Shown one piece after another: positions 1 through 64,000 of a DNA stretch of 64,000 nt (within the stretch, counting starts at the first letter, position 1; each line of letters starts with the position of its first letter). The position numbers and the translations under genes are program-made. The notes under the pieces were generated by a model. That model was not told the DNA's origin. It worked only from the letters and a program-made list of their open reading frames with translations, and searched no databases. The stretch covers positions 1 through 64,000 of the forward strand of contig JAJPEP010000064.1 in NCBI GenBank assembly GCA_021166845.1, written 5' to 3'. The stretch is from Thiobacillus sp. Its GTDB lineage: Bacteria > Pseudomonadota > Gammaproteobacteria > Burkholderiales > Thiobacillaceae.

Positions 1-2734
<2,734 letters not shown>

Positions 2735-2738
<4 letters not shown>

Positions 2739-3895
2739 GCTGCTTTCTCCACGGCGAGCTTGGCTGCGTCGGTGAGTCTCTCGGCCGCAAGGATCGCCAG
2801 CCCCGATTCGGCCAGCAGCTTGCGCCCCAGTTCGGCGTTGGTACCTTCCAGCCGCACGATCACCGGCACCTTGACGCCGACTTCCTTCACCGCCTGGATG
2901 ATGCCTTCGGCGATGACATCGCAGCGGACGATGCCGCCGAAGATGTTGATCAGCACCGCGCGCACATTGGGGTCGAGCAGGATGATCTTGAAGCCCTGCG
3001 CCACCGTCTCGGGCGTGGCGCCGCCGCCGACGTCGAGGAAGTTGGCGGGCGTGCCGCCTTCAAGCTGGATCAGGTCCATCGTCGCCATCGCGAGGCCCGC
3101 GCCATTGACCATGCAGCCGATGTTGCCGGTGAGTGCGACGTAGTTCACATTGGCCGCGTTGGCGGCGGCTTCCTTGGCATCGATCTGGCTGTCGTCGCGC
3201 AGCTCGGCCAGGCTCTTGCGGCGGTACAGCGCGTTGTCGTCGACGCTCATCTTGCAGTCGAGCGGCAGCACGCGGTTGTCGGCGGTCACCACCAGCGGAT
3301 TGATTTCGAGCAGGCTCAAGTCGTTGGCGACGAACACGCGATACAGCTGCGGCAGCAGGCGGCAGAAATCCTTGTACGCCTCGCCCGCCAGCTCCAGCGC
3401 GAAGGCCAACGCGCGGCACTGGAAATCCTGCACGCCAAAGAGCGGGTCGCAGGTTTCCGTCAGCACCTTTTCCGGGGTGGCGTGGGCGACTTCCTCGATG
3501 TCCATGCCGCCGGCGGCGGAAGCCACGATGGCGACGCGTTCGGTCTCGCGATCGACCAGCAAGGAGAGATACAACTCGCGCGCGATCGGCAGGGTTTCCT
3601 CGACCAGCACCTGGTTCACCGGCTGGCCGTCGGGCGCATTCTGGTTGGTCACCAGGGGTTTGCCGAGCAGCGATTCGGCCATCGCGCGCACGTCGTCGAG
3701 GCGCTTGACGACCTTGACCCCGCCCACCTTGCCGCGCCCGCCGGCGTGAATCTGCGCCTTCACCACCCAGGCGTCGCCGCCCAATTCGCTTGCGGCTTCT
3801 ACAGCAGCCTCGGCACTCGCTGCGGCGATGCCGCGCGGCGTGTTAATGTTGCCCGAGCGCAGGATTTGTTTGGCCTGATATTCATGCAGGTTCAT
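2735..3895 (-). CDS. sucC: Succinyl-CoA ligase, beta subunit
   Basis: This 386-residue beta subunit has an ATP-grasp domain at the N-terminus and a CoA-ligase-type domain at the C-terminus. The start at 3895 gives [13 protein letters not shown], the conserved N-terminus of the family. The open frame continues about 70 codons upstream but that part has no family similarity. Motifs include [18 protein letters not shown] (ATP-grasp), LEINPLVV (metal binding) and [16 protein letters not shown]. It is first in the sucCD-nadE-glnB unit. Its ATG is only 10 bp from the divergent ATG at 3906, so its promoter must lie inside that neighbour. Confidence 0.97.
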
Positions 3896-3905
3896 TTGTT
3901 TTTCG

Positions 3906-5093
3906 ATGGAAGCTCGCCAAAACGTGCATTTTGAAGCAAAGCCCCCCGCGACGGAAGCCGAAGCCGCGGAAACAGTCGTCCGCGTCGTCACAAGGATTGC
4001 GGAGTTGCCGGCCGACGCCTGGAATGCCCTGGCCGGCGACTCACCCTTCGTACGGCACGCCTTCCTCGACGCGCTGGAAACCACCGGTTGCGTCGGCGCC
4101 CACATCGGCTGGGAGCCGGTGCATCTGGCCCTGTTTCGCGACGGCCAACTCGACGCCGCGATGCCGCTCTACGTCAAGCATCATTCCTGGGGCGAATTCG
4201 TGTTCGACTGGTCCTGGGCCGACGCCTACCGCCGTCAAGGCTTGGCCTACTACCCCAAGCTGGTCTGCTGCGTGCCGTTTTCGCCGGCGCCCGGCCCGCG
4301 CCTGCTGGCGAAAAACGACGCCGGCCGCGCCGCGCTGATCCAGGCCGCGCTCAAACTCACCCGCGATTTGAACTGCTCGTCCTTCCACATCCTGTTCCCC
4401 ACCGAGCCCGACCATGCCGCGCTCAATGCGACACCGCTGCTGCACCGCAGCGGCTTCCAGTTCCACTGGTTCAACGCCGGCTACGGCAGCTTCGACGATT
4501 TCCTCGCCGCGATGACGCACGACAAGCGCAAGAAAATCCACCAGGAGAGAAAGAAGCTCGACAAGCTGGGAGTGACGTTCCGCTGGGTGGAAGGCGCGCA
4601 GAGCACCGACGCCGACTGGGACCATTTCTACCGCTGCTACGCCGACACCTACGCCCGCCACCGCAGCGAACCGCATCTCAACCGCGCCTTTTTCGCGAAG
4701 CTGCGCGAGACGATGCCGGGCAATCTGCTGCTCATCATTGCGGACAAGGACAGCGAGCCCACCGCCTGCTCGTTCTGCGTGAAGGACAGCCAGCGCCTGT
4801 ACGGCCGCCACTGGGGCACGCTGGAATACGTGCCCGGCCTGCATTTCGAGACCTGCTACCAGCAGGGCATCGAATACGCGATCGCGAAGGGATTGAAAGT
4901 CTTCGAAGGCGGCGCGCAAGGCGAGCACAAGCTGTCGCGCGGCCTCGTTCCGACCGCCACGCATTCCTGGCACTGGCTGGAAAATGCCGAATTCCGCGAG
5001 GCGGTCGACCGTTTCCTGGAACGCGAAACCGACGCCATCGGCCACTACATGAACGAGCTCGACGGGCCCTTCCGCCGCGAGCCGCCCGGCTGA
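3906..5093 (+). CDS. FemAB/GNAT-like acyltransferase (DUF482 family)
   Basis: This 395-residue soluble protein resembles the DUF482 family, described as a GNAT-fold relative of the peptidoglycan interpeptide FemAB transferases. Supporting stretches are SPFVRHAFLDALE near residue 38, LPLYVKHHSWGEFVFDW, MTHDKRKKIHQERKK and the C-terminal FEGGAQGEHKLSRGL and THSWHW signatures. The substrate is unknown. No clear ribosome-binding site precedes the chosen ATG and the gene is divergent from sucC with a 10-bp gap. The true start could be slightly downstream, since the first 30 residues are poorly conserved in character. Confidence 0.82.
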   Translation: MEARQNVHFEAKPPATEAEAAETVVRVVTRIAELPADAWNALAGDSPFVRHAFLDALETTGCVGAHIGWEPVHLALFRDGQLDAAMPLYVKHHSWGEFVFDWSWADAYRRQGLAYYPKLVCCVPFSPAPGPRLLAKNDAGRAALIQAALKLTRDLNCSSFHILFPTEPDHAALNATPLLHRSGFQFHWFNAGYGSFDDFLAAMTHDKRKKIHQERKKLDKLGVTFRWVEGAQSTDADWDHFYRCYADTYARHRSEPHLNRAFFAKLRETMPGNLLLIIADKDSEPTACSFCVKDSQRLYGRHWGTLEYVPGLHFETCYQQGIEYAIAKGLKVFEGGAQGEHKLSRGLVPTATHSWHWLENAEFREAVDRFLERETDAIGHYMNELDGPFRREPPG

Positions 5094-6095
5094 TCAGACC
5101 AGAACCGCGGTCAGATAGGTCACGTACAGGGCGCCGTTGACGAACAGGTGCCACACGCGCAGTCCGCCGTTCAACACCGCCCAGCGCAGCCAGAACGCTG
5201 CAACCAGCGTGATCGCCACGCCCAGCAGCACTTCCTTTTGCGGCGCCCACGGCGTCAGCGAAATGCCGATGGCGGGCAGCAGCGTGCCCTGGAACACCAT
5301 CGCGCCGGTGATGTTGCCGAATGCCAGGGTGTCCTTGCGCTTGCGGATCCACAGGATCGAATTGATCTTCTCGGGCAGTTCGGTCGCGATCGGAATGATC
5401 AAAAGCGACAGCAGCAGCGCGGAGATGCCGATGATGGGCGCAGCGGCTTCCACGCCGTGGATGAAGCCCTTGGCGCCGGTGACCAGCAGCGCCAGCCCCA
5501 GCGCCAGCTGCACCAGGATGAAAATCAGGTTCTGCGGCAGGCCCAGCCGGCTCAGCAGCATCGGCGAGCCGGCCTCGGTGGCGTGGCCGTCTTCCACCAG
5601 CCCGGCCGAGGCGCGCAGGGTCAGCATCACGTAGACGAAGTAGATCGTCACCATGCCAAAGGCGATGCCTGCACGCACCCAGCCTTCGCCATGCGGGATG
5701 AACATGGCGACGAACGCCAGCAGGAACGCCATCAGGAAGAAATCCAGGTCGCGCTTGAGGCCGGTCTTCTCCGGGGTGAGGTGGCCCAGCAGGCCGCGCC
5801 GCTTCAGCACCGCCACGCTCATCAGACACAGCGACAGCGTCGACAGCATCAAGGGCGCGCCGAGAATCGCACCGACGCCGATTTCCTCGTTGGTGGCGGC
5901 GTTGCCGGTGCCGGCGAAAATCGCCAGCAGCGGCACCAGGGTTTCCGGCATGGCGGTGCCGACCGCGGCAAACAACGAGCCGGTCACGCCTTCCGAGATT
6001 TTGAGTTTTTCGCCCAGGTGTTCGAGCGCGTTGACAAAGATTTCCGCCGCCACCAGGATGAGCAGCAGATAACCGAAGAGTTCGAGAAACAGCAT
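5094..6095 (-). CDS. Sodium/calcium exchanger family membrane protein
   Basis: This 333-residue polytopic inner-membrane protein belongs to the CaCA (cation/Ca2+ antiporter) superfamily. The two inverted alpha-repeats are visible: GSLFAAVGTAMPETLVPLLA in the first half and PIATELPEKINSILW plus GNITGAMVFQGTLLP in the second. The acidic residues after the proline (PET, PEK) correspond to the ion-coordinating Glu of the family. It is convergent with the 3906 gene, with stops adjacent. Ion specificity (Ca2+, Na+ or H+) cannot be read from the sequence. Confidence 0.87.
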   Translation of the reverse strand: MLFLELFGYLLLILVAAEIFVNALEHLGEKLKISEGVTGSLFAAVGTAMPETLVPLLAIFAGTGNAATNEEIGVGAILGAPLMLSTLSLCLMSVAVLKRRGLLGHLTPEKTGLKRDLDFFLMAFLLAFVAMFIPHGEGWVRAGIAFGMVTIYFVYVMLTLRASAGLVEDGHATEAGSPMLLSRLGLPQNLIFILVQLALGLALLVTGAKGFIHGVEAAAPIIGISALLLSLLIIPIATELPEKINSILWIRKRKDTLAFGNITGAMVFQGTLLPAIGISLTPWAPQKEVLLGVAITLVAAFWLRWAVLNGGLRVWHLFVNGALYVTYLTAVLV

Positions 6096-6194
6096 GAGCG
6101 CCAGCCGGGAGGAAAGCCGCGATTCTAGCAGCCTGTCGGATGCTGCCGCCCTATCTTTTTTTCACCCCTGGCCGAAGGCGATTTACACCCATGA

Positions 6195-6650
6195 TCAGGG
6201 CGCCAGGGCGCGTCCGAGGAACACCACCGCAATCGTCAGCAACCCCAGGTTGAGGTTGATGCCGATCAGCATGCGGATTTGCGCCAGCGCCGCGCCGCCT
6301 GCTTTCCAGTTCTGCTCGCCGACCGCGCGCTTGAGTTTCTTGTAGGGGATGAAAAATACCTGCGCGAAAATCAGCATCATCAGCACGCCGAGCGCCAGCA
6401 TGGCCATGGCGTAGAGCGGTGCGGCCATGCCGCCGAGCAGCGCCAGCATGTGCAGCCCGGTCAGCAGGATCAGCGCCACCGAGGCCCACACCCAGGGGAA
6501 GAACTTGCCGAACACGCCGGCCCACAGTGTGAGCCGTTGCGGCGGTTCGAGCACGCTGGCGGCCACCGGGCGCAGCGCCATGTAGGCGAAAAACATGCCG
6601 CCGACCCAGACGACGACGCCCATCACATGCAGAAATAACGAGACATTCAC
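6195..6650 (-). CDS. CopD-like small integral membrane protein
   Basis: This 151-residue protein has four predicted membrane helices. It starts MNVSLFLHVMGVVVWVGGMF, a helix-with-His pattern typical of CopD/DUF2269-type proteins, and contains further GLHMLALLGG and LIGINLNLGLL segments. CopD-like proteins are associated with copper or heme handling, but here only the fold class is supported. The start lies 11 bp after the rnhB stop, so it is probably the distal gene of the long rpsB-to-rnhB unit. The 99 bp between it and the exchanger gene contain nothing I recognise. Confidence 0.7.
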   Translation of the reverse strand: MNVSLFLHVMGVVVWVGGMFFAYMALRPVAASVLEPPQRLTLWAGVFGKFFPWVWASVALILLTGLHMLALLGGMAAPLYAMAMLALGVLMMLIFAQVFFIPYKKLKRAVGEQNWKAGGAALAQIRMLIGINLNLGLLTIAVVFLGRALAP

Positions 6651-6661
6651 GGGACTTCCTT

Positions 6662-7276
6662 TCAGAACAAAACGGATTGATCAAGCATGAGTTTAATCGG
6701 GGAAAAGCTTCTCCTGTGCTGCGGGCAGGCGCCGTGCGCCTTCAATGCAGCCAGGTGCGTGGCGGTGCCGTAGCCCATGTGGCGGGCAAAGCCGTACATG
6801 GGAAAGTCTTCGTGCAATCCGCACATATACTGGTCGCGCGCGGTCTTGGCCAGGATCGAGGCGGCGGCGATCGCGGCCACCTTGTCGTCGCCCTTGACCA
6901 CCGCCTGCGAGCGCCACGCCCAGTCAGGGCAGCGGTTGCCGTCGACCCAGACGTCGTCGGGCGGTGTCCGCAAACCGGCCACGGCGCGCTGCATCGCCAG
7001 CAGGGTCGCCTGCAGGATGTTCAGCCGGTCGATCTCGGCGACGCTGGCCTCGGCCACGCACCAGGCGACGGCACGCGCGCGGATCTCGTCGGCCAGGCGC
7101 TCGCGCGCGGCGGCGGAAAGTTTCTTGGAGTCGCGCAGGCCGGCGATCGGCTGCGCGGGATCGAGCATGACCGCCGCCGCCATCACCGGCCCCGCCAGCG
7201 GGCCGCGGCCGGCCTCGTCGACGCCGCACAGCCCGAGCGGTCCCACGTGCAGGATGACGGGCTGGCGCGGCGTCAT
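6662..7276 (-). CDS. rnhB: Ribonuclease HII
   Basis: This 204-residue enzyme cleaves RNA in RNA-DNA hybrids and removes misincorporated ribonucleotides. The family signature [14 protein letters not shown] supplies the first acidic catalytic residues. The Asp of [11 protein letters not shown] and the Asp of ARDQYM follow in the expected order. The ATG overlaps the lpxB stop by 4 bp. Position after lpxB is the conserved arrangement at the end of the lipid A gene block. Confidence 0.97.
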
Positions 7277-8403
7277 GCGCCCTCCAGGTAGGGCCGCACC
7301 GCCTCGGCGATGCGCGCGCTGGCATCCTGCCGCAGGCTCGCGTGCATGGCGCGGAAGATTTCGATCGCCGCATCCCGGCGCGGCGCGTCGTCCAGCCAGT
7401 CCAGCGCGTCATTTGCCAGGTTCTCCGGCGTGGCGGCTTCCTGCACCCGTTCCGGCGCCACGAAATCGCGCGCCAGAATGTTCGGCAGGCCGATCCACGG
7501 CAGCAGCGCTTTCTTGCGCATCAGGTAGGCGGTGAGCGCGGGCACGCGGTAGGTGATGACCATGGGTTTCTTGAACAGCGCGGCTTCGAGGGTGGCGGTG
7601 CCGGAGGCCACCAGCGCGACGTCGCACGCGGCCAGCGCAGTGTGCGACCGGCCATCCAGAACCTGCAGCGGAAGATCCAGTCTTTGCGCCGCCTGCCGGA
7701 CCAGCCGCGCGGCTGCCTCGCTCGCGGCGGGCAGCACGAACTGCGCATCGGGGTGGCGCCGGCGAATGCGCATCGCGGCGTCGAGCATCAATCGCGCATG
7801 CCGCGCCACCTCGGACAGCCGGCTGCCCGGCAGCAGCGCGATGACCGGGCCGGCTGCCAGTCCCAGCGCCGACCGCGCTGCGGCGGTTTCGGGTTCAAGC
7901 GGAATCACGTCGGCCAGCGGATGGCCGACGTAGGTGACCGGGATGCCGGCGTCGCGGTAGATCGCTTCCTCGAACGGAAACACCACCAGCATGTGCGACA
8001 CCGCCTGCCCGATGCGGTGAATGCGCTCGGGCCGCCACGCCCAGATCGACGGGCTGACGAAATGCACGGTGGGAATGCCGGCCTGCTTGAGCCGGGCTTC
8101 CAGCGCGAAGTTGAAATCCGGCGCGTCGATGCCGACGAAGACGCGCGGCCGTTCGCGCAGGAAATAGCGGGCGATGCGGGAGCGGATCCACAGCAGTTCG
8201 GGCAGGTGGCGCAGCACCTCGACGTAACCGTTGACCGCCAGTTTTTCGCTCGGATAGATCGCTTCGACGCCGGTTTCGATCATGCGCGGGCCGGCGATTC
8301 CGGCAGCGCGCAAATCGGGGCGCCTTTGTTTCAGTGAGGCAATGAAGTGCGCGCCAAGGAGATCGCCGGACGCTTCGCCGGCGATGGTCCCCAGATCAAT
8401 CAC
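7273..8403 (-). CDS. lpxB: Lipid-A-disaccharide synthase
   Basis: This 376-residue GT19 glycosyltransferase condenses UDP-2,3-diacylglucosamine with lipid X to form the lipid A disaccharide at the inner membrane. The N-terminus [13 protein letters not shown], the [10 protein letters not shown] segment and the [13 protein letters not shown] and YVGHPLAD motifs are diagnostic. The start codon is GTG and overlaps the lpxA stop as GTGA, so expression is coupled to lpxA. Confidence 0.97.
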
Positions 8404-9173
8404 CGGATGATGCCGCGCTCGGTGCGCGCGAGGAAATCGAGCAACTGCTGCACTTCGGCGTGCTGGGCCGCCTCGGGGGTGAGCTTGGCTTTTGCCTCGG
8501 CCAGCGTATTGCCTTCGCGGTAGAGAATTTTGTAGGCGCGCTTCAGGGCGGCCAGCGCCTCGGCGGAAAACCCGCGCCGCTTGAGGCCTTCGCTGTTGAG
8601 GCCATGCGGCGCGGCGGGCTGCCCGGACGCCATGACGAAGGGCGGAATGTCCTTGAACACCACGCTGGAGATGCCGGTCATCACGTGGGCGCCGACCTTG
8701 CAGAACTGGTGCACGCCGGTGAAGCCGCCGAGGATCGCCCAGTCGCCGACTTCGGCGTGCCCCGCCAGCGAGGCATTGTTGGCGAAGATGGTGCGGTCGC
8801 CCACCACGCAGTCATGCGCGATGTGGACGTAAGCCATGATCCAGTTGTGGCTACCGATCGTCGTCACGCCACGATCCTGCACGGTGCCGGTGTTGAAGGT
8901 GCAGAACTCGCGGATCACGTTGTGGTCGCCGATTTCAAGCCGCGTCGGCTCGCCCGCGTATTTCTTGTCCTGCGGCGCCTCGCCGAGCGAGACGAAATGG
9001 AAGATCTGGTTGTGCGCACCGATTCTGGTATGGCCGGTGATCACGGCATGGGCGCCGACCGTGGTGCCGGCGCCGATCTCGACGTGTTCGCCGATGATCG
9101 TATAGGGACCGATCTCGACGTCGTCCGCAAGCCGGGCGCCCGCGGCGACCAGCGCGGTGGGATGAATATTCAT
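8400..9173 (-). CDS. lpxA: UDP-N-acetylglucosamine acyltransferase
   Basis: This 257-residue enzyme catalyses the first step of lipid A synthesis, transferring 3-hydroxyacyl from ACP to UDP-GlcNAc. It is built of left-handed beta-helix hexapeptide repeats (for example VEIGPYTIIGEHVEIGAG). The catalytic His lies in MAYVHIAHDCVVGD, and the C-terminal helical domain begins after LNSEGLKRRGFS. It lies 3 bp downstream of fabZ. Confidence 0.97.
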   Translation of the reverse strand: MNIHPTALVAAGARLADDVEIGPYTIIGEHVEIGAGTTVGAHAVITGHTRIGAHNQIFHFVSLGEAPQDKKYAGEPTRLEIGDHNVIREFCTFNTGTVQDRGVTTIGSHNWIMAYVHIAHDCVVGDRTIFANNASLAGHAEVGDWAILGGFTGVHQFCKVGAHVMTGISSVVFKDIPPFVMASGQPAAPHGLNSEGLKRRGFSAEALAALKRAYKILYREGNTLAEAKAKLTPEAAQHAEVQQLLDFLARTERGIIR

Positions 9174-9176
9174 GAT

Positions 9177-9626
9177 TTAAATTTGGGGCTTGTCGCGCAG
9201 GGTGGCCATCAGTTCGGCTTCGGCGACCAGCCCGCCGCCCACTTCGGCACGCCCGGTGTATTTCCAGATGCCGCGCATCTCGCGCACGATGCTGACCTTG
9301 AGCACCAGCTGGTCGCCTGGCTTGACCGGCTTCTTGAAGCGCGCGCCGTCGATGCCGGCGAAGTAGACGATGCCGATATCTTCCGGCGCGATGTTCTTGG
9401 TCTTGAAGGACAGGATCGCCGCCGCCTGGGCCATCGCTTCGAGGATCAGCACGCCCGGCATCACCGGCGCGCCGGGGAAGTGGCCGGAAAAAAACGGTTC
9501 GTTGATGGTGACGTTCTTGATCGCGGTGATGGTTTTTCCGAGTTCCATCTCGATGACCCGGTCGATCAGCAGAAAGGGGTAGCGATGCGGCAGATACTGC
9601 ATCACCTGCTCGATTTCCATGATCAT
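9177..9626 (-). CDS. fabZ: 3-hydroxyacyl-ACP dehydratase
   Basis: This 149-residue hot-dog-fold dehydratase of fatty acid elongation has the N-terminal [13 protein letters not shown] signature and the active-site segment [14 protein letters not shown] with catalytic His and a downstream Glu in [11 protein letters not shown] at 9626 overlaps the lpxD stop as ATGA. A second in-frame ATG six bases downstream is the alternative start. Its place between lpxD and lpxA balances 3-hydroxyacyl-ACP use between phospholipid and lipid A. Confidence 0.97.
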
Positions 9627-10654
9627 GATTTGCTTTCCAGTTCGTTGATGCGTTTTTCGAGCTGCTTGACACGGTTCACCAGCTTGTCGAGATTGCGCAT
9701 GTGGACGGCGTTCTTCTGCCAGACCTCGTGTTCAGTGAACGGCGGCGCCGAGGTGTAGGTGCCCGCCTTCGGCAGCGACTTGGTGATCAGGGTATTGGTC
9801 GAGATGCGGGTGCCGTCGGCGATCTTGATGTGACCGAAAATCATCGCCGCACCGCCGATCATGCAGTGGCGACCGATCCTGGCGCTGCCGGCGATGCCGG
9901 TGCAGGCCGCGATCACGGTATGCGCGCCGATCGTCACGTTGTGCGCGACCTGGACCAGGTTGTCTAGCTTGACGCCTTCCTCGATCACCGTGTCTTCCAG
10001 TGCGCCGCGGTCGATGGTGGTGCAGGCGCCGACCTCGACATCGTCGCCGATCAGCACGCGGCCGATCTGCGGGATTTTTTCCCAGCGGCCTTCGCTCGGT
10101 GCGAAGCCGAAGCCGTCGGAGCCGATGACGCATGCCGAATGCAGGATGGCGCGGTCGCCCACTTCGCAGCGGTGGTAGACGGTGACATTGGCGTGCAGCA
10201 GGCAATCTGCGCCGACGCAGGCGTGGTCGCCGACCACGCAGTTGGGCCCGACCACCGTGCGGGCGCCAATCGCCGCGCCGCTGCCGATCACGGCGCCGGC
10301 TGCGATGCTGGCATCGGCGGCGATCTTCGCGTCCGGCGCGACCGTCGCCGCGGGATGAACCCCCGCAGGCGGGCGCGGCGACGGATTCAGCAGGGCCGAG
10401 ACGCGCGCGAAATAGAGGTAGGGATTGGGCGTGAGGATGCGCGGCAGGTCGGTGGCGTCTCGCGCATCCGCCGGCAGAATGACCGCACCCGCGCGGGTGC
10501 TCGCCAGTTGGGAGAGATACTTTTCCTGCGAGACGAAGCCGATTTCGTCAGGCGTGGCGCGATCCAGCGGCGCAACCTGACACACCGTCCGCGCGCCATC
10601 GCCCACGAGTTCCCCGCCAAAACGGGCGACCAGCGCTGCCAGCGTTACAGCCAT
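9623..10654 (-). CDS. lpxD: UDP-3-O-acylglucosamine N-acyltransferase
   Basis: This 343-residue enzyme catalyses the third step of lipid A synthesis. An N-terminal uridine-binding domain is followed by hexapeptide-repeat beta-helix from about residue 100 (for example [19 protein letters not shown]). The catalytic His is in [14 protein letters not shown]-terminal helix ([15 protein letters not shown]) completes the family architecture. The 67-bp gap to skp upstream is the widest in this part of the operon. Confidence 0.97.
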
Positions 10655-10721
10655 AGGATGGGTTTTACTTTCCGCGAAAGATTTATTTCCATGCCGGCGT
10701 TGTTTCCCGCGCCGGCTTGTT

Positions 10722-11228
10722 TTATTTTCCGCCCAGCGCCTTCATCACCCGGTCGGTGATGTCGTTTTTGGGGTCGACATAAACCGCCTGCTCGATGACC
10801 AGATCGAATTTCTCGGCGCGCGCGATCTCCTGAATCGCCTTGCGCGCACGCTCCTGGATCTGTCCCAGTTCTTCGTTGCGGCGCAGGTTGAGGTCTTCGC
10901 GGAACTCGCGCCCCTGGCGCTGCAGTTCGCGATTGAGATTGCCCAGATCGCGTTCCTTCGCCTTGCGCTCGCTGTCCGACATGGTCACGCCATCCTTGTC
11001 GAGTTGCGCCTGCAGTTCGCGCGCCTGCTTGGCGAGTTTCTGCAACTCCTGATCGCGCGCGGCGAATTCGCGCTCCAGTTTCTTCTGGGCGGCGACCGAC
11101 AGCGGGGCTTCGCGCAACAGCTTTTCAGTGTTGACGAAACCGATCTTGGTATCGGCCAGGGTGGGAACGGCCGCAAAGGCGGACGCCAGAATCAGGGAAA
11201 CGACAAGCTGCTTGAATTTCATCATCAT
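10722..11228 (-). CDS. skp: Periplasmic chaperone Skp/OmpH
   Basis: This 168-residue periplasmic chaperone escorts unfolded outer-membrane proteins to BamA. A signal peptide ([19 protein letters not shown]) precedes mature [17 protein letters not shown], followed by long charged coiled-coil helices rich in Lys, Glu and Gln that form the tentacles. I start at the ATG at 11228. The codon before it is TTG, two further ATGs follow, and the GGAG ribosome-binding site fits 11228. It lies 25 bp after bamA, the usual partner. Confidence 0.95.
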
Positions 11229-11253
11229 CAAATACTCCGGTAACGGCTAACCC

Positions 11254-13605
11254 TTAGAACACGTTGCCAAGGGTGAATTGGAACACTTCGGTCTCGTCGC
11301 GATCCTTCTCGACCAGCGGCTGCGCCAGGCTGAATTTGAGCGGGCCCATCGGCGACACCCACAAAATGGCCACCCCTGCCGAATAACGTAAATCCTCGAA
11401 TGCGAATTCCTCGTACCGTCCATCCAGGACTCCATCTGAATTTCTATTATTCGGCCCAAAAGTAGCACCCGCATCGATAAATGCCGACATACGCAGCGAC
11501 TGGTCGTCCTTGATGCCCGGCAGGGGGAAGAAGAGTTCCGCGTTGCCGACTACCCGCGTATCGCCTCCGAGCGCATCGCCATAGTAATCCTTGGGGCCCA
11601 GGGTGCCATTCGCGAAGCCGCGCACCGAACTGGTGCCGCCTGCGTAGAAGTTCTTGAAGAACGGCAAGTCTTCGTCACCCAGACCGCCGCCGACCCCCAC
11701 CTCGCCATTCAGCATGAGGGTAAAGCGCTTGCTCAGCGGAAAGAATTGCTGATGCTGGAACGACAGCTTGTAGTACTGCAGACTGCCGAGCGGAGTGCCG
11801 ACCTCTGCCGAGAGCCGCTGGAAAAGGCCTTTCGTCGGGAACAGGAAGCTGTTGCGGGTATCGCGCGCCCAGGAAGTATCCAGGCGCAAACTATCATCGT
11901 CGCGCGTGGATTGATCCAGTCCCACGAATAGTTGGTACGAACTTGGGCCAATTAATGGATCGTATACAGGATCAATTGTGACCGAGGTCTGCTCGTAGGT
12001 CAGGCCGAAGGAGATGAAATCGCGCTCGTTGACCGGCAGGCCGAAGCGTACGCCGGCGCCGATCGTGGAGGTTTCGTAGGCGGAGACATCGTCGATCTCT
12101 TCCGCATCGACGTCGCGCCGGTACAGATCGTAGCCCAGGCTGATGCCGTCGATGGTGTAGTAGGGGTTGGTATACGACAGCGAATACACGGTGTTGACGC
12201 TGCCCGAATTGATCTGCGTCGTTAGCCGGTTGCCGGTGCCGAAGACGTTGGCCTGCGACACCGAACCCGACAACACCAGGCCTTCCGACGACGAGAAACC
12301 CGCGCCCAGCATGATGTTGCCGGTCGACTTTTCGGCCACGCTGACGTTGACGTCGACCTGGTCGGTGGTTCCGGCCACGCTCGGCGTTTCGATGTTGACT
12401 TCGTTGAAGTAGCCCAGGCGGTTGAGGCGGTCGCGTGAGCGGTTGATCTTTTCGGCGTCGTAATAGGCGCCTTCCATCTGCCGGATTTCGCGGCGCACCA
12501 CTTCATCGCGGGTCTTGGCGTTGCCCGCGACGTTGACCCGGTTCACGTAGACGCGGCGGCCGGGATCAATGAACAGGGTGAAGGCGACCGTCCGCTTCTC
12601 CTTGTCGAGTTCGGGCACCGCGTTGACGTTGGCAAACGCATACCCGTCATTGCCGAGGCGGTCGCCGATTTTCTTGGTGGTCTCGGTCAGGCGGTCGCGC
12701 ACGAACACCTCGCCCGGCTTGACGGTGACGAGCTTCTGCAGCTCGGCCTCGGGCACCAGCATCTGCCCCGCCAGCTTGACGTCGGATACCGCGTATTGCG
12801 GGCCCTCGGTGACGTTGACGGTGATGTAGATGCCCTGCTTGTCGGGCGAAATCGACACCTGGGTGGAGTCGACATTGAACTCGAGATAGCCGCGGTTGAG
12901 GTAGAACGAGCGCAGCGCCTCGATATCGCCGGCCAGCCGCGTTTTGGAATACTGGTCGCTCTTGGTGTACCAGGTCAGCCAGCCCGGGGTGGTGGAGCTG
13001 AACTCTTTCAGCAATTCCTTTTCCTTGAAATCCCGATTGCCGACGATGTTGATCTGCCGGATCCTGGCGCTGTCGCCCTCCACCACGTCGAACTGCACGG
13101 CGACCCGGTTGCGCTCCAGCGGCGTCAACGTGGACTTGATTTCCACCGCGTACTTGCCGCGGTTGAAGTACTGCCGCTGCAGCTCCTGTTCGGCCTTGTC
13201 GAGCATGGCGCGGTCGAGCACGCGGCCTTCGGCCAGGCCGGTCTGCTTGAGGCCGGCCTTCAGGTCATCCGCGGAAAACTCCTTGATGCCGGACAGGGTG
13301 ATGGTGGCGATCGAAGGGCGCTCTTCAACGGTGACGATCACTACGCCGTCGCTCGCCTCCAGCCGCACATCCTTGAAAAATCCGGTGGCGTAGAGCGCCT
13401 TGATTGCCGCCGCGGTTTTCTCGTCGGTCATCACCTCGCCGACCTTGACCGGCAGGTAGCTGAATACCGTTCCCGCCTCGGTGCGCTGGATGCCTTCGAC
13501 CCGGATGTCCTTGACGACGAAGGGCTCCCCGGCGAACACGGGTTGTATGGCAAATACAGCGGCAAGGGCAAGCGTCAAACGGCTCGGGGTCATGGTTGTT
13601 ATCAT
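11254..13605 (-). CDS. bamA: Outer membrane assembly factor BamA
   Basis: About 783 residues form the essential Omp85 protein that folds beta-barrels into the outer membrane. A signal peptide ending near QPVFA is followed by five POTRA domains (FVVKDIRVEGIQRTEAGTVF begins POTRA1). The C-terminal 16-strand barrel includes the VRGF lid-lock motif (TSSVRGFANG) and ends with an aromatic residue (FTLGNVF). ATG at 13605 overlaps the rseP stop as ATGA. An ATG 12 bp downstream (13593) is equally compatible with the signal peptide. Confidence 0.97.
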   Translation of the reverse strand: MITTMTPSRLTLALAAVFAIQPVFAGEPFVVKDIRVEGIQRTEAGTVFSYLPVKVGEVMTDEKTAAAIKALYATGFFKDVRLEASDGVVIVTVEERPSIATITLSGIKEFSADDLKAGLKQTGLAEGRVLDRAMLDKAEQELQRQYFNRGKYAVEIKSTLTPLERNRVAVQFDVVEGDSARIRQINIVGNRDFKEKELLKEFSSTTPGWLTWYTKSDQYSKTRLAGDIEALRSFYLNRGYLEFNVDSTQVSISPDKQGIYITVNVTEGPQYAVSDVKLAGQMLVPEAELQKLVTVKPGEVFVRDRLTETTKKIGDRLGNDGYAFANVNAVPELDKEKRTVAFTLFIDPGRRVYVNRVNVAGNAKTRDEVVRREIRQMEGAYYDAEKINRSRDRLNRLGYFNEVNIETPSVAGTTDQVDVNVSVAEKSTGNIMLGAGFSSSEGLVLSGSVSQANVFGTGNRLTTQINSGSVNTVYSLSYTNPYYTIDGISLGYDLYRRDVDAEEIDDVSAYETSTIGAGVRFGLPVNERDFISFGLTYEQTSVTIDPVYDPLIGPSSYQLFVGLDQSTRDDDSLRLDTSWARDTRNSFLFPTKGLFQRLSAEVGTPLGSLQYYKLSFQHQQFFPLSKRFTLMLNGEVGVGGGLGDEDLPFFKNFYAGGTSSVRGFANGTLGPKDYYGDALGGDTRVVGNAELFFPLPGIKDDQSLRMSAFIDAGATFGPNNRNSDGVLDGRYEEFAFEDLRYSAGVAILWVSPMGPLKFSLAQPLVEKDRDETEVFQFTLGNVF

Positions 13606-14954
13606 CCGCCTATCAGGCGTTGCAAATCGTTGAACAGGGCAAACGACATCAGCAGCAGCAGCAGAATCAAGCCGATCCGGCTGCCGATTTCCATGGTGCG
13701 TTCGGACACAGGACGACCGGTGAAAACTTCGGCCACATAATACATGAGGTGCCCGCCATCCAGCAGCGGGATGGGCAGCAGATTGAGCACGCCCAGGCTC
13801 ACGCTCACCAGCGCCAGAAAGCCGACAAAACTGGTCCAGCCGAGGGCGGCGCTCTGTCCCGCGTAGTCGGCGATGGTCAGCGGGCCGGACAGGTTTTTCC
13901 ACGACACCTGACCCAGCACCATGCGCCCCATCATCTCCAGCGTGAACAGGCTCATGTCCCAGGTCTTGACGGCGCCGTGCCACAGCGCATCGATCGGGCC
14001 GTAGCGCACCTCGGTCATCAGCATGGCCAGCGTCGATTCATCGATCTTGGGGCCGGCGCCGATCTTGCCGACGCGCTCGCCGGCTTCATCCACCGCGTCG
14101 GGAACGACGGTCAGCTCACCCCGCTGTCCCTGTCGCTCGTATTCGATGCGCAAGGGCTTGGCCGGATGCTGGCGAACCGATTGCACCAGATCCTGCCAGT
14201 TCGCCATCGACGTGCCGTTGGCGGCGATCACCCGGTCGCCTGCCCGCAAACCTGCGCGCGCGGCGGCACCGTCTGGCAACACCTTGTCGATGACCGGCTC
14301 GATCTCCGGGTCGTACCGCACGATGCCAAGAGGACGCAGGATGTCCTGTTCCAGGTTTTCGGTCTGCATCGGCGCGGCATCGAGCCGCACGCTGCGGCCG
14401 TTCGCCAGATCCAGCACCAGCGCGTCACCCGCCACCCCCGCGCGCAGCAGATTCAGCCGCAAATCCTGGAACGACTGCGTCTCGTTGCCGTTGACGCGAC
14501 GGATCTCGTCGCCCGCCGCCAGGCCGGCCTGCGCCGCCGGGGTGCCGGCGGGCGGCTCGCCGATCATCGGCTTCATCGCCGGCAGTCCATGCAGGAACAG
14601 CGCCCAGTAAAACACGATGGCGAGCAGGAAATTGGCGATCGGCCCTGCCGAGACGATGCCGAAGCGCCGCCACACGGTGGCGCGGTTGAAGCTGCGGTGC
14701 GCCTCCGCGGCCGGCACTTCGCCCTCGCGCTCGTCGAGCATCTTGACGTAGCCGCCGAACGGCAGCGCGGACAGCACCCACTCGGTCCGGTCGCGGCCGA
14801 AGCGGCGGCTGAACAGGGGCTTGCCGAAACCGACCGAGAAACGCAGCACCTTGACGCCGGCCAGCCGCGCCGCGAGGTAATGGCCGAATTCGTGCGCCAC
14901 CACCAGAATGCCGATAGCAATGAGAAACCAGAGGAGAGTGCTCAGCACGTTCAT
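13602..14954 (-). CDS. rseP: RIP zinc metalloprotease RseP
   Basis: This 450-residue site-2 protease cleaves anti-sigma factors within the membrane during envelope stress. The HExxH zinc motif is [13 protein letters not shown] in the first transmembrane helix. Two PDZ domains occupy the middle ([20 protein letters not shown] and [19 protein letters not shown]). The C-terminal [17 protein letters not shown] carries the third zinc ligand. Coupled by ATGA overlaps to dxr upstream and bamA downstream. Confidence 0.97.
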
Positions 14955-16150
14955 ACCTGAACCCGATCAAGGTACATTTCGGCCACGCCGCGCGCCTGCC
15001 GGTCGGCTTCAAGCAGGGCCTCCAGCGTATCGGCCGCCCCGCCCGCCAGCGTGTCGAGCGTATGGGCAATGCTGGCGGCGATGGCGGAAAACGGCACCGC
15101 GCCGTCGAGAAAGCGCGCGACCGCCACTTCGTTGGCCGCGTTCAGCACCGCCGCCGCGCTGCCGCCCGCGGCGAGCGCGTCGAACGCCAGCTTCAGACAG
15201 GGGAAGCGCGCGGTGTCGGGCGTCTCGAAGGTGAGCTGTCGGCCGATCAGCTCGAGCGCCGAGACGCCCGCATCGATGCGCTCGGGAAAGCCCAGCGCGT
15301 AGGCGATCGGCGTGCGCATGTCGGGTGTGCCCATCTGCGCGATCACCGAGCCGTCGTCGTATTCGACCATCGAATGCACGATGCTTTGCGGATGGACCAC
15401 CACCTTGATCTGCTCGGGGCGCGCGTTGAAGAGCCAGCGCGCCTCGATCACTTCAAGCCCCTTGTTCATCAGGCTCGCCGAATCGACCGAGATCTTCCTG
15501 CCCATCACCCAGTTGGGGTGCGCCACCGCCTGCGCCGGCGTCGCCGCGGCGATGGCCTCGGCCGACAGGGTGCGGAACGGGCCGCCGGATGCGGTGAGCC
15601 ACAGCGCCTTCACCCCGGCTTGCTGGAAGTCGCCGCTGAAGTCGCGCGGCAATGCCTGGAAGATGGCGTTGTGCTCGGAGTCGATCGGCAGCAGCTCGGC
15701 GCCGCTGGCGGCGATGGCGTCCATGAACAGCTGGCCGGACACCACCAGGGTTTCCTTGTTGGCGAGCAGGATGCGCTTGCCCGCCTGCGCGGCCGCCAGC
15801 GTGGCCGGCAGCCCGGCGGCGCCGACGATCGCCGCCATCAGGGTGTCGACCTCGGGCGCCGTCGCCACCTCGATCAGGGCGGCGGCGCCTTCGAGCACCG
15901 TCACCGGTAGTTTCTCTTCGGCAATCCGCGCGCGCAGGGCGGCTGCCGTGGCCGGCTCGCTCATCACCGCAAAGCGCGGGCGATGGGTGCGGCACTGCTC
16001 GAGCATGCGTTCGACTTGCGTGGCGCCGGTCAGCGCGAAGACTTCGAAACGATCGGGGTGGCGCGCCACCACATCGAGCGTATTGACGCCGATGGTGCCG
16101 GTGGCGCCGAGGATGGTGAGGACGCGCGGTTTCATGCCGCTTGCAGTCAT
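14951..16150 (-). CDS. dxr: 1-deoxy-D-xylulose 5-phosphate reductoisomerase
   Basis: This 399-residue NADPH-dependent enzyme catalyses the second step of the MEP isoprenoid pathway. The N-terminal Rossmann motif is [18 protein letters not shown]. The metal and substrate-binding region contains [13 protein letters not shown] and the flexible-loop and phosphate-binding stretch LTASGGPF. The start at 16150 overlaps the cdsA stop (ATGA). An ATG 15 bp downstream (MKPRV) is the alternative. It supplies precursors for the UppS product encoded two genes upstream. Confidence 0.97.
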
Positions 16151-16953
16151 GCTGAACGCTCCATCCACATCAGCAGGCCGGCGGCAACCGGCAGGGTGGA
16201 CGTCAGGGCGTCGATGCGGTCGAGCACCCCGCCATGGCCGGGCAACATGTTGCCGCTGTCTTTCATGCCGGAGAGACGCTTGATCCAGGATTCGAACAGG
16301 TCGCCCAGCACCGACAGGTACAGCAGGCCGGACACCATGATCAGCAGCGACAGCAGCGGCATTCCGACCACCGCGCTCAGGACCGCCGCATACAGCGCGA
16401 CGGCAACGAGCGCGCCCGCCACGCCTTCCCAGGTCTTGCCGGGGCTGATGACGGGCGCGAGCTTGTGGCGGCCAAATTGACGGCCGGAGAAATAAGCGGC
16501 GGTGTCGGCGATCCAGACGATCGCCATCACGCCCAGCAGCACGCCGGGGCCGCGCGCATGCAGATACAGCAATGCCGCCCAGGTCGGCAGCAGCACCGCC
16601 ACGCCGGCCACGGCCCGCACGAAGGGATGCGCCGCATGCCAGCGGCCCAGCAGCCACAGCGGCGCGACCAGCAGCCAGAATACGGCGGCCAGCAGGATCA
16701 GCGCGGTCTGGTAGCCCGGCCAGTCCGCGGCCATAAGCCGGGGCAAGGCCAGCGCACACAGCGTCAGCAGCACCGCATAGGCGCGCGCGGACAGCGGCGG
16801 GAAACGACTCAGGCGCGCCCATTCGTAGGCGGCCATGCCGATCAGCCCGGCCATCAGGATCGCCCACAGCCACGCAGGCGCCCACAGCACGGCCGGCACG
16901 AACACGGCCAGCAACAGTGCGGCGGTAAGCACCCGTCTGAAAAGAGGCGTCAT
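16147..16953 (-). CDS. cdsA: Phosphatidate cytidylyltransferase
   Basis: This 268-residue inner-membrane enzyme makes CDP-diacylglycerol for phospholipid synthesis. Multiple transmembrane helices and the C-terminal family signature are visible ([13 protein letters not shown], then [20 protein letters not shown]). ATG at 16953 gives [15 protein letters not shown], a natural membrane-protein start. The longer open frame upstream overlaps uppS and is not credible. It lies 22 bp after uppS and is coupled to dxr. Confidence 0.95.
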
Positions 16954-16975
16954 GAATGCAGTCCCCGGCTGGCCG

Positions 16976-17719
16976 TCACGACACGGGCCGAACCTGTTCG
17001 CTGGTGCGGCCAAAGCGGCGTTCGCGGCTGCGGTAGGAGGCGATCGCCTGATCCAGCGCCACCGCGTCGAAATCGGGCCACAACGCGTCGGTGAAATACA
17101 GCTCGGTGTAGGCCAGCTGCCACAGGAGGAAATTGCTGACGCGCTGCTCGCCGCCGGTGCGGATGAACAGGTCCGGCTCGGGCGCTTCGGCCATGCTGAG
17201 CTGCTGCGCCAGCGCGGTTTCATCCACATCTTCCGCCGCCGCCCCCGCCGCAATCAGCTTTTTCACCGCCTGCACGATGTCCCAGCGTCCGCCGTAATTG
17301 GCGGCCACGGTGAAGGTCAGACGGGTGTTGTCGCGGGTCAGCGTCTCGGCGTCGCGGATCAGGGCCTGAATGCGCGCGGAAAATCCCGACAGGTCGCCGA
17401 TGACGCGAAAGCGGATGTCGTTTTCGTGCAGCCGCGCGACTTCATTCTCCAGCGCGCGCATGAACAGCTCCATCAGCAGGGTGACCTCTTCCTGCGGACG
17501 CCGCCAGTTTTCCGAACTGAAGGCAAAAACCGTGAGATGCGACACGCCGCGCTCGGCGCAGGCGCGGATCACCCCGCGCAGCGCCTCGACGCCCTTGCGG
17601 TGTCCGGCCACGCGCGGCATCAGCCGCCGTTTCGCCCAGCGACCGTTGCCATCCATGATGATGGCGATGTGCCGCGGCACATCGATGGTTTGCTTCGCCA
17701 GGGTGGACACGCCGGGCAT
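16976..17719 (-). CDS. uppS: Undecaprenyl diphosphate synthase (cis-prenyltransferase)
   Basis: This 247-residue enzyme condenses isopentenyl units into C55-PP, the lipid carrier for peptidoglycan. Conserved motifs are [15 protein letters not shown] with the catalytic Asp, [11 protein letters not shown], and the C-terminal [20 protein letters not shown]. It lies 2 bp downstream of frr. Confidence 0.97.
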
Positions 17720-17721
17720 GC

Positions 17722-18291
17722 TCAGACCGCGAGCAAATCTTTCTCTTTGTCGGCCAGCATCTTGTCGATTTCGCCGATGTACTTGTCGGTCAACTTCTGC
17801 ACCTCGTCCTGGGTGCGGCGCTCCTCGTCCTCGGTCGCGGTCTTGGCCTTGACCATGTCCTTGAGCGTGCCGTTGGCATCGCGGCGGATATTGCGCACCG
17901 CGACGCGCGCGCCTTCGGCTTCGTTGCGCACCACTTTGATCAGGTCGCGGCGGCGCTCTTCGGTCAGAGAGGGCATCGGCACACGGATGATGTCGCCGTG
18001 CGTGGCCGGATTCAGGCCCAGATCGCCATCACGAATTGCCTTCTCGATCTTGCCGACCATGTTCTTTTCGTACGGCTGCACACCCAGGGTACGCGAATCG
18101 ACCAGCGACACGCTGGCCACTTGCGGCACCGGCGTCGGGCTGCCGTAGTAATCGACCATAACGTGATCGAGGATGCCGGTGTGGGCGCGCCCGGTGCGCA
18201 CCTTGGCCAGATCGTTTTTCAACGCTTCCAGCGTCTTGCCCATTTTCTGTTCGGCGGACTGCTTGATCTCGGTGATGGTGGTTTCAGCCAT
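17722..18291 (-). CDS. frr: Ribosome-recycling factor
   Basis: This 189-residue protein splits post-termination ribosomes together with EF-G. The family pattern [20 protein letters not shown], the [13 protein letters not shown] hinge segment and the C-terminal helix ending [21 protein letters not shown] are all present. It is about four residues longer than the E. coli protein. It lies 9 bp downstream of pyrH. Confidence 0.97.
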
Positions 18292-18300
18292 TTCAACTCC

Positions 18301-19014
18301 TCAACATAAGCTTACGCGCGTGCCTTCGTCTTCGCCCATCGCCACGCGCCGCAGCGCGCCGGGCTTGAAAACATTGAACACGACCAGGTTCAGGTTCTGT
18401 TCGCGGCACAGGGCAAAGGCGGCGGTGTCCAGCACCGCCAGATTGTTGGCGATCGCCTCGTCGAAACTCAGCGTTTCGTAGCGCCGGGCATTCGCGTCCT
18501 TCTTCGGATCGGCGGTGTAGACGCCGTCGACCTTGGTCGCCTTCAGCAGCAGGTCGGCGCCGATCTCGGCCGCACGCAGGGCTGCCGCGGTATCCGTGGT
18601 GAAGAACGGGTTGCCCGTGCCGCCGCCAAAGATCACCACCCGTCCCGCTTCCAGATGACGCACCGCCGCGTCGCGATCGAAATCCTCGCCGACGTGCGCG
18701 ATATGGACCGCGGTTTGCACCCGCGCATCGACACCCGCCTGCTGCAGGGCGTCCCGGAAAGCCAGCGCATTCATCACCGTGGCCAGCATGCCCATCGAAT
18801 CCGCACTGGCGCGATTCATCCCGGACAGGGCGCCGGTGGCGCCGCGAAACAGGTTGCCGCCGCCGACCACGATGCCGACCTGTACCCCCAGCGCCATCAC
18901 CTCGCGGATCTGACCGACAAATCCGGCCATGGTATCGGCGTGATAGCCGAAGCTGTCCGGCCCCATCAGGGCTTCGCCGGAAAGCTTCAGCAGGATGCGT
19001 CGAACCGGCGCCAT
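18301..19014 (-). CDS. pyrH: UMP kinase
   Basis: This 237-residue hexameric amino-acid-kinase-fold enzyme converts UMP to UDP. Recognisable are [13 protein letters not shown], the [13 protein letters not shown] glycine loop, [19 protein letters not shown] and the ATP-binding region around [16 protein letters not shown]. It sits 6 bp after tsf in the conserved tsf-pyrH-frr order. Confidence 0.97.
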
Positions 19015-19020
19015 TCCCGC

Positions 19021-19893
19021 TCAGACCTGGGCAGCCGCCGCAACTTCGGCGGCGAAGTCGGACACCTTCTTCTCGATGCCCTCGCCCACCACGTACATCA
19101 CGAAGCCGTGGCACTGCGAGTTCTTCGACTTCAGCACCTGCTCGACGCTCTGCTTGTCGTCCTTGACGAAGGGCTGCGACAGCAGGGTGACTTCCTTGAG
19201 GTATTTCTGCACCGTGCCATCGGCAATCTTTTCCAGCATGGCTTCCGGCTTGCCGGCTTCCTTGGCCTTCTCGATCGCGACGCGGCGCTCCGTGTCGATC
19301 AGTGCCTGCGGCACACCCGACGCATCCAGCGACTTCGGCTTGGCCGCGGCGATGTGCATGGCGATGTCGCGTGCGAGCGCCTCGTCGCCGCTCACATCGA
19401 CCAGTACGCCGATCTTGCCGCCGTGGATGTAGCTGGCGAACTTGCCCTGACCGTCCAGGCGCAGGAAGCGGCGCACCGACATGTTCTCGCCGATCTTGCC
19501 GACCAGTTCGGTACGGACGGCTTCCACCGTGGCGCCCTTGTAAGGCAGCGCGGACAGCGCGGCGACATCGGCCGGGTTCTGGTTCAGCACCATCTCGGCC
19601 AGCGCGTTGGAAAGCGCCAGGAAATCGTCATTCTTCGCCACGAAGTCGGTCTCGCAGTTGACTTCCACCATGGCGGCCGACTTGCCGTCGGCGCTGATCG
19701 CGATGGTCACGACGCCTTCGGCCGCCACGCGGCTGGCGCTCTTGGCAGCCCGGTTGCCAAAGCGCACGCGCAGGATTTCTTCCGCCTTCTGCATGTCGCC
19801 GCCGGCTTCCGACAGCGCTTTCTTGCAATCCATCATCGGCGCATCGGTTTTTTCGCGCAATTCCTTGACCATGCCTGCAGTAATTTCTGCCAT
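19021..19893 (-). CDS. tsf: Elongation factor Ts
   Basis: This 290-residue nucleotide exchange factor of EF-Tu starts [16 protein letters not shown], contains the [18 protein letters not shown] signature of the UBA-like N-domain and the [10 protein letters not shown] core motif. The open frame extends 18 codons upstream, but the ATG at 19893 matches the family and is preceded by GGGAGTACGAA. Two hairpins lie in the gap to rpsB. Confidence 0.97.
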
Positions 19894-19924
19894 TTCGTAC
19901 TCCCATCCAGTTTCTATATGGAAA

Positions 19925-19976
19925 GAGGGGCCAACGCCCCTCCTCAAAATGCGTTCGCCGGGAACATCCCCCGGCG
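19925..19976 (-). terminator. Two hairpins between rpsB and tsf, likely attenuator
   Basis: Reading the minus strand after rpsB, a CGCCGGG/CCCGGCG stem (19956-19976, 7-nt loop) is followed by a perfect GAGGGGC/GCCCCTC stem (19925-19942, GTTG loop) and then TTTCC. The short, interrupted T-run suggests partial termination or processing that lowers tsf relative to rpsB. Complete termination is unlikely because the downstream genes have no other obvious promoter. Confidence 0.5.
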
Positions 19977-19995
19977 ATGTTGCGGTGCGTCGCGC

Positions 19996-20751
19996 TTATT
20001 CGGCAGCAGGCGCGCCTTCTTCCATCTCTTCTTCTTCCACCTCGATGAACTCTTCGCCGCCGACGAGTTCGCTAACGATCTGAGCGCGGCCTTCCAGGGC
20101 CGCATCGGCCATGCCGCGGGCATACAGGCGAATCGCGCGCGCCGAGTCGTCGTTGCCGGGGATGATGTAATCCACACCTTCCGGGCTGTTGTTGGTGTCG
20201 ACCACGCCGATTACCGGGATGCCCAGCTTCTTGGCCTCGACCACGGCGCCCTTCTGGTAGCCGACGTCGACGATGAACAGTGCGTCAGGCACGCCGCCCA
20301 TTTCGCGGATGCCGCCCAGGCTGCGGTTCAGCTTGTCGGCTTCACGCTGCATGGTGAGGGTTTCTTTTTTCGACAAACGGCCCGGTTCGGCCAGCGCGGC
20401 TTCCAGCTCATTCAGCCGCTTGATCGACAACTTGACCGTCTTGAAGTTGGTCAACATGCCGCCCAGCCAGCGGTTGTCGACGTAAGGCATGCCGGCGCGC
20501 TGGGCCTCTTCGCGCACGATGTCGCGCGCGGCACGCTTGGTGCCGACAAACAGCACCTTGCCTTTGTTGGCGGACAACTGGCGCACGAATTTTTGCGCCT
20601 CCTGGAACATCGGCAGCGTTTTTTCCAGGTTGACGATATGAATCTTGTTGCGATTCCCGAAAATGAACGGGGCCATCTTGGGATTCCAGAAGCGGGTCTG
20701 GTGACCGAAGTGGACACCGGCTTCCAGCATTTGACGCATGGTGACAGACAT
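19996..20751 (-). CDS. rpsB: 30S ribosomal protein S2
   Basis: This 251-residue S2 protein has [20 protein letters not shown] at the N-terminus, [12 protein letters not shown], and the coiled-coil insert around residues 110-150. An acidic C-terminal tail ([18 protein letters not shown]) closes it. A strong AGGAG ribosome-binding site lies 8 bp before the ATG. It heads the long operon. Confidence 0.98.
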
Positions 20752-20845
20752 GAAAATCTCCTAAAGGGTTGAGCCTCCACCCGTCAGCAGCCGCGCGGTT
20801 GTTTCCGAACGCGCCGCCACCCTTTAATGACAGGTGTGCGAATTT

Positions 20846-20863
20846 GTCCGAACGATTTCGGAC
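20846..20863 (-). promoter_or_regulatory. Hairpin at the 5' end of the rpsB leader
   Basis: A perfect 7-bp stem GTCCGAA/TTCGGAC with a 4-nt loop begins about two bases after the transcription start expected from the promoter at 20872-20900. The leader is roughly 114 nt long. S2 represses its own mRNA through a structured leader in gammaproteobacteria, but whether this hairpin is part of a comparable element is inference. Confidence 0.45.
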
Positions 20864-20871
20864 AGCCCGCA

Positions 20872-20900
20872 ATTCTAATTCGATAAGTCTCCCATTTCAA
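20872..20900 (-). promoter_or_regulatory. Sigma-70 promoter of rpsB operon
   Basis: On the minus strand TTGAAA (20900-20895) and TAGAAT (20877-20872) are separated by exactly 17 bp. This is the best consensus match in the 162-bp gap between the histidine kinase stop and rpsB and would drive the whole block down to rnhB. Confidence 0.75.
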
Positions 20901-20913
20901 GGAGAAACATCCT

Positions 20914-22245
20914 TTAACGCGTCGGCCCCGCCTGCCGCAACGGAAGCTCCAGCCAGGCCGCCAGGCCGCCACCGATGCGCGCCTGCAGCGCCACCTGCCA
21001 GCCCTGCGCCGCTACCAGCTGCCGCACGATGGCCAGCCCCAGCCCGGAACCGCCGGTGCTGGCGCTGCGCGATGCTTCCAGCCGGTAAAACGGTCGGAAC
21101 ACCGCTTCCAGCTCGGCCGGCGGAATCCCGGGGCCACGGTCGAGCACACCGATGCGACAGACGCCGTCGGCAATCCCTGCACGCAGCGTGACCGGCTGAT
21201 CGCCGCCGTAGCGCAGAGCGTTTTCCAGCAGGTTGGCGAGAATGCGGCGCAGCGCGCCGGCGGGCGCCTCGAGCGTGATATCGGCCGTCTCGTTCCGCAC
21301 CCTGCCGGCCGCACCGGGGGTGGCACGCACCAGGTCGGCCAGCAGATCGGCCAGCGCCACCGGCTGGCTCGCCTCGTGACCGAAACCGCGCGCCAGCGTC
21401 AGCACATCGCCGATCAGGCGGTCCATCGCCCCGATGTCGCCCTCCACCTGCGCCGCCAGCTCCGGGCCGGGCTTGCGCACCAGCATTTCCACCGCCAGCC
21501 GCAGCCGCGCCAGCGGCGTGCGCAGGTCGTGCGAGACGCCGGCCAGCAAAACGGTGCGGGCGGCCAGCAGGTCTTCCACCTGTTTCGCCATCTCGTTGAA
21601 ACGGCGGCTCAAGGCGGCGATTTCGCGCGGGCCGGTTTCGGGCAGACGCTCCGGGGTCTGCCCGCGCCCCAGCGAGGTCGCCGCCTGCTGCAGGCGCTGC
21701 AGCGGGCGCGTGGTGCGGCGCGCCAGCCACCAGGCCGCAAGCAGGGCCAGCAGCGCGCCGCCCGCCAGCGAGACCAGCAGGGCATGGATCGGACGCGGGC
21801 CGATGCGGCTGTGCGGCAAGCCCACCGAAAGGCGGCCGCCGCCGGCCGGAAGCGACACCCAAAGCCATTCCTTGTCCCCGACCAGCTCGCGGGAGCTGGC
21901 CACCGGTTCTCCCAGGCGCGCGCTCAACGCCTCCACCAGAATTTTCAGGTAGGGCTCGCGCCAGGCGGGGACGTCCGCGCCCTCGGGCGGCTCGGCCCGC
22001 AACGCCAGGTCATGCGCGCGCGACAGCTCAATCTCGAAAGCGGGGCGGGTGACCGGCGGCAGTTCGCTCCAGGTCTGCGCCGACAGGGTCATCAGTCCGG
22101 CCAGGTCGGCCGCCGAGCGGCGCGCCATCGGCAACATGAGGAAATAGGCGGTGGCGGCCGCCGTCACCAGTTCAAACGCGATCAGGAACGCCACCAGCAG
22201 CAGGGCGTTCTGCTGCGTCAGGCTGAGCCGCGACGACAGCTTCAC
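20914..22245 (-). CDS. Sensor histidine kinase, EnvZ-like
   Basis: This 443-residue inner-membrane kinase has one transmembrane helix near residues 14-38, a periplasmic sensor region to about 150, a second helix at 153-175 and a HAMP linker. HisKA follows with the phosphorylated His at about residue 239 (GVSHDLRTPLARLR). HATPase motifs are the N-box (NLLENALRYGG), G1 (VLDRGPGIPPAEL) and G2 (GGSGLGLAIVRQL). The start overlaps the response-regulator stop by 4 bp. The stimulus is unknown; the target may include outer-membrane proteins as in EnvZ/OmpR systems. Confidence 0.9.
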   Translation of the reverse strand: MKLSSRLSLTQQNALLLVAFLIAFELVTAAATAYFLMLPMARRSAADLAGLMTLSAQTWSELPPVTRPAFEIELSRAHDLALRAEPPEGADVPAWREPYLKILVEALSARLGEPVASSRELVGDKEWLWVSLPAGGGRLSVGLPHSRIGPRPIHALLVSLAGGALLALLAAWWLARRTTRPLQRLQQAATSLGRGQTPERLPETGPREIAALSRRFNEMAKQVEDLLAARTVLLAGVSHDLRTPLARLRLAVEMLVRKPGPELAAQVEGDIGAMDRLIGDVLTLARGFGHEASQPVALADLLADLVRATPGAAGRVRNETADITLEAPAGALRRILANLLENALRYGGDQPVTLRAGIADGVCRIGVLDRGPGIPPAELEAVFRPFYRLEASRSASTGGSGLGLAIVRQLVAAQGWQVALQARIGGGLAAWLELPLRQAGPTR

Positions 22246-23003
22246 GCCTCGCCGCCGCGCGGGTTGAACAGATAACCTTCGCCACGCACGGTGCGGATGT
22301 ACACCGGCTCGCCTGGATTGGCCTCGATCTTGCGGCGCAGGCGGGTGACACGGGTGTCGACGCTGCGATCGAACGGATCGCGCTCGTAGCCTTTCAGCAT
22401 GTCGATCAGAGTGTCGCGCGACAGCACCCGCAATGGGTGCTCGACCAGGATGCGCAGCAGGGCGAATTCGGCGGTCGACAGCTTGATCTCGACGCCGTCC
22501 CGGGTCAGCCGATGGCTGGCGGCGTCGAGCCGATAAGGCCCGAATGCGGCGCCAGCGGCGGGTTCGACCGCCGGCGCCCGCGTCTGGCTGCGCCGCAGCA
22601 GCGCCCGCAGGCGCGCCAGCAGTTCGCGCGGGCTGAAGGGTTTGGCCAGGTAATCGTCGGCGCCCATTTCCAGCCCGACCACGCGGTCGATTTCCTCGCC
22701 GCGCGCAGACAGCATGAGGATGGGCACGTTCGACCGGTCACGCAGGCGCCGCGCCAGCGACAGGCCATCCTCGCCGGGCAGCATCAGGTCGAGCACGATG
22801 GCGTCGGGCATGCCATGCGCCAGCAGCTGCCACATGGCCGCGCCATCGCCCGCCGTTTCCACGGCAAAGCCGCTGTCGCCCAGATAGGCTTCCAGCAGGC
22901 TTCGCATACCGGGGTCGTCGTCAACCACCAGAATACGGGCGGGCGCGGCGCCTGTCCGCGACACTGCGGCTTGCGACGGATCGGGTGGGCAGGATTGCAT
23001 CAT
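22242..23003 (-). CDS. OmpR-family response regulator
   Basis: This 253-residue regulator has a receiver domain with acidic pocket VVDDDPGM (residues 28-30), phospho-acceptor Asp72 in IVLDLMLPG and Lys in YLAKPF. A winged-helix DNA-binding domain is at the C-terminus (RVLSRDTLIDMLKGYERDPF, VDTRVTRLRRKIE). About 20 extra residues precede the receiver, so an internal start is possible. The upstream minus-strand sequence contains TATATT about 15 bp before the ATG as a candidate -10. Confidence 0.93.
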   Translation of the reverse strand: MMQSCPPDPSQAAVSRTGAAPARILVVDDDPGMRSLLEAYLGDSGFAVETAGDGAAMWQLLAHGMPDAIVLDLMLPGEDGLSLARRLRDRSNVPILMLSARGEEIDRVVGLEMGADDYLAKPFSPRELLARLRALLRRSQTRAPAVEPAAGAAFGPYRLDAASHRLTRDGVEIKLSTAEFALLRILVEHPLRVLSRDTLIDMLKGYERDPFDRSVDTRVTRLRRKIEANPGEPVYIRTVRGEGYLFNPRGGEA

Positions 23004-23239
23004 GCGATAAATATAAGGCTCCAGGAGGCGTACGCCGAACGGATGCGGGGCCGTGCTCGACGGGCTGTGCCGCGGTGAATTATCCTACCCGACCTGGAAT
23101 GCTTCACGTCGGCTCGACACACATTGCCACACGCCGACACACGCTGCCACCCGACAGACATGCCGCCGCCACCCTGCGCGACGAGAATTCGCTCCACGCC
23201 GTCAATGGTGACGGCGCACATCCAGCCTCGAACCCGACC

Positions 23240-23593
23240 ATGATGCGACCGACCCTGATCCTGCTGCCGTGCCTGCTGTCCCTGGCGTTTCCCGCCATGG
23301 CCGCTGACGGACAGGAAAAGGCGCCTGCCGCGCACGCACGCCCCCTCAACCTGTCGCTGCCGCGGGACATGCCCTTGCAGGCCCCCGCGCACGACGAAAT
23401 GTCCGACGAAACGGTGTTGCGCAACCTGCAAGCGCCGGCCCGGACCGGGAATGGACTGAATGCAGGTTCTTCCCCGTCCAGCCTGCCCTACGGTGCGGGT
23501 TACGAACATCGCCATCGGGACACGCAAGGTTCGGGCGCGAGCGATGGCGCGGCAGCGGGCGCGTCTCGTGGCACGGGACGTCGAGGCCGGTGA
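23240..23593 (+). CDS. Small secreted protein of unknown function
   Basis: This 117-residue protein begins with a clear signal peptide (MMRPTLILLPCLLSLAFPAMAA). The mature part is Pro/Ala/Gly-rich and hydrophilic, ends in a basic tail (GASRGTGRRGR), and has no recognisable domain. I start at the ATG at 23240, because the 85 codons upstream lack coding character and contain the promoter region of the divergent response-regulator gene. Its stop overlaps an upstream in-frame extension of the next small gene. Confidence 0.6.
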   Translation: MMRPTLILLPCLLSLAFPAMAADGQEKAPAAHARPLNLSLPRDMPLQAPAHDEMSDETVLRNLQAPARTGNGLNAGSSPSSLPYGAGYEHRHRDTQGSGASDGAAAGASRGTGRRGR

Positions 23594-23628
23594 TTTCGCA
23601 GGCAGTATTCATCATCCAGGAGCGCAAT

Positions 23629-23901
23629 ATGAAATCCATGAAAGTTCTTTCCCTCGTTTTACTTGCAACCAGCCTCGCCAGCGGCGCGGTCTACGCCAGG
23701 GGCGGCGGCGGTGGCGGCGGCATGAGCGGCGGCAGTGCATCCAGCGCCGACCACAGCCAACAGCAGACCCAGGAACGCACTCAGAAACGCGATGGCTCTG
23801 GCTCGCAGAGCGGCGACGCCCAACGCAACGAGTATCGCTACGAAAATCGTAACGAGAACCGTGAGCAAACGAGCGACGCGAACACCCTGCCTTCACTGTA
23901 G
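23629..23901 (+). CDS. Small glycine-rich secreted protein
   Basis: This 90-residue protein has a signal peptide (MKSMKVLSLVLLATSLASGA) followed by a run of glycines, a Ser/Gln-rich stretch and a charged, Asn/Arg/Glu-rich C-terminus (EYRYENRNENREQ). An AGGAG ribosome-binding site lies 6 bp before the ATG, which decides this start over one 39 bp upstream. A strong terminator follows immediately. The fold is probably disordered and the function unknown. Confidence 0.68.
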   Translation: MKSMKVLSLVLLATSLASGAVYARGGGGGGGMSGGSASSADHSQQQTQERTQKRDGSGSQSGDAQRNEYRYENRNENREQTSDANTLPSL

Positions 23902-23925
23902 AAATCCGTACCGGAATGGGAACCG

Positions 23926-23951
23926 GGGACGCCAGCAGGCGTCCCTTTTTT
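23926..23951 (+). terminator. Rho-independent terminator
   Basis: A perfect 8-bp stem GGGACGCC/GGCGTCCC with an AGCA loop is followed by six T residues. It closes the small secreted-protein unit ahead of map. Confidence 0.92.
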
Positions 23952-23970
23952 ATCCCTGTTCCGCACAGGT

Positions 23971-23999
23971 TTTTGGGCATGCACCGGTCAAGCTAGAAT
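23971..23999 (+). promoter_or_regulatory. Candidate promoter of map-glnD
   Basis: TTTTGG at 23971-23976 and TAGAAT at 23994-23999 are 17 bp apart, 27 bp before the map ATG and directly after the terminator. The -35 is weak; the -10 is good. Confidence 0.5.
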
Positions 24000-24025
24000 G
24001 CGGCTTTATTTCCGCTCCACGTCCC

Positions 24026-24835
24026 ATGACTGTCACCATCAAAACCGGCGCCGAAATCGAGGGCATGCGCGTTGCGGGCCGGCTCGGCTCGGAAGTGCTC
24101 GACTACATCACGCCCTTCGTCAAACCCGGCGTCACCACCGGCGAACTCGACCGCCTGTGCCACGACTACATGGTGAACGTGCAAGGCACCATCCCGGCGC
24201 CGTTGAACTACGCGCCTTCCGGCCACGTGCCCTATCCCAAGTCGATCTGCACCTCGGTCAACAACCAGGTCTGCCACGGCGTGCCCGGCGACAAGGTGCT
24301 GAAAAACGGCGATATCGTGAATCTCGACATTACCGTCATTAAGGACGGCTGGCACGGCGACACCAGCCGCATGTTCGCGGTGGGCGACGTGTCGATCCAG
24401 GCCAGGCGACTGATCCAGGTGACCTACGAAGCGATGTGGACCGGCATCGCCCACGTCAAACCCGGCGCCCGCCTGGGCGACATCGGCCACGCCATCCAGC
24501 GCTTCGCCGAAAACCATGGCTACAGCGTGGTGCGCGAATTCTGCGGCCACGGCATCGGCCGCGAGTTCCACGAGGATCCGCAGGTACTGCACTACGGCAA
24601 GGCCGGCACCGGCCTGGTGCTGGAGCCCGGCATGACCTTCACCATCGAACCGATGATCAACGCCGGGCGGCGCGACATCCGCCAGATGAACGACGGCTGG
24701 ACCATCGTCACCAAGGACCGCAGCCTGTCGGCGCAGTGGGAACACACGGTGCTGGTCACCGAAATCGGCCATGAAGTTCTGACCGTGTCGGCCGGCAGCC
24801 CGGCCATTCCCGATCGCATCCCCCACGCCGCGTGA
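24026..24835 (+). CDS. map: Methionine aminopeptidase type I
   Basis: This 269-residue metalloenzyme removes the initiator Met. The five metal ligands can be placed: the Asp pair in NLDITVIKDGWHGDTS, the His in CGHGIGREFHE, the Glu in TIEPMIN and the Glu in WEHTVLV. The start at 24026 gives MTVTIKTGAEIEGMRVAGRL as in the family; the longer frame overlaps the upstream gene and terminator. It is coupled to glnD by a GTGA overlap. Confidence 0.97.
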   Translation: MTVTIKTGAEIEGMRVAGRLGSEVLDYITPFVKPGVTTGELDRLCHDYMVNVQGTIPAPLNYAPSGHVPYPKSICTSVNNQVCHGVPGDKVLKNGDIVNLDITVIKDGWHGDTSRMFAVGDVSIQARRLIQVTYEAMWTGIAHVKPGARLGDIGHAIQRFAENHGYSVVREFCGHGIGREFHEDPQVLHYGKAGTGLVLEPGMTFTIEPMINAGRRDIRQMNDGWTIVTKDRSLSAQWEHTVLVTEIGHEVLTVSAGSPAIPDRIPHAA

Positions 24836-27387
24836 GCAACCCGCCGTTCGCCGATCTTCGCGAGCGGCTCAAATCGGGCCGCGCGGCGCTGGCCGCGGCC
24901 TATCTTGAAACCCCCTCCGCCACCCGCTACCTGACCCGCCACACCGCGCTGGTCGACGGCGTGCTGTCTGAAATCGGCGCCCGGCTGGCCCTGCCCGCCA
25001 GCTTCTGCCTCGCCGCCGTCGGCGGCTACGGGCGCGGCGAGCTGTTTCCCGGCTCGGACGTGGACGTGCTGATGCTGCTGCCGCACGACCCCACCGCTGA
25101 ACAGCGGGCCCCCCTGGAAAACTGGGTGCAGACGTGCTGGGACGTCGGACTGGAAATCGGCCACAGCGTGCGCACCGTCGAGGCCTGCATCACCGAGGCC
25201 GACGCCGACATCACGGTGGAAACCAACCTTCTGGAAGCGCGCTTCGTGCTGGGTGCCGCCGCCCTGTTCGACGAATTCGACCGCCGCTTTCGGGCGCGCT
25301 TCGACGCCCAGCGTTTTTTCAACGGCAAGCTGGCCGAGCAGCAGGCGCGCCACGCCCGCTTCGACGACAGCGCCTACAAGCTCGAACCCAACCTGAAGGA
25401 CAGCCCCGGCGGCCTGCGCGACCTGCACACCATCCACTGGCTGGCGCAGGCCTGCGGCATCACCGGCGGCTGGAGCGGCATCGCGCGCGCCGGCCTGCTG
25501 ACCCCCGCCGAGGCGCGCCGCATTGCGCGCGAAGAACGTTCCCTCTCGGCGTTGCGGATTCACCTGCATATTCTGGCCAGGCGGCGTGAAGACCGCCTGG
25601 CCTTCGATTACCAGACCGACCTCGCCGAGCGCCTGGGGCTCGGCGCCACCGCGAACAAGCACGCCGGGGAGCGCCTGATGCAGGGCTATTACCGCGCCGC
25701 CAAGCTGATCCAGCGCGCCAACGACATCCTTATCCAGTCGCTGCGGGTAAGGCTGTTTCCGGTGACCGCGCCGCCGCTGCCGATCGACGCCGATTTCCAG
25801 CTGCGCGCCAATCTGCTGGAGGCGCGCGAATCCGACCTGTTCCAGCGCAAACCCGACGCCCTGCTGCGCGCCTTCATCGTCTACGCCCAGTACCCGGCAC
25901 TCGCCGGATTCGAGCCGGCCACGCTGCGCGCGCTGTGGCGCGGCCGCACCCGCATCAACGCCGCCTTCCGCGCCGATCCGGCGCACCGCGCCCTGTTCAT
26001 GACGCTGCTGCGCCAGCCGGTCGGCATCACCCGGGCCATGCGCGCGATGCACCGCTACGGGCTTCTGGCACGCTACATCCCGGCGTTCGGCCGTGTCGTC
26101 GGGCAGATGCAGCATGACCTGTTCCATGTCTATACCGTGGACGAACACATCCTCACCGTGCTGCGCAACATGCGGCGTCTCACCGTGCCCGGGTTCGCGC
26201 ACGAACTCCCGCTCGCCAGCCGGCTGATCGCCGCCTTCGACAAGCCCGAACTCCTGTATCTGGCAGCGCTGTTTCACGATATCGCCAAGGGCCGTGGCGG
26301 CGACCACTCCGAGCTGGGCGCGGTCGATGCGCGGCGGTTTTGCCGCCAGCACGGACTCGACAAGCGCGACAGCGAACTGGTTGGCTGGCTGGTGAGCATG
26401 CATCTGACGATGTCGCGCACCGCGCAGAAAGAGGACATCAGCGACCCCCAGGTAATCGCCGCCTTTGCCGTCAGGGCGGGCGACCTGCGTCATCTGACCG
26501 CGCTGTATCTGCTGACCGTGGCCGACATCCGCGGCACCAGCCCCAAGGTCTGGAACGCCTGGAAAGGCAAGCTGCTGGAAGACCTCTACCATGCTGCCCG
26601 CGCCCAATTGGCGGGAGGCGACGTCACCCTCCCCGACATTGCCTCCAGGCAGAACGAAGCCCGCGCCAATGTTGCCCTGTACGGCCTGCCTGCCGATGCG
26701 ACCGACGCGCTGTGGCGGCACCTCGACGAACGCTATTTCGTCCGCTTCGATGTGCGCGACATGGCCTGGCAGGCGCGCATGCTGTGGCGCCGCACCGACA
26801 GCCCGGACGCCGTCGTGCGGGCACGGCTGTCACCGGCCGGCGAAGGCATCCAGGTGCTGGTCTACACCCGTGACCGGCCCGACCTGTTTGCGCGCATCTG
26901 CGGCTTTTTCGCCCGCATCCAGTACACCATCCTCGAAGCCAAGATCCACACCACCCGTCATGGCTATGCGCTCGACAGCTTCCAGGTGATGGATCTGGCC
27001 AACCGCGGCATCCATTACCGCGATTTTTTGAGCTTCGTGGAACACGAACTGGCACGCGATCTCGATCCGGCGCACCCGATGCAGCCGGCGCCACGTGGCC
27101 GCCTGTCGCGCCACCAGCGTCACCACCCCTATCCGACCACGGTGAAGCTGGAGCCCGACGCACAGGGGCGCGGCCACATCCTGTCGATCACCTGCGCGGA
27201 TCGCGGGGGGCTGCTGTTTGCGATCGCCGAGGTGCTGATGCAGCACGACGTGAGCGTCTATGCCGCGAAGATCGACACCCTGGGCGAGCGGGTCGAGGAT
27301 ACTTTTCTAATCAGGGGAACGGTCCTGCGAACCTCCGCGGGACGCGAGGCGCTGGAGACCGAAATACGCGAAGCGCTGAAAAAGTGA
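24832..27387 (+). CDS. glnD: P-II uridylyltransferase / uridylyl-removing enzyme
   Basis: This 851-residue bifunctional nitrogen sensor modifies P-II at Tyr51. Domains in order: nucleotidyltransferase (VGGYGRGELFPGSDVDVLML with the catalytic Asp pair, about residues 62-81), GlnD-specific helical region, HD hydrolase domain (ALFHDIAKGRGGDHSELG, about residues 478-495), and two C-terminal ACT glutamine-sensing domains (VYTRDRPDLFARICGFF and ITCADRGGLLFAIAEVL). The start codon is GTG overlapping the map stop. The whole length is intact. Confidence 0.97.
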   Translation: MSNPPFADLRERLKSGRAALAAAYLETPSATRYLTRHTALVDGVLSEIGARLALPASFCLAAVGGYGRGELFPGSDVDVLMLLPHDPTAEQRAPLENWVQTCWDVGLEIGHSVRTVEACITEADADITVETNLLEARFVLGAAALFDEFDRRFRARFDAQRFFNGKLAEQQARHARFDDSAYKLEPNLKDSPGGLRDLHTIHWLAQACGITGGWSGIARAGLLTPAEARRIAREERSLSALRIHLHILARRREDRLAFDYQTDLAERLGLGATANKHAGERLMQGYYRAAKLIQRANDILIQSLRVRLFPVTAPPLPIDADFQLRANLLEARESDLFQRKPDALLRAFIVYAQYPALAGFEPATLRALWRGRTRINAAFRADPAHRALFMTLLRQPVGITRAMRAMHRYGLLARYIPAFGRVVGQMQHDLFHVYTVDEHILTVLRNMRRLTVPGFAHELPLASRLIAAFDKPELLYLAALFHDIAKGRGGDHSELGAVDARRFCRQHGLDKRDSELVGWLVSMHLTMSRTAQKEDISDPQVIAAFAVRAGDLRHLTALYLLTVADIRGTSPKVWNAWKGKLLEDLYHAARAQLAGGDVTLPDIASRQNEARANVALYGLPADATDALWRHLDERYFVRFDVRDMAWQARMLWRRTDSPDAVVRARLSPAGEGIQVLVYTRDRPDLFARICGFFARIQYTILEAKIHTTRHGYALDSFQVMDLANRGIHYRDFLSFVEHELARDLDPAHPMQPAPRGRLSRHQRHHPYPTTVKLEPDAQGRGHILSITCADRGGLLFAIAEVLMQHDVSVYAAKIDTLGERVEDTFLIRGTVLRTSAGREALETEIREALKK

Positions 27388-27388
27388 C

Positions 27389-27625
27389 TCAGATGGCGGG
27401 GCGTGCGTATTCGTCTACATAACGCCCGCGCGCAGGGGCTTTGCGGGCAGGCGGCGATTTCTTGCGTACGCCGTCGACAGGCTTCTTGACCTTTTCATCC
27501 AGCTCGGTCTTGGGACGGTTGCGGACACGGCCGGGCCGTACCGTCGTGCCGACGCTTGCTGCGAAAACCGGCATTTCCGCCGGACAGACATTTCGATCCC
27601 GCAGGACAAGCCGCGGCGCCTTCAT
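27389..27625 (-). CDS. Small basic protein downstream of FlaF-like gene
   Basis: This 78-residue protein starts MKAPRLVLRDRNVCPAEMPV and becomes strongly basic and Pro/Lys/Arg-rich in its second half (RKKSPPARKAPARGR). Its ATG overlaps the stop of the FlaF-like gene as ATGA, so it is probably co-expressed from the same sigma-28 promoter. No family is recognised. Its stop lies directly next to the convergent glnD stop. Confidence 0.5.
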   Translation of the reverse strand: MKAPRLVLRDRNVCPAEMPVFAASVGTTVRPGRVRNRPKTELDEKVKKPVDGVRKKSPPARKAPARGRYVDEYARPAI

Positions 27626-28005
27626 GCCGCCACCTGCCATTCCTTCAGGCTGCCCGCCAGCGTGCGCGTCAACGCAATGAGGCTGCCCAGCGTGTCGGCA
27701 TTGGGGATGGACTCGCATGAACTGATTTTGCTGTCGGCGTACACCGACAGAATCAAGAGGTTGTGCTGCACGTCCAGCGGCAGCGTCAGCACGCCTTCAG
27801 CCAGCGCGGTCTGAATCGCATGCCAGGCATCCCGGCTGGCCTTTAGCGCCGCGGCCAGATGAAATTCGCGGTTGGGGTCGTTCCAGTGCCGCTGCACCGC
27901 CATCAACTGGGCGGCGATGGCGTCGAGCCGGGCCGCCTCGCCAATCATTGCGGCGGCGGGGTTGATGCGGCGCGGGGTCTGCTGAATCGGTTGTTCCGGG
28001 CTCAT
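27622..28005 (-). CDS. FlaF-like protein, probable flagellar regulator
   Basis: In this 127-residue helical protein the segment with ALKASRDAW, LTLPLDVQHNLLILSVY and the following 35 residues matches the pattern of FlaF. FlaF proteins act in flagellin synthesis and have an N/K-R-x-x-W helix, LP-x-x-(L/V)-x-x-x-(I/L)-(I/L)-x-LS and a short C-terminal helix. The similarity is by eye and moderate. It is supported independently by the sigma-28-type promoter 61 bp upstream. No other flagellar gene is in the window. Confidence 0.55.
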   Translation of the reverse strand: MSPEQPIQQTPRRINPAAAMIGEAARLDAIAAQLMAVQRHWNDPNREFHLAAALKASRDAWHAIQTALAEGVLTLPLDVQHNLLILSVYADSKISSCESIPNADTLGSLIALTRTLAGSLKEWQVAA

Positions 28006-28065
28006 TGTTGTCTTGTTGTCCTTGTTGCCTGTGCCGGGGCGCCTCGCCCACGGTTACGCTACAAG

Positions 28066-28092
28066 TTAGCGGCGAGGACAGGAACAACTTTA
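28066..28092 (-). promoter_or_regulatory. Sigma-28 (FliA) type promoter
   Basis: On the minus strand TAAAGTTG (28092-28085), an 11-bp spacer and GCCGCTAA (28073-28066) match the FliA consensus TAAAGTTT-N11-GCCGATAA at 14 of 16 positions with the exact spacing. The expected transcript would have a leader of about 55 nt before the FlaF-like ATG. Confidence 0.75.
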
Positions 28093-28146
28093 GACAAGCT
28101 AAATTCGTGCCTGAACGCGTCGAAATCCCGTCAACCTGAAAACCTC

Positions 28147-28309
28147 ACCACAGAGGTATGTCCCGCAGGGACGGTATCCCTTTGGACACAGAGGCACGGA
28201 GAACGGCAGGAATCAATGGATTGTCGATCAACCAGCCTTCACCCATCGGGGGGCGCACTGACCCATGCAAGGTGTTGCTTTTCCTCTGTGCGCTCTGTTT
28301 CCCTGTGGT
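28147..28309 (+). repeat. Intergenic element with ACCACAG inverted ends and nested palindrome
   Basis: The left end reads ACCACAGAGG. The right end reads CCTCTGTG...CCCTGTGGT, so the ends are imperfect inverted copies. Inside the left end a perfect palindrome GTCCC-GCA-GGGAC (28160-28172) interrupts what looks like a continuous ACCACAGAGG/ACACAGAGGCACGGAGAA motif. Sequences of this ACACAGAGG type are common dispersed intergenic repeats in bacteria. No gene is supported between 28093 and 28328. Confidence 0.55.
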
Positions 28310-28328
28310 CCAACTGCGGTTCCAAGGG

Positions 28329-28862
28329 TCAATCGTCCTGCAGATTCTGGCCCGGAAACAGGGTCTCGGTGAAACCGAAATCGCGCAGGTCGCGGATGCG
28401 CATCGGGTACAGGATGCCGTGCAGGTGATCGACCTCGTGCTGCACCACGCGGGCATGGAAACCGCTCACGCTGCGGTCGATCGGCTGGCCCGCCGCATCG
28501 AATCCCTGGTAGCGCAAGTCGGCGTGGCGCGGCACCAGTCCGCGCATGCCCGGTACCGACAGGCAGCCTTCCCAGCCCTCTTCCATGGCGTCGGACAGGG
28601 GGGTCAATACAGGATTGATCAGCACCGTGAACGGCACGCTTTCGGCGTCCGGATAACGCGGATTGGCCTCGACCCCGAAAATCACCACCTGCAGGCCGAC
28701 GCCGATTTGCGGCGCCGCCAGGCCGGCGCCGTTGAGCGCACGCATGGTGTCGCGCATGTCGACAATCAGCTGCGCCAACTCGATCGAGACAAAGTCCTCC
28801 ACCGGGCGGGCCGGCTCCAGCAGACGCGGATCGCCCATCTTCAGGACGTCGCGGGTGGCCAT
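28329..28862 (-). CDS. def: Peptide deformylase
   Basis: This 177-residue metalloenzyme removes the formyl group from nascent proteins. All three motifs are present: [19 protein letters not shown] (zinc-binding Cys) and QHEVDHLHG (two zinc His plus catalytic Glu). The ATG at 28862 gives [15 protein letters not shown], the normal N-terminus. It overlaps the 3' end of rsuA by 22 bp. No formyltransferase gene is nearby. Confidence 0.96.
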
Positions 28863-29563
28863 GATTGCTCCAGTTTTTTCAGGTCGTCGGTCTCCAGCCA
28901 GCGCCAGCTGCCGGGCGGCAGGTCGGCGGGCAAGGCAAGGCGCCCGATGGCTTCGCGGTGCAGACGCTCCACCCGGTTGCCGATCGCGCCGACCATGCGC
29001 TTGACCTGGTGGTATTTGCCCTCGGCCAGCGTCAGCCGCAGCGAGCGCTCGTCGAGCCTTTCGCACGCCTGCGCGGCAATCGGCGCGGGCTCGTCGTTGA
29101 GCTGCACGCCGCTGCGCAAGGCGTCCAGCATGGCGTCGCTCACCGGGTCGGCGCAGGCGGCACGGTAGACCTTGGCCACGCCTTTTTTCGGCGAGGTCAT
29201 GCGGTGAATGAACTGGCCGTCATCGGAAAGCAGCAGCAGGCCGGTGCTGTCCTGGTCGAGACGCCCCACGCACTGCACGCCGCGCTGCACCAGCGGTCCC
29301 GGCAGCAGGGCAAACACGCTGGGATGATGGCTGGCGTGGTGCGAGCATTCGTAGCCGGCCGGCTTGTGCATCAGCACGTAGGCCTTTTCCCGATACGCCC
29401 AGGCGACGCCATCCAGCGCCAGTTCCAGCCGGGCCGGGTCAACCCTGGCCTCGGGATCGTCGCAGACCTCGCCGTTGACCGCGACCTCGCCCGCCAGAAT
29501 GCGCGCCACGCAGACCTTGCGCGTGCCGAACCCTTGCGACTGCAGGGCATGGTAGAGCTTCAT
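28841..29563 (-). CDS. rsuA: 16S rRNA pseudouridine synthase, RsuA type
   Basis: This protein of about 240 residues has an N-terminal S4-like domain ([20 protein letters not shown]) and a catalytic domain containing [17 protein letters not shown] with the catalytic Asp. The C-terminal [16 protein letters not shown] motif follows. By similarity it modifies U516 of 16S rRNA. The start at 29563 (MKLYHAL) aligns with RsuA proteins; an ATG 15 bp upstream is possible. Confidence 0.9.
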
Positions 29564-29585
29564 GGGGCGATGCGGCATCGCGTGC

Positions 29586-30347
29586 TCAGAATTCGCACAG
29601 CCCGGCGGCATCGTTGGTCACCAGCTGTTCCAGCAAATGCCGCACCTGCAGCATCACTTCAGCCAGCACGGGCTGGATTTTCCCCATCTGGATGCCGTCG
29701 GTCGACAAGCCGCGCCCGGCCGCATGGTTCACCACCGCGCCCACCGCCGCGTAGCAGATCGACAGCTCGCGCGCCAGGTAGGCTTCGGGCATGCCGGTCA
29801 TTCCCACCATCTCGGCGCCGTCGCGTTCCATGCGGTTGATTTCGGCCGCCGTTTCCAGGCGCGGCCCCTGCGCCGCCCCATACACGCCGCCGTCGCGCAG
29901 GCTGATACCGGCGCTGAGCGCGGCCTGCAGCAGTGCGGCGCGCATGGCATCGCAATAGGGAAAGGTGAAATCGAGGTGGGTGACCGGCTTGTCGCTTTCG
30001 ACAAAATACGTCGCGGCGCGGCCATGCGTGTAGTCGATGATCTGGTCGGGGATGACCAGCGTGCCGGGAATCAGGTCGGGATGAATGCCGCCGACGGTGG
30101 CCACCGACACCACGCGATCGACGCCATGATCCTTCAGCGCCCACAGGTTGGCGCGGTAGTTCACCTCGTGCGGCGGGATGGTGTGGCCGTAGCCGTGACG
30201 CGCCAGGAAGATCACGTCCTGGCCGCAGATGCGGCCGAAGGTAAGCGCGCCCGAAGGTTCGCCGTAGGGCGTACGCCCCACCTGGCGGTGGGTGATTTCA
30301 AGATTGGCGAGCTGGGTGAGCCCGGTGCCGCCGATGATGCCTAGCAT
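29586..30347 (-). CDS. mtnP: Methylthioadenosine/methylthioinosine phosphorylase
   Basis: This 253-residue member of the purine phosphorylase family 2 recycles the methylthio by-product of polyamine synthesis. Diagnostic stretches are LGIIGGTGLT, LARHGYGHTIPPHEVNYRAN and the substrate-binding EMVGMTGMPEAYLARELSI. It starts 1 bp after the hpt stop. The coupling to hpt suggests the hypoxanthine-yielding methylthioinosine route, but substrate preference is inferred from context. Confidence 0.87.
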   Translation of the reverse strand: MLGIIGGTGLTQLANLEITHRQVGRTPYGEPSGALTFGRICGQDVIFLARHGYGHTIPPHEVNYRANLWALKDHGVDRVVSVATVGGIHPDLIPGTLVIPDQIIDYTHGRAATYFVESDKPVTHLDFTFPYCDAMRAALLQAALSAGISLRDGGVYGAAQGPRLETAAEINRMERDGAEMVGMTGMPEAYLARELSICYAAVGAVVNHAAGRGLSTDGIQMGKIQPVLAEVMLQVRHLLEQLVTNDAAGLCEF

Positions 30348-30348
30348 G

Positions 30349-30894
30349 TTATTTATCCTTCAAAGCATAGATGGCGGGCAGGTTGCGCCACAGCCCGTAA
30401 GCGTCCATGCCGCAACCGAACACATAGCGGTTGGGCACGTCCAGCCCTACAAAATCGGCCCGGACCGGTTTGGCGAGGCCGGTGTCCTTGTCGGTCAGCA
30501 CCGCCGACCATATCCGCGCCGCGCCCATGTGCAGAAGCTTGTCGCGAATCGCCGCCAGCGTCTCCCCCTCATCCAGGATGTCGTCCAGCACCAGCACGCT
30601 GCGGCCCGCCACGTTTTGCCCCGGCAGCACCCGCCATTCCATCTCGCCACCGGTGGTATTGCCCCGATAGCGCGTCACGTGCAGGTAATCAAATTCCAGC
30701 GGAAAATTCAGTCGCGGGAGAAGTTGCCCGGCAAACACCACCGCCCCGCCCATCACCGCCAGCACCAACGGAAAATCCGCTGCCAATGCGACGTTGATCT
30801 CGCCAGCCAGACGGTTGATGACGGCCTGTACCGTGTCGGCAGACGCGACACACTCGGCATTGTCCAGCAACTGTTGCGCTTCAAGCGGCGTCAT
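30349..30894 (-). CDS. hpt: Hypoxanthine-guanine phosphoribosyltransferase
   Basis: This 181-residue salvage enzyme has the PRPP-binding loop VLVLDDILDEGETL, the purine-binding segment ADFVGLDVPNRYVFG and an N-terminal VMGGAVVFAGQL. The ATG at 30894 gives MTPLEAQQLLDNAEC; the extension further upstream overlaps the divergent ampD. It is co-transcribed with mtnP, whose product feeds this reaction. Confidence 0.93.
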   Translation of the reverse strand: MTPLEAQQLLDNAECVASADTVQAVINRLAGEINVALAADFPLVLAVMGGAVVFAGQLLPRLNFPLEFDYLHVTRYRGNTTGGEMEWRVLPGQNVAGRSVLVLDDILDEGETLAAIRDKLLHMGAARIWSAVLTDKDTGLAKPVRADFVGLDVPNRYVFGCGMDAYGLWRNLPAIYALKDK

Positions 30895-30972
30895 GAGGTA
30901 GGGCCGATTCGACAAAAGCCGGCAGTCTAAGCGATGTTTCCGGACTTCGCACGGCTCGAGTAAGCTTGCGCC

Positions 30973-31533
30973 ATGTCGCTTTCCTCGCCCCATCCCGACG
31001 TCCTCGATGCCGCTGGCTGGCTTTCCGCCGCCCGCCGGCTGCCCTCGCCCAACTGCGACGCCCGCCCGGAAGGTGCTGCGATCGAGCTCATCGTCCTCCA
31101 CAACATTTCGCTGCCGCCGGGCGTGTTCGACGGCGATGCGGTCATCGATCTGTTCACCAACCAGCTCGACTGGGACGCGCACCCGTATTTCCAGGAGATC
31201 CGCGGCATCAAGGTGTCGGCCCATTTCTTCATCCGCCGCGACGGCACGCTGATCCAGTTCGTGCCGTGCAGCCTGCGCGCCTGGCATGCCGGGGTGTCGA
31301 GCTGGCGCGAACGCGAACGCTGCAACGATTTTTCCATCGGCATCGAGCTGGAAGGCACAGACGACCTGCCGTTCACCGAAGCGCAGTACGCCAGCCTGCT
31401 TCCGTTGCTGCAATCGCTTAAACAAGCGTATCCGATCCGGGCGGTGGCGGGGCACAGCGACATCGCGCCGGGGCGCAAGACCGATCCGGGTGTGTGTTTT
31501 GAGTGGGAGCGGGTGCGGACGTTGGTGGGGTGA
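30973..31533 (+). CDS. ampD: 1,6-anhydro-N-acetylmuramyl-L-alanine amidase AmpD
   Basis: This 186-residue cytoplasmic zinc amidase of muropeptide recycling has zinc ligands in the expected segments: IVLHNISLPPG, AWHAGVSSW and AGHSDIAPGRKTDPG (His and Asp). The family signature SIGIELEG is also present. It is divergent from hpt. The partner glycosidase NagZ is encoded at 48.4 kb in this window. Confidence 0.94.
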   Translation: MSLSSPHPDVLDAAGWLSAARRLPSPNCDARPEGAAIELIVLHNISLPPGVFDGDAVIDLFTNQLDWDAHPYFQEIRGIKVSAHFFIRRDGTLIQFVPCSLRAWHAGVSSWRERERCNDFSIGIELEGTDDLPFTEAQYASLLPLLQSLKQAYPIRAVAGHSDIAPGRKTDPGVCFEWERVRTLVG

Positions 31534-31864
31534 GACGTTTGGTGTTTTCCGGCAGAATTTCGCCATGTGCGGCTCGTGCAGGGCACATTAAGCTCAGGCG
31601 AAATGCACCCTGCAAGCCACAAGCGCCGAATGCCCTCGTCACAAGCGCGCAAACTGTCCCGTCACCGCCGGCCTGGTTTTGACCTGCCTCCCCTCTCAGT
31701 CCCGCCGAAAATTGAGCCTGCCGGGTGGATCAGCGGCAAAGGTGTCTGAGCCCCGCTCAAAAGAAAGTGACTAGCCGCCGGGCTACCCCCGGCCAACGAC
31801 CCCAGCCCAACGAAACACTCCCCACCCACGGTAAAATCCCCCCTCCAAACATCAGGATTCCCCC
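31534..31864. other. 331-bp intergenic stretch, no gene supported
   Basis: There is no credible coding region. Around 31690-31740 the sequence CCCGCCGAAAATTGAGCC followed by GGATCAGCGG resembles, from memory only, terminal sequence of IS21-type elements. No transposase remnant is recognisable. The purT promoter presumably lies in the last 100 bp. Confidence 0.3.
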
Positions 31865-33061
31865 ATGCGTCTCGGCACCCCGCTCTCGCCCTCCGCCACC
31901 CGCGTCATGCTGCTGGGCGCGGGCGAACTCGGCAAGGAAGTCATCATCGCGCTGCAGCGGCTTGGGGTCGAAGTCATCGCGGTGGATCGCTACGCCGACG
32001 CACCCGGCCACCAGGTCGCACACCGCGTCCATGTCATCGACATGAGCGACGGCGCAGCCTTGCGCGCATTGATCGAAAAAGAGAAGCCGCACCTGGTGGC
32101 GCCGGAAATCGAGGCCATCGCCACCGAAACCCTGCTGGAAATCGAGGCCGCCGGGCTTGCCGAAGTCATCCCCACCGCGCGCGCCGCCAATCTGACCATG
32201 AACCGCGAGGGCATCCGCCGGCTGGCTGCCGAAACGCTGGGACTGCCGACCTCGCCCTTTATATTTGCCGACAGTCTGGTCGAAATGACGGCCGCGGCCG
32301 AAAAGCTGGGCTACCCGGTGATCGTCAAGCCGGTGATGTCGTCGTCCGGGAAGGGCCAGTCGCGGGTGGATGACGCCAGCCAGCTGCAGGCGGCGTGGGA
32401 GTATGCCGCCCGCGGCGGGCGGGTGAACAAGGGGCGCGTCATCGTCGAGGGCGTGATCGATTTCGAGTACGAAATCACGCTGCTGACCGTGCGTGCGTTG
32501 GGTCGCTCAGGTGAAATCGAAACGCATTTCTGCGCGCCCATCGGCCACCTGCAAGTGAAAGGCGATTACGTCGAATCATGGCAGCCGCAGGCGATGTCGG
32601 CCGTAGCGCGGCAACGCGCGCAGGAGATCGCAGCCGCCGTCACCGGCAACCTCGGCGGACGCGGCCTGTTCGGCGTGGAGCTGTTCGTCAAGGGTGACAG
32701 CGTGTGGTTTTCCGAAGTCAGCCCGCGCCCGCACGACACCGGAATGGTGACGATGGCGACGCAGCGGCAGAACGAGTTCGAGCTGCACGCGCGCGCCATC
32801 CTCGGCCTGCCGGTCGACGTAGGCCTGCGCGAACCCGGCGCCTCGGCAGTCATTTACGGCGGCATGGATGCAACCGGCATCGCCTACGATGGCATCGCTG
32901 AAGCCTTGAGCACGCCTGGCGTCGACCTGCGGCTGTTCGGCAAGCCCGAAGCCTTTCCCCGTCGCCGCATGGGGGTGGCGCTCGCCACCGCCGCCGGCAC
33001 GGACGAGGCGCGTCAGCGCGCCAAGGCCGCGGCGGCGGCCGTAAAGCCGGTCAAGGTCTGA
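31865..33061 (+). CDS. purT: Formate-dependent phosphoribosylglycinamide formyltransferase
   Basis: This 398-residue ATP-grasp enzyme makes formyl-GAR from formate and ATP in purine synthesis. Motifs: [13 protein letters not shown] at the N-terminal domain, [10 protein letters not shown], the ATP-grasp core [17 protein letters not shown] and the metal-binding [17 protein letters not shown]. It gives the cell a folate-independent formylation route. It is the first of three plus-strand genes before typA. Confidence 0.97.
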
Positions 33062-33064
33062 GCG

Positions 33065-33157
33065 ATGCGAATCCATTACGAACGCCTCGGCGGTGACGAA
33101 GTCCTACATCGAACAGTCGACCGCCTTTACGACCTGATGGACGAAAACTCTCGATGA
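33065..33157 (+). pseudogene. Remnant of a group II truncated haemoglobin gene
   Basis: A 30-codon frame starts 3 bp after purT. Its residues HYERLGGDEVLHRTVDRLYD and the following LMDE match the N-terminal helices of group II truncated globins (YERIGG...VDRFYDLMD pattern). It then ends at a TGA, and no frame downstream contains the haem pocket or distal part before the next gene. A small functional peptide cannot be excluded, but a decayed gene is the simpler reading. Confidence 0.6.
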
Positions 33158-33202
33158 CTCATCCGATGGACCCCGGCAAATCGCACGGCCAACCGCAATA
33201 AG

Positions 33203-34459
33203 ATGAAGCGCTTCATTCTTTGGTGCGCGCTGTTCACGATGCTGGCCGGGCTCACCGTGCTGCCCTGGCTGATGCTGGACGATGCGCCGGCGATCGAGCC
33301 CCCCGCCGAATTTCGCCGCACCGACCTGGCCTGGGTCAGATCGCTGTTCCAGAAGCACGACCCGCGCCGGCAGACGCCCGATGTGATTCAAAGCATCCAG
33401 CTCGACGAGGCCGAACTCAACCGCCTGCTCAATTACGCGGTCGAGCTGCGCCAGGTCAGCGGCATCGCCGCCGAGCTCACGCCCGGCCTGGCCACCCTCA
33501 CCGCCACCATGGCGATTCCGCGCAACCCGTTTGGCCGCTATCTCAACCTCACCGCCGACGTGGCGGATGTCCCCGACGGCATTCGCATCCGGAGCCTGCG
33601 GCTGGGCAGCCTGCCGCTGCCGGGCGCGCTGGCCGACGGGATTGCGCGCCTGGCGCACCGCTGGCTGCGCCGCGACGAAACCTACGCTTCGCTGGCCGAT
33701 GCGTTTTCCCGGGTGAATTTCGACGAAAACCAGGCCACCCTGGACTACCGCTGGCATCCCATCCTGCTAACCCGGCTGGAACGAAAAAGCGCTGACCTGC
33801 TGATCGCGCCGGAAGACCAGGCACGCATGCTGGTCTATGCCGAGCTTTTGAATGCCCTGCTGAAACCTCACCCGCACGGCAGCACTGTACCGCTGGTGCA
33901 GGTTGTCGCGCCGCTGTTTGCCCACGCGCACGCACGCGGCGGCAACGCGGACGAGGAAAATAGTGCGGCGCTCACCGCGCTCGCTGCGTATCTGGCCGGC
34001 ATCAGCCTGCCCAGGCTGCTGGAAGGCGACAGCCAGTCGATCCGGCGGGCGCCGCGTGTGCTGTTGTCGCTGAACGGGCGGCGCGATTTTGCCGAACACT
34101 TCGTGATTTCAGCCGCGCTCGCCGTCAATGCCGGCAGCCGGCTGACCAATGCCATCGGCCTGATCAAGGAAGAAGAAGACGCCGACAAGGGATCGGGCTT
34201 CAGCTTCACCGATCTGGCCGCCAACCGCGCCGGGATCAAGCTGGGCGAACTTGCCACCGGCGGCGGCGCCGCACGCGTACAGCAACGGCTGGCCTCCGCC
34301 CGCAGCGATAACGACTTGCTGCCGGATTTTCGCGATCTGCCGGAATTCATGTCGCAGGCCGAGTTCGACCGCCGCTTCGGCCCCATCGGCAGCCCCCGTT
34401 ACCAGAAAGTCATCGACCGCATCGACGCACGACTGGGCGCGCATCCGCTTGCACAGTAA
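33203..34459 (+). CDS. Membrane-anchored protein of unknown function
   Basis: This 418-residue protein has an N-terminal signal-anchor (MKRFILWCALFTMLAGLTVL) followed by a large, presumably periplasmic region with no transmembrane segment. Notable stretches are QLDEAELNRLLNYAVEL near residue 68, NGRRDFAEHFVISAALA and the C-terminal EFDRRFGPIGSPRYQKVIDR. I do not recognise a domain. The coding quality is normal, the frame intact, and it precedes typA by about 50 bp with its own promoter between. Confidence 0.78.
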   Translation: MKRFILWCALFTMLAGLTVLPWLMLDDAPAIEPPAEFRRTDLAWVRSLFQKHDPRRQTPDVIQSIQLDEAELNRLLNYAVELRQVSGIAAELTPGLATLTATMAIPRNPFGRYLNLTADVADVPDGIRIRSLRLGSLPLPGALADGIARLAHRWLRRDETYASLADAFSRVNFDENQATLDYRWHPILLTRLERKSADLLIAPEDQARMLVYAELLNALLKPHPHGSTVPLVQVVAPLFAHAHARGGNADEENSAALTALAAYLAGISLPRLLEGDSQSIRRAPRVLLSLNGRRDFAEHFVISAALAVNAGSRLTNAIGLIKEEEDADKGSGFSFTDLAANRAGIKLGELATGGGAARVQQRLASARSDNDLLPDFRDLPEFMSQAEFDRRFGPIGSPRYQKVIDRIDARLGAHPLAQ

Positions 34460-34474
34460 ATAGTCAATAAACCC

Positions 34475-34483
34475 TGTTACAAT
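34475..34483 (+). promoter_or_regulatory. Extended -10 promoter before typA
   Basis: TG-T-TACAAT is an extended -10 element 31 bp before the typA ATG. A 17-bp spaced -35 would be AGTAAA, which is weak, as expected for extended -10 promoters. It is flanked by AACCC and GGGTT. Confidence 0.5.
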
Positions 34484-34513
34484 GTTGGGTTTCCCGCATC
34501 ACGGCCCTACATC

Positions 34514-36346
34514 ATGTCCCGCAAGCTCCGCAACATCGCCATCATCGCGCACGTCGACCATGGCAAAACCACGCTGGTCGACCAGCTCCTCAAACAGTCC
34601 GGCACCTTCCGCGACAACCAGGCGGTTGACGAGCGGGTGATGGACTCCAACGATCTGGAAAGGGAGCGCGGGATCACCATCCTGGCGAAGAACACCGCCA
34701 TCATGTACGGCGACCACCACATCAACATCGTCGACACCCCTGGCCACGCCGACTTCGGCGGTGAAGTCGAGCGCGTGCTCGGCATGGTCGATGGCGTGGT
34801 GCTGCTGGTCGATGCGGTCGAAGGCCCGATGCCGCAGACGCGCTTCGTCACCAAGAAGGCGCTGGCGCTGGGCCTCAAGCCCATCGTCGTGATCAACAAG
34901 GTCGACCGCCCCGGTTCACGCCCGGACTGGGTCGTCGACCAGACCTTCGACCTGTTCGACAAGCTCGGCGCGACCGACGAGCAGCTCGACTTCCCGATCA
35001 TCTACGCTTCCGGCCTCAACGGCTGGGCATGCATGGACATGAAGGACGCGCCGTCGCATGGCGGAACCGCTGCCGACATGGTGCCGCTGTTCGATACCGT
35101 GCTGACTCACGTTCCCACCCCGCCCGGCTCGCCCGACGCGCCGCTGCAACTGCAGATCGCCGCGCTCGATTATTCGACCTACACCGGCCGTCTCGGCGTT
35201 GGCCGCGTGCTTAACGGCCGCATCAAGCCCGGCATGCCGGTCGTGGTGATGAACCACGAAGAGCAGGTTGCAACCGGCCGCATCAACCAGGTGCTCGGCT
35301 TCAAGGGTCTGGACCGGGTACCGGTGGAAGAAGCCGAAGCCGGCGACATCATCATCATTTCCGGCCTGGACACCATCGGCATCGGCGTCACCATCTGCGA
35401 CCGCGAAAACCCGGTCGGCCTTCCCGTGCTGCCGGTTGACGAACCGACGCTGAACATGGACTTCATGGTCAACGCTTCGCCGCTGGCCGGCACCGAAGGC
35501 AAGTTCGTCACCAGCCGCCAGATCCGCGATCGCCTGGCCAAGGAACTGCTGGTCAACGTCGCCTTGCGCGTCGATGAAACCGGCGATGCCGACGTCTTCC
35601 GCGTCTCCGGCCGCGGCGAACTGCACCTCACCATCCTGCTGGAAAACATGCGTCGCGAAGGCTTCGAGCTGGCTGTCGGCAAGCCGCGCGTGGTGTACAA
35701 GGAAATCAACGGCGAGAAATGCGAGCCGTATGAAAACCTCACCATCGACCTGGAAGACGAGCACCAGGGCGGCGTAATGGAAGAAATCGGCCGCCGCCGC
35801 GGCGAGCTGACCAACATGGAGTCCGACGGCAAGGGCCGCACCCGGCTGGAATACCACATTCCCGCACGCGGCCTGATCGGCTTTCAGTCCGACTTCATGA
35901 CGATGACGCGCGGCACCGGCCTGATGAGCCACGTGTTCGACGACTACGGTCCGGTGAAAGCCGACCTGCCCGGCCGCCACAACGGCGTGCTGGTCAGCCA
36001 GGACAACGGCGAAGCCGTGGCCTATGCCTTGTGGAAACTGGAAGACCGCGGCCGCATGTTCGTCAGCCCCGGCGACAAGCTGTACGAAGGCATGATCATC
36101 GGCATCCACAGCCGCGACAACGACCTGGTGGTCAACCCGATCAAGGGCAAGCAGCTCACCAACGTCCGTTCGTCCGGCACCGACGAAGCGGTGCGCCTGA
36201 CCACGCCGATCAAGCTGACGCTGGAATCCGCCGTGGAATTCATCGACGACGACGAACTGGTCGAGATCACGCCGAAGTCGATCCGTATCCGCAAGCGCTA
36301 CCTGCAGGAGCATGAGCGCAAAAAAGCATCGCGCGCAGCGGCGTAA
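34514..36346 (+). CDS. typA: Translational GTPase TypA/BipA
   Basis: This 610-residue GTPase of the EF-G-like family acts in ribosome assembly and stress adaptation. G1 is [15 protein letters not shown]2 [10 protein letters not shown]3 [12 protein letters not shown] and G4 NKVDRP. The C-terminal BipA-specific domain contains [19 protein letters not shown]. It is full length and followed by a strong terminator. Confidence 0.97.
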
Positions 36347-36380
36347 GCCCAACCCGGCCTTGCGCCGGGCTGCGTGACGA

Positions 36381-36408
36381 AAAGCCCGGCTTCGCGCCGG
36401 GCTTTTTT
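36381..36408 (+). terminator. Rho-independent terminator after typA
   Basis: A 7-bp stem GCCCGGC/GCCGGGC with a TTCGC loop, preceded by AAA and followed by six T residues. It ends the typA transcript 35 bp after the stop codon. Confidence 0.93.
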
Positions 36409-36435
36409 ACATGGGTCGCGGGTAAAATCGACGCC

Positions 36436-37728
36436 ATGCGCCCAATAGAAATCGGCCTCCTCGTCGGCCTTGCCGCCCTTATTTTCGCGACGGTTTTCCT
36501 GCTGCTGCGCATCCATGCGCTGCGGCGGGAACAAACCGGGCTGCCCGCCTTGCTGACGCAGGACATGGAAGCCCGTCATCGCGCGGTGTTGACCGACCTG
36601 CACGCGGGCCTCGCGCAGCAGTCCGACCGCATGCAGGGCCAGCTGGCGGCCCTGCAGATCGCGCAGACCGAGCGGCTGGCGGAAACCCGGGAAACCGTCA
36701 CCAGCCACCTCGGCCAGTTCCAGGCCGCGATGCTGGCAAAGCTGATCGAGCAGGGACGCGCCGAGCAAGGCATGCTGCAGGACACGCTGAAAGGCATGAC
36801 CGCGCAGTTCAGCGAGCGCGTGCAGCAGCTGTCGCGGACGGTCGACGGCCGGCTCAACGAAATCTCCGGCAAGGTCGCCGAGCGGCTCGACGAAGGCTTC
36901 AAGAAAACCAATGAGACCTTTACCTCGGTGATGTCGCGGCTGGCGGTGATCGACGAGGCGCAGAAGAAGATCGAGGGGCTGGCGTCCAACGTCGTGTCGT
37001 TGCAGGAGATATTGGGTGACAAGCGCTCGCGCGGCGCCTTCGGCGAAGTCCAGCTGGAAGCGCTGGTGCGGAACAGCCTGCCGCCCGATGCTTATGCATT
37101 CCAGCACACCCTGAAAAGCGGCGCGCGTGCCGATTGTGTGCTGATCCTGCCCGAGCCGACCGGCACGGTGTGCGTCGACTCCAAGTTCCCGCTGGAAAAC
37201 TACAGCCGCATGTTCGACGACAGCCTGCCGGCGACCGAGCGCGATGCGGCCAAGCGGCAGTTCAAGACGGACGTCAAAAAACATGTCGACGACATCGCCG
37301 CGAAATACATCGTCGCCGGCGAAACCTCGGACGGCGCGGTGATGTTCCTGCCAGCCGAGGCGGTGTTTGCGGAAATCCACGCCTACCATCCGGATCTGGT
37401 CGAGCACGCACAGAAAAAGCGCGTGTGGCTGACCTCGCCGACCACGCTGATGGCAGTGCTGAACACCGCGCGGGCGGTGATCCGCGATTCCGAGACCCGG
37501 CGCATGGCGCACGTGATCAAGGACGAGCTCTCCAAGCTGGCAAAGGACTTCGCGCGCTTCGACGAGCGCATGAAAAAGCTCGCCTCCCACATCGAGCAGG
37601 CCAACAAGGACGTGGGCGAGGTGCGCATCTCCAGCGACAAGATCAGCCGCCGCTTCCAGCAGATCGAGCGGGTCGAACTCGACCATCCGGACGCGGACGC
37701 CGCGCGCCTGCTCGACGCCGACGAATGA
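36436..37728 (+). CDS. rmuC: DNA recombination protein RmuC
   Basis: In this 430-residue protein an N-terminal membrane anchor (IGLLVGLAALIFATVFLLL) is followed by a long coiled coil (about residues 35-180). The RmuC domain carries SRGAFGEVQLEALVRNSLP, VCVDSKFPLENY and FLPAEAVFAEIHA. RmuC limits inversions at short inverted repeats and has a nuclease-like fold. It is followed after 4 bp by mtfA, so both are likely co-transcribed. Confidence 0.94.
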   Translation: MRPIEIGLLVGLAALIFATVFLLLRIHALRREQTGLPALLTQDMEARHRAVLTDLHAGLAQQSDRMQGQLAALQIAQTERLAETRETVTSHLGQFQAAMLAKLIEQGRAEQGMLQDTLKGMTAQFSERVQQLSRTVDGRLNEISGKVAERLDEGFKKTNETFTSVMSRLAVIDEAQKKIEGLASNVVSLQEILGDKRSRGAFGEVQLEALVRNSLPPDAYAFQHTLKSGARADCVLILPEPTGTVCVDSKFPLENYSRMFDDSLPATERDAAKRQFKTDVKKHVDDIAAKYIVAGETSDGAVMFLPAEAVFAEIHAYHPDLVEHAQKKRVWLTSPTTLMAVLNTARAVIRDSETRRMAHVIKDELSKLAKDFARFDERMKKLASHIEQANKDVGEVRISSDKISRRFQQIERVELDHPDADAARLLDADE

Positions 37729-37732
37729 GTCG

Positions 37733-38506
37733 ATGAACTGGTTCGCCCGCTGGCGGCGCGCCCGCCTTCTCGAACGGCATGCCATCCCGCCCGCGGCTTT
37801 CGACGCGACGGTCGCCGCCCTGCCGATCCTGCGCGGACTCGATGCCCCGGAGCGGACGCGCCTGCGCGAAGCCGCCAGCCTGTTCATCCACGACAAGACG
37901 TTTTCCGCCGCCGGCGGGGCGGACGTCGACGATGCCACCCAATACATCATCGCCCTGCAGGCCTGCCTGCTGACGCTCAACCTCGGCGAGGACAGCTACC
38001 GCGGCTGGAGCGAGATCATTCTCTATCCCGACGAATTCCTGCGCGACCTCGAGGAAATCGATGAGGCCGGAGTAGTGCATCGCTCGCGCGACATCCTGGC
38101 GGGAGAGTCCTGGCACGGCGGGCCGCTGGTGCTGTCGATCGCCGACGTTGAAACCAGCGGCCAGGCCGACGGCGTCAACGTGGTGCTGCACGAGTTCGCG
38201 CACAAGCTCGACATGTTGAACGGCGACGCCAACGGCTTTCCGCCGCTGCATCGCGGCATGGATGCCGCCGCCTGGGCGAGCGACTTCAGCGCGGCTTATG
38301 AGGATTTGTGCGCCCGTGTCGATGCGGGTGAGGACACGGCGATCGATCCCTACGCCACCGCCAACCCTGCCGAGTTTTTTGCGGTGCTGACCGAGGTGTT
38401 CTTCGAGACGCCACGCCTGCTCGACGCCGAATACCCGGCGATTTACCGGCAGTTGCAGCAGTTCTACCGCCAGCATCCGCTGGCGCGACTGGAAGCCCAT
38501 GCCTGA
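37733..38506 (+). CDS. mtfA: MtfA-type zinc peptidase (M90)
   Basis: This 257-residue protein is a relative of E. coli MtfA, which binds and inactivates the glucose repressor Mlc and has aminopeptidase activity. The zinc motif is VVLHEFAHKLDMLNG with a downstream Glu in NPAEFFAVLTEVFFE. Other family blocks are FIHDKTFSAAGG and WSEIILYPDEF. Whether an Mlc-like target exists in this organism is unknown. Confidence 0.9.
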   Translation: MNWFARWRRARLLERHAIPPAAFDATVAALPILRGLDAPERTRLREAASLFIHDKTFSAAGGADVDDATQYIIALQACLLTLNLGEDSYRGWSEIILYPDEFLRDLEEIDEAGVVHRSRDILAGESWHGGPLVLSIADVETSGQADGVNVVLHEFAHKLDMLNGDANGFPPLHRGMDAAAWASDFSAAYEDLCARVDAGEDTAIDPYATANPAEFFAVLTEVFFETPRLLDAEYPAIYRQLQQFYRQHPLARLEAHA

Positions 38507-39659
38507 GTCCCGCACCGCCGCCCGCGTGGCCGGCATCGCGCCGTTCCATGTGATGGACATCCTGGCGCGGGCGCAGGCGCTGGAAGCCGTCGGCTGCGAC
38601 ATCATCCATCTCGAAATCGGCGAGCCGGACTTCGCCACCCCCGTCCCCATCGTCGAGGCCGGAGTCGCCGCGCTGCGCGCCGGCCACACGCACTACACCG
38701 GCGCCCCGGGTCTGCCGGCACTGCGCGAAGCCATTGCCGGATTTTATGCAGGCCGCTGGCGGGCCGCGGTCGACCCCGCGCGCATCGTCGTCACCCCGGG
38801 TGCATCGGGTGCGCTGCTGCTGGCGCTCGGCTTGCTGGCCGGCCCCGGCGACGAGGTTCTGATGGCCGACCCCGGCTATCCCTGCAACCGCCATTTCGTC
38901 CGCTTTTGCGATGCGCGCGCCGTCACCGTTGCGGTCGATGCCGCCAGCGGCTTTCAGCTCACGCTCGAATCCATCCAGCGTCACGCCACCGCGGCCACCC
39001 GCGCCGTGCTGATCGCCAGCCCCTCCAACCCAACCGGCACCGTGATCGCTCCGGGCGAACTCGGACGCATCCACGACTGGTGCACCGCCCGCAGCGTGGC
39101 GCTAATCGTCGACGAGATCTACCTGGCGCTGACCTACGACGGCGCCGAGCACAGCGCCGCGCGCTGGGACGACGTCTTCGTCATCAACAGTTTCTCGAAA
39201 TATTTCCTGATGACCGGCTGGCGGCTCGGCTGGCTGGTGGCGCCAGCCTGGGCCATGGCGGCGCTGGAGCGGCTGGCGCAGAACCTGTTTCTGGCGGCCT
39301 CCACCCCGGCGCAACATGCTGCGCTGGCGGCATTCTCGCCCGCAACCCTGGATGAGCTTGAAATCTGCAAGGCTGAATTGCGCGTACGCCGCGATTTCAT
39401 GCTTCCCGCTCTGCGCGAACGCGGCTTCGTCATCCCCGCCCAACCGCAAGGAGCGTTTTATCTGTATGCCGACTGCAGCGCGCATACCGGCGACAGCTTC
39501 GGTTTTGCGCAGGCTTTGCTGGAACAGGTCGGTGTGGCGGCGACTCCAGGCCTCGACTTTGGCCAGCACCAGCCGCAGCGCTATCTGCGCATCGCCTACA
39601 CGCAGCCGCTTCCGCGCCTGGTTGAGGCCATAGCCAGACTGGACAGGTTTCTAACTTAA
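38499..39659 (+). CDS. PLP-dependent aminotransferase, class I/II
   Basis: This 386-residue fold-type I enzyme is related to aspartate/alanine aminotransferases. The PLP lysine is in SFSKYFLMTGWRLGW, preceded by SPSNPTGTVI, the Asp in VDEIYLALTY and TPGASGALLLAL. The C-terminal Arg of LRIAYTQPLP would bind the substrate carboxylate. It overlaps mtfA by 8 bp. The amino-acid substrate is not deducible. Confidence 0.88.
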   Translation: MPESRTAARVAGIAPFHVMDILARAQALEAVGCDIIHLEIGEPDFATPVPIVEAGVAALRAGHTHYTGAPGLPALREAIAGFYAGRWRAAVDPARIVVTPGASGALLLALGLLAGPGDEVLMADPGYPCNRHFVRFCDARAVTVAVDAASGFQLTLESIQRHATAATRAVLIASPSNPTGTVIAPGELGRIHDWCTARSVALIVDEIYLALTYDGAEHSAARWDDVFVINSFSKYFLMTGWRLGWLVAPAWAMAALERLAQNLFLAASTPAQHAALAAFSPATLDELEICKAELRVRRDFMLPALRERGFVIPAQPQGAFYLYADCSAHTGDSFGFAQALLEQVGVAATPGLDFGQHQPQRYLRIAYTQPLPRLVEAIARLDRFLT

Positions 39660-39694
39660 GTAGCGCACGTACCCGCCGCAGCAAAACACAGGCG

Positions 39695-39723
39695 AAAAAA
39701 AACCGGCCAGAAGGCCGGTTTTT
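39695..39723. terminator. Bidirectional terminator
   Basis: An 8-bp perfect stem AACCGGCC/GGCCGGTT with an AGAA loop is flanked by A-runs on the left and T residues on the right. It therefore works for the plus-strand aminotransferase and for the minus-strand lipoprotein gene converging on it. Confidence 0.9.
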
Positions 39724-39740
39724 AGTTCCTTGACCCGGAA

Positions 39741-39968
39741 TTACTGGGCAGCAGGAGCGGGAGCCGCTTCGCCTTCGGCAGGAGCAGCTTCGGCAGGAGC
39801 GGCTTCAGCAGGAGCGGCTTCTTCCATAGCGGGCGCTTCGGCAGCAGGCGCTTCAGCAGCGGGGGCTTCAGCAGCAGGTGCTTCGGCAGGCGCAGCGGCT
39901 TCTTCTTTTTGGCCACAGGCGGTCATGGAAACAGCCAGCAGAGCAGCCAGGAGGACGGAATATTTCAT
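39741..39968 (-). CDS. Small Ala/Pro/Glu-rich lipoprotein
   Basis: This 75-residue protein has a lipoprotein signal peptide (MKYSVLLAALLAVSMTACG) with the lipidated Cys at position 18. The mature part is almost entirely APAAEAP-type repeats, acidic and probably extended. Similar small lipoproteins act as spacers or have unknown roles. Repeat number may vary between strains. It is convergent with the aminotransferase and shares its terminator. Confidence 0.7.
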   Translation of the reverse strand: MKYSVLLAALLAVSMTACGQKEEAAAPAEAPAAEAPAAEAPAAEAPAMEEAAPAEAAPAEAAPAEGEAAPAPAAQ

Positions 39969-40205
39969 TTGATTTCCCTTAAATTACAATATATTAAAAC
40001 CCACACCAGAGATCGGTCCGGGACTTGTGATCCAGCCGACGCGCGGATTCTAGCAAATCGGCAAAAGAAAACCACAATCTATTAAATTTCTTCTGTTGCA
40101 GGGAAAATGTGTTGCCGGATAACAACAAGTCCGGCGAGAAGCGAAGACATGCGAAGGCCTCATGGCGCGGACAAGCCGCTGCGCTCAAGCAAAAAACGGA
40201 TGACT

Positions 40206-40343
40206 TCAGTGAATTCCCCTTGTTCCAGCGCATTCCGATACGCCATCCGCTTTCCTGCCCCCCTTCCCTCGGCGCGACTCATCCGCCCATGCGCCGGCCG
40301 ATACGGCCAGCAGTCCCAACAGCATCCATCCTGTCCGCATCAT
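40206..40343 (-). CDS. Candidate small secreted protein, possibly truncated
   Basis: A 45-residue frame starts with a good signal peptide (MMRTGWMLLGLLAVSAGAWA) and is preceded by AAAGGA at suitable spacing. The mature peptide (DESRRGKGGRKADG...) is basic and short. It may be a remnant whose reading frame broke. The remaining DNA from 39969 to 40205 and from 40344 to 40431 shows nothing further that I can support. Confidence 0.4.
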   Translation of the reverse strand: MMRTGWMLLGLLAVSAGAWADESRRGKGGRKADGVSECAGTRGIH

Positions 40344-40431
40344 GCATCCTTTCATGTAACCCGAATCACCCACCCGCGCCAACCGCGCCTACATTTTTGA
40401 ACAGGCATTTCAATGGACATCCGGGATCGTG

Positions 40432-41283
40432 TCACTTGAAAAGCGCGGCCACGGCCTCCGCATCCAGCACATATTCATGGTTGCAGACATCGTCGTGCAC
40501 CCGGATTTCGCCATGCTCGGCGAGGATGGACTCGCATGCCGCGCGTCCCACGCTGCGCAGCATGGAATAGATCTTGGCCGGATCATACGGGCAGTGGTAG
40601 CTGACCGGGCGCGGGTCGTACACGCGCACGTCCTCTTCCGGGAACAGCCGCTCGATCAGTTTGATCGAGCCGAGGTCGAGCAATTCCTCCGCCCGCACGG
40701 TGCCGGCCAGGATCTGCACCCGGTTCCAGCCGTCGGCGTCGCGCTCATCCGCGCCAGGCAGCGCTTGCAGGAACAGGCCCGCGGCGGTCTCGTGGCTGGC
40801 CGCCAGCCACAGGCGCGTAGGCGTCTGCTCGGACTGCGTCAGGTAATGCTCGAACACCGCCGCCACGTTATCGCCCTGCAGCGGCACATGGCTCTGGTAG
40901 GGCTGGCGCATGCCTGCGGTGTCGAGGGTGAGGGTCAACGCGCCATCGCCCAGCAGGGCCGGCAGACTGCCCGCGGAGACTTCCGGCGCGCTGCGCGCCA
41001 TACCGCGCAAACGCAGCTGCTCGTCGCAGTCCATCACCAGCAGCGATACCGCGCCTTCGCCGCGCAACTGAAAGGTCAGTCGTCCGGCTTGCTTGAGGTT
41101 GGCGGTAATCAGCGTGGCCACCGCCGCCAGCTGGCCCAGGAGCTCGACAACGGGTTCGGGATAATCGCGCCCCGCGATCATCTCGCGCCAGGCGGGACCG
41201 AGCAGCACCCAGGCGCCGCGGATGTCGAGCTGCTCGAACAGAAAACCGCGCACGCGGCTGGACTGGACGTCGGCCGGGTTCAA
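40432..41283 (-). CDS. hslO: Hsp33-family chaperone with degenerate cysteine switch
   Basis: This 283-residue protein is related to the redox-regulated holdase Hsp33. The N-terminal domain (RGAWVLLGPAWREMI, AGRLTFQLRGEGAVSLLVMD) and the C-terminal region (LRSVGRAACESILAEHGEI) are clear. The zinc/redox centre is altered: CxC reads CPY and CxxC reads DDVC, so only two of the four switch cysteines remain. The start is TTG at 41283, overlapping the upstream stop as TTGA; no usable ATG lies nearby. It is the last gene of the MoxR-metallopeptidase operon. Confidence 0.87.
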   Translation of the reverse strand: MNPADVQSSRVRGFLFEQLDIRGAWVLLGPAWREMIAGRDYPEPVVELLGQLAAVATLITANLKQAGRLTFQLRGEGAVSLLVMDCDEQLRLRGMARSAPEVSAGSLPALLGDGALTLTLDTAGMRQPYQSHVPLQGDNVAAVFEHYLTQSEQTPTRLWLAASHETAAGLFLQALPGADERDADGWNRVQILAGTVRAEELLDLGSIKLIERLFPEEDVRVYDPRPVSYHCPYDPAKIYSMLRSVGRAACESILAEHGEIRVHDDVCNHEYVLDAEAVAALFK

Positions 41284-42536
41284 TTGAGTTGCACCCGCTC
41301 GCCCCAGGGCACCGCGCCCTTGCCCTTGACCAGCCAGATGACCGGGTAATTCGGCGGCGTCTTGGGGAAGTCGCCCTCGGCATCGGTGAAATACACCAGC
41401 ATGTTGGGGCTGCGATTTTCGTGTTCGACCCAGTCGAACACCGGGCGGAAATCGGTGCCGCCACCGCCCGCGATCCCGGCGGGAAGCTGCATGGTGTCCC
41501 ACGGCTCGAATTCCCACGGCGCATTTTCGGCAATGTGGTTGTCGCACGCCAGCAGCGTCACGCGCGCACGCACCTGGCCTTTCAGCGCGTCGAGCTCGGA
41601 GACGAATTGGCGCAGTTCGTCGTCGCCGATCGAACCGCTGGTGTCGATCGCCGCCACCACCTCGATGCCCTCGCTCGACAGGCGCGGCAGCAGCGCGTCG
41701 CCCTCGCGCCGCGATGGCCGGCGCCACGAATAGTCGTCGCGCTGGTTCACCGCGAAGAAGCGCGCCAACAACGCGCGCCACGGCAGGCTGGGCGCCAAGA
41801 GGCCGTCGACCCAGCGCATCATCGACTGCGACAGCTTTCCGGCCTGGCGCGCGGCCTGGGCGGCGGCGGCCAGCCGGTTCTTCCACTGCTCGGCGAGTTC
41901 CTCGCGCTCGGACGGCGACAGTTCGTTGGGCTTTTGCGAAGCCTGGCTGCCGCTGCCCTCCTTTTCCTCGGCTTCGCTCTGGCCTTCCAAACCCCGCCCA
42001 CCCGATTCGCCGGCGTCTGGATTGTCCTGACGCTGGTTCTCGTCAGGGCTGGCACCGGACTCATCATCGCTGTCGAAGATGTGCTGATCGAAGGATTCCT
42101 CCGGCGTGTCCTCGGGAATCAGCGGGTAGATTTCCTCCGCCGACAGGGTCATGAAGTTCTGATCGGCGAGGATGCCGTGCAGCGGCGGCTTCATGCCTTC
42201 CTCGATCAGAATGAGGTTGACCGCATGGTCGCAGGCCACGTCCCAGCGCCGCTTTACCCGGTGATTGCGGCGGTGGGGGTGGCCCATGGCGCAGTGCATC
42301 GCCTCGTGCGCCAGCACGAACTGGGTCTGCGCGAGGTTGAGGTTTTCGATGAACGCGGGATTGAAATAAAAGGCCTGCGCGTCGGTGCCGGTGGTGGTGC
42401 ACCAGTCGCCGCCGGGTTTCAGCGGCAGATGCATCACCAGTGCGCCGAGGAAAGGGCGCTCCATGATGAGACGGGTGCGCGCAGCCGCGAGCTTGGTGAG
42501 GATCGGCTGCAGGGCGTCAGGTTGCTCAGTGCTCAT
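41280..42536 (-). CDS. VWA-like putative metallopeptidase (DUF2201)
   Basis: This 418-residue protein has an N-terminal metallopeptidase-like domain with LAHEAMHCAMGHPHRR (HExxH plus further His). A low-complexity acidic linker follows at about residues 165-225. The C-terminal VWA-like domain has the MIDAS motif AAIDTSGSIGDDEL and the GGGGTDF loop. Such proteins work with MoxR AAA+ ATPases as a chaperone-like pair. ATG at 42536 lies within the last codons of the MoxR gene (11-bp overlap). Confidence 0.87.
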   Translation of the reverse strand: MSTEQPDALQPILTKLAAARTRLIMERPFLGALVMHLPLKPGGDWCTTTGTDAQAFYFNPAFIENLNLAQTQFVLAHEAMHCAMGHPHRRNHRVKRRWDVACDHAVNLILIEEGMKPPLHGILADQNFMTLSAEEIYPLIPEDTPEESFDQHIFDSDDESGASPDENQRQDNPDAGESGGRGLEGQSEAEEKEGSGSQASQKPNELSPSEREELAEQWKNRLAAAAQAARQAGKLSQSMMRWVDGLLAPSLPWRALLARFFAVNQRDDYSWRRPSRREGDALLPRLSSEGIEVVAAIDTSGSIGDDELRQFVSELDALKGQVRARVTLLACDNHIAENAPWEFEPWDTMQLPAGIAGGGGTDFRPVFDWVEHENRSPNMLVYFTDAEGDFPKTPPNYPVIWLVKGKGAVPWGERVQLN

Positions 42537-43569
42537 ACAGGACCAGATCGGTGATGCTGTTGGCCCACTCGGCAAACGCCGGCACGGCAAACAGCGGCCG
42601 CCCGACGGCACGGTGCAGGTCGGACACCAGCATCACGCCCATTTCGCGCTGCGGAAAACGCTGTGCGTATTTGAGGATATTGCCGTATACCTCCGCAGCG
42701 TTGGCGCTATCGGCAGCCTGCAGCGCACGGCGTACCAGCGCGGCGGCAACCCCGTACTGCAGGTCGATGCCATGGGGCACTTCCGCCTCATCGCCGGCGA
42801 TGATGGCGTCGATATCCGGCATCTGCGCCATGTTGTCGACAAATGTTTTCAGCTCCAGCCCGGCCGACTGGCCGACGCAGGCCATCAATGCGTCGGCGAG
42901 CAAGTCGGCGCGGTCGAATTTCTGCAGCGCGCGGTGGGCAAATTCCCAGGAACGCGGGCTGGGGAAGGCGATCGGCGTGTGCGCCGGGTCGAAACTGAAC
43001 AGCAGATCGGGGCGGAAGCGCAGGAAGGCGATCACGCGCGGGTCGATGTCCTCGTTGTGCGCCCAGTCCACCCAGTCGTCCAGATTAACCTCGACTTCGT
43101 AATGGGTGAAGCGGTTGGCCAGCGGCGCCGGCATCGCGTAGGTCACGCCGCGGTCGCCCTGGCGGTTTCCGGCGGCAAAGATCACCCAGCCGTCGGGCAC
43201 CTGGTATTCGCCCAGGCGGCGGTCGAGGATCAGCTGATAGGCCGCGGCCGACACGGTGGGCGGCGCCGAGGTGATTTCATCCAGAAACAGGATGCCCGCC
43301 GGGCCGTGACGCCCGGCATCGGGCAACACAGAGGGGATCGACCACTCCACCAGCTGGCCGCTGCGGAATGGAATTCCGCGCAGGTCGGTCGGCTCCATCT
43401 GGGAGAGGCGGATGTCGATCAGCGGCACGCTGTGCTGCTGCGCGATCTTGGCGACGATCTGCGACTTGCCGACGCCCGGCGGGCCCCACAGCATCACCGG
43501 TGTGTGATAGCCGTCGGCGGCGCTTTCAAATTCGCGGTCGAGGATGGTTTCGATGTGGGAGGGTCGCAT
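42526..43569 (-). CDS. MoxR-family AAA+ ATPase
   Basis: This 347-residue ATPase has Walker A GPPGVGKSQIV near residue 30, Walker B ILFLDEITSA, sensor 1 IFAAGNRQGD and an arginine-finger region PAPLANRFTHYEV. MoxR ATPases remodel or metallate partner proteins together with VWA-domain proteins such as the next gene. It is the first gene of the three-gene operon; the palindromic repeat array lies directly upstream. Confidence 0.92.
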   Translation of the reverse strand: MRPSHIETILDREFESAADGYHTPVMLWGPPGVGKSQIVAKIAQQHSVPLIDIRLSQMEPTDLRGIPFRSGQLVEWSIPSVLPDAGRHGPAGILFLDEITSAPPTVSAAAYQLILDRRLGEYQVPDGWVIFAAGNRQGDRGVTYAMPAPLANRFTHYEVEVNLDDWVDWAHNEDIDPRVIAFLRFRPDLLFSFDPAHTPIAFPSPRSWEFAHRALQKFDRADLLADALMACVGQSAGLELKTFVDNMAQMPDIDAIIAGDEAEVPHGIDLQYGVAAALVRRALQAADSANAAEVYGNILKYAQRFPQREMGVMLVSDLHRAVGRPLFAVPAFAEWANSITDLVLYEH

Positions 43570-43629
43570 GGGTAATCAGCACAACGGTAAATGGTCTTGA
43601 ATGATAATCGCTCGCGCCACTCGCTTCCA

Positions 43630-43772
43630 CCCGTAAAGGGTAGGCCATGGTTGTCCCCGCAAGGGGGAGGCCGTGGTTGTAAAGCCGATAAATCGGCAAC
43701 AACCACGCACTAAAGCCGACAAGTCGGCAACAGCCGCGCTCTAAAGCCACTAAAGCGGCAACAACTGCGCCA
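43630..43772 (+). repeat. Array of REP-like palindromes with 31-bp tandem units
   Basis: Successive hairpins are CCCC-GCAA-GGGG (43655-43666), GCCGAT-AA-ATCGGC (43684-43697), GCCGAC-AA-GTCGGC and a mismatched GCCACT/AGCGGC copy. The last three lie in 31-bp tandem units starting at 43680, 43711 and 43742. The second hairpin is extended by outer arms GTGGTTGT (43673-43680) and ACAACCAC (43699-43706). The stem change T-A to C-G between units is compensatory. A related element lies at 51427-51480. The rest of 43570-43839 has no gene. Confidence 0.8.
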
Positions 43773-43839
43773 GCTTCACCTTGCTCGATGCGGGGGGATT
43801 TTGTTACCGTGGCGCGTAACCCGGCAGATTGGAAGCAGC

Positions 43840-44373
43840 ATGAATTTTTGCAGTGAATGTGGCAGCGCCGTGGCGCTGCGCGTGCCAGAAGGCGACCATC
43901 TGCCGCGCCATGTGTGTCCCGACTGCGGCGCCATCCATTACCAGAACCCCAAAATGGTGGTCGGCTGCATCCCGGAGTGGGAAGACAAGGTGCTGTTGTG
44001 CCGCCGCGCCATCGAACCCAAATACGGGCTGTGGACGCTGCCGGCCGGCTTCATGGAGAACGGCGAAACCACGCTCGAAGGCGCGGCGCGCGAGACCTGG
44101 GAAGAAGCCGGGGCGCGCATCGAGGTCGGCGGCCTCTATACCATGTACAACCTGCCGCACATCAACCAGGTGTATTTGATGTTCCGCGCCCGCCTGCTCG
44201 ATCTGGATTTCCAGCCCGGTATCGAGTCACTGGAAACCAGGCTGTTCACCGAAGCCGAAATTCCCTGGGACGAAATCGCCTTCCGCACCGTGCGCGCCAC
44301 GCTGGAACAATATTTCAGCGACCGCCGCACAGGCTCATTCGACTTTCATTTCGGCGATATCCGCACGCGCTGA
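43840..44373 (+). CDS. Nudix hydrolase with zinc ribbon
   Basis: This 177-residue protein has an N-terminal zinc ribbon (CSECGSAV and CPDCGAIH) and a Nudix box GFMENGETTLEGAARETW continuing EEAG. The architecture resembles NADH pyrophosphatase-type and related Nudix enzymes, but it lacks the long N-domain of NudC. The substrate is a nucleoside diphosphate derivative of unknown identity. The ATG at 43840 puts the ribbon at the N-terminus; the 13-codon upstream extension is not needed. Confidence 0.88.
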   Translation: MNFCSECGSAVALRVPEGDHLPRHVCPDCGAIHYQNPKMVVGCIPEWEDKVLLCRRAIEPKYGLWTLPAGFMENGETTLEGAARETWEEAGARIEVGGLYTMYNLPHINQVYLMFRARLLDLDFQPGIESLETRLFTEAEIPWDEIAFRTVRATLEQYFSDRRTGSFDFHFGDIRTR

Positions 44374-44392
44374 GTTTACGCCCCATGCTGCG

Positions 44393-45901
44393 TCAGGCAG
44401 CGACGGCGAACTGCTCCCGCCCGATCACGTCCATGCTCACGCGCAACCAGCCTTCGTGGGCCTCCTGCACTTCACCCAGCCGCAGGCGATACACCATGTC
44501 GCCGTCGCGCAGTATCAGCGGCGCACCCAGCCGGTAATGCGTCCTGGGAATCAGCAGGTTGCTGATGCCCTGGTCGAGATGGGTCATCGGCATGAATACG
44601 GCCCAGGTCTTGTCCTGCGCCCCGCCCTGTTCATCCGGCTCGAAATAGATTTCCACCCGCTTGGGGTGACGTGACAGGCGCTGGGTGCCAACCAGATGCT
44701 GACCGTCTTCCTCACGGTTCCAGCGAATCGCCAGCAATTGCCAGACGTTCTCGGACGGATCCCAGCTCACCGCCACCAGGCGGCCATGCGGCAGCGCCGG
44801 CGCCTCGGGCAGCGCAAAGCCCATGCCCTCCGTACTCTCGTCACGTAGCATCCACGGCTCCAGGACAGGCTGAGTCCTGGCCGCATCGGGGCGGACCAGG
44901 GCTGCCAGGATATTGTCAATTCCCGCCGCCACCCATACCTGGCCAAAGCGGTGCGTGCGCTGACGGTTGCGGCGGATGCCGCCGCGTTCGATCAGGCTCG
45001 CCACCTGCTGGGCGAGCCCGTTATTTCCCTCTACAGCCGGGGTCTGGTCGAGCGTTTTCAGATGATCGATCAAGGGGCGCAAGGCCAGGTAGCGCAGGCG
45101 GCGGCCCCGTACCCAGTCATGGTCCAGCACGCAGGCGCCGTCGCTTCGCGACAGGTCCACCATGTGCGTGTGCACCTCGCTCTGTGGCACGGTTGCGGGC
45201 AGGGGCAAGGGCTCGTAGTCTTCAAATATCTGCGCAACGGACTCGATTTCCTGGGTGCGGTAGCCCAGTGGATGCACCAGCCCCATCAGCACCACCAGCA
45301 TGTATTCGCGCGCGCAGTGGGTGGACCGCGCGTCGATCCGCACCGTCTGCGTCGCAAAACCGTCGCGCTCGACCAGGCGATAGATCTTGTGCATGCGGCG
45401 CCAGGCCGATGCGGACGGCGTGCGCGCCTGATGATAATTCCAGCGCATGACCAGGCCGGCGTAGCGCAGCACACGGGTGGCGATCTCGGCGGCAAAGGGC
45501 TTCAGTTCCGCACTGGCCGGCGTACGGTAAGCCTGCTTCAGCATCGTAAGCCAGGCTTCCGCCAGCAGCGACCAGAACACCCACGATTCGCGCCACAAGG
45601 CCTGGCGCGCCATCCGGAACGAGGACTGGTTGCGCACATACTGTTCGACGACGCCCCGTTGCAGGGGCAGGCCCGCCTCTTCCAGCCTCATCAATGATTT
45701 CATGCGGCTGAGCGAAGCCACTTCATTTTCCGCATTGAAACGCTCCAGCCCCTCGACCAGCACATGATGCGCGTCGTAATCAGAGCCGGCAGGCAAAGCC
45801 TTCAGCCATTTATCGGTGGCCTTCTCGGAAGCAAACGGCGAGCCTTCTCCGACTTTTCTGCGACGGGCGATCGCGCTCAACATATCGAAAAAATCGGTCA
45901 T
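44393..45901 (-). CDS. Unidentified 502-residue cytoplasmic protein
   Basis: The start at 45901 gives MTDFFDMLSAIARRRKVGEG; the frame upstream of this has no coding character. No transmembrane segment or signal is visible. The N-terminal half is helical and aromatic (RESWVFWSLLAEAWLTML). The C-terminal 100 residues are beta-rich with GQHLVGTQRLSRHPKRVEIY and LILRDGDMVYRLRLGEV. This hints at a PilZ-like barrel, but the RxxxR / DxSxxG signature is not evident. I do not assign a function. It converges on the Nudix gene with a 19-bp gap. Confidence 0.72.
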   Translation of the reverse strand: MTDFFDMLSAIARRRKVGEGSPFASEKATDKWLKALPAGSDYDAHHVLVEGLERFNAENEVASLSRMKSLMRLEEAGLPLQRGVVEQYVRNQSSFRMARQALWRESWVFWSLLAEAWLTMLKQAYRTPASAELKPFAAEIATRVLRYAGLVMRWNYHQARTPSASAWRRMHKIYRLVERDGFATQTVRIDARSTHCAREYMLVVLMGLVHPLGYRTQEIESVAQIFEDYEPLPLPATVPQSEVHTHMVDLSRSDGACVLDHDWVRGRRLRYLALRPLIDHLKTLDQTPAVEGNNGLAQQVASLIERGGIRRNRQRTHRFGQVWVAAGIDNILAALVRPDAARTQPVLEPWMLRDESTEGMGFALPEAPALPHGRLVAVSWDPSENVWQLLAIRWNREEDGQHLVGTQRLSRHPKRVEIYFEPDEQGGAQDKTWAVFMPMTHLDQGISNLLIPRTHYRLGAPLILRDGDMVYRLRLGEVQEAHEGWLRVSMDVIGREQFAVAA

Positions 45902-46108
45902 GAATCGTGTCAGCTTGTTTCGGGTGCCTGCGGACCAGCACCATTTATGCCAAACCCATGGCCGTAGCGCATTTATTTCAACGCATTGGTTTTGTTCGGG
46001 TTTGCAATGTTCGCGCGCGGCGGCTTTTCGGCGGATTAACGAAAACCCGACACCCGCTGTTGAAGCCGCGTCAATCCGTCCCGACGCGCGGATTGCCATC
46101 GGGTTCGC

Positions 46109-46137
46109 CTCACAAAGGGGGACGAACCCGCTACAAT
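46109..46137 (+). promoter_or_regulatory. Candidate promoter of tRNA-Ser
   Basis: TACAAT at 46132-46137 lies 10 bp before the mature tRNA end, with a weak -35 (CTCACA) 17 bp upstream. The G+C-rich discriminator GCGCGCC after the -10 is typical of stringently controlled tRNA promoters. Confidence 0.5.
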
Positions 46138-46146
46138 GCGCGCCGA

Positions 46147-46234
46147 GGAAGCGTGGCAGAGTGGTCGATTGCACCGGTCTTGAAAACCGGCAACGGGCAA
46201 CCGTTCGTGAGTTCGAATCTCACCGCTTCCGCCA
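46147..46234 (+). tRNA. tRNA-Ser (anticodon UGA)
   Basis: This 88-nt class II tRNA has acceptor stem GGAAGCG pairing with CGCTTCC, discriminator G and encoded CCA. The anticodon stem is CCGGT/ACCGG around loop CT-TGA-AA with anticodon at 46181-46183. The extended variable arm (CAACGGGCAACCGTT) and GTTCGAATC T-loop are as expected for serine. Confidence 0.96.
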
Positions 46235-46380
46235 ATACAAACATACGCTTACGCGAACTCAGCGCAAATGATCGGCAGCTTCCGCATCCGCGACTGGATT
46301 CTGGCGTATCGGGCAGCACATCGACGACGGCGTGCTTTCCCACCAAAACCTTGACACGTCCGCAGTGCAACAAGAACAGC

Positions 46381-46409
46381 TTGCTCCCGATATGGGAGCG
46401 TGCTACATT
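46381..46409 (+). promoter_or_regulatory. higBA promoter with palindromic operator
   Basis: TTGCTC (46381-46386) and TACATT (46404-46409) are 17 bp apart. The spacer is filled by a perfect inverted repeat GCTCCC-GATAT-GGGAGC (46383-46399), a likely HigA operator. The predicted transcription start falls at about 46415-46417, on the higB ATG itself. Confidence 0.7.
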
Positions 46410-46414
46410 GTGTC

Positions 46415-46708
46415 ATGCGCATCATCGCGATCAGCCAGCTACGGGCGTTCTGGAGCAAGCATCCCGAGGCCGAGATGCCGCTCAGGGCCTGGTACGCCGA
46501 TGCCAGTCGTGCCGATTGGAAAAGCCCGGCGGATATCAAGGCGGCCTATCGCAATGCCAGTTTTTTGCCCAACAACCGCGTGGCATTCAACATCAAGGGC
46601 AATGACTACCGGCTGATCGTGGCCATGCATTACAACCGGGGCATGATGTTTATACGCTTTGTCGGCACCCACGCGGAATATGACCGCATAGACGCCAGCA
46701 CGATATGA
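46415..46708 (+). CDS. higB: HigB-type toxin, mRNA interferase
   Basis: This 97-residue toxin of the HigB family cleaves translated mRNA on the ribosome. The start MRIIAISQLRAFWSKHPEA and the core FNIKGNDYRLIVAMHYNRGM and VGTHAEYDRIDA match the family. The gene precedes its antitoxin, the usual inverted order of hig loci, and the stop overlaps an in-frame ATG of the higA frame. Confidence 0.9.
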   Translation: MRIIAISQLRAFWSKHPEAEMPLRAWYADASRADWKSPADIKAAYRNASFLPNNRVAFNIKGNDYRLIVAMHYNRGMMFIRFVGTHAEYDRIDASTI

Positions 46709-46719
46709 AAGGTCACACA

Positions 46720-47103
46720 ATGGAACTGAAACCGATACGCACCAAGGCAGAATACAAAATGGCGCTGGCCGAAGCCGAAGCGCTGTGGGATGCCCCGGAA
46801 AAAAGCCCCGAGGCCGACCGGCTGGAAGTGCTCAGCCTGCTGATCCAGAACTACGAGGCCCGGCATCATCCCATCCCCGATCCCGACCCCGTCGCTTTCC
46901 TGCTGCACGTGATGGAGGCACGCGGACTGACCCGCAAGGATATGGAACCTTATATTGGAAGCCGGGCACGCGTGGCGGAAATCCTCAATCGTGTGCGGCC
47001 GCTGTCGCTGGAGATGATCCGCCATCTGTCATCCGGTCTTGGCCTGCCAGCCGATGTGCTGATCCAGCCTTACGAGGCGGGTGACGGCAGAAAAGCTGCT
47101 TAA
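46720..47103 (+). CDS. higA: HigA-type antitoxin, HTH regulator
   Basis: This 127-residue antitoxin and autorepressor begins MELKPIRTKAEYKMALAEAE, as in HigA of this subgroup. An HTH region follows (MEARGLTRKDMEPYIGSRAR, then VAEILNRVRPLS). The ATG at 46720 has AAAGG at good distance; an ATG at 46705 overlapping the higB stop is the alternative. It should bind the palindrome in the higB promoter. Confidence 0.9.
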   Translation: MELKPIRTKAEYKMALAEAEALWDAPEKSPEADRLEVLSLLIQNYEARHHPIPDPDPVAFLLHVMEARGLTRKDMEPYIGSRARVAEILNRVRPLSLEMIRHLSSGLGLPADVLIQPYEAGDGRKAA

Positions 47104-47974
47104 AGCGAGGCGCATCATCAAAAAACCTGCATTACTCACCCCCGTCAACCATAACCGCGACAGCGCGGGGATGACCTATGTCTATCCCGTGGTCTCGCGC
47201 CGTGCGGGCGGGGTGTCGGTGGGGATCAACCTCAATCCCAACAGCTCCTGCAACTGGGCGTGCGTGTATTGCCAGGTGCCGGGCCTGACGCGCGGCACGG
47301 CGCCCGAGATCGATCTGGCGCAGCTGGAAGCCGAGTTGCGCGCGATGCTCGCCGACATCGTCCACGGCGACTTCATGCAGACGCGCGTGCCCGAGGGCGC
47401 ACGGCGGCTGAACGACATCGCGCTGTCGGGCAACGGCGAGCCGACCAGCGCCAAGGCCTTTCCTCAGGTCATCGAGCTGATCGGCCGGGTGATGAATGAC
47501 TTCGATCTGGTCGGGAAGATCAAGCTGGTGCTGATCACCAACGGCAGCCTGGCCGACCGGCCGCGGGTGCAGGAGGGCATCGGGAAAATGGCGGCGCTGA
47601 GCGGCGAGGTATGGTTCAAGTTCGACCGCGCGACCGCCGCCGGCATGCGCAGCGTCAATCAGACGCGGGTTTCACCCGACAGGCAGTTCGAGCGGCTGGC
47701 CGTAGCCGCACGGCTGTGCCCGACCTGGCTGCAAACCTGCGTGTTCGCGCTCGACGGCAAGCCGCCATCGGAAGCGGAACAGGCGGCCTATCTGGCCGCG
47801 GTGGCGCGCATCCGGCAGCAATCGATCCCGGTACGGGGCGTGCTGCTATATGGCCTGGCGCGGCCTTCGATGCAGCCGCAGGCAGGCAGGCTGTCGGCGC
47901 TGCCCGCCGAATGGCTCGAAGCCTTCGCCGAAAAAATCCGCGCGGCCGGCTTGCCGGTCAAGGTATCGCCATGA
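47081..47974 (+). CDS. Radical SAM protein (COG0731-like)
   Basis: This 297-residue protein has the 4Fe-4S/SAM cluster motif CNWACVYCQ near residue 57, the LSGNGEPTSAKAF SAM-binding motif and LITNGSLAD. The family includes wyosine-type and uncharacterised radical SAM enzymes; the substrate here is unknown. The start is GTG at 47081, giving a 23-bp overlap with higA. A shorter start at the ATG near 47171 would keep the cluster. Coupled to acpS by ATGA. Confidence 0.85.
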   Translation: MTAEKLLKARRIIKKPALLTPVNHNRDSAGMTYVYPVVSRRAGGVSVGINLNPNSSCNWACVYCQVPGLTRGTAPEIDLAQLEAELRAMLADIVHGDFMQTRVPEGARRLNDIALSGNGEPTSAKAFPQVIELIGRVMNDFDLVGKIKLVLITNGSLADRPRVQEGIGKMAALSGEVWFKFDRATAAGMRSVNQTRVSPDRQFERLAVAARLCPTWLQTCVFALDGKPPSEAEQAAYLAAVARIRQQSIPVRGVLLYGLARPSMQPQAGRLSALPAEWLEAFAEKIRAAGLPVKVSP

Positions 47975-48375
47975 TCCACGGCATCGGCACCGACCTGCTG
48001 GACGCCGGGCGGATTCGCAGCGGCCTCGCGCGCTTTGGCGAGCCCTACGCAAACCGTATCCTCGCCCCGGCCGAATACGCAGGATATGAAGCCAGCCGCG
48101 ACCCGGCGCGCTTCCTCGCCAAATGCTTCGCCGCCAAGGAGGCGTTCGCCAAGGCCGCGGGAACCGGGCTGCGCGCGCCGGTGTCGCTGCGCAACATCGC
48201 CGTGCTGCGCGATCCGTGCGGCAAGCCCTTCCTGCAATGCGCGCCCATGCTCGCCGCCTGGCTGGCCGCGCGCGGCGTCACGGCGCATCATGTTTCGCTG
48301 TCGGACGAGGGCGGCCTGGTGCTGGCGTTTGTCGTGCTGGAGCAGTCCAATTCTTCTTCGGAGAACGCAACATGA
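47971..48375 (+). CDS. acpS: Holo-[acyl-carrier-protein] synthase
   Basis: This 134-residue phosphopantetheinyl transferase activates ACP. Signatures are IHGIGTDLLDAGRI (catalytic Asp) and FLAKCFAAKEAFAKAAGTG with the catalytic Glu. ATGA overlaps couple it to the radical SAM gene and to nagZ. Confidence 0.95.
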   Translation: MIHGIGTDLLDAGRIRSGLARFGEPYANRILAPAEYAGYEASRDPARFLAKCFAAKEAFAKAAGTGLRAPVSLRNIAVLRDPCGKPFLQCAPMLAAWLAARGVTAHHVSLSDEGGLVLAFVVLEQSNSSSENAT

Positions 48376-49451
48376 CCCTTGGCCCCTTGATGGTCGACGT
48401 GGCGGGCACCGAGCTCACCGACGACGACCGCCGCCGCCTCGCCCATCCGCTGGTCGGCGGGGTGATCCTGTTTTCCCGCAACTACCGCGATCCGGCGCAG
48501 CTGGCCGCGCTGACCGCCGAGATCCACGCGCTCAAACCCGCGCCGCTCTTGATCGGCGCCGATCAGGAGGGCGGCCGGGTGCAGCGCTTCCGCGAGGGCT
48601 TCACCCGCCTGCCGCCGATGCGCGCCTTCGGCGAAATCTGGAACGACCATCCGCAGCGCGCCCGCGAACTGGCGCGCGAAACCGGTTTCGTGCTGGCGAG
48701 CGAGCTGCGCGCGCACGGCGTCGACTTCAGCTTTGCGCCGGTGCTCGACCTGGATTACGGCGCCTCTTCGGTGATCGGCGACCGCGCCTTCCATGCCGAC
48801 CCGCACGCCGTGTTCCAGCTTGGCCAGGCCGTGATGCTCGGGATGAAGGACGCCGGCATGGCCGCCTGCGGCAAGCACTTTCCCGGCCACGGCTTCGTCA
48901 AGGCGGATTCGCACGTCGCGATCCCGGTGGACGAGCGCACCCTGGCCGACATGGCGATCGCCGACCTGGCGCCGTTCCGGCTGATGATCGAGGCGGGACT
49001 GGCCGCGATGATGCCGGCGCACGTGATCTATCCGAACGTCGACGAGCGGCCCGCCGGTTTTTCAAAAGTGTGGCTGCAAAAGCTGCTGCGCCGCCAGTTG
49101 GGCTTCGACGGCGCGATTTTCAGCGACGACCTCTGCATGGAAGCCGCCGCCGTGGCGGGCGGCGTGGTCGAGCGGGTGGCCGCGGCGCTCGACGCCGGCT
49201 GCGACATGGCGCTGGTCTGCAACCGGCCCGACCTGGCGGACGAGGTGCTGGACAATCTGAAGGTGGACTGGCCCGCCCCCGCCCGCGCGCGGCTGGCGCG
49301 CATGCACGGCCACCCGCAGCCGCCGACGCTGGTCCAGCTACGCGAATCGGCGCGCTACGTCAGCGCGTTGCACCACATCGCCGGGCTGGGGCAAAACTCC
49401 GCCGACCTCAACCTGCAAGCCGACCCGACCGATTACTGTGGCCGCGCATAA
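48372..49451 (+). CDS. nagZ: Beta-N-acetylhexosaminidase (GH3) NagZ
   Basis: This 359-residue cytoplasmic glycosidase removes GlcNAc from anhydro-muropeptides. Motifs: LIGADQEGGRVQRF, the flexible-loop catalytic segment KHFPGHGFVKADSHVAIP (His and Asp pair) and the nucleophile Asp in IFSDDLCMEAA. It works in the same recycling pathway as AmpD at 31 kb. The start overlaps acpS by 4 bp. Confidence 0.95.
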   Translation: MTLGPLMVDVAGTELTDDDRRRLAHPLVGGVILFSRNYRDPAQLAALTAEIHALKPAPLLIGADQEGGRVQRFREGFTRLPPMRAFGEIWNDHPQRARELARETGFVLASELRAHGVDFSFAPVLDLDYGASSVIGDRAFHADPHAVFQLGQAVMLGMKDAGMAACGKHFPGHGFVKADSHVAIPVDERTLADMAIADLAPFRLMIEAGLAAMMPAHVIYPNVDERPAGFSKVWLQKLLRRQLGFDGAIFSDDLCMEAAAVAGGVVERVAAALDAGCDMALVCNRPDLADEVLDNLKVDWPAPARARLARMHGHPQPPTLVQLRESARYVSALHHIAGLGQNSADLNLQADPTDYCGRA

Positions 49452-50379
49452 GCACGACCACGGCGCCGCGTCCGGCCACAGCCACCCTCACACGGCGCAA
49501 AACGGCACCCTGCTCGTCGCCCTGCTGCTGACGCTGGCCTTCGCCGGGGTCGAGGCTGCGGCCGGCTGGTGGTCGGGCTCGCTCGCGCTGCTGGCCGATG
49601 CCGCCCACATGCTCACCGACAGCTCCGCGCTGGGGCTGGCTGCCGCCGCGGCCTGGCTGGCGCGGCGTCCGCCCAGCATGCGTCATTCCTACGGCCTGAT
49701 GCGTGCGGAAGTGCTGGCGGCGCTGTTCAACAGCCTTTTGATGCTGGTGCTGATCGGTTTCATCGTGCGCGAAGCCATCGAGCGCATCGGCGCCCCGCGC
49801 GACATCGCCGGCGGCACGGTCATCACCGTCGCGGTGATCGGCCTCGCGATCAATCTCGCCGTCGCCTGGGTGCTGAGCCGCGGCGAACACACGCTCAACA
49901 GCCGCGCCGCGCTGCTGCATGTGCTGGGCGACGCGCTTGGCTCGGTGGCGGCGATCGCGGCCGGCATCGTCATCGTCGCCACCGGCTGGACCCCGATCGA
50001 CCCGCTGCTGTCCTTGCTGGTGGCGGCGCTGATTCTGGTTTCGGCGCTGCGCCTGCTGCGCGAGGTCGTGCACGTGCTGATGGAGGGCGTGCCGCTCGAT
50101 CTCCGGCTCGACGCCATCGGCCAGGATCTGGCCGGGCTCGACGGCGTGCTGCGGGTGCATGACCTGCACGTGTGGACGCTTTCGTCCGACACCATCGCGC
50201 TGTCGGCCCACCTGGAAATCCGCAGCCTGACCGACTGGCCGGGCATCCTCGCCGCCGCACGCCAGCTGATGGACACGCGGCACGGCATCCACCACGTCAC
50301 GCTGCAACCCGAGGCGCTGGCCGCACAACCGCTCCTGCGCGGCGACTGGCCCCCTCGCGCAGGCGGCTTGCAAGGATAA
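49438..50379 (+). CDS. Cation diffusion facilitator, CzcD/ZitB-like
   Basis: This 313-residue metal/proton antiporter has six predicted helices. Helix II carries ADAAHMLTDSSAL and helix V LLHVLGDALGSV, the paired HxxxD transport-site motifs of zinc-type CDFs. The N-terminus is His-rich (HKHDHGAASGHSHPH). A cytoplasmic C-terminal domain follows (DLHVWTLSSD). The start is GTG inside the last codons of nagZ (14-bp overlap). Substrate is likely Zn2+ or Co2+, by family. Confidence 0.9.
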   Translation: MAAHKHDHGAASGHSHPHTAQNGTLLVALLLTLAFAGVEAAAGWWSGSLALLADAAHMLTDSSALGLAAAAAWLARRPPSMRHSYGLMRAEVLAALFNSLLMLVLIGFIVREAIERIGAPRDIAGGTVITVAVIGLAINLAVAWVLSRGEHTLNSRAALLHVLGDALGSVAAIAAGIVIVATGWTPIDPLLSLLVAALILVSALRLLREVVHVLMEGVPLDLRLDAIGQDLAGLDGVLRVHDLHVWTLSSDTIALSAHLEIRSLTDWPGILAAARQLMDTRHGIHHVTLQPEALAAQPLLRGDWPPRAGGLQG

Positions 50380-50596
50380 ACGCAGGGCCAGACGCGGATC
50401 GTTCGCCCGATGGCTGGTTCGCCGCGGTGTAGGCCGCGCACAGTCGAGAATGAAGCATTCACCTCGCCCTCCCGGACTCGGCTAATCGGCTGAGTCACAC
50501 GCCCCCGCGCGCCGCGCTGAACCAGCGCGCATTCGCCATGCCCGCTGTTCTGTAGGACTCCATCCGCCCTCTTTTGCAAATATTTGCCGCCACCGC
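50380..50596. other. Intergenic stretch, no gene supported
   Basis: These 217 bp between the CDF gene and the hemP promoter contain one small stem, GCGCTG-AAC-CAGCGC near 50515, without a T-run. No coding region or regulatory motif beyond that is supported. Confidence 0.4.
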
Positions 50597-50624
50597 TTGA
50601 CACATTAATGAGAATGGTTATCAT
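50597..50624 (+). promoter_or_regulatory. hemP promoter overlapped by Fur box
   Basis: TTGACA (50597-50602) and TATCAT (50619-50624) are 16 bp apart. TGAGAATGGTTATCA (50609-50623) matches the 7-1-7 Fur core TGATAAT-N-ATTATCA at 12 of 14 positions and covers the spacer and -10, so Fur-Fe2+ binding would block RNA polymerase. Confidence 0.85.
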
Positions 50625-50643
50625 TCGCCAAACACAAACATAC

Positions 50644-50862
50644 ATGAAACCCGATCAAGCCAAACCAGACGCCCAAGCCATGCAAACGCAAACACCTTCA
50701 TCCCTCGATTCTCCGGCCGAGCCCGGCGCGCGAACTTTTCTGCCGGGCACCATCCCGACGGACTACTTATTCCAGGGCAATCAGGAAATCCTGATCAGCC
50801 ATAACGGCGAGCACTATCGCCTGCGCATCACCAAGAACGGCAAACTGATTCTCACCAAGTAA
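50644..50862 (+). CDS. hemP: Hemin uptake protein HemP
   Basis: This 72-residue protein has the HemP signature in its C-terminal 32 residues (LFQGNQEILISHNGEHYRLR and then KNGKLILTK). HemP/HmuP proteins are small beta-rich regulators or accessories of haem and iron uptake genes. The N-terminal half is polar and variable. The leader is very short and without a good ribosome-binding site, so a downstream ATG at 50680 is an alternative start. Confidence 0.9.
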   Translation: MKPDQAKPDAQAMQTQTPSSLDSPAEPGARTFLPGTIPTDYLFQGNQEILISHNGEHYRLRITKNGKLILTK

Positions 50863-50933
50863 GTCCGCCACCGCACCACCCGCCCGCCAACGCGCAAAGC
50901 GCCAGCCAGCCACCTAAACCCAAGGAGACCGGC

Positions 50934-51182
50934 ATGTCCGCACCGCAATATCACGACACCCCCGACATCGTCATCGCCGCCACGCGCTGGCTGATGCGCC
51001 GCTACCGGCGAACCGGCTGCCGCAAGCTCGCCCGCATGGTCGAGCAGCACCTGCGCTGGATGGAATCCTATGCGTCGAATTCGCAGCTTGCTGATGCCTG
51101 TCGGCGTCTGTCGTGCGAGTGGCGCGCGGTCTCGCGCACCCCCGAGGCCGTCAACGCCACCCCGCAATCCACCGTCCACTAA
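50934..51182 (+). CDS. Small protein of unknown function in hemP unit
   Basis: This 82-residue, basic, helical protein has RWLMRRYRRTGCRKLARMVE then QHLRWM in the middle. AAGGAG precedes the ATG at good spacing. It is 71 bp after hemP and probably iron-regulated with it. No domain is recognised. Confidence 0.65.
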   Translation: MSAPQYHDTPDIVIAATRWLMRRYRRTGCRKLARMVEQHLRWMESYASNSQLADACRRLSCEWRAVSRTPEAVNATPQSTVH

Positions 51183-51192
51183 AGGAATCATC

Positions 51193-51651
51193 ATGCGAAC
51201 CTCCCCCACTGCTTCGCTTCTGGTCGCCGCGCTGGTGATGCTGCGCCGCCCCTGTGCGCGCAACAAGGCCACCGCCCAATTGCTGCTCGAGCGCGCGGCC
51301 GAACACAGCGAACTCACACCCGCCGAGCGCGAGGCCTGCCTCAATCTCGCCGAGGATCTGGATATCGAGCGCCCCGAGCCCGCCTTGATTCGCACGCCCC
51401 GGCCGGCTGCGCCGCTCCTGGTTAAACCGCAAGGGGCAGACCGTGGTTGTATAGACGCCAACGCGTCAACAACCACGCTCACCGGCCGGGGAGCCGAGCA
51501 CAGCCGCCGCTTGAGCCTGGTTCCCGGTTTGTCCTTCGCCCCCGACACGGAAGGTGCTCCCGCACGGCTCCATCGTGTACGTGCCCGAAACGGCTGCCGC
51601 CGCCCCGACCGATGCGACGGATCGGGGCGGCCTCTGACGCCCATGCCGTAG
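51193..51651 (+). CDS. Small protein interrupted or extended by REP-like element
   Basis: This 152-residue frame begins 10 bp after the previous stop with AAAGGA as ribosome-binding site. The first 65 residues (MRTSPTASLLVAALVMLRRP, then helical with LTPAEREACLNLAEDL) look like genuine coding sequence. The remainder runs through a palindromic repeat (51427-51480) and then low-quality sequence, so the native protein probably ended earlier. Function unknown. Confidence 0.5.
   Translation: MRTSPTASLLVAALVMLRRPCARNKATAQLLLERAAEHSELTPAEREACLNLAEDLDIERPEPALIRTPRPAAPLLVKPQGADRGCIDANASTTTLTGRGAEHSRRLSLVPGLSFAPDTEGAPARLHRVRARNGCRRPDRCDGSGRPLTPMP
51427..51480 (+). repeat. REP-like palindrome, same family as the 43.6-kb array
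   Basis: CCGCAAGGGG is followed by GTGGTTGT (51443-51450), an inner stem GACGC-CAAC-GCGTC (51454-51467) and ACAACCAC (51469-51476). The outer arms and the CCGCAAGGGG prefix are shared with 43657-43706, whereas the inner stem differs but still pairs. It lies within the reading frame of the 51193 gene. Confidence 0.8.
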
Positions 51652-51724
51652 CGGGTTGCCCAGCTCGCGCCCTGGTTGAAAGCCGGGGCCTCATTTCAGG
51701 ACAAAAACATCATAAAAACTTTTC

Positions 51725-51763
51725 TTGCGCCTGATAACCATTCTCGTTTATGATTAAAATCAT
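51725..51763 (+). promoter_or_regulatory. Promoter and Fur box of the Ftr operon
   Basis: TTGCGC (51725-51730) and TATGAT (51749-51754) are 18 bp apart. TGATAACCATTCTCG (51732-51746) matches the Fur 7-1-7 core at 11 of 14 positions. Directly downstream a perfect palindrome ATGATT-AA-AATCAT (51750-51763) covers the -10 and start region and may be a second operator. Confidence 0.75.
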
Positions 51764-51797
51764 GAACCCGCCCCATCCGCGGTGATGCGGGACGATT

Positions 51798-51905
51798 TCG
51801 GGATCGGCTTTGCGTGCCGATCGAGCATGCCGGCGAGCGTTATCCATTGCGCTAACCCGCAACGGCAAGCCGATCCCGACGAAACAAACCCGGCCCGTCC
51901 GGGTT
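51798..51905 (+). promoter_or_regulatory. Structured 5' leader of the Ftr operon
   Basis: A 13-bp perfect inverted repeat (TCGGGATCGGCTT at 51798-51810, AAGCCGATCCCGA at 51867-51879) would form a long stem closing a 56-nt interior. A second hairpin AACCCGG-CCCGT-CCGGGTT follows at 51887-51905. There is no T-run, so a simple terminator is unlikely. The untranslated leader is about 220 nt. Confidence 0.55.
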
Positions 51906-51984
51906 CAGCAAGCCAACGGGCTCTCCGCCCCAGTAGCCAGCCAACGCAATTTTTTCATTGGCCCCAACTGAGAAGGAGAAGTTC

Positions 51985-52539
51985 ATGGCTATCGTTCGCC
52001 ACCTGTCCGCCCTGGCCCTTGCCGCCAGCCTGTCCACCGCCGCCCTGGCGGCGGAATACCCCATCGGCGCCCCGCAGCAGCGCAGCGGCATGGAAATCGC
52101 CGGCGTCTACCTGCAGCCGGTGGAGATGGAATCCGTGATGGGCCATCAGATGCTGCCCGCCAGCCAGGCGGACGTGCACCTGGAGGCCGACATCCGCGCT
52201 CTGGGCAACAATCCCAACGGCTTCGCCGAGGGCGACTGGATTCCCTACCTGCTGGTGAAGTACGAGGTCTGCAAGCAGGGCGGCGAGTGCATCAAGGGCG
52301 ACTTCCTGCCCATGGTGGCCTCCGACGGCCCGCACTACGGCGACAACGTCAAGCTGATGGGGCCCGGCAAGTACCGCGTCAAGTTCAGCATCCTGCCGCC
52401 CAACGACGAAGGCAACCACGCCGGCCACCACTTCCACCGCCACACCGACCGCCTCACCGGCGTGCGGCCCTGGTTCAAGCGGTTCACCGTGGAATGGGAC
52501 TTCACCTTCGCCGGCATCGGCAAGCGGGGGGGCTATTGA
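51985..52539 (+). CDS. ftrA: P19/Tpd-type periplasmic iron-binding protein (FtrA-like)
   Basis: This 184-residue protein has a signal peptide (MAIVRHLSALALAASLSTAA) and the immunoglobulin-like P19 fold of high-affinity ferrous iron systems. Candidate metal ligands are the Glu/Met/His in VEMESVMGHQM, the His in SDGPHYGDNV and the His cluster NHAGHHFHRHTD. It starts after AAGGAG. It is the first gene of an operon resembling Bordetella ftrABCD and abuts the porin gene. Confidence 0.92.
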   Translation: MAIVRHLSALALAASLSTAALAAEYPIGAPQQRSGMEIAGVYLQPVEMESVMGHQMLPASQADVHLEADIRALGNNPNGFAEGDWIPYLLVKYEVCKQGGECIKGDFLPMVASDGPHYGDNVKLMGPGKYRVKFSILPPNDEGNHAGHHFHRHTDRLTGVRPWFKRFTVEWDFTFAGIGKRGGY

Positions 52540-54002
52540 TGCGCGCCCTGAAACCCCTGATCCTGGCCATGGCCCTGGCCGGCAGCACAAGCGTCGGCGC
52601 GGCCGAATTGCCCGTCGAAGTGGTCCAGGCCCTGCAACAGATGCAGGAACGCCTCGCCCACCTGGAGGCGCGCAACGCCGAGCTGGAGCGTCAACTGGCC
52701 GCCCCGCCCGCCGCCGCCCTGGAAACCCGGGTGAAGCAGCTGGAAAGCGCCAATGCCAAGCTGGAAGAGGCCGTGACCAGCGACCGCCTGTCCCAGGATG
52801 AACCGGAGATCGCCACCCGACTGAAGGCCGTGGAATTCCAGGCCCTGGGCATGCAGAAACAGGCGCGCATGGTGGATGCCCTGGAGGGCATTGCCGCCGG
52901 CGTGTCCTTCACCACCGTGGCGCAACACGCCAACGGCGGCGCCACCACCACGGGCGACGCGGAAAGCGAACTCTCGTGGCGCGGCGACGCCCAGGTGAGC
53001 CTGCCCGGCGGCAGCCTTGGCAACACCGAAGGCAGCCTGTTCTTCCACTTCCGCATGGGCCAGGGCGACGGTCTGGCGAGCCTCAACTCCATGTTCTCGG
53101 TGCCCAACGCCACCGCCTTCCAATTGGGCGGCGTGAGCCAGGCCGACGACGCCTCGCCTATCCTGGCCCAGGCCTGGTACCAGCTTTCGGTGCCGCTGGA
53201 CGAGAAACCCCTGGACCGGAGCCGGCAGCACCTGGAGCTCAACTTCGGCAAGATCGACCCGTTCCTGTTTTTCGACCAGAACGCCGCCGCCGATGACGAG
53301 ACGGTGCGCTTCATGAATCTGGCCTTCGTGCACAACCCGCTGCTGGACGCGGGCGGCGGCGCCGGCGTGGACGCCTATGGCTTCACCCCCGGCGTGCGGC
53401 TGGCCTATTTCGACGACACCCAGGCACCCCTGGGCTGGGGCGTATCCCTCGGCGTGTTCGGCTCCGACAGCGGCGCGGCCTTCAGCGACAGCCTGCAACA
53501 GCCCTTCATCATCCTCCAGGCGGAGTCCGCGCAGCGCTTCTTCGGCGGGCTGGCCGGCAACTACCGCGTCTATGCCTGGCGCAACGGCCGCGCCACGCAC
53601 CTCGACGGCGCCACCCTGGAGGCGCAGAGCGGCTGGGGCGTGTCCGCCGACCAGCGCGTAGGCGACGGCATCACCCTGTGGGGACGCTACGGCCACGGCA
53701 TGCAGGGCAACCCGGCTTTCGACCGGGCGCTCACCCTGGGCGCGGAATTCTCCGGCAACTACTGGGATCGCGGTGCCGACGGCGTCGGCCTGGCCGTGGG
53801 CTGGCTCGCCGCCTCGGACAGCTACAAAACCGCCAACCCCGCCCTCTCCGGCGCCGAGCAACTCGCCGAGCTGTACTACCGTTGGCGCGTGAACCCGCAG
53901 TTCGAGCTGTCCCCGGATTATCAATTCATCCGCCGCGCCGGGGCCGACGGCAGCGCGGACGACGCCCACATCCTGGGCTTGCGCGCCCAGCTCACATTCT
54001 GA
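52539..54002 (+). CDS. OprB-like outer-membrane porin with coiled-coil N-terminus
   Basis: This 487-residue protein has a signal peptide (MRALKPLILAMALAGSTSVG), a coiled coil at about residues 28-90 and an OprB-type barrel (FHFRMGQGDGLASLN, ELNFGKIDPFLFFDQNAA) ending in Phe (LRAQLTF). The ATG overlaps the ftrA stop by 1 bp. Classical FtrABCD operons lack a porin; here it may let metal complexes into the periplasm or tether the envelope. Its solute is unknown. Confidence 0.8.
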   Translation: MRALKPLILAMALAGSTSVGAAELPVEVVQALQQMQERLAHLEARNAELERQLAAPPAAALETRVKQLESANAKLEEAVTSDRLSQDEPEIATRLKAVEFQALGMQKQARMVDALEGIAAGVSFTTVAQHANGGATTTGDAESELSWRGDAQVSLPGGSLGNTEGSLFFHFRMGQGDGLASLNSMFSVPNATAFQLGGVSQADDASPILAQAWYQLSVPLDEKPLDRSRQHLELNFGKIDPFLFFDQNAAADDETVRFMNLAFVHNPLLDAGGGAGVDAYGFTPGVRLAYFDDTQAPLGWGVSLGVFGSDSGAAFSDSLQQPFIILQAESAQRFFGGLAGNYRVYAWRNGRATHLDGATLEAQSGWGVSADQRVGDGITLWGRYGHGMQGNPAFDRALTLGAEFSGNYWDRGADGVGLAVGWLAASDSYKTANPALSGAEQLAELYYRWRVNPQFELSPDYQFIRRAGADGSADDAHILGLRAQLTF

Positions 54003-54012
54003 GACAGACATC

Positions 54013-54342
54013 ATGAAACACCGGCTCATCCGCCCGCTCCTCCTCGCCGCCCTGTATGCCGGGGCGGCCCACGCCGATCTGCCCACTTATACGGTGGTGG
54101 CGAAGGACGGACGGCTTCAGCCGGCCACCCTGGCGGTCCCCGCCGGGGTGCGCTTCAAGATCGTCATCAAGAACGAGGGGCGCGAGCCCATCGAATTCGA
54201 GAGCCTGCAACTCAGGAAGGAAAAAGTGCTGGCCCCCGGCGCCCGGTCCTTCGTGGTCATCGCTCCGCTGAAACCGGGCGAATACGACTTCTTCGACGAA
54301 TTCCATCCCGACACCTCAAAAGGCCGCATCGTCGCGCAATAA
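54013..54342 (+). CDS. ftrB: Periplasmic cupredoxin-like protein (FtrB-like)
   Basis: This 109-residue protein has a signal peptide ending AAHA and a cupredoxin fold (LPTYTVVAKDGRLQPATLAV, IEFESLQLRKEKVLAPG, PGEYDFFDEFHPD). The typical copper Cys is absent and a late His is present, as in FtrB-type proteins that assist oxidation of Fe2+ before Ftr1 transport. It lies 10 bp after the porin gene. Confidence 0.85.
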   Translation: MKHRLIRPLLLAALYAGAAHADLPTYTVVAKDGRLQPATLAVPAGVRFKIVIKNEGREPIEFESLQLRKEKVLAPGARSFVVIAPLKPGEYDFFDEFHPDTSKGRIVAQ

Positions 54343-54352
54343 GAAACCCGCC

Positions 54353-54562
54353 ATGACCCAAGTCCTGCTCGCCGATGCCCTCGATCCCCTCATGCGCCAC
54401 CGTTTGACCGGTTGCCTGCATTCCGACCGCCACGCAGCGCACCTGCTCGATCGGTTGACCGGGCAGCCGGATCTGGACTACGACACCCGCTGCCTGTGCG
54501 GGCGCATGGGCGAGGCGCTGGAGGCCGTTCGGGGTGGGGCAGGAGGGCGTCGCGATGTGTGA
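54353..54562 (+). CDS. Small cytoplasmic protein of unknown function
   Basis: This 69-residue helical protein with two Cys in DTRCLCGRMGEALEAV starts 10 bp after ftrB and overlaps the next start by 8 bp, so it is translated as part of the operon. No family is recognised. The Cys, His and Asp content could suit metal binding, but that is speculation. Confidence 0.6.
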   Translation: MTQVLLADALDPLMRHRLTGCLHSDRHAAHLLDRLTGQPDLDYDTRCLCGRMGEALEAVRGGAGGRRDV

Positions 54563-55853
54563 GCGCCACGGTTTTCTCCCCTTCCCCTTGAAGGGAGAGG
54601 GGTTGGGGGAGAGGATGGGATCGATTGCAGCACAATCGCCCGCCCTCTCCCCGGCCCTCCCCCCCCAAGGGGGAGGGAGAAGAGCGACCCGCCTGAAGCT
54701 CTGGGAACTGGAGGAGAAACACCACTGCCCGGTGGTGGGCACCTGCCTGAACCTGGACGACCTGAGCAAGATCGCGCGCCAGTCCGGCTTCGCGGGCCGC
54801 GGCATCGACCCCTACCGGCTGCACGTGGAGGCGGTCTCCCTGTCCTGCACCCGCAACGGCGCGGCCGAGGCCATGCACAAGCGCATGGACCGCAAGCACG
54901 CGCTGCTGCTGACGCGCTTCGACCAGGCCAGGAGCGACGCCGAGGTGCGCGCCATGTGGCGGCGGCATCTTGATCGCGGCGAAGTGGCCGGCGCCATGTG
55001 GGCCGCCATCACCCACAAGCACGCCAGCAGCGAGACCCGCCAGGTCATTTACGAGGACATCCACATGCTGTCGCACCAGGTCGGCGCCGGCCAGGCCGCC
55101 GATCTGCGCCGACTGGCATTCCTGGAGCGGGAGCATGCCGAACTGCAGCGCCAGGCCCGGCGCGACGGCGAACGCCAGGCCCGGGAACTGGCCGACAAGG
55201 CCGCGCGCATCCACTGGCTGGAAGGCGAAGTGGCGGAAAACCTGAAGCGCGCCGAGGCCGCCTATCCCCTGCGCGCCCGTCTGGAAGTCCTGGAAAACGG
55301 CACCGCCATGATCGAGATGGGCCGCCGCCTGCAGGCCTTTGAGGCGGCGGCCGTGCGTCTGCACGAATCCGCCGCGCGCGCCGCTGCGCTGGAGGAAGAT
55401 AACCGGCGCCTGAGCGAAGAGCGGGACGCGGCTCGGGCCGAGCGGGATGCCCTGGAACGGCTCTGGCTCGGCGAGGCCGGCCAGCCCGGCGCCTGTTCCG
55501 CCGAGTGCGCCGCCTGCCCGCAGCCACTGCGCGGCCGCTGCGTGCTGTGCGTGGGCGGCCGCACCCCGCTGCTGCCGCAGTACCGGCAACTGGCCGAGCG
55601 CCTCGGCGTGCGCCTGATCCACCACGACGGCGGCCGCGAGGAGGCCTTGTCGCGCCTGCCCGACCTGCTCGCCTCATCAGACGCGGTGATCTGCCCCACC
55701 GACTGCGTCAGCCACCCCGCCTATTACCAGTTGAAGCGCCACTGCAAGCAGGCGGGCAAGCCCTGCGTGCTGGTGAAAAGCTCCGGCGTGGGCAGTTTCG
55801 CCGCCGCACTCACCCGTCTGGCGGAAGGCCGGGCCGAGATTCAAGGAGAGTAG
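54555..55853 (+). CDS. DUF2325 protein with in-frame palindromic insertion
   Basis: This 432-residue cytoplasmic protein has a conserved N-terminal region (LWELEEKHHCPVVGTCLNLD), a long central coiled coil (about residues 180-315), a Cys cluster (CSAECAACPQPLRGRC) and a C-terminal DUF2325 domain (VLCVGGRTPLLPQYRQLAER, DAVICPTDCVSH). AGGAGG precedes the ATG at 54555. Codons 7-42 are supplied by a GC-rich palindromic repeat. The DUF's role is unknown; placement before ftrC suggests an iron-related role. Confidence 0.85.
   Translation: MCERHGFLPFPLKGEGLGERMGSIAAQSPALSPALPPQGGGRRATRLKLWELEEKHHCPVVGTCLNLDDLSKIARQSGFAGRGIDPYRLHVEAVSLSCTRNGAAEAMHKRMDRKHALLLTRFDQARSDAEVRAMWRRHLDRGEVAGAMWAAITHKHASSETRQVIYEDIHMLSHQVGAGQAADLRRLAFLEREHAELQRQARRDGERQARELADKAARIHWLEGEVAENLKRAEAAYPLRARLEVLENGTAMIEMGRRLQAFEAAAVRLHESAARAAALEEDNRRLSEERDAARAERDALERLWLGEAGQPGACSAECAACPQPLRGRCVLCVGGRTPLLPQYRQLAERLGVRLIHHDGGREEALSRLPDLLASSDAVICPTDCVSHPAYYQLKRHCKQAGKPCVLVKSSGVGSFAAALTRLAEGRAEIQGE
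54574..54681 (+). repeat. 108-bp palindromic repeat inside the DUF2325 gene
   Basis: Terminal inverted repeats TTCTCCC and GGGAGAA enclose two G/C-tract hairpins around TTGAA and CCCAAGG, mirror images of each other, giving an imperfect inverted repeat over the whole element. It is exactly 108 bp, 36 codons, and keeps the frame open. This CTCCCC/GGGGAG style is typical of intergenic repeats in proteobacteria. Confidence 0.8.
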
Positions 55854-55856
55854 ATC

Positions 55857-56687
55857 ATGGGCAACGCCGCCTTCATCGTCTGGCGCGAGACCATCGAAGC
55901 CATGCTGGTCGTCGGCATCCTGCACGGCTGGCTCTCGGCCCAGTCCGATTTGCTGCTCGACCAGCGCCGCCGCGCGCTGCGCTGGCTATGGGGCGGCGTA
56001 GGCGCCGGCCTGGCGCTGGCCGTGCTGCTGGCGCTGACGCTGCTGGGCATCCGGGCCTGGGCCGACGACACTACGCTGGAGTGGTTCCAGGCGCTCATGC
56101 CGCTGGTCGCTGCCGCGCTGATCTTCCAGATGGTGGTGTGGATGCGCCGTCACGGCGCCGGCCTCAAGCGCGAACTGGAGGCCGGCATGTCCGCCGCCGC
56201 CGAACGCGCGCACTGGGCCGGCATGGCGCTGCTGGCCGCCATCGCGGTGGGCCGCGAGGGCGCCGAGACGGTCATCTTCCTGTATGGCGCCGCCAGCAAC
56301 GACACGGGCGCCGACCTGCTTGCCGGCGGCGTCGCCGGTTTCCTGCTCGCGCTGGCGGCATATGCCGGGCTGGTGCGGGGCGCGCGCTGGTTTTCCTGGC
56401 GGCTGTTCTTCCGCGCAACGGAAATGCTGTTGCTGCTGCTGGGCGGCGCCCTGCTGGTGGACGGCCTCGACAAGCTGATCGGCCTGGAGGCGCTGCCGGC
56501 GCTGGCCGACCCTCTGTGGGACGCCGGTTTCCTGCTGGATGACGGCAGCCGCGCCGGCGGCCTCATCGCCGCCTTCACCGGCTGGCGCGCCCAGCCCGCC
56601 GGACTCAGCTACCTGGCGCTGGCGCTGTGGTGGGGGCTGGCCTTCGCCCTGGCGTTGCGGGCCAGGCCGACGGGGGCGCGGCGATGA
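55857..56687 (+). CDS. ftrC: Ftr1-family iron permease (FtrC-like)
   Basis: This 276-residue inner-membrane permease has seven predicted helices. The two iron-translocation motifs are present: WRETIEAMLV near residue 9 and VGREGAETVIF near residue 126 (REGAE). By family it moves iron from the periplasmic FtrA/FtrB pair into the cytoplasm. It lies 3 bp after the DUF2325 gene and overlaps ftrD by 4 bp. Confidence 0.95.
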   Translation: MGNAAFIVWRETIEAMLVVGILHGWLSAQSDLLLDQRRRALRWLWGGVGAGLALAVLLALTLLGIRAWADDTTLEWFQALMPLVAAALIFQMVVWMRRHGAGLKRELEAGMSAAAERAHWAGMALLAAIAVGREGAETVIFLYGAASNDTGADLLAGGVAGFLLALAAYAGLVRGARWFSWRLFFRATEMLLLLLGGALLVDGLDKLIGLEALPALADPLWDAGFLLDDGSRAGGLIAAFTGWRAQPAGLSYLALALWWGLAFALALRARPTGARR

Positions 56688-58072
56688 GCGCCTGCGGCTC
56701 GGCCTACCGGCCGGCAGCCGGCGCGGGCGACCGTCTGGCCCGGCTGGGCCTCTGGCTGCGCCGCCACCGCGGCAGCATCCTCGCCTTGCAATGGGCGGTG
56801 GTGCTGTTCTACGTCGTGGTGGTGGCCTGGCCCGCCTTCCTGCCCCTGCCCGGCGAAGACGACCACATCCTCGACAACCTCACCCGCTTCGCCCAGTTCC
56901 TGTTCTGGGGCATCTGGTGGCCCTTCGTCATCCTGTCGATGATGACCCTGGGCCGGGTCTGGTGCGGCCTGTTCTGCCCGGAAGGGGCGCTGACCGAATG
57001 GAGTTCGAAGTTCGGCCTCGGCCGCCCGGTGCCGCGCTGGCTGAAGTGGGCCGGCTGGCCGTTCCTGGCCTTCGTGCTGACCACGGTGTTCGGCCAGATG
57101 ACCAGCGTTTACGAATATCCCAAGCCGGCCCTGCTGGTCCTGGGCGGCTCGACGCTGGCCGCGATCGCCGTCGGCCTGCTGTACGGCAAGAACAAACGGG
57201 TGTGGTGCCGCCATTTGTGCCCGGTGTCCGGCGTGTTCGGCCTGCTGGCGCGCATCGCCCCGCTGCACTTCGCCGTGGACCGGGCCGCTTGGGACGCCGC
57301 CGAGTCCGGCGCGCCGGTGCGCTGCGCGCCGCTGATCGATATCCGCCGCATGCAGTCCGCCGCCGCCTGCCACATGTGCGGCCAGTGCGCCGGGCAGCGC
57401 GACGCGGTGCAATTGGCACTGCGCTCGCCGGAACGGGAAATCCTGCGCCTGCCCGATGCCGGCCCGAAGGCCGGGCCCCAGGATCGCTGGCCCGCGCGCC
57501 TGCTCGCCTTCGGCATGCTGGGCGTCGCCCTCGGCGCCTTCCAGTGGAGCGCCAGCCCCTGGTTCGTCGCCGCCAAGCAGAGAGCAGCCGAATGGCTGAT
57601 CGAGCGGGAACTCTGGTGGGCGCTGGACACCCCCGGCCAGTGGTGGCTGTTCACCCACTACCCGGAACTGAACGACGCCTTCACCTGGCTCGACGGCGGC
57701 ATGCTGCTGGCCTACATCGGCGCGACCGCCCTGGCCGTCGGGGGCTGGATCTGGCTCTGCCTGCGGCTGGCCGCCGCCCTTGCAGGGACGCACTGGACCC
57801 GCCTGGCCATGGCCCTGATCCCCTTCGCCGGGGCCAGCGTGTTCGTGGGGCTTTCCCTGCTCACCACCGGCCAGTTGTTCGGCGAGGGCATCGTGCTGGC
57901 CTGGGCCGCGCCGGCCCGGCTCACGCTGCTGGCCCTGGCCGGCCTCTGGTCCGCCAGCTTGGCCTGGCGCTTGGCGGCGGCGGGCGGACGGCGCTGGGCC
58001 GCGCCGATCGGCGTCGCCCTCGCCGCCGCGCTGCCGCTGTGGGCCTGGTACCAGCAATTTTTCGTCTGGTGA
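56684..58072 (+). CDS. ftrD: Membrane polyferredoxin (FtrD-like)
   Basis: This 462-residue NapH/RdxA-type membrane protein has multiple helices and CysxxxCysPro motifs CGLFCPEG and CRHLCPVSG plus a ferredoxin-like CHMCGQC segment. In FtrABCD it passes electrons, probably to re-reduce iron or the partner proteins at the membrane. Its C-terminal third adds about five further helices with no recognised function. The start overlaps ftrC by ATGA. Confidence 0.9.
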   Translation: MSACGSAYRPAAGAGDRLARLGLWLRRHRGSILALQWAVVLFYVVVVAWPAFLPLPGEDDHILDNLTRFAQFLFWGIWWPFVILSMMTLGRVWCGLFCPEGALTEWSSKFGLGRPVPRWLKWAGWPFLAFVLTTVFGQMTSVYEYPKPALLVLGGSTLAAIAVGLLYGKNKRVWCRHLCPVSGVFGLLARIAPLHFAVDRAAWDAAESGAPVRCAPLIDIRRMQSAAACHMCGQCAGQRDAVQLALRSPEREILRLPDAGPKAGPQDRWPARLLAFGMLGVALGAFQWSASPWFVAAKQRAAEWLIERELWWALDTPGQWWLFTHYPELNDAFTWLDGGMLLAYIGATALAVGGWIWLCLRLAAALAGTHWTRLAMALIPFAGASVFVGLSLLTTGQLFGEGIVLAWAAPARLTLLALAGLWSASLAWRLAAAGGRRWAAPIGVALAAALPLWAWYQQFFVW

Positions 58073-58075
58073 ATC

Positions 58076-58246
58076 GTGAACGACAAGCCCCCCGCGCCTG
58101 TCCCGCAGCCGCAAGACCCGCCAGCCCTGCCGCGTTTCCGCAGCGAAGATCTGTTCGCAGGCGGCAAGGTAGTGGTGATCGTCCACGCCGAGCGGGAATA
58201 CCTGCTGCGCCTCACCGCGTCCAACAAGCTGATCCTCACCGCCTGA
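58076..58246 (+). CDS. Second HemP-like small protein
   Basis: This 56-residue frame starts with GTG 3 bp after ftrD. The C-terminal part has LFAGGKVVVIVHAEREYLLR and then ASNKLILTA, clearly parallel to the HemP signature at 50.8 kb (LFQGNQEILIS...YRLR...GKLILTK). The N-terminus is Pro-rich. It is therefore a HemP paralogue at the end of the Ftr operon, with the usual Gly-Lys replaced by Asn-Lys. Confidence 0.75.
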   Translation: MNDKPPAPVPQPQDPPALPRFRSEDLFAGGKVVVIVHAEREYLLRLTASNKLILTA

Positions 58247-58319
58247 GCGCTGCCGCGCCACAAGGGTGAGCCCAGCCGGCATCCCGGCCATCGTCGTTGT
58301 GCCGCCGGCGGGCCATGCT

Positions 58320-58357
58320 CACCCAACTATTGACTTATCACCCAACTATTGACTTAC
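58320..58357 (+). repeat. 19-bp tandem direct repeat carrying duplicated -35 boxes
   Basis: CACCCAACTATTGACTTAT (58320-58338) is followed directly by CACCCAACTATTGACTTAC (58339-58357), differing at one base. Each copy contains TTGACT. Confidence 0.95.
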
Positions 58358-58377
58358 ATAATACGAATTATTATCAT
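58349..58377 (+). promoter_or_regulatory. tonB promoter with Fur box
   Basis: TTGACT (58349-58354) and TATCAT (58372-58377) are 17 bp apart. TACGAATTATTATCA (58362-58376) matches the Fur core at 11 of 14 positions, with a perfect right half-site, and overlaps the -10. The leader to tonB is about 110 nt. Nothing else is seen in 58247-58495. Confidence 0.8.
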
Positions 58378-58495
58378 TACTAATTTTGATTACGATTCGC
58401 CCTGACGGTCTCCGTCCGGGCTGCGTAAAAGCCCCTGTCAAGCAGGGTCGTAGCCAGCCATGGACCGCGGTCCCAGCCAGCATTGTTAGATATTC

Positions 58496-59257
58496 ATGGA
58501 CATGCCTGGGATGACTGCCACGCTTACCGCTTCGCCGGCACTGAAACACGGCCTCACGGAACCGCCGCGCGGAGCCCGATCGACGTTCCAGCGCACGCGT
58601 ATTTCGCCCTCCCCTCTCGTCGGAGTAAGCCTCGCTCACGCCAGCTTGCTCGGCCTGCTGCTGTTCGCACCGAACGCGACGGAACCCGTTGCGCCGCCGC
58701 GCCCGCTGACGGTGAGCCTGATCGAACCCGATACCGAAGAACCGCGACCGCAGCCCGAACCCGCACCCAGGCCACAGCCGCCCAAGCCTGTCGTCAAGCC
58801 CTTGCCTCCGCCGCCGGTACTGGTGGCCGAGTCCCCCCGGCCGACACCGCAACCGGTGGTCGAAGCGCCCAAACCCGACCCGGCGCCCGAACCCGTGCCC
58901 GAGGTGCTGCCGCCGCCTGCGCCGCCGGTCGCGGCGGAAGCGCCCAGGCCTGCGTCGCCGCCTCCACCGCCCGCCACGCCTCCCCGGCCGGCGGATTACC
59001 TGGCCAACCCCAAACCGCCCTATCCCCATCTGTCGCGGCGGCTGGGTGAGGAAGGCCTGGTGCGCCTCAACATTCTGGTCAACCCGGACGGCAGTGTTGC
59101 CCGCCTGGAAATCGCCAAGAGCAGCGGCTATGCGCGCCTCGACCAGTCCGCCATGCACACGGTGCAGTCGAGCTGGAAATTCGAGCCCGCACGCCAGGGC
59201 GGCAAGCCGGTGGCCGCGTGGGTCATCGTGCCGATTCAGTTCACCCTCAGGAGTTAA
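58496..59257 (+). CDS. tonB: TonB energy transducer
   Basis: This 253-residue protein is anchored by a helix at about residues 40-58 (PLVGVSLAHASLLGLLLF). A long Pro-rich periplasmic spacer with Pro-Glu/Pro-Lys repeats follows. The C-terminal domain contains YPHLSRRLGEEGLVRLNILV and SSGYARLDQSA. It couples the proton motive force from ExbB-ExbD to the outer-membrane receptors encoded downstream. An in-frame ATG at 58511 is an alternative start. Confidence 0.95.
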   Translation: MDMPGMTATLTASPALKHGLTEPPRGARSTFQRTRISPSPLVGVSLAHASLLGLLLFAPNATEPVAPPRPLTVSLIEPDTEEPRPQPEPAPRPQPPKPVVKPLPPPPVLVAESPRPTPQPVVEAPKPDPAPEPVPEVLPPPAPPVAAEAPRPASPPPPPATPPRPADYLANPKPPYPHLSRRLGEEGLVRLNILVNPDGSVARLEIAKSSGYARLDQSAMHTVQSSWKFEPARQGGKPVAAWVIVPIQFTLRS

Positions 59258-59260
59258 GTC

Positions 59261-60016
59261 ATGGAAACCGCTGCAACCTCAACCCAACTGGGCTTTGCCC
59301 ACTTCATCGCGCAGGCCGACGGCCTTGCGCACTTCCTGCTCGTCGTGCTGCTGGCGATGTCGGTCGTCACCTGGTATCTCATCGTCAGCAAGAGCCTCGC
59401 CAACTGGCGCATGAAGAAGCACGCGCAGGCTTTCCTCGCGCGTTTCTGGGAGGCCCCCGGTCTCGCGTCGGTGACTGACTACCTGCAGAACCACGGGGTC
59501 AACGACCCGTTCTCGCACCTCACCCACCACGGGCTCAAGGCGGCCGAGCAGTACCGCAACAAGACCGGGCAGCGCCTGATCGAATCCGGCTCGGAAGACG
59601 AATTCCTCACCCGCGCGCTGCGCCGCGCGCTCAACCAGGACACCGCGCGCCTCGAATACGGCCACACCATGCTGGCGTCGATCGCATCCTCCGCACCCTT
59701 TGTCGGCCTGTTCGGCACGGTGTGGGGCATCTATCACGCGCTGGTCAACATCGGCATGTCGGGCTCGGGCAGCCTCGACCAGGTCGCCGGCCCGGTCGGC
59801 GAGGCGCTGATCATGACCGCGCTGGGTCTGGCCGTCGCGATCCCCGCCGTGCTCGCCTACAACTTCTTCAACCGCGCCCGCCGCCAGATGCTCACCGAAG
59901 TCGACGGCTTCGCGCATGACCTGTTCGCCTTCATGTCCACCGGGGTGCGCAACAACACCCGCATCCACGACGACGAAGCGCGCGTCTACGCCGCACCCGC
60001 GGCCAGGAGCGCGTGA
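59261..60016 (+). CDS. exbB: Biopolymer transporter ExbB
   Basis: This 251-residue inner-membrane MotA/TolQ/ExbB proton channel subunit has three transmembrane helices. The conserved core is LASIASSAPFVGLFGTVWGI and GPVGEALIMTALGLAVAIPA. AGGAG precedes the ATG. It overlaps exbD by 1 bp. Confidence 0.96.
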   Translation: METAATSTQLGFAHFIAQADGLAHFLLVVLLAMSVVTWYLIVSKSLANWRMKKHAQAFLARFWEAPGLASVTDYLQNHGVNDPFSHLTHHGLKAAEQYRNKTGQRLIESGSEDEFLTRALRRALNQDTARLEYGHTMLASIASSAPFVGLFGTVWGIYHALVNIGMSGSGSLDQVAGPVGEALIMTALGLAVAIPAVLAYNFFNRARRQMLTEVDGFAHDLFAFMSTGVRNNTRIHDDEARVYAAPAARSA

Positions 60017-60438
60017 TGGCTTTCGGCGGACTCACGAACGACGCCGGCGACGGCGACAACGCGGAAATCAACATGGTCCCGCTGATCGACGTGATGCTGG
60101 TGCTGCTGGTCATTTTCATCATCACCGCGCCCTTGCTGACGCACGCGGTCAAGGTCGACCTGCCGCAGGCGTCGAGCCAGCCGAACGACGTGAAACCCGA
60201 AACGATCAATCTGTCGATCAAGGCCGACGGCACGGTCTACTGGAACGCCGAAGCGGTCGATGCGGCCGCCTGGCAGGCACGGATGGATCTGGCCGCGCAG
60301 AAGAATCCGCAGCCGGAAATCCATATCCGCGCCGACGGTGATCTCGCCTATCGCAACGTCGCCCGGATCATGGCCGACGCCGCGCGCGCCGGGCTTACCA
60401 AGCTGGGGTTCATCACCGACCCCAGGCAAACTCAATGA
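60016..60438 (+). CDS. exbD: Biopolymer transporter ExbD
   Basis: This 140-residue protein has one membrane helix with the proton-relay Asp in NMVPLIDVMLVLLVIFIIT and a periplasmic C-terminal domain (QPEIHIRADGDLAYRNVARI). The ATG at 60016 overlaps the exbB TGA. It forms the ExbBD motor for TonB. Confidence 0.96.
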   Translation: MAFGGLTNDAGDGDNAEINMVPLIDVMLVLLVIFIITAPLLTHAVKVDLPQASSQPNDVKPETINLSIKADGTVYWNAEAVDAAAWQARMDLAAQKNPQPEIHIRADGDLAYRNVARIMADAARAGLTKLGFITDPRQTQ

Positions 60439-60562
60439 GCACGTATGCAATAAAAACCCACCGAACCCGAACGATCTTATAAGCCGTTCTCATCCCGCCC
60501 AGTCAGCCAGCCTCCGGTCAGCCAGCCACGCACAACAACAAATCTGCAAACAGGAGAAACTC

Positions 60563-62632
60563 ATGCGGACTCACCCATCCTTTTACCCCACTCTGAAACT
60601 CTTACCGCTCGCACTCGCAGCTGCGCTGCAAGCTCCAGCGATAGCACTGGCCAACGAAAAGACAGAAGTGGTTTTGCCGCGCATCGACGTAATTTATGGC
60701 GGCGCAGAAGATATTGCCAAGCAGCCCGGTTCTGTCTCGATCATCGATAAAGAGCAACTGGAACGCCTCCAGCCGCTCTCCACCGAAGACGCGCTGCGTC
60801 GTGTTCCGGGCGTCTACATCAAGGGTGAGGAAGAAACCGCCGTCGTCGCCAACATCGGCATCCGCGGCCTGAATGCCGCCGACTACAAGTCGCTGATCCT
60901 CGAAGACGGCGTGCCGGTCGCGCCCGGCCTGTTCGTCGGCAACGGCCGCTACTACAACCCGCGCATCCAGCGCATGGACGAAATCGAAGTACTGAAGGGC
61001 GCCGCGGCGCTGCGCTACGGCCCCAACACCATCGGCGGCGTCATCAACTACAAGACCAAGGACCCTATCGACGGCTTCTCCTTGTCCGGCCGCGCCGGCT
61101 CGAACAACTACCGCGAAGCCACCATCGAAGCCGGCGGCGCGACGCCTTCCGGCGAGGCCAAGGCCGGCCTGTTCTACACCCGCGCGTCCAGCGACGGTTT
61201 CCAGGACAAGGACTTCGATATGCAGGACCTGATGGTCAAGGGCGGCATGGCGCTGGGCGACGACCAGTGGCTGGGCGCGAAATTCACCTACTACGAGAAC
61301 GACGCCAACATTTCGTATCGCGGCCTGTTCCTGGGCGAATTCAACGCCGGCGCCTCATACAACCCCGCACCGGATGACTATTTCCTGACCGAGCGCAAGT
61401 CGCTCGACATCAATCACCTGTGGGAAATCCGCCCCGGCATGAGCCTCAGCACCGTGCTGTACTGGAGCGAGATGTACCGCGACTACTGGCGTTTCGCGGT
61501 CGACAGCGCCGCTTCGACAGCCGCCGGAAGTTGGGTTTACACGGACGTTGTCAACGGCAACAACCGCTCCTTCGACCGCATCGGCCTGGATTCCCGCCTC
61601 ACCGTCGCCAACAAGCTCTTCGGCGTGACCGGCGAAGCCGAAATCGGCGTGCGCATCATGGAAGAAGAGATGGTCGATCAGGGTATCGCCGCGACCCGCG
61701 CCAACCCGCGTACCGGCACGATTACCACCGATCGCGTGGACTCCGCCACCAGCTACGCCCTGTTCGCGCAGAACCGCTTCGACGTAACCGACCGGCTCTC
61801 GATCACCCCCGGCCTGCGCATCGAAAGCTATGAGCAGGAACGAGAAGACCTCCGCAAAGCCGCGAACAACGGCGACAGCTCGAACACCGAATACCTGCCC
61901 GGTCTTGGCGCGACCTATCGGCTCAACCCCGCCGCCCAGCTCTACGGCAGCGTCTACAAAGCCTTCTCGCCGGCGCTGAACTCGCAGTCCATCGTCACCG
62001 GCCTGGATCAGCAACTCGATGCCGAGCACTCGATCAACGTCGAATTCGGTGTGCGCGGCGGCAGCGACAAACTGCGCTACGAGTTCACTGCCTTCCAGAT
62101 GGACTTCGACAACCAGATCACCCCGGCCATCTCGGGCGGCTTGACCAACGCCAACGCCGGCAGCACCCTGCATCGCGGTCTGGAAGCGGCGATGGGTTAT
62201 CGCTGGAACAACGGCTTCAGCGTCGACGGCAACCTGACCTGGATCCCGGTCTCGGAATACCGCGAGGATCGCAGCGGCGGCATCAACCAGGGTAACCGCC
62301 TGCCCTACTCGCCCGAACTGCTGGCGAACCTGAGCCTTGGCTACGCGTCGGGTCCGGTCAGCACTGCGCTCTCCTGGAATTATGTCGATGAACAGTTCGG
62401 CAACGGCAACAACACCACGCCGATTACCGGCAGCGGCAACTCCGTCTGGTCAGGCCTGCTCCCGAGCTACTACACCGTCGACCTCACCGGAAGCTATGAC
62501 GTCAACAAACAGCTCAAGCTGTTCGGCGCGATCAAGAACCTGACCGACGAGCGCTACATCGCCGGCCTGCGTCAGGGTATCTACGCCGGTCCCGAACGGG
62601 CATTCGAAGCGGGTGCGAAATACACCTTCTGA
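60563..62632 (+). CDS. FecA-like TonB-dependent receptor
   Basis: This 689-residue outer-membrane receptor has a signal peptide ending AIALA. The plug domain contains IDVIYGGAEDIAKQPGSVSI, EDALRRVPGVYIKGEE, NIGIRGLNAADYK and IEVLKGAAALRYGPNTIGGV, closest in character to ferric dicitrate receptors. The barrel ends in Phe (AGAKYTF). AGGAG precedes the ATG. There is no N-terminal signalling extension, so it does not control an ECF sigma factor. The ligand is probably a ferric chelate. Confidence 0.92.
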   Translation: MRTHPSFYPTLKLLPLALAAALQAPAIALANEKTEVVLPRIDVIYGGAEDIAKQPGSVSIIDKEQLERLQPLSTEDALRRVPGVYIKGEEETAVVANIGIRGLNAADYKSLILEDGVPVAPGLFVGNGRYYNPRIQRMDEIEVLKGAAALRYGPNTIGGVINYKTKDPIDGFSLSGRAGSNNYREATIEAGGATPSGEAKAGLFYTRASSDGFQDKDFDMQDLMVKGGMALGDDQWLGAKFTYYENDANISYRGLFLGEFNAGASYNPAPDDYFLTERKSLDINHLWEIRPGMSLSTVLYWSEMYRDYWRFAVDSAASTAAGSWVYTDVVNGNNRSFDRIGLDSRLTVANKLFGVTGEAEIGVRIMEEEMVDQGIAATRANPRTGTITTDRVDSATSYALFAQNRFDVTDRLSITPGLRIESYEQEREDLRKAANNGDSSNTEYLPGLGATYRLNPAAQLYGSVYKAFSPALNSQSIVTGLDQQLDAEHSINVEFGVRGGSDKLRYEFTAFQMDFDNQITPAISGGLTNANAGSTLHRGLEAAMGYRWNNGFSVDGNLTWIPVSEYREDRSGGINQGNRLPYSPELLANLSLGYASGPVSTALSWNYVDEQFGNGNNTTPITGSGNSVWSGLLPSYYTVDLTGSYDVNKQLKLFGAIKNLTDERYIAGLRQGIYAGPERAFEAGAKYTF

Positions 62633-62659
62633 CCCTGCGTAACGACTTCCGAGGAAAAC

Positions 62660-63000
62660 GTGGTCGTCACCATTGACAAGGTACTGACCTCCGACGCGCT
62701 GGCGGCAATCCGCCAACAGCTCGCCGGGGCGAACTGGGCGACCGGCCTGTCGGCCGGCGCGCAGGCCGCGCTCGTCAAGAAAACCAGTAACTCCCGGAGG
62801 ACGCGCCGCAGCTGCGCGAACTCCGGCTTCTCGTCATGCGCGCGCTGAACCGCAGCAAGGTTCTGCTTTCCGCCGCCCTGCCGAACAAGATTCGGCCGCC
62901 CAAATTCAACCGCCATTGCGGCGACACCAACACCTACGGCTGGCACGCCGACAACGCCTTGTCAGCCAGCCACATCACTCTTCCAATCGAACGAGACTGA
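62660..63000 (+). pseudogene. Decayed PKHD-type Fe(II)/2OG dioxygenase (PiuC/YbiX-like)
   Basis: A GTG-started frame encodes IDKVLTSDALAAIRQQL and QAALVKKTSN, typical of the PiuC N-terminus. The continuation LPEDAPQLRELRLLVMRALN, LLSAALPNKIRPPKFNR and YGWHADNA is in another frame after a shift at about 62780-62795. The protein then ends shortly after the first iron-binding His/Asp pair, lacking the second His and the C-terminal half. It sits between two TonB receptors, the usual place for this enzyme. Confidence 0.82.
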
Positions 63001-63004
63001 AATC

Positions 63005-64000
63005 ATGCAAACGCGCGCAACGCCTTCCCGGCGCCCTCACGGTACTTCATCCCAACAACCCGTAAGGGCCCGCCTGTTATCCCGGTGGATGGCGCTGTTG
63101 GCCGCGGGTCTGGCCTCGCCGGCCTGGGCCGGCGGCGAGATCACCCTGCCGGCGCTTCAGGTGACCGCCAAGGGCTACGCCGCCGACCCGCTGGCCACCG
63201 CCAACGCGGTCGAGTCGCTGGCGCCGTCCGCCATGAGCGGCGTCGCCGGCGGTCTTTTCGTCGGCGAACCGGGCCTGGCGGCCCACACCGACGGCGCCTG
63301 GGGACAGAATCCGGTGCTGCGCGGCCTGAAGAAGGAAAGCGTGGTGGTGCTGGTGGACGGCGTGCGGGTGAACTCCGCGCAACCGGTCGGCGCCGTTGCG
63401 TCCTTCCTCGACCTGGGGCTGCTCGACCGCGCCGAGGCGGTGAAGGGGCCAACTTCGGTGCTGTACGGCAGCGGCGCCATGGGCGGCGTGGTCAACCTGA
63501 TCACGCCGGCGGCCGAATTCCGGAAAACGCCCGGCTGGGATGGCCGTTTCAGCCTGGGAGCGGCGAGCGCGGACGACGGTTTCAACGGTGCCGTGCTGGG
63601 ACGCTACGGCAATGCCGACCATGCCTTGGTGCTGGGCGCGGCGCATCGCAAGGCGGGCGATTACGACGCGCCGGACGGCAAGGTGGACCTGACCGGTTAC
63701 GAGTCGGATAGCCTGTTGTTCAAGTCGCGACACCGGCTGTCTGGCGACCTGAGCCTGACCCTCAACCTGCAACGCCACAGTGACGACGACGTCTGGTATC
63801 CCGGTTCCGCGCGCACCGGCGGCCAGCCCGGCGGCGCCGGCATCCCGCCGTTGCTGGGCACGGTGACCCTGCATTCGCCGGAGCAGCGGCGCGAGCTCTA
63901 CGAGCTGGGCATCGAGGGCAAACTGGGCGCCGGACGGGTCTCGGCCGCGCTGTATCGCCAGGAGGTGTTCCGCCAGATTCGCGCTTATTCCGCCAACCTG
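63005..64000 (+). CDS. TonB-dependent receptor, partial (3' end outside window)
   Basis: 332 codons are open to the window edge. After a long basic N-terminal signal region (ending SPAWA) comes a TonB-box-like LPALQVTAKG. The plug domain follows with NPVLRGLKKESVVVLVDGVR and AEAVKGPTSVLYGSGAMGGV, then the first barrel strands. The style resembles haem/haemoglobin or cobalamin receptors more than FecA. Start 63005 lies 4 bp after the end of the PKHD remnant. Confidence 0.87.
   Translation, partial: MQTRATPSRRPHGTSSQQPVRARLLSRWMALLAAGLASPAWAGGEITLPALQVTAKGYAADPLATANAVESLAPSAMSGVAGGLFVGEPGLAAHTDGAWGQNPVLRGLKKESVVVLVDGVRVNSAQPVGAVASFLDLGLLDRAEAVKGPTSVLYGSGAMGGVVNLITPAAEFRKTPGWDGRFSLGAASADDGFNGAVLGRYGNADHALVLGAAHRKAGDYDAPDGKVDLTGYESDSLLFKSRHRLSGDLSLTLNLQRHSDDDVWYPGSARTGGQPGGAGIPPLLGTVTLHSPEQRRELYELGIEGKLGAGRVSAALYRQEVFRQIRAYSANL

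Follow-up and report, generated by a model that had tools for sequence, protein, structure and literature searches.

A FtrAPBCD-type iron operon in Thiobacillus with a HemP-linked leader element and an accessory DUF2325 cassette

Introduction

Several described systems, as far as the excerpted accounts of them reach, come close to the locus considered here. Rubrivivax gelatinosus has an FtrAPBCD system in which FtrP lies between A and B (FEBS J 2022, via PMC11966278), and the iron/copper residues of Brucella FtrB have been given as E84/E86/E93/D118/H121 (PMC11966278). Proteins of the HemP/HmuP/ChuP family are described as regulators, and in Chromobacterium deletion of ChuP lowers the mRNA of genes that bear an HmuP-responsive element, or HPRE (PMC9131926). 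In Burkholderia, hemP is known to stand beside ftr (PMC7377471).

Here, we analyze a 64,000-nt stretch of DNA ("the window") from a Thiobacillus-group MAG. The best explanation of the locus, to which we give as a whole a probability of about 0.66, is a putatively Fur-controlled operon for a five-component FtrAPBCD-type importer, predicted to transport ferrous iron, which would also be under HemP/HPRE control and which carries an accessory cassette (a 69-aa protein and a DUF2325 protein) that is probably part of the broader Fur regulon and not of Ftr itself. The evidence throughout comes from sequence comparison.

The operon and the predicted importer

Eight genes follow one another on one strand with tight spacing, in the order P19-porin-cupredoxin-69-aa-DUF2325-Ftr1-polyferredoxin-HemP:

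51985..52539, + strand: ftrA (P19, Iron_transport), PF10634, E 5.4e-60 (Pfam)
52539..54002, + strand: OprB-type coiled-coil porin in the FtrP position, PF04966 OprB, E 2.9e-20
54013..54342, + strand: ftrB (cupredoxin), PF13473 Cupredoxin_1, E 5e-30
54353..54562, + strand: 69-aa ORF, own family alignment, no Pfam match
54555..55853, + strand: long DUF2325 protein, PF10087, E 1.7e-25
55857..56687, + strand: ftrC (Ftr1 permease), PF03239 FTR1, E 3.4e-22
56684..58072, + strand: ftrD (polyferredoxin), PF12801 Fer4_5, E 7.2e-12
58076..58246, + strand: hemP2, PF10636, E 2.4e-13

The porin start and the P19 end have one base in common, the 69-aa ORF overlaps the DUF2325 gene by 8 bp, and the Ftr1 and polyferredoxin genes overlap by 4 bp. 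Coordinates and Pfam matches uphold the gene content and the tight or overlapping packing given in a preliminary description of this DNA, and likewise its assignment of the P19, cupredoxin, FTR1 permease and polyferredoxin genes to the FtrABCD type, all four scoring above the Pfam cut-offs and lying in the expected order within one operon. Compared by eye, the E-x-E-x6-E and D-x-x-H patterns of FtrB are spaced like the Brucella residues, and the WRETIEA and GREGAET segments of Ftr1 fit R-E-x-x-E. The EfeUOB system falls short at the NCBIfam cut-offs (EfeU 133 bits against 255, EfeO 23 against 297), and NCBIfam offers no family for the porin, P19, 69-aa or DUF2325 proteins.

The preliminary description staked its reading on recurrence of this gene order in a relative, and the full hemP-to-hemP order is indeed present in Thiobacillus sp. 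65-29 (one locus, L047 = L118). It had also counted the porin among the enlargements of this operon, but the wider comparison shows that the porin is not peculiar to it: a porin is the second gene in 23/41 Ftr loci (13 with HPRE-positive leaders, 9 with HPRE-negative leaders, plus L126), so that a porin in the FtrP position is better regarded as an ordinary component. Judged from its position in the gene order, Rubrivivax FtrP would itself be a porin. The four-gene form, lacking a porin call, accounts for 19/41 Ftr loci, 18 of them with HPRE-negative leaders.

The ftr leader: Fur-like box, hemP relic and HPRE-like element

Potential Fur sites were scored against a 19-base sequence that we take to be the Fur consensus, with significance estimated from dinucleotide shuffles (n=1000). 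The HPRE motif, AGCCAGCC, was set in advance from two sequences in PMC9131926. The ftr leader and its surroundings contain the following features:

50604..50622, + strand: Fur-like box before hemP1, 14/19 bases, shuffle p 0.002
50644..50862, + strand: hemP1, PF10636, E 8.6e-18, start codon picked by eye in an open frame
50904..50911, + strand: HPRE-like AGCCAGCC before the 82-aa ORF
50934..51182, + strand: 82-aa ORF, with the HPRE-like AGCCAGCC ahead of it
51727..51745, + strand: Fur-like box of the ftr operon, 13/19 bases, shuffle p 0.024
51796..51884, + strand: hemP relic split over two frames, 19.1 bits with our own hemP profile, E 1.6e-5 (13-kb scan)
51906..51943, + strand: bipartite HPRE-like element of the P19 leader, CAGCAAGCCA (one base off), GGGC-TCTCC-GCCC, GTAGCCAGCCA
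58357..58375, + strand: Fur-like box before tonB, 14/19 bases, shuffle p 0.003
58450..58482, + strand: HPRE-like element before tonB
58496..60438, + strand: tonB, exbB and exbD, read by eye from the sequence
60505..60527, + strand: HPRE-like pair before a TonB-dependent receptor, sites at 60505 and 60520
about 60563-62632, + strand: TonB-dependent receptor, start picked by eye
62964..62971, + strand: HPRE-like site before the second TonB-dependent receptor
starts near 63005, + strand: second TonB-dependent receptor, HPRE-like site ahead

Because the box of the ftr operon matches at only 13 of 19 positions, with p 0.024, the case for Fur control of the operon from its own box is modest. The HPRE motif occurs in the candidate target leaders at 50904, 51935, 58452, 60505/60520 and 62964. 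Neither the element of the P19 leader nor the hemP relic in front of it had been noticed in the preliminary description. The relic is a frameshifted, decayed hemP, with a weak continuing piece in the next frame, and an intact hemP occupies its place in L047/L118, L056, L057, L058 and L059. Both hemP1 (64.4 bits) and hemP2 (50.1 bits) score well above the PF10636 cut-off of 25 and thereby fall within the HemP/HmuP family.

Across the compared loci, HPRE lies within 300 bp upstream of 5/8 P19, 20/41 TonB-dependent receptor and 7/17 tonB genes, as against 20/851 of the remaining genes in these loci; when those leaders were read on the opposite strand, it was found for no P19, one receptor and no tonB gene. 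In random loci 9/554 genes have it upstream, and the exbB, exbD and ftrD leaders of the compared loci have none. The distribution also follows hemP, which lies upstream of 12/13 HPRE-positive but 0/27 HPRE-negative leaders among 40 Ftr leaders. At the level of genomes, hemP is encoded in 9/9 with HPRE and in 8/25 without it, and the latter eight count against the reading in which HemP acts through HPRE. In L254 the element is present, with no hemP in the 3.9 kb examined upstream. The element and its co-occurrence with hemP can be read directly from the DNA, and from these we infer regulation by HemP through HPRE; the pattern is a hint that the control exerted by HemP extends beyond heme uptake. 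Contrary to the preliminary description, HemP is no component of the transport module, its family being described as regulators (PMC9131926) and the hemP-ftr adjacency being already known from Burkholderia (PMC7377471).

Could the base composition of GC-rich genomes have produced the enrichment by accident? The window has 17 copies of the octamer where 4.1 are expected, 11 of the 17 lie outside the five listed leaders (one of these is placed, in exbD), and order-wide counts of the pattern are noisy. An accident of this kind is nonetheless very improbable, given the strand bias and gene-class specificity within the same loci, the empty exbB, exbD and ftrD leaders, the low frequency in leaders of unrelated gene classes (20/851) and the division of 13 and 27 leaders according to hemP. 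A more serious contender, still unlikely in our estimation, has HemP merely travelling with a repeat that something else recognises, whether an sRNA such as BrrF or some additional RNA-binding protein, or that is part of the 3' end of the hemP transcript. Since the element directly follows hemP in several P19 leaders, it may be part of the hemP mRNA, and in Burkholderia the 3' end of hemP is processed into BrrF and the ftr cluster can follow (PMC7377471). Against this, the P19 genes of L097, L166, L185 and L188 have the element after exbD rather than hemP, the receptors in the window have it after exbD or another receptor, and the ChuP deletion lowers the mRNA of element-bearing Chromobacterium genes (PMC9131926). 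The element does not follow DUF2325 in its distribution: five genomes (G202, G123, G082, G063 and G115) have the element with no PF10087 match, and the DUF2325 or 69-aa protein was therefore dropped as a candidate HPRE reader.

Fold predictions count against the HemP/HPRE reading. The HPRE hairpin is absent from the predicted minimum fold of the full P19 leader of the window (z -0.95), and of the linkers between HPRE blocks only 13/60 surpass their shuffles in folding at p<=0.05. A covariance model of HPRE was left unused, its automatic structure differing from the intended hairpin, and Rfam gave no HPRE family and only sub-threshold matches on 50000-64000. The bipartite motif has three exact matches in its own genome, one of which heads a receptor gene 5.3 kb past the window (L256) and two of which have no recognised iron gene downstream. 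An order-wide scan with this motif matched 166/200 genomes; the listed matches looked mostly coding-like, and the scan was set aside as too noisy.

The 69-aa/DUF2325 cassette

The DUF2325 protein scores 89.4 bits against a PF10087 gathering threshold of 33.6 and, by Pfam and alignments, consists of a His/Cys-rich N-domain, a coiled coil and DUF2325. Its small partner founds a family with a TGC motif in the alignment, and the profile of this family matches directly upstream of DUF2325 in 34/79 loci (drawn from the best 80 of 531 confirmed relatives) and in 0/40 random loci. Pfam matched nothing in the window member and gave weak, scattered matches in others (best E 0.0044, in 2/22), while sequence searches of the PDB with DUF2325 and the 69-aa family returned only coiled-coil or chance matches. 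The 82-aa ORF (50934-51182), which by eye looked like a 69-aa paralogue, was rejected when the family profile did not match it at E 1e-3. The DUF2325 gene also holds a conspicuous palindrome:

54573..54683, + strand: long in-frame palindrome in the variable linker of DUF2325, MFE -82.9 kcal/mol, z -6.0

This palindrome is single-copy in the genome, and 11/12 of the sub-threshold Rfam matches on 50000-64000 are miRNA models that fall on it.

The surroundings of DUF2325 were surveyed in the same 79 loci; because the set was selected in this way from the 531, and Zoogloea is over-represented in it, the sample is biased toward relatives of the window. Compared with 40 random 20-kb loci, these 79 loci more often have an FTR-system gene (16/79 versus 0/40), hemP (30/79 versus 0/40) or any iron marker (48/79 versus 3/40), and a Fur-like box upstream at p<=0.05 (41/79 versus 4/89). 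Either a box or a nearby marker is present in 73/79 of this best-80-of-531 sample, a union that lacks a matched control, and 6/79 have neither. In 55 genomes, 10 DUF2325-FTR1 pairs within 15 kb were observed where 0.75 are expected. Elsewhere DUF2325 adjoins a cytochrome c-FTR1 fusion, imelysin + DHOR, TonB-ExbBD or a FUR-family gene, and in places it stands alone with a Fur-like box; it is thus not dedicated to Ftr. A sister genome, G202, still has FtrAPBCD, with about 92% DNA identity, and has lost the cassette, HemP2 and TonB, so that the cassette is an accessory. Scars in G202 lie where the 69-aa gene, hemP2 and tonB would begin; one at the DUF2325 end is unsupported (score 25 against 29 for shuffles).

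Perhaps, in line with the preliminary description, the porin, Ftr, DUF2325 and HemP do form one dedicated import machine that reaches from the outer membrane into the cytoplasm, with DUF2325 receiving the iron imported by Ftr1. Gene overlaps, predicted co-transcription and the identical order in Thiobacillus sp. 65-29 favor this arrangement, and DUF2325 has joined Ftr loci at several sites: between ftrB and ftrC (window, L118) or ftrB and ftrD (L121), after ftrD (L126, L167), before hemP-tonB (L097, L166, L185) and divergently (L146, L147). We consider it improbable, considering that a same-strand DUF2325 is nearby in only 8/41 Ftr loci, that an FTR-system gene is missing from the stretch in 63/79 DUF2325 loci (best 80 of 531 relatives), that G202 has FtrAPBCD without DUF2325, and that in L117 and L156 the cassette stands ahead of imelysin + DHOR. 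A somewhat stronger case, though still a doubtful one, can be made for a module serving oxidative stress or redox, linked to iron genes only through common control by Fur or PerR: Campylobacter Cj1384, with 7 cysteines, is PerR-regulated and lies beside katA and a heme-trafficking gene (PMC9426514), and peroxiredoxin genes are found in 9/79 DUF2325 loci (best 80 of 531 relatives) versus 2/40 random loci. In that same sample, however, iron markers greatly outnumber peroxiredoxin genes (48/79 versus 9/79), and the boxes upstream of DUF2325 are Fur-like.

A proposed scheme and its implications

On the favored reading, the operon would be transcribed as one unit when Fur is released from its promoter, and the HemP proteins (from hemP1 and the operon-terminal hemP2) would act on the bipartite HPRE in the ftr leader, raising ftr expression at a post-transcriptional step, in the way that ChuP/HmuP act on TonB-dependent receptors in other bacteria. 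Fe(II) would cross the outer membrane via the porin, FtrA and FtrB would bind and oxidise it in the periplasm, and the FtrC permease would move it inward, with electrons exiting via FtrD. The DUF2325 protein, most likely cytoplasmic, would bind iron, heme or another metal through its conserved His/Cys residues and buffer or sense that metal during starvation; the role of cytoplasmic sensor or storage partner offered in the preliminary description is thus a possible one, and the chemistry ascribed to this protein and its 69-aa partner is conjectural throughout.

Should HemP act on the Ftr leader, the reach of a regulator known for heme receptors and one siderophore receptor would extend to ferrous-iron import, and the supply of heme, siderophore and Fe(II) would be linked through a single small protein. 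DUF2325, so far a domain without assigned function, gains an iron-starvation context, a small partner and a set of conserved His/Cys residues to test. More tentatively, at somewhat less than even odds, HemP and the bipartite GCCAGCC may constitute a general post-transcriptional iron-starvation layer in Betaproteobacteria that takes in ferrous-iron import by Ftr, TonB-ExbBD and receptors and, at some loci, bacterioferritin and DUF2325, with the 69-aa/DUF2325 pair a new cytoplasmic iron/heme-handling module of the Fur regulon.

Comparison with known systems

The published HmuP/HemP/ChuP systems share with this locus the HemP-family proteins and the AGCCAGCC repeat in the 5' leader, but the targets given in the excerpted report are TonB-dependent receptors, while here they would be a ferrous-iron operon and tonB (PMC9131926). 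The Burkholderia hemP-BrrF-ftr arrangement likewise has ftr downstream of hemP; there, the hemP 3' end gives an sRNA, and the excerpted account does not mention HPRE (PMC7377471). Campylobacter Cj1384 resembles the cassette protein in its DUF2325 domain and its stress- or metal-linked regulation, but is described as having 104 aa, without the N-terminal domain or coiled coil (PMC9426514).

The importer itself agrees with FtrABCD of Bordetella, Brucella and Burkholderia, as excerpted, in P19, cupredoxin, FTR1 permease, polyferredoxin and FtrB residue spacing, to which Thiobacillus adds the porin, the cassette and HPRE (PMC11966278, PMC5681537). Rubrivivax FtrAPBCD, known here through a secondary account, has A-P-B-C-D in the same order with the extra gene between A and B, the Thiobacillus porin being likened to its FtrP by position alone; unlike it, Thiobacillus has the 69-aa/DUF2325 cassette inserted between B and C, a terminal hemP2 and a leader HPRE.

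The ftr operon and its class

Our reading of the region is that an FtrAPBCD importer would be switched on jointly by Fur and HemP, with the 69-aa/DUF2325 gene pair as a putative accompanying cytoplasmic starvation module. The operon runs from 51985 to 58246, with eight genes on one strand separated by short gaps or overlapping: P19 (ftrA), an OprB-type porin, a cupredoxin (ftrB), the 69-aa gene, the DUF2325 gene, the Ftr1 permease (ftrC), a polyferredoxin (ftrD) and hemP2. Seven of the eight are named by Pfam. The genome (G000) is a MAG of 3.2 Mb, 86% complete and 6% contaminated, and Thiobacillus sp. 65-29 (G010) belongs to the same genus. By eye, the permease carries two R-E-x-x-E motifs, and the cupredoxin contains E-x-E-x6-E and D-x-x-H with the spacing given for Brucella FtrB in the accessible part of the published description. 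EfeUOB was considered and ruled out: the EfeU and EfeO models both scored below their own cut-offs on this operon, which is therefore assigned to the Ftr system.

HPRE-like octamers and hemP

The HmuP-responsive element (HPRE) was reportedly defined by Amarelle et al. 2019. HemP, HmuP and ChuP are described as regulators, and in Chromobacterium the chuR and vbuA genes have an HPRE in their 5' leaders and are raised by ChuP, according to the accessible portion of PMC9131926. The octamer AGCCAGCC was set from the chuR and vbuA HPRE sequences in advance of counting.

Among 40 distinct Ftr leaders the octamer was present in 13 and absent in 27. A hemP gene on the same strand lay upstream of 12 of the 13 leaders with the octamer versus none of the 27 without it (at least 2.5 kb of upstream sequence was available for 25 of these, 0.7 kb for L063 and 1.4 kb for L098), although the Ftr loci are related to one another and the counts are therefore not independent events. 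Among leaders of porin-bearing loci alone, the figures were 12/13 and 0/9. Counted by genome, hemP was encoded in 9/9 with the element and 8/25 without it. The window's own leader holds a frameshifted hemP remnant (19.1 bits); the hemP at this place is intact in the 65-29 locus (L118), in L057 and in others.

Within 300 bp upstream in the named loci, the octamer was found at 5/8 P19, 20/41 receptor and 7/17 tonB genes, at 10/81 DUF2325, 3/15 bfr and 1/35 hemP genes, and at none of 19 exbB, 20 exbD or 13 ftrD genes; other genes of the same loci had it in 20 of 851 cases, and random loci in 9 of 554. The opposite-strand octamer preceded 0/8 P19, 1/41 receptor, 0/17 tonB and 18/851 other genes. 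Six of the 17 occurrences in the window lie in leaders, namely those of P19, of tonB, of two receptors and of the ORF that follows hemP1; one of the remaining 11 was placed, inside exbD.

The HPRE-like element often consists of two GCCAGCC blocks flanking a short hairpin of varying sequence, and the linkers average -4.39 versus -2.50 kcal/mol for shuffles, with p 0.05 reached by only 13 of 60. In the window's P19 leader the upstream block is one base off, and the predicted minimum fold is not the HPRE hairpin. An exact bipartite HPRE-like element precedes a further receptor-like gene 5.3 kb past the window (contig C3 of G000, 69315; L256). HPRE-like repeats also stand ahead of bacterioferritin-type genes (L126 18958-18997, L155/L160), a storage rather than uptake target.

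Co-occurrence with hemP and the analogy with ChuP together suggest that HemP may regulate the ftr operon. An HPRE before ftr was not reported in the literature covered, mostly outside subscription journals.

DUF2325 and iron genes

We compared 79 DUF2325 loci, from the best 80 of 531 confirmed stretches (at least 598 matching), with 40 stretches of 20 kb taken at random from 20 closed genomes in the order.

Genes found in the stretch, DUF2325 loci and random stretches
FTR-system gene: 16/79, 0/40
hemP: 30/79, 0/40
Any iron marker: 48/79, 3/40
Peroxiredoxin: 9/79, 2/40

A Fur-like box within 600 bp upstream (shuffle p 0.05) occurred at 41/79 DUF2325 loci versus 4/89 random transcription-unit starts. 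A box or an iron marker was present at 73 of the 79, and neither at L151, L152, L162, L178, L189 and L191. An independent set of 300 genomes from the order included 88 with DUF2325 and at least 126 with FTR1. There, DUF2325 lay within 15 kb of FTR1 10 times versus 0.75 expected, a calculation that excluded the window's own genome and used manually entered pairs and genome sizes. A role of DUF2325 in iron uptake was likewise not reported in the literature covered, mostly outside subscription journals.

The 69-aa family has an invariant TGC motif in its alignment. By its profile, 34/79 loci have a member no more than 850 bp upstream of DUF2325 (no more than 300 bp in 27 of these), compared with 0/40 random loci; two genomes without DUF2325 (G123, G063) have members in Ftr loci. 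An 82-aa ORF after hemP1 (50934-51182) has a TGC motif and an HPRE-like site ahead, and does not match the family profile. By eye, seven loci (L166, L173, L179, L181, L183, L185, L188) appear to have a coiled-coil gene between the 69-aa-type gene and DUF2325, whose product begins MLAPLKDR and resembles DUF2325's own coil.

His and Cys are kept across 62 long DUF2325 proteins, with C13, C19, H45, H125, H129, H312, H342 and C352 (alignment numbering) invariant; from these residues and the gene neighbours one might guess at a chemistry for DUF2325. A long palindrome at 54573-54683 (z -6.0) makes up, in frame, the linker of DUF2325. This linker varies among relatives, and the 121-bp stretch is single-copy in the window's genome.

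Partners and loss of the cassette

The partners of the 69-aa/DUF2325 cassette vary beyond Ftr. DUF2325 is joined by a cytochrome c-FTR1 fusion in L051, by TonB-ExbBD in L123 and by a FUR-family gene in L113 and L129; L117 and L156 have porin-DUF2325-hemP followed by imelysin and DHOR, with the small gene not located between porin and DUF2325 in L117. In L103 the fusion lies beside a short DUF2325, Bfd and ferritin. Short DUF2325 proteins (about 100-130 aa) occur in L100, L101, L103, L104, L105 and L106, most divergent from a cytochrome c-FTR1 fusion, near Bfd, ferritin-like, TonB receptor and patatin-like genes (names checked for L103, the others by eye).

Long DUF2325 was found in 6 of 35 relatives searched within the genus, and among the stretches read G010 alone of the six has the Ftr-operon placement. 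No DUF2325 was found in G202, a 99% complete genome of the genus whose FtrAPBCD has about 92% DNA identity to the window. In G202 the beginnings of the 69-aa gene, of hemP2 and of tonB persist as scars (scores 45, 47 and 67, where the highest among 500 shuffles were 34, 26 and 54), and the cassette was lost along with hemP2 and tonB. Since G202 keeps FtrAPBCD without DUF2325, and the scars remain, the cassette is dispensable for keeping FtrAPBCD.

Relation to known Ftr systems

The comparison of Ftr loci covered 41 distinct loci after removal of three duplicate contigs (L047=L118, L099=L147, L155=L098). One locus, L121, reads FtrA-porin-FtrB-69aa-DUF2325-FtrD at 9.4-12.7 kb, then Bfd, ferritin and peroxiredoxin, with the Ftr1 permease not found between DUF2325 and FtrD. 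In 23 of the 41 (L126 and 22 of the 40 that have a leader), P19 and the cupredoxin gene are separated by a porin gene, which thereby has the position of the FtrP gene in published FtrAPBCD, as far as the accessible text describes it. In Burkholderia, hemP adjoining ftr is already published (available part of PMC7377471). The porin in the Ftr operon and the hemP beside ftr are known parts.
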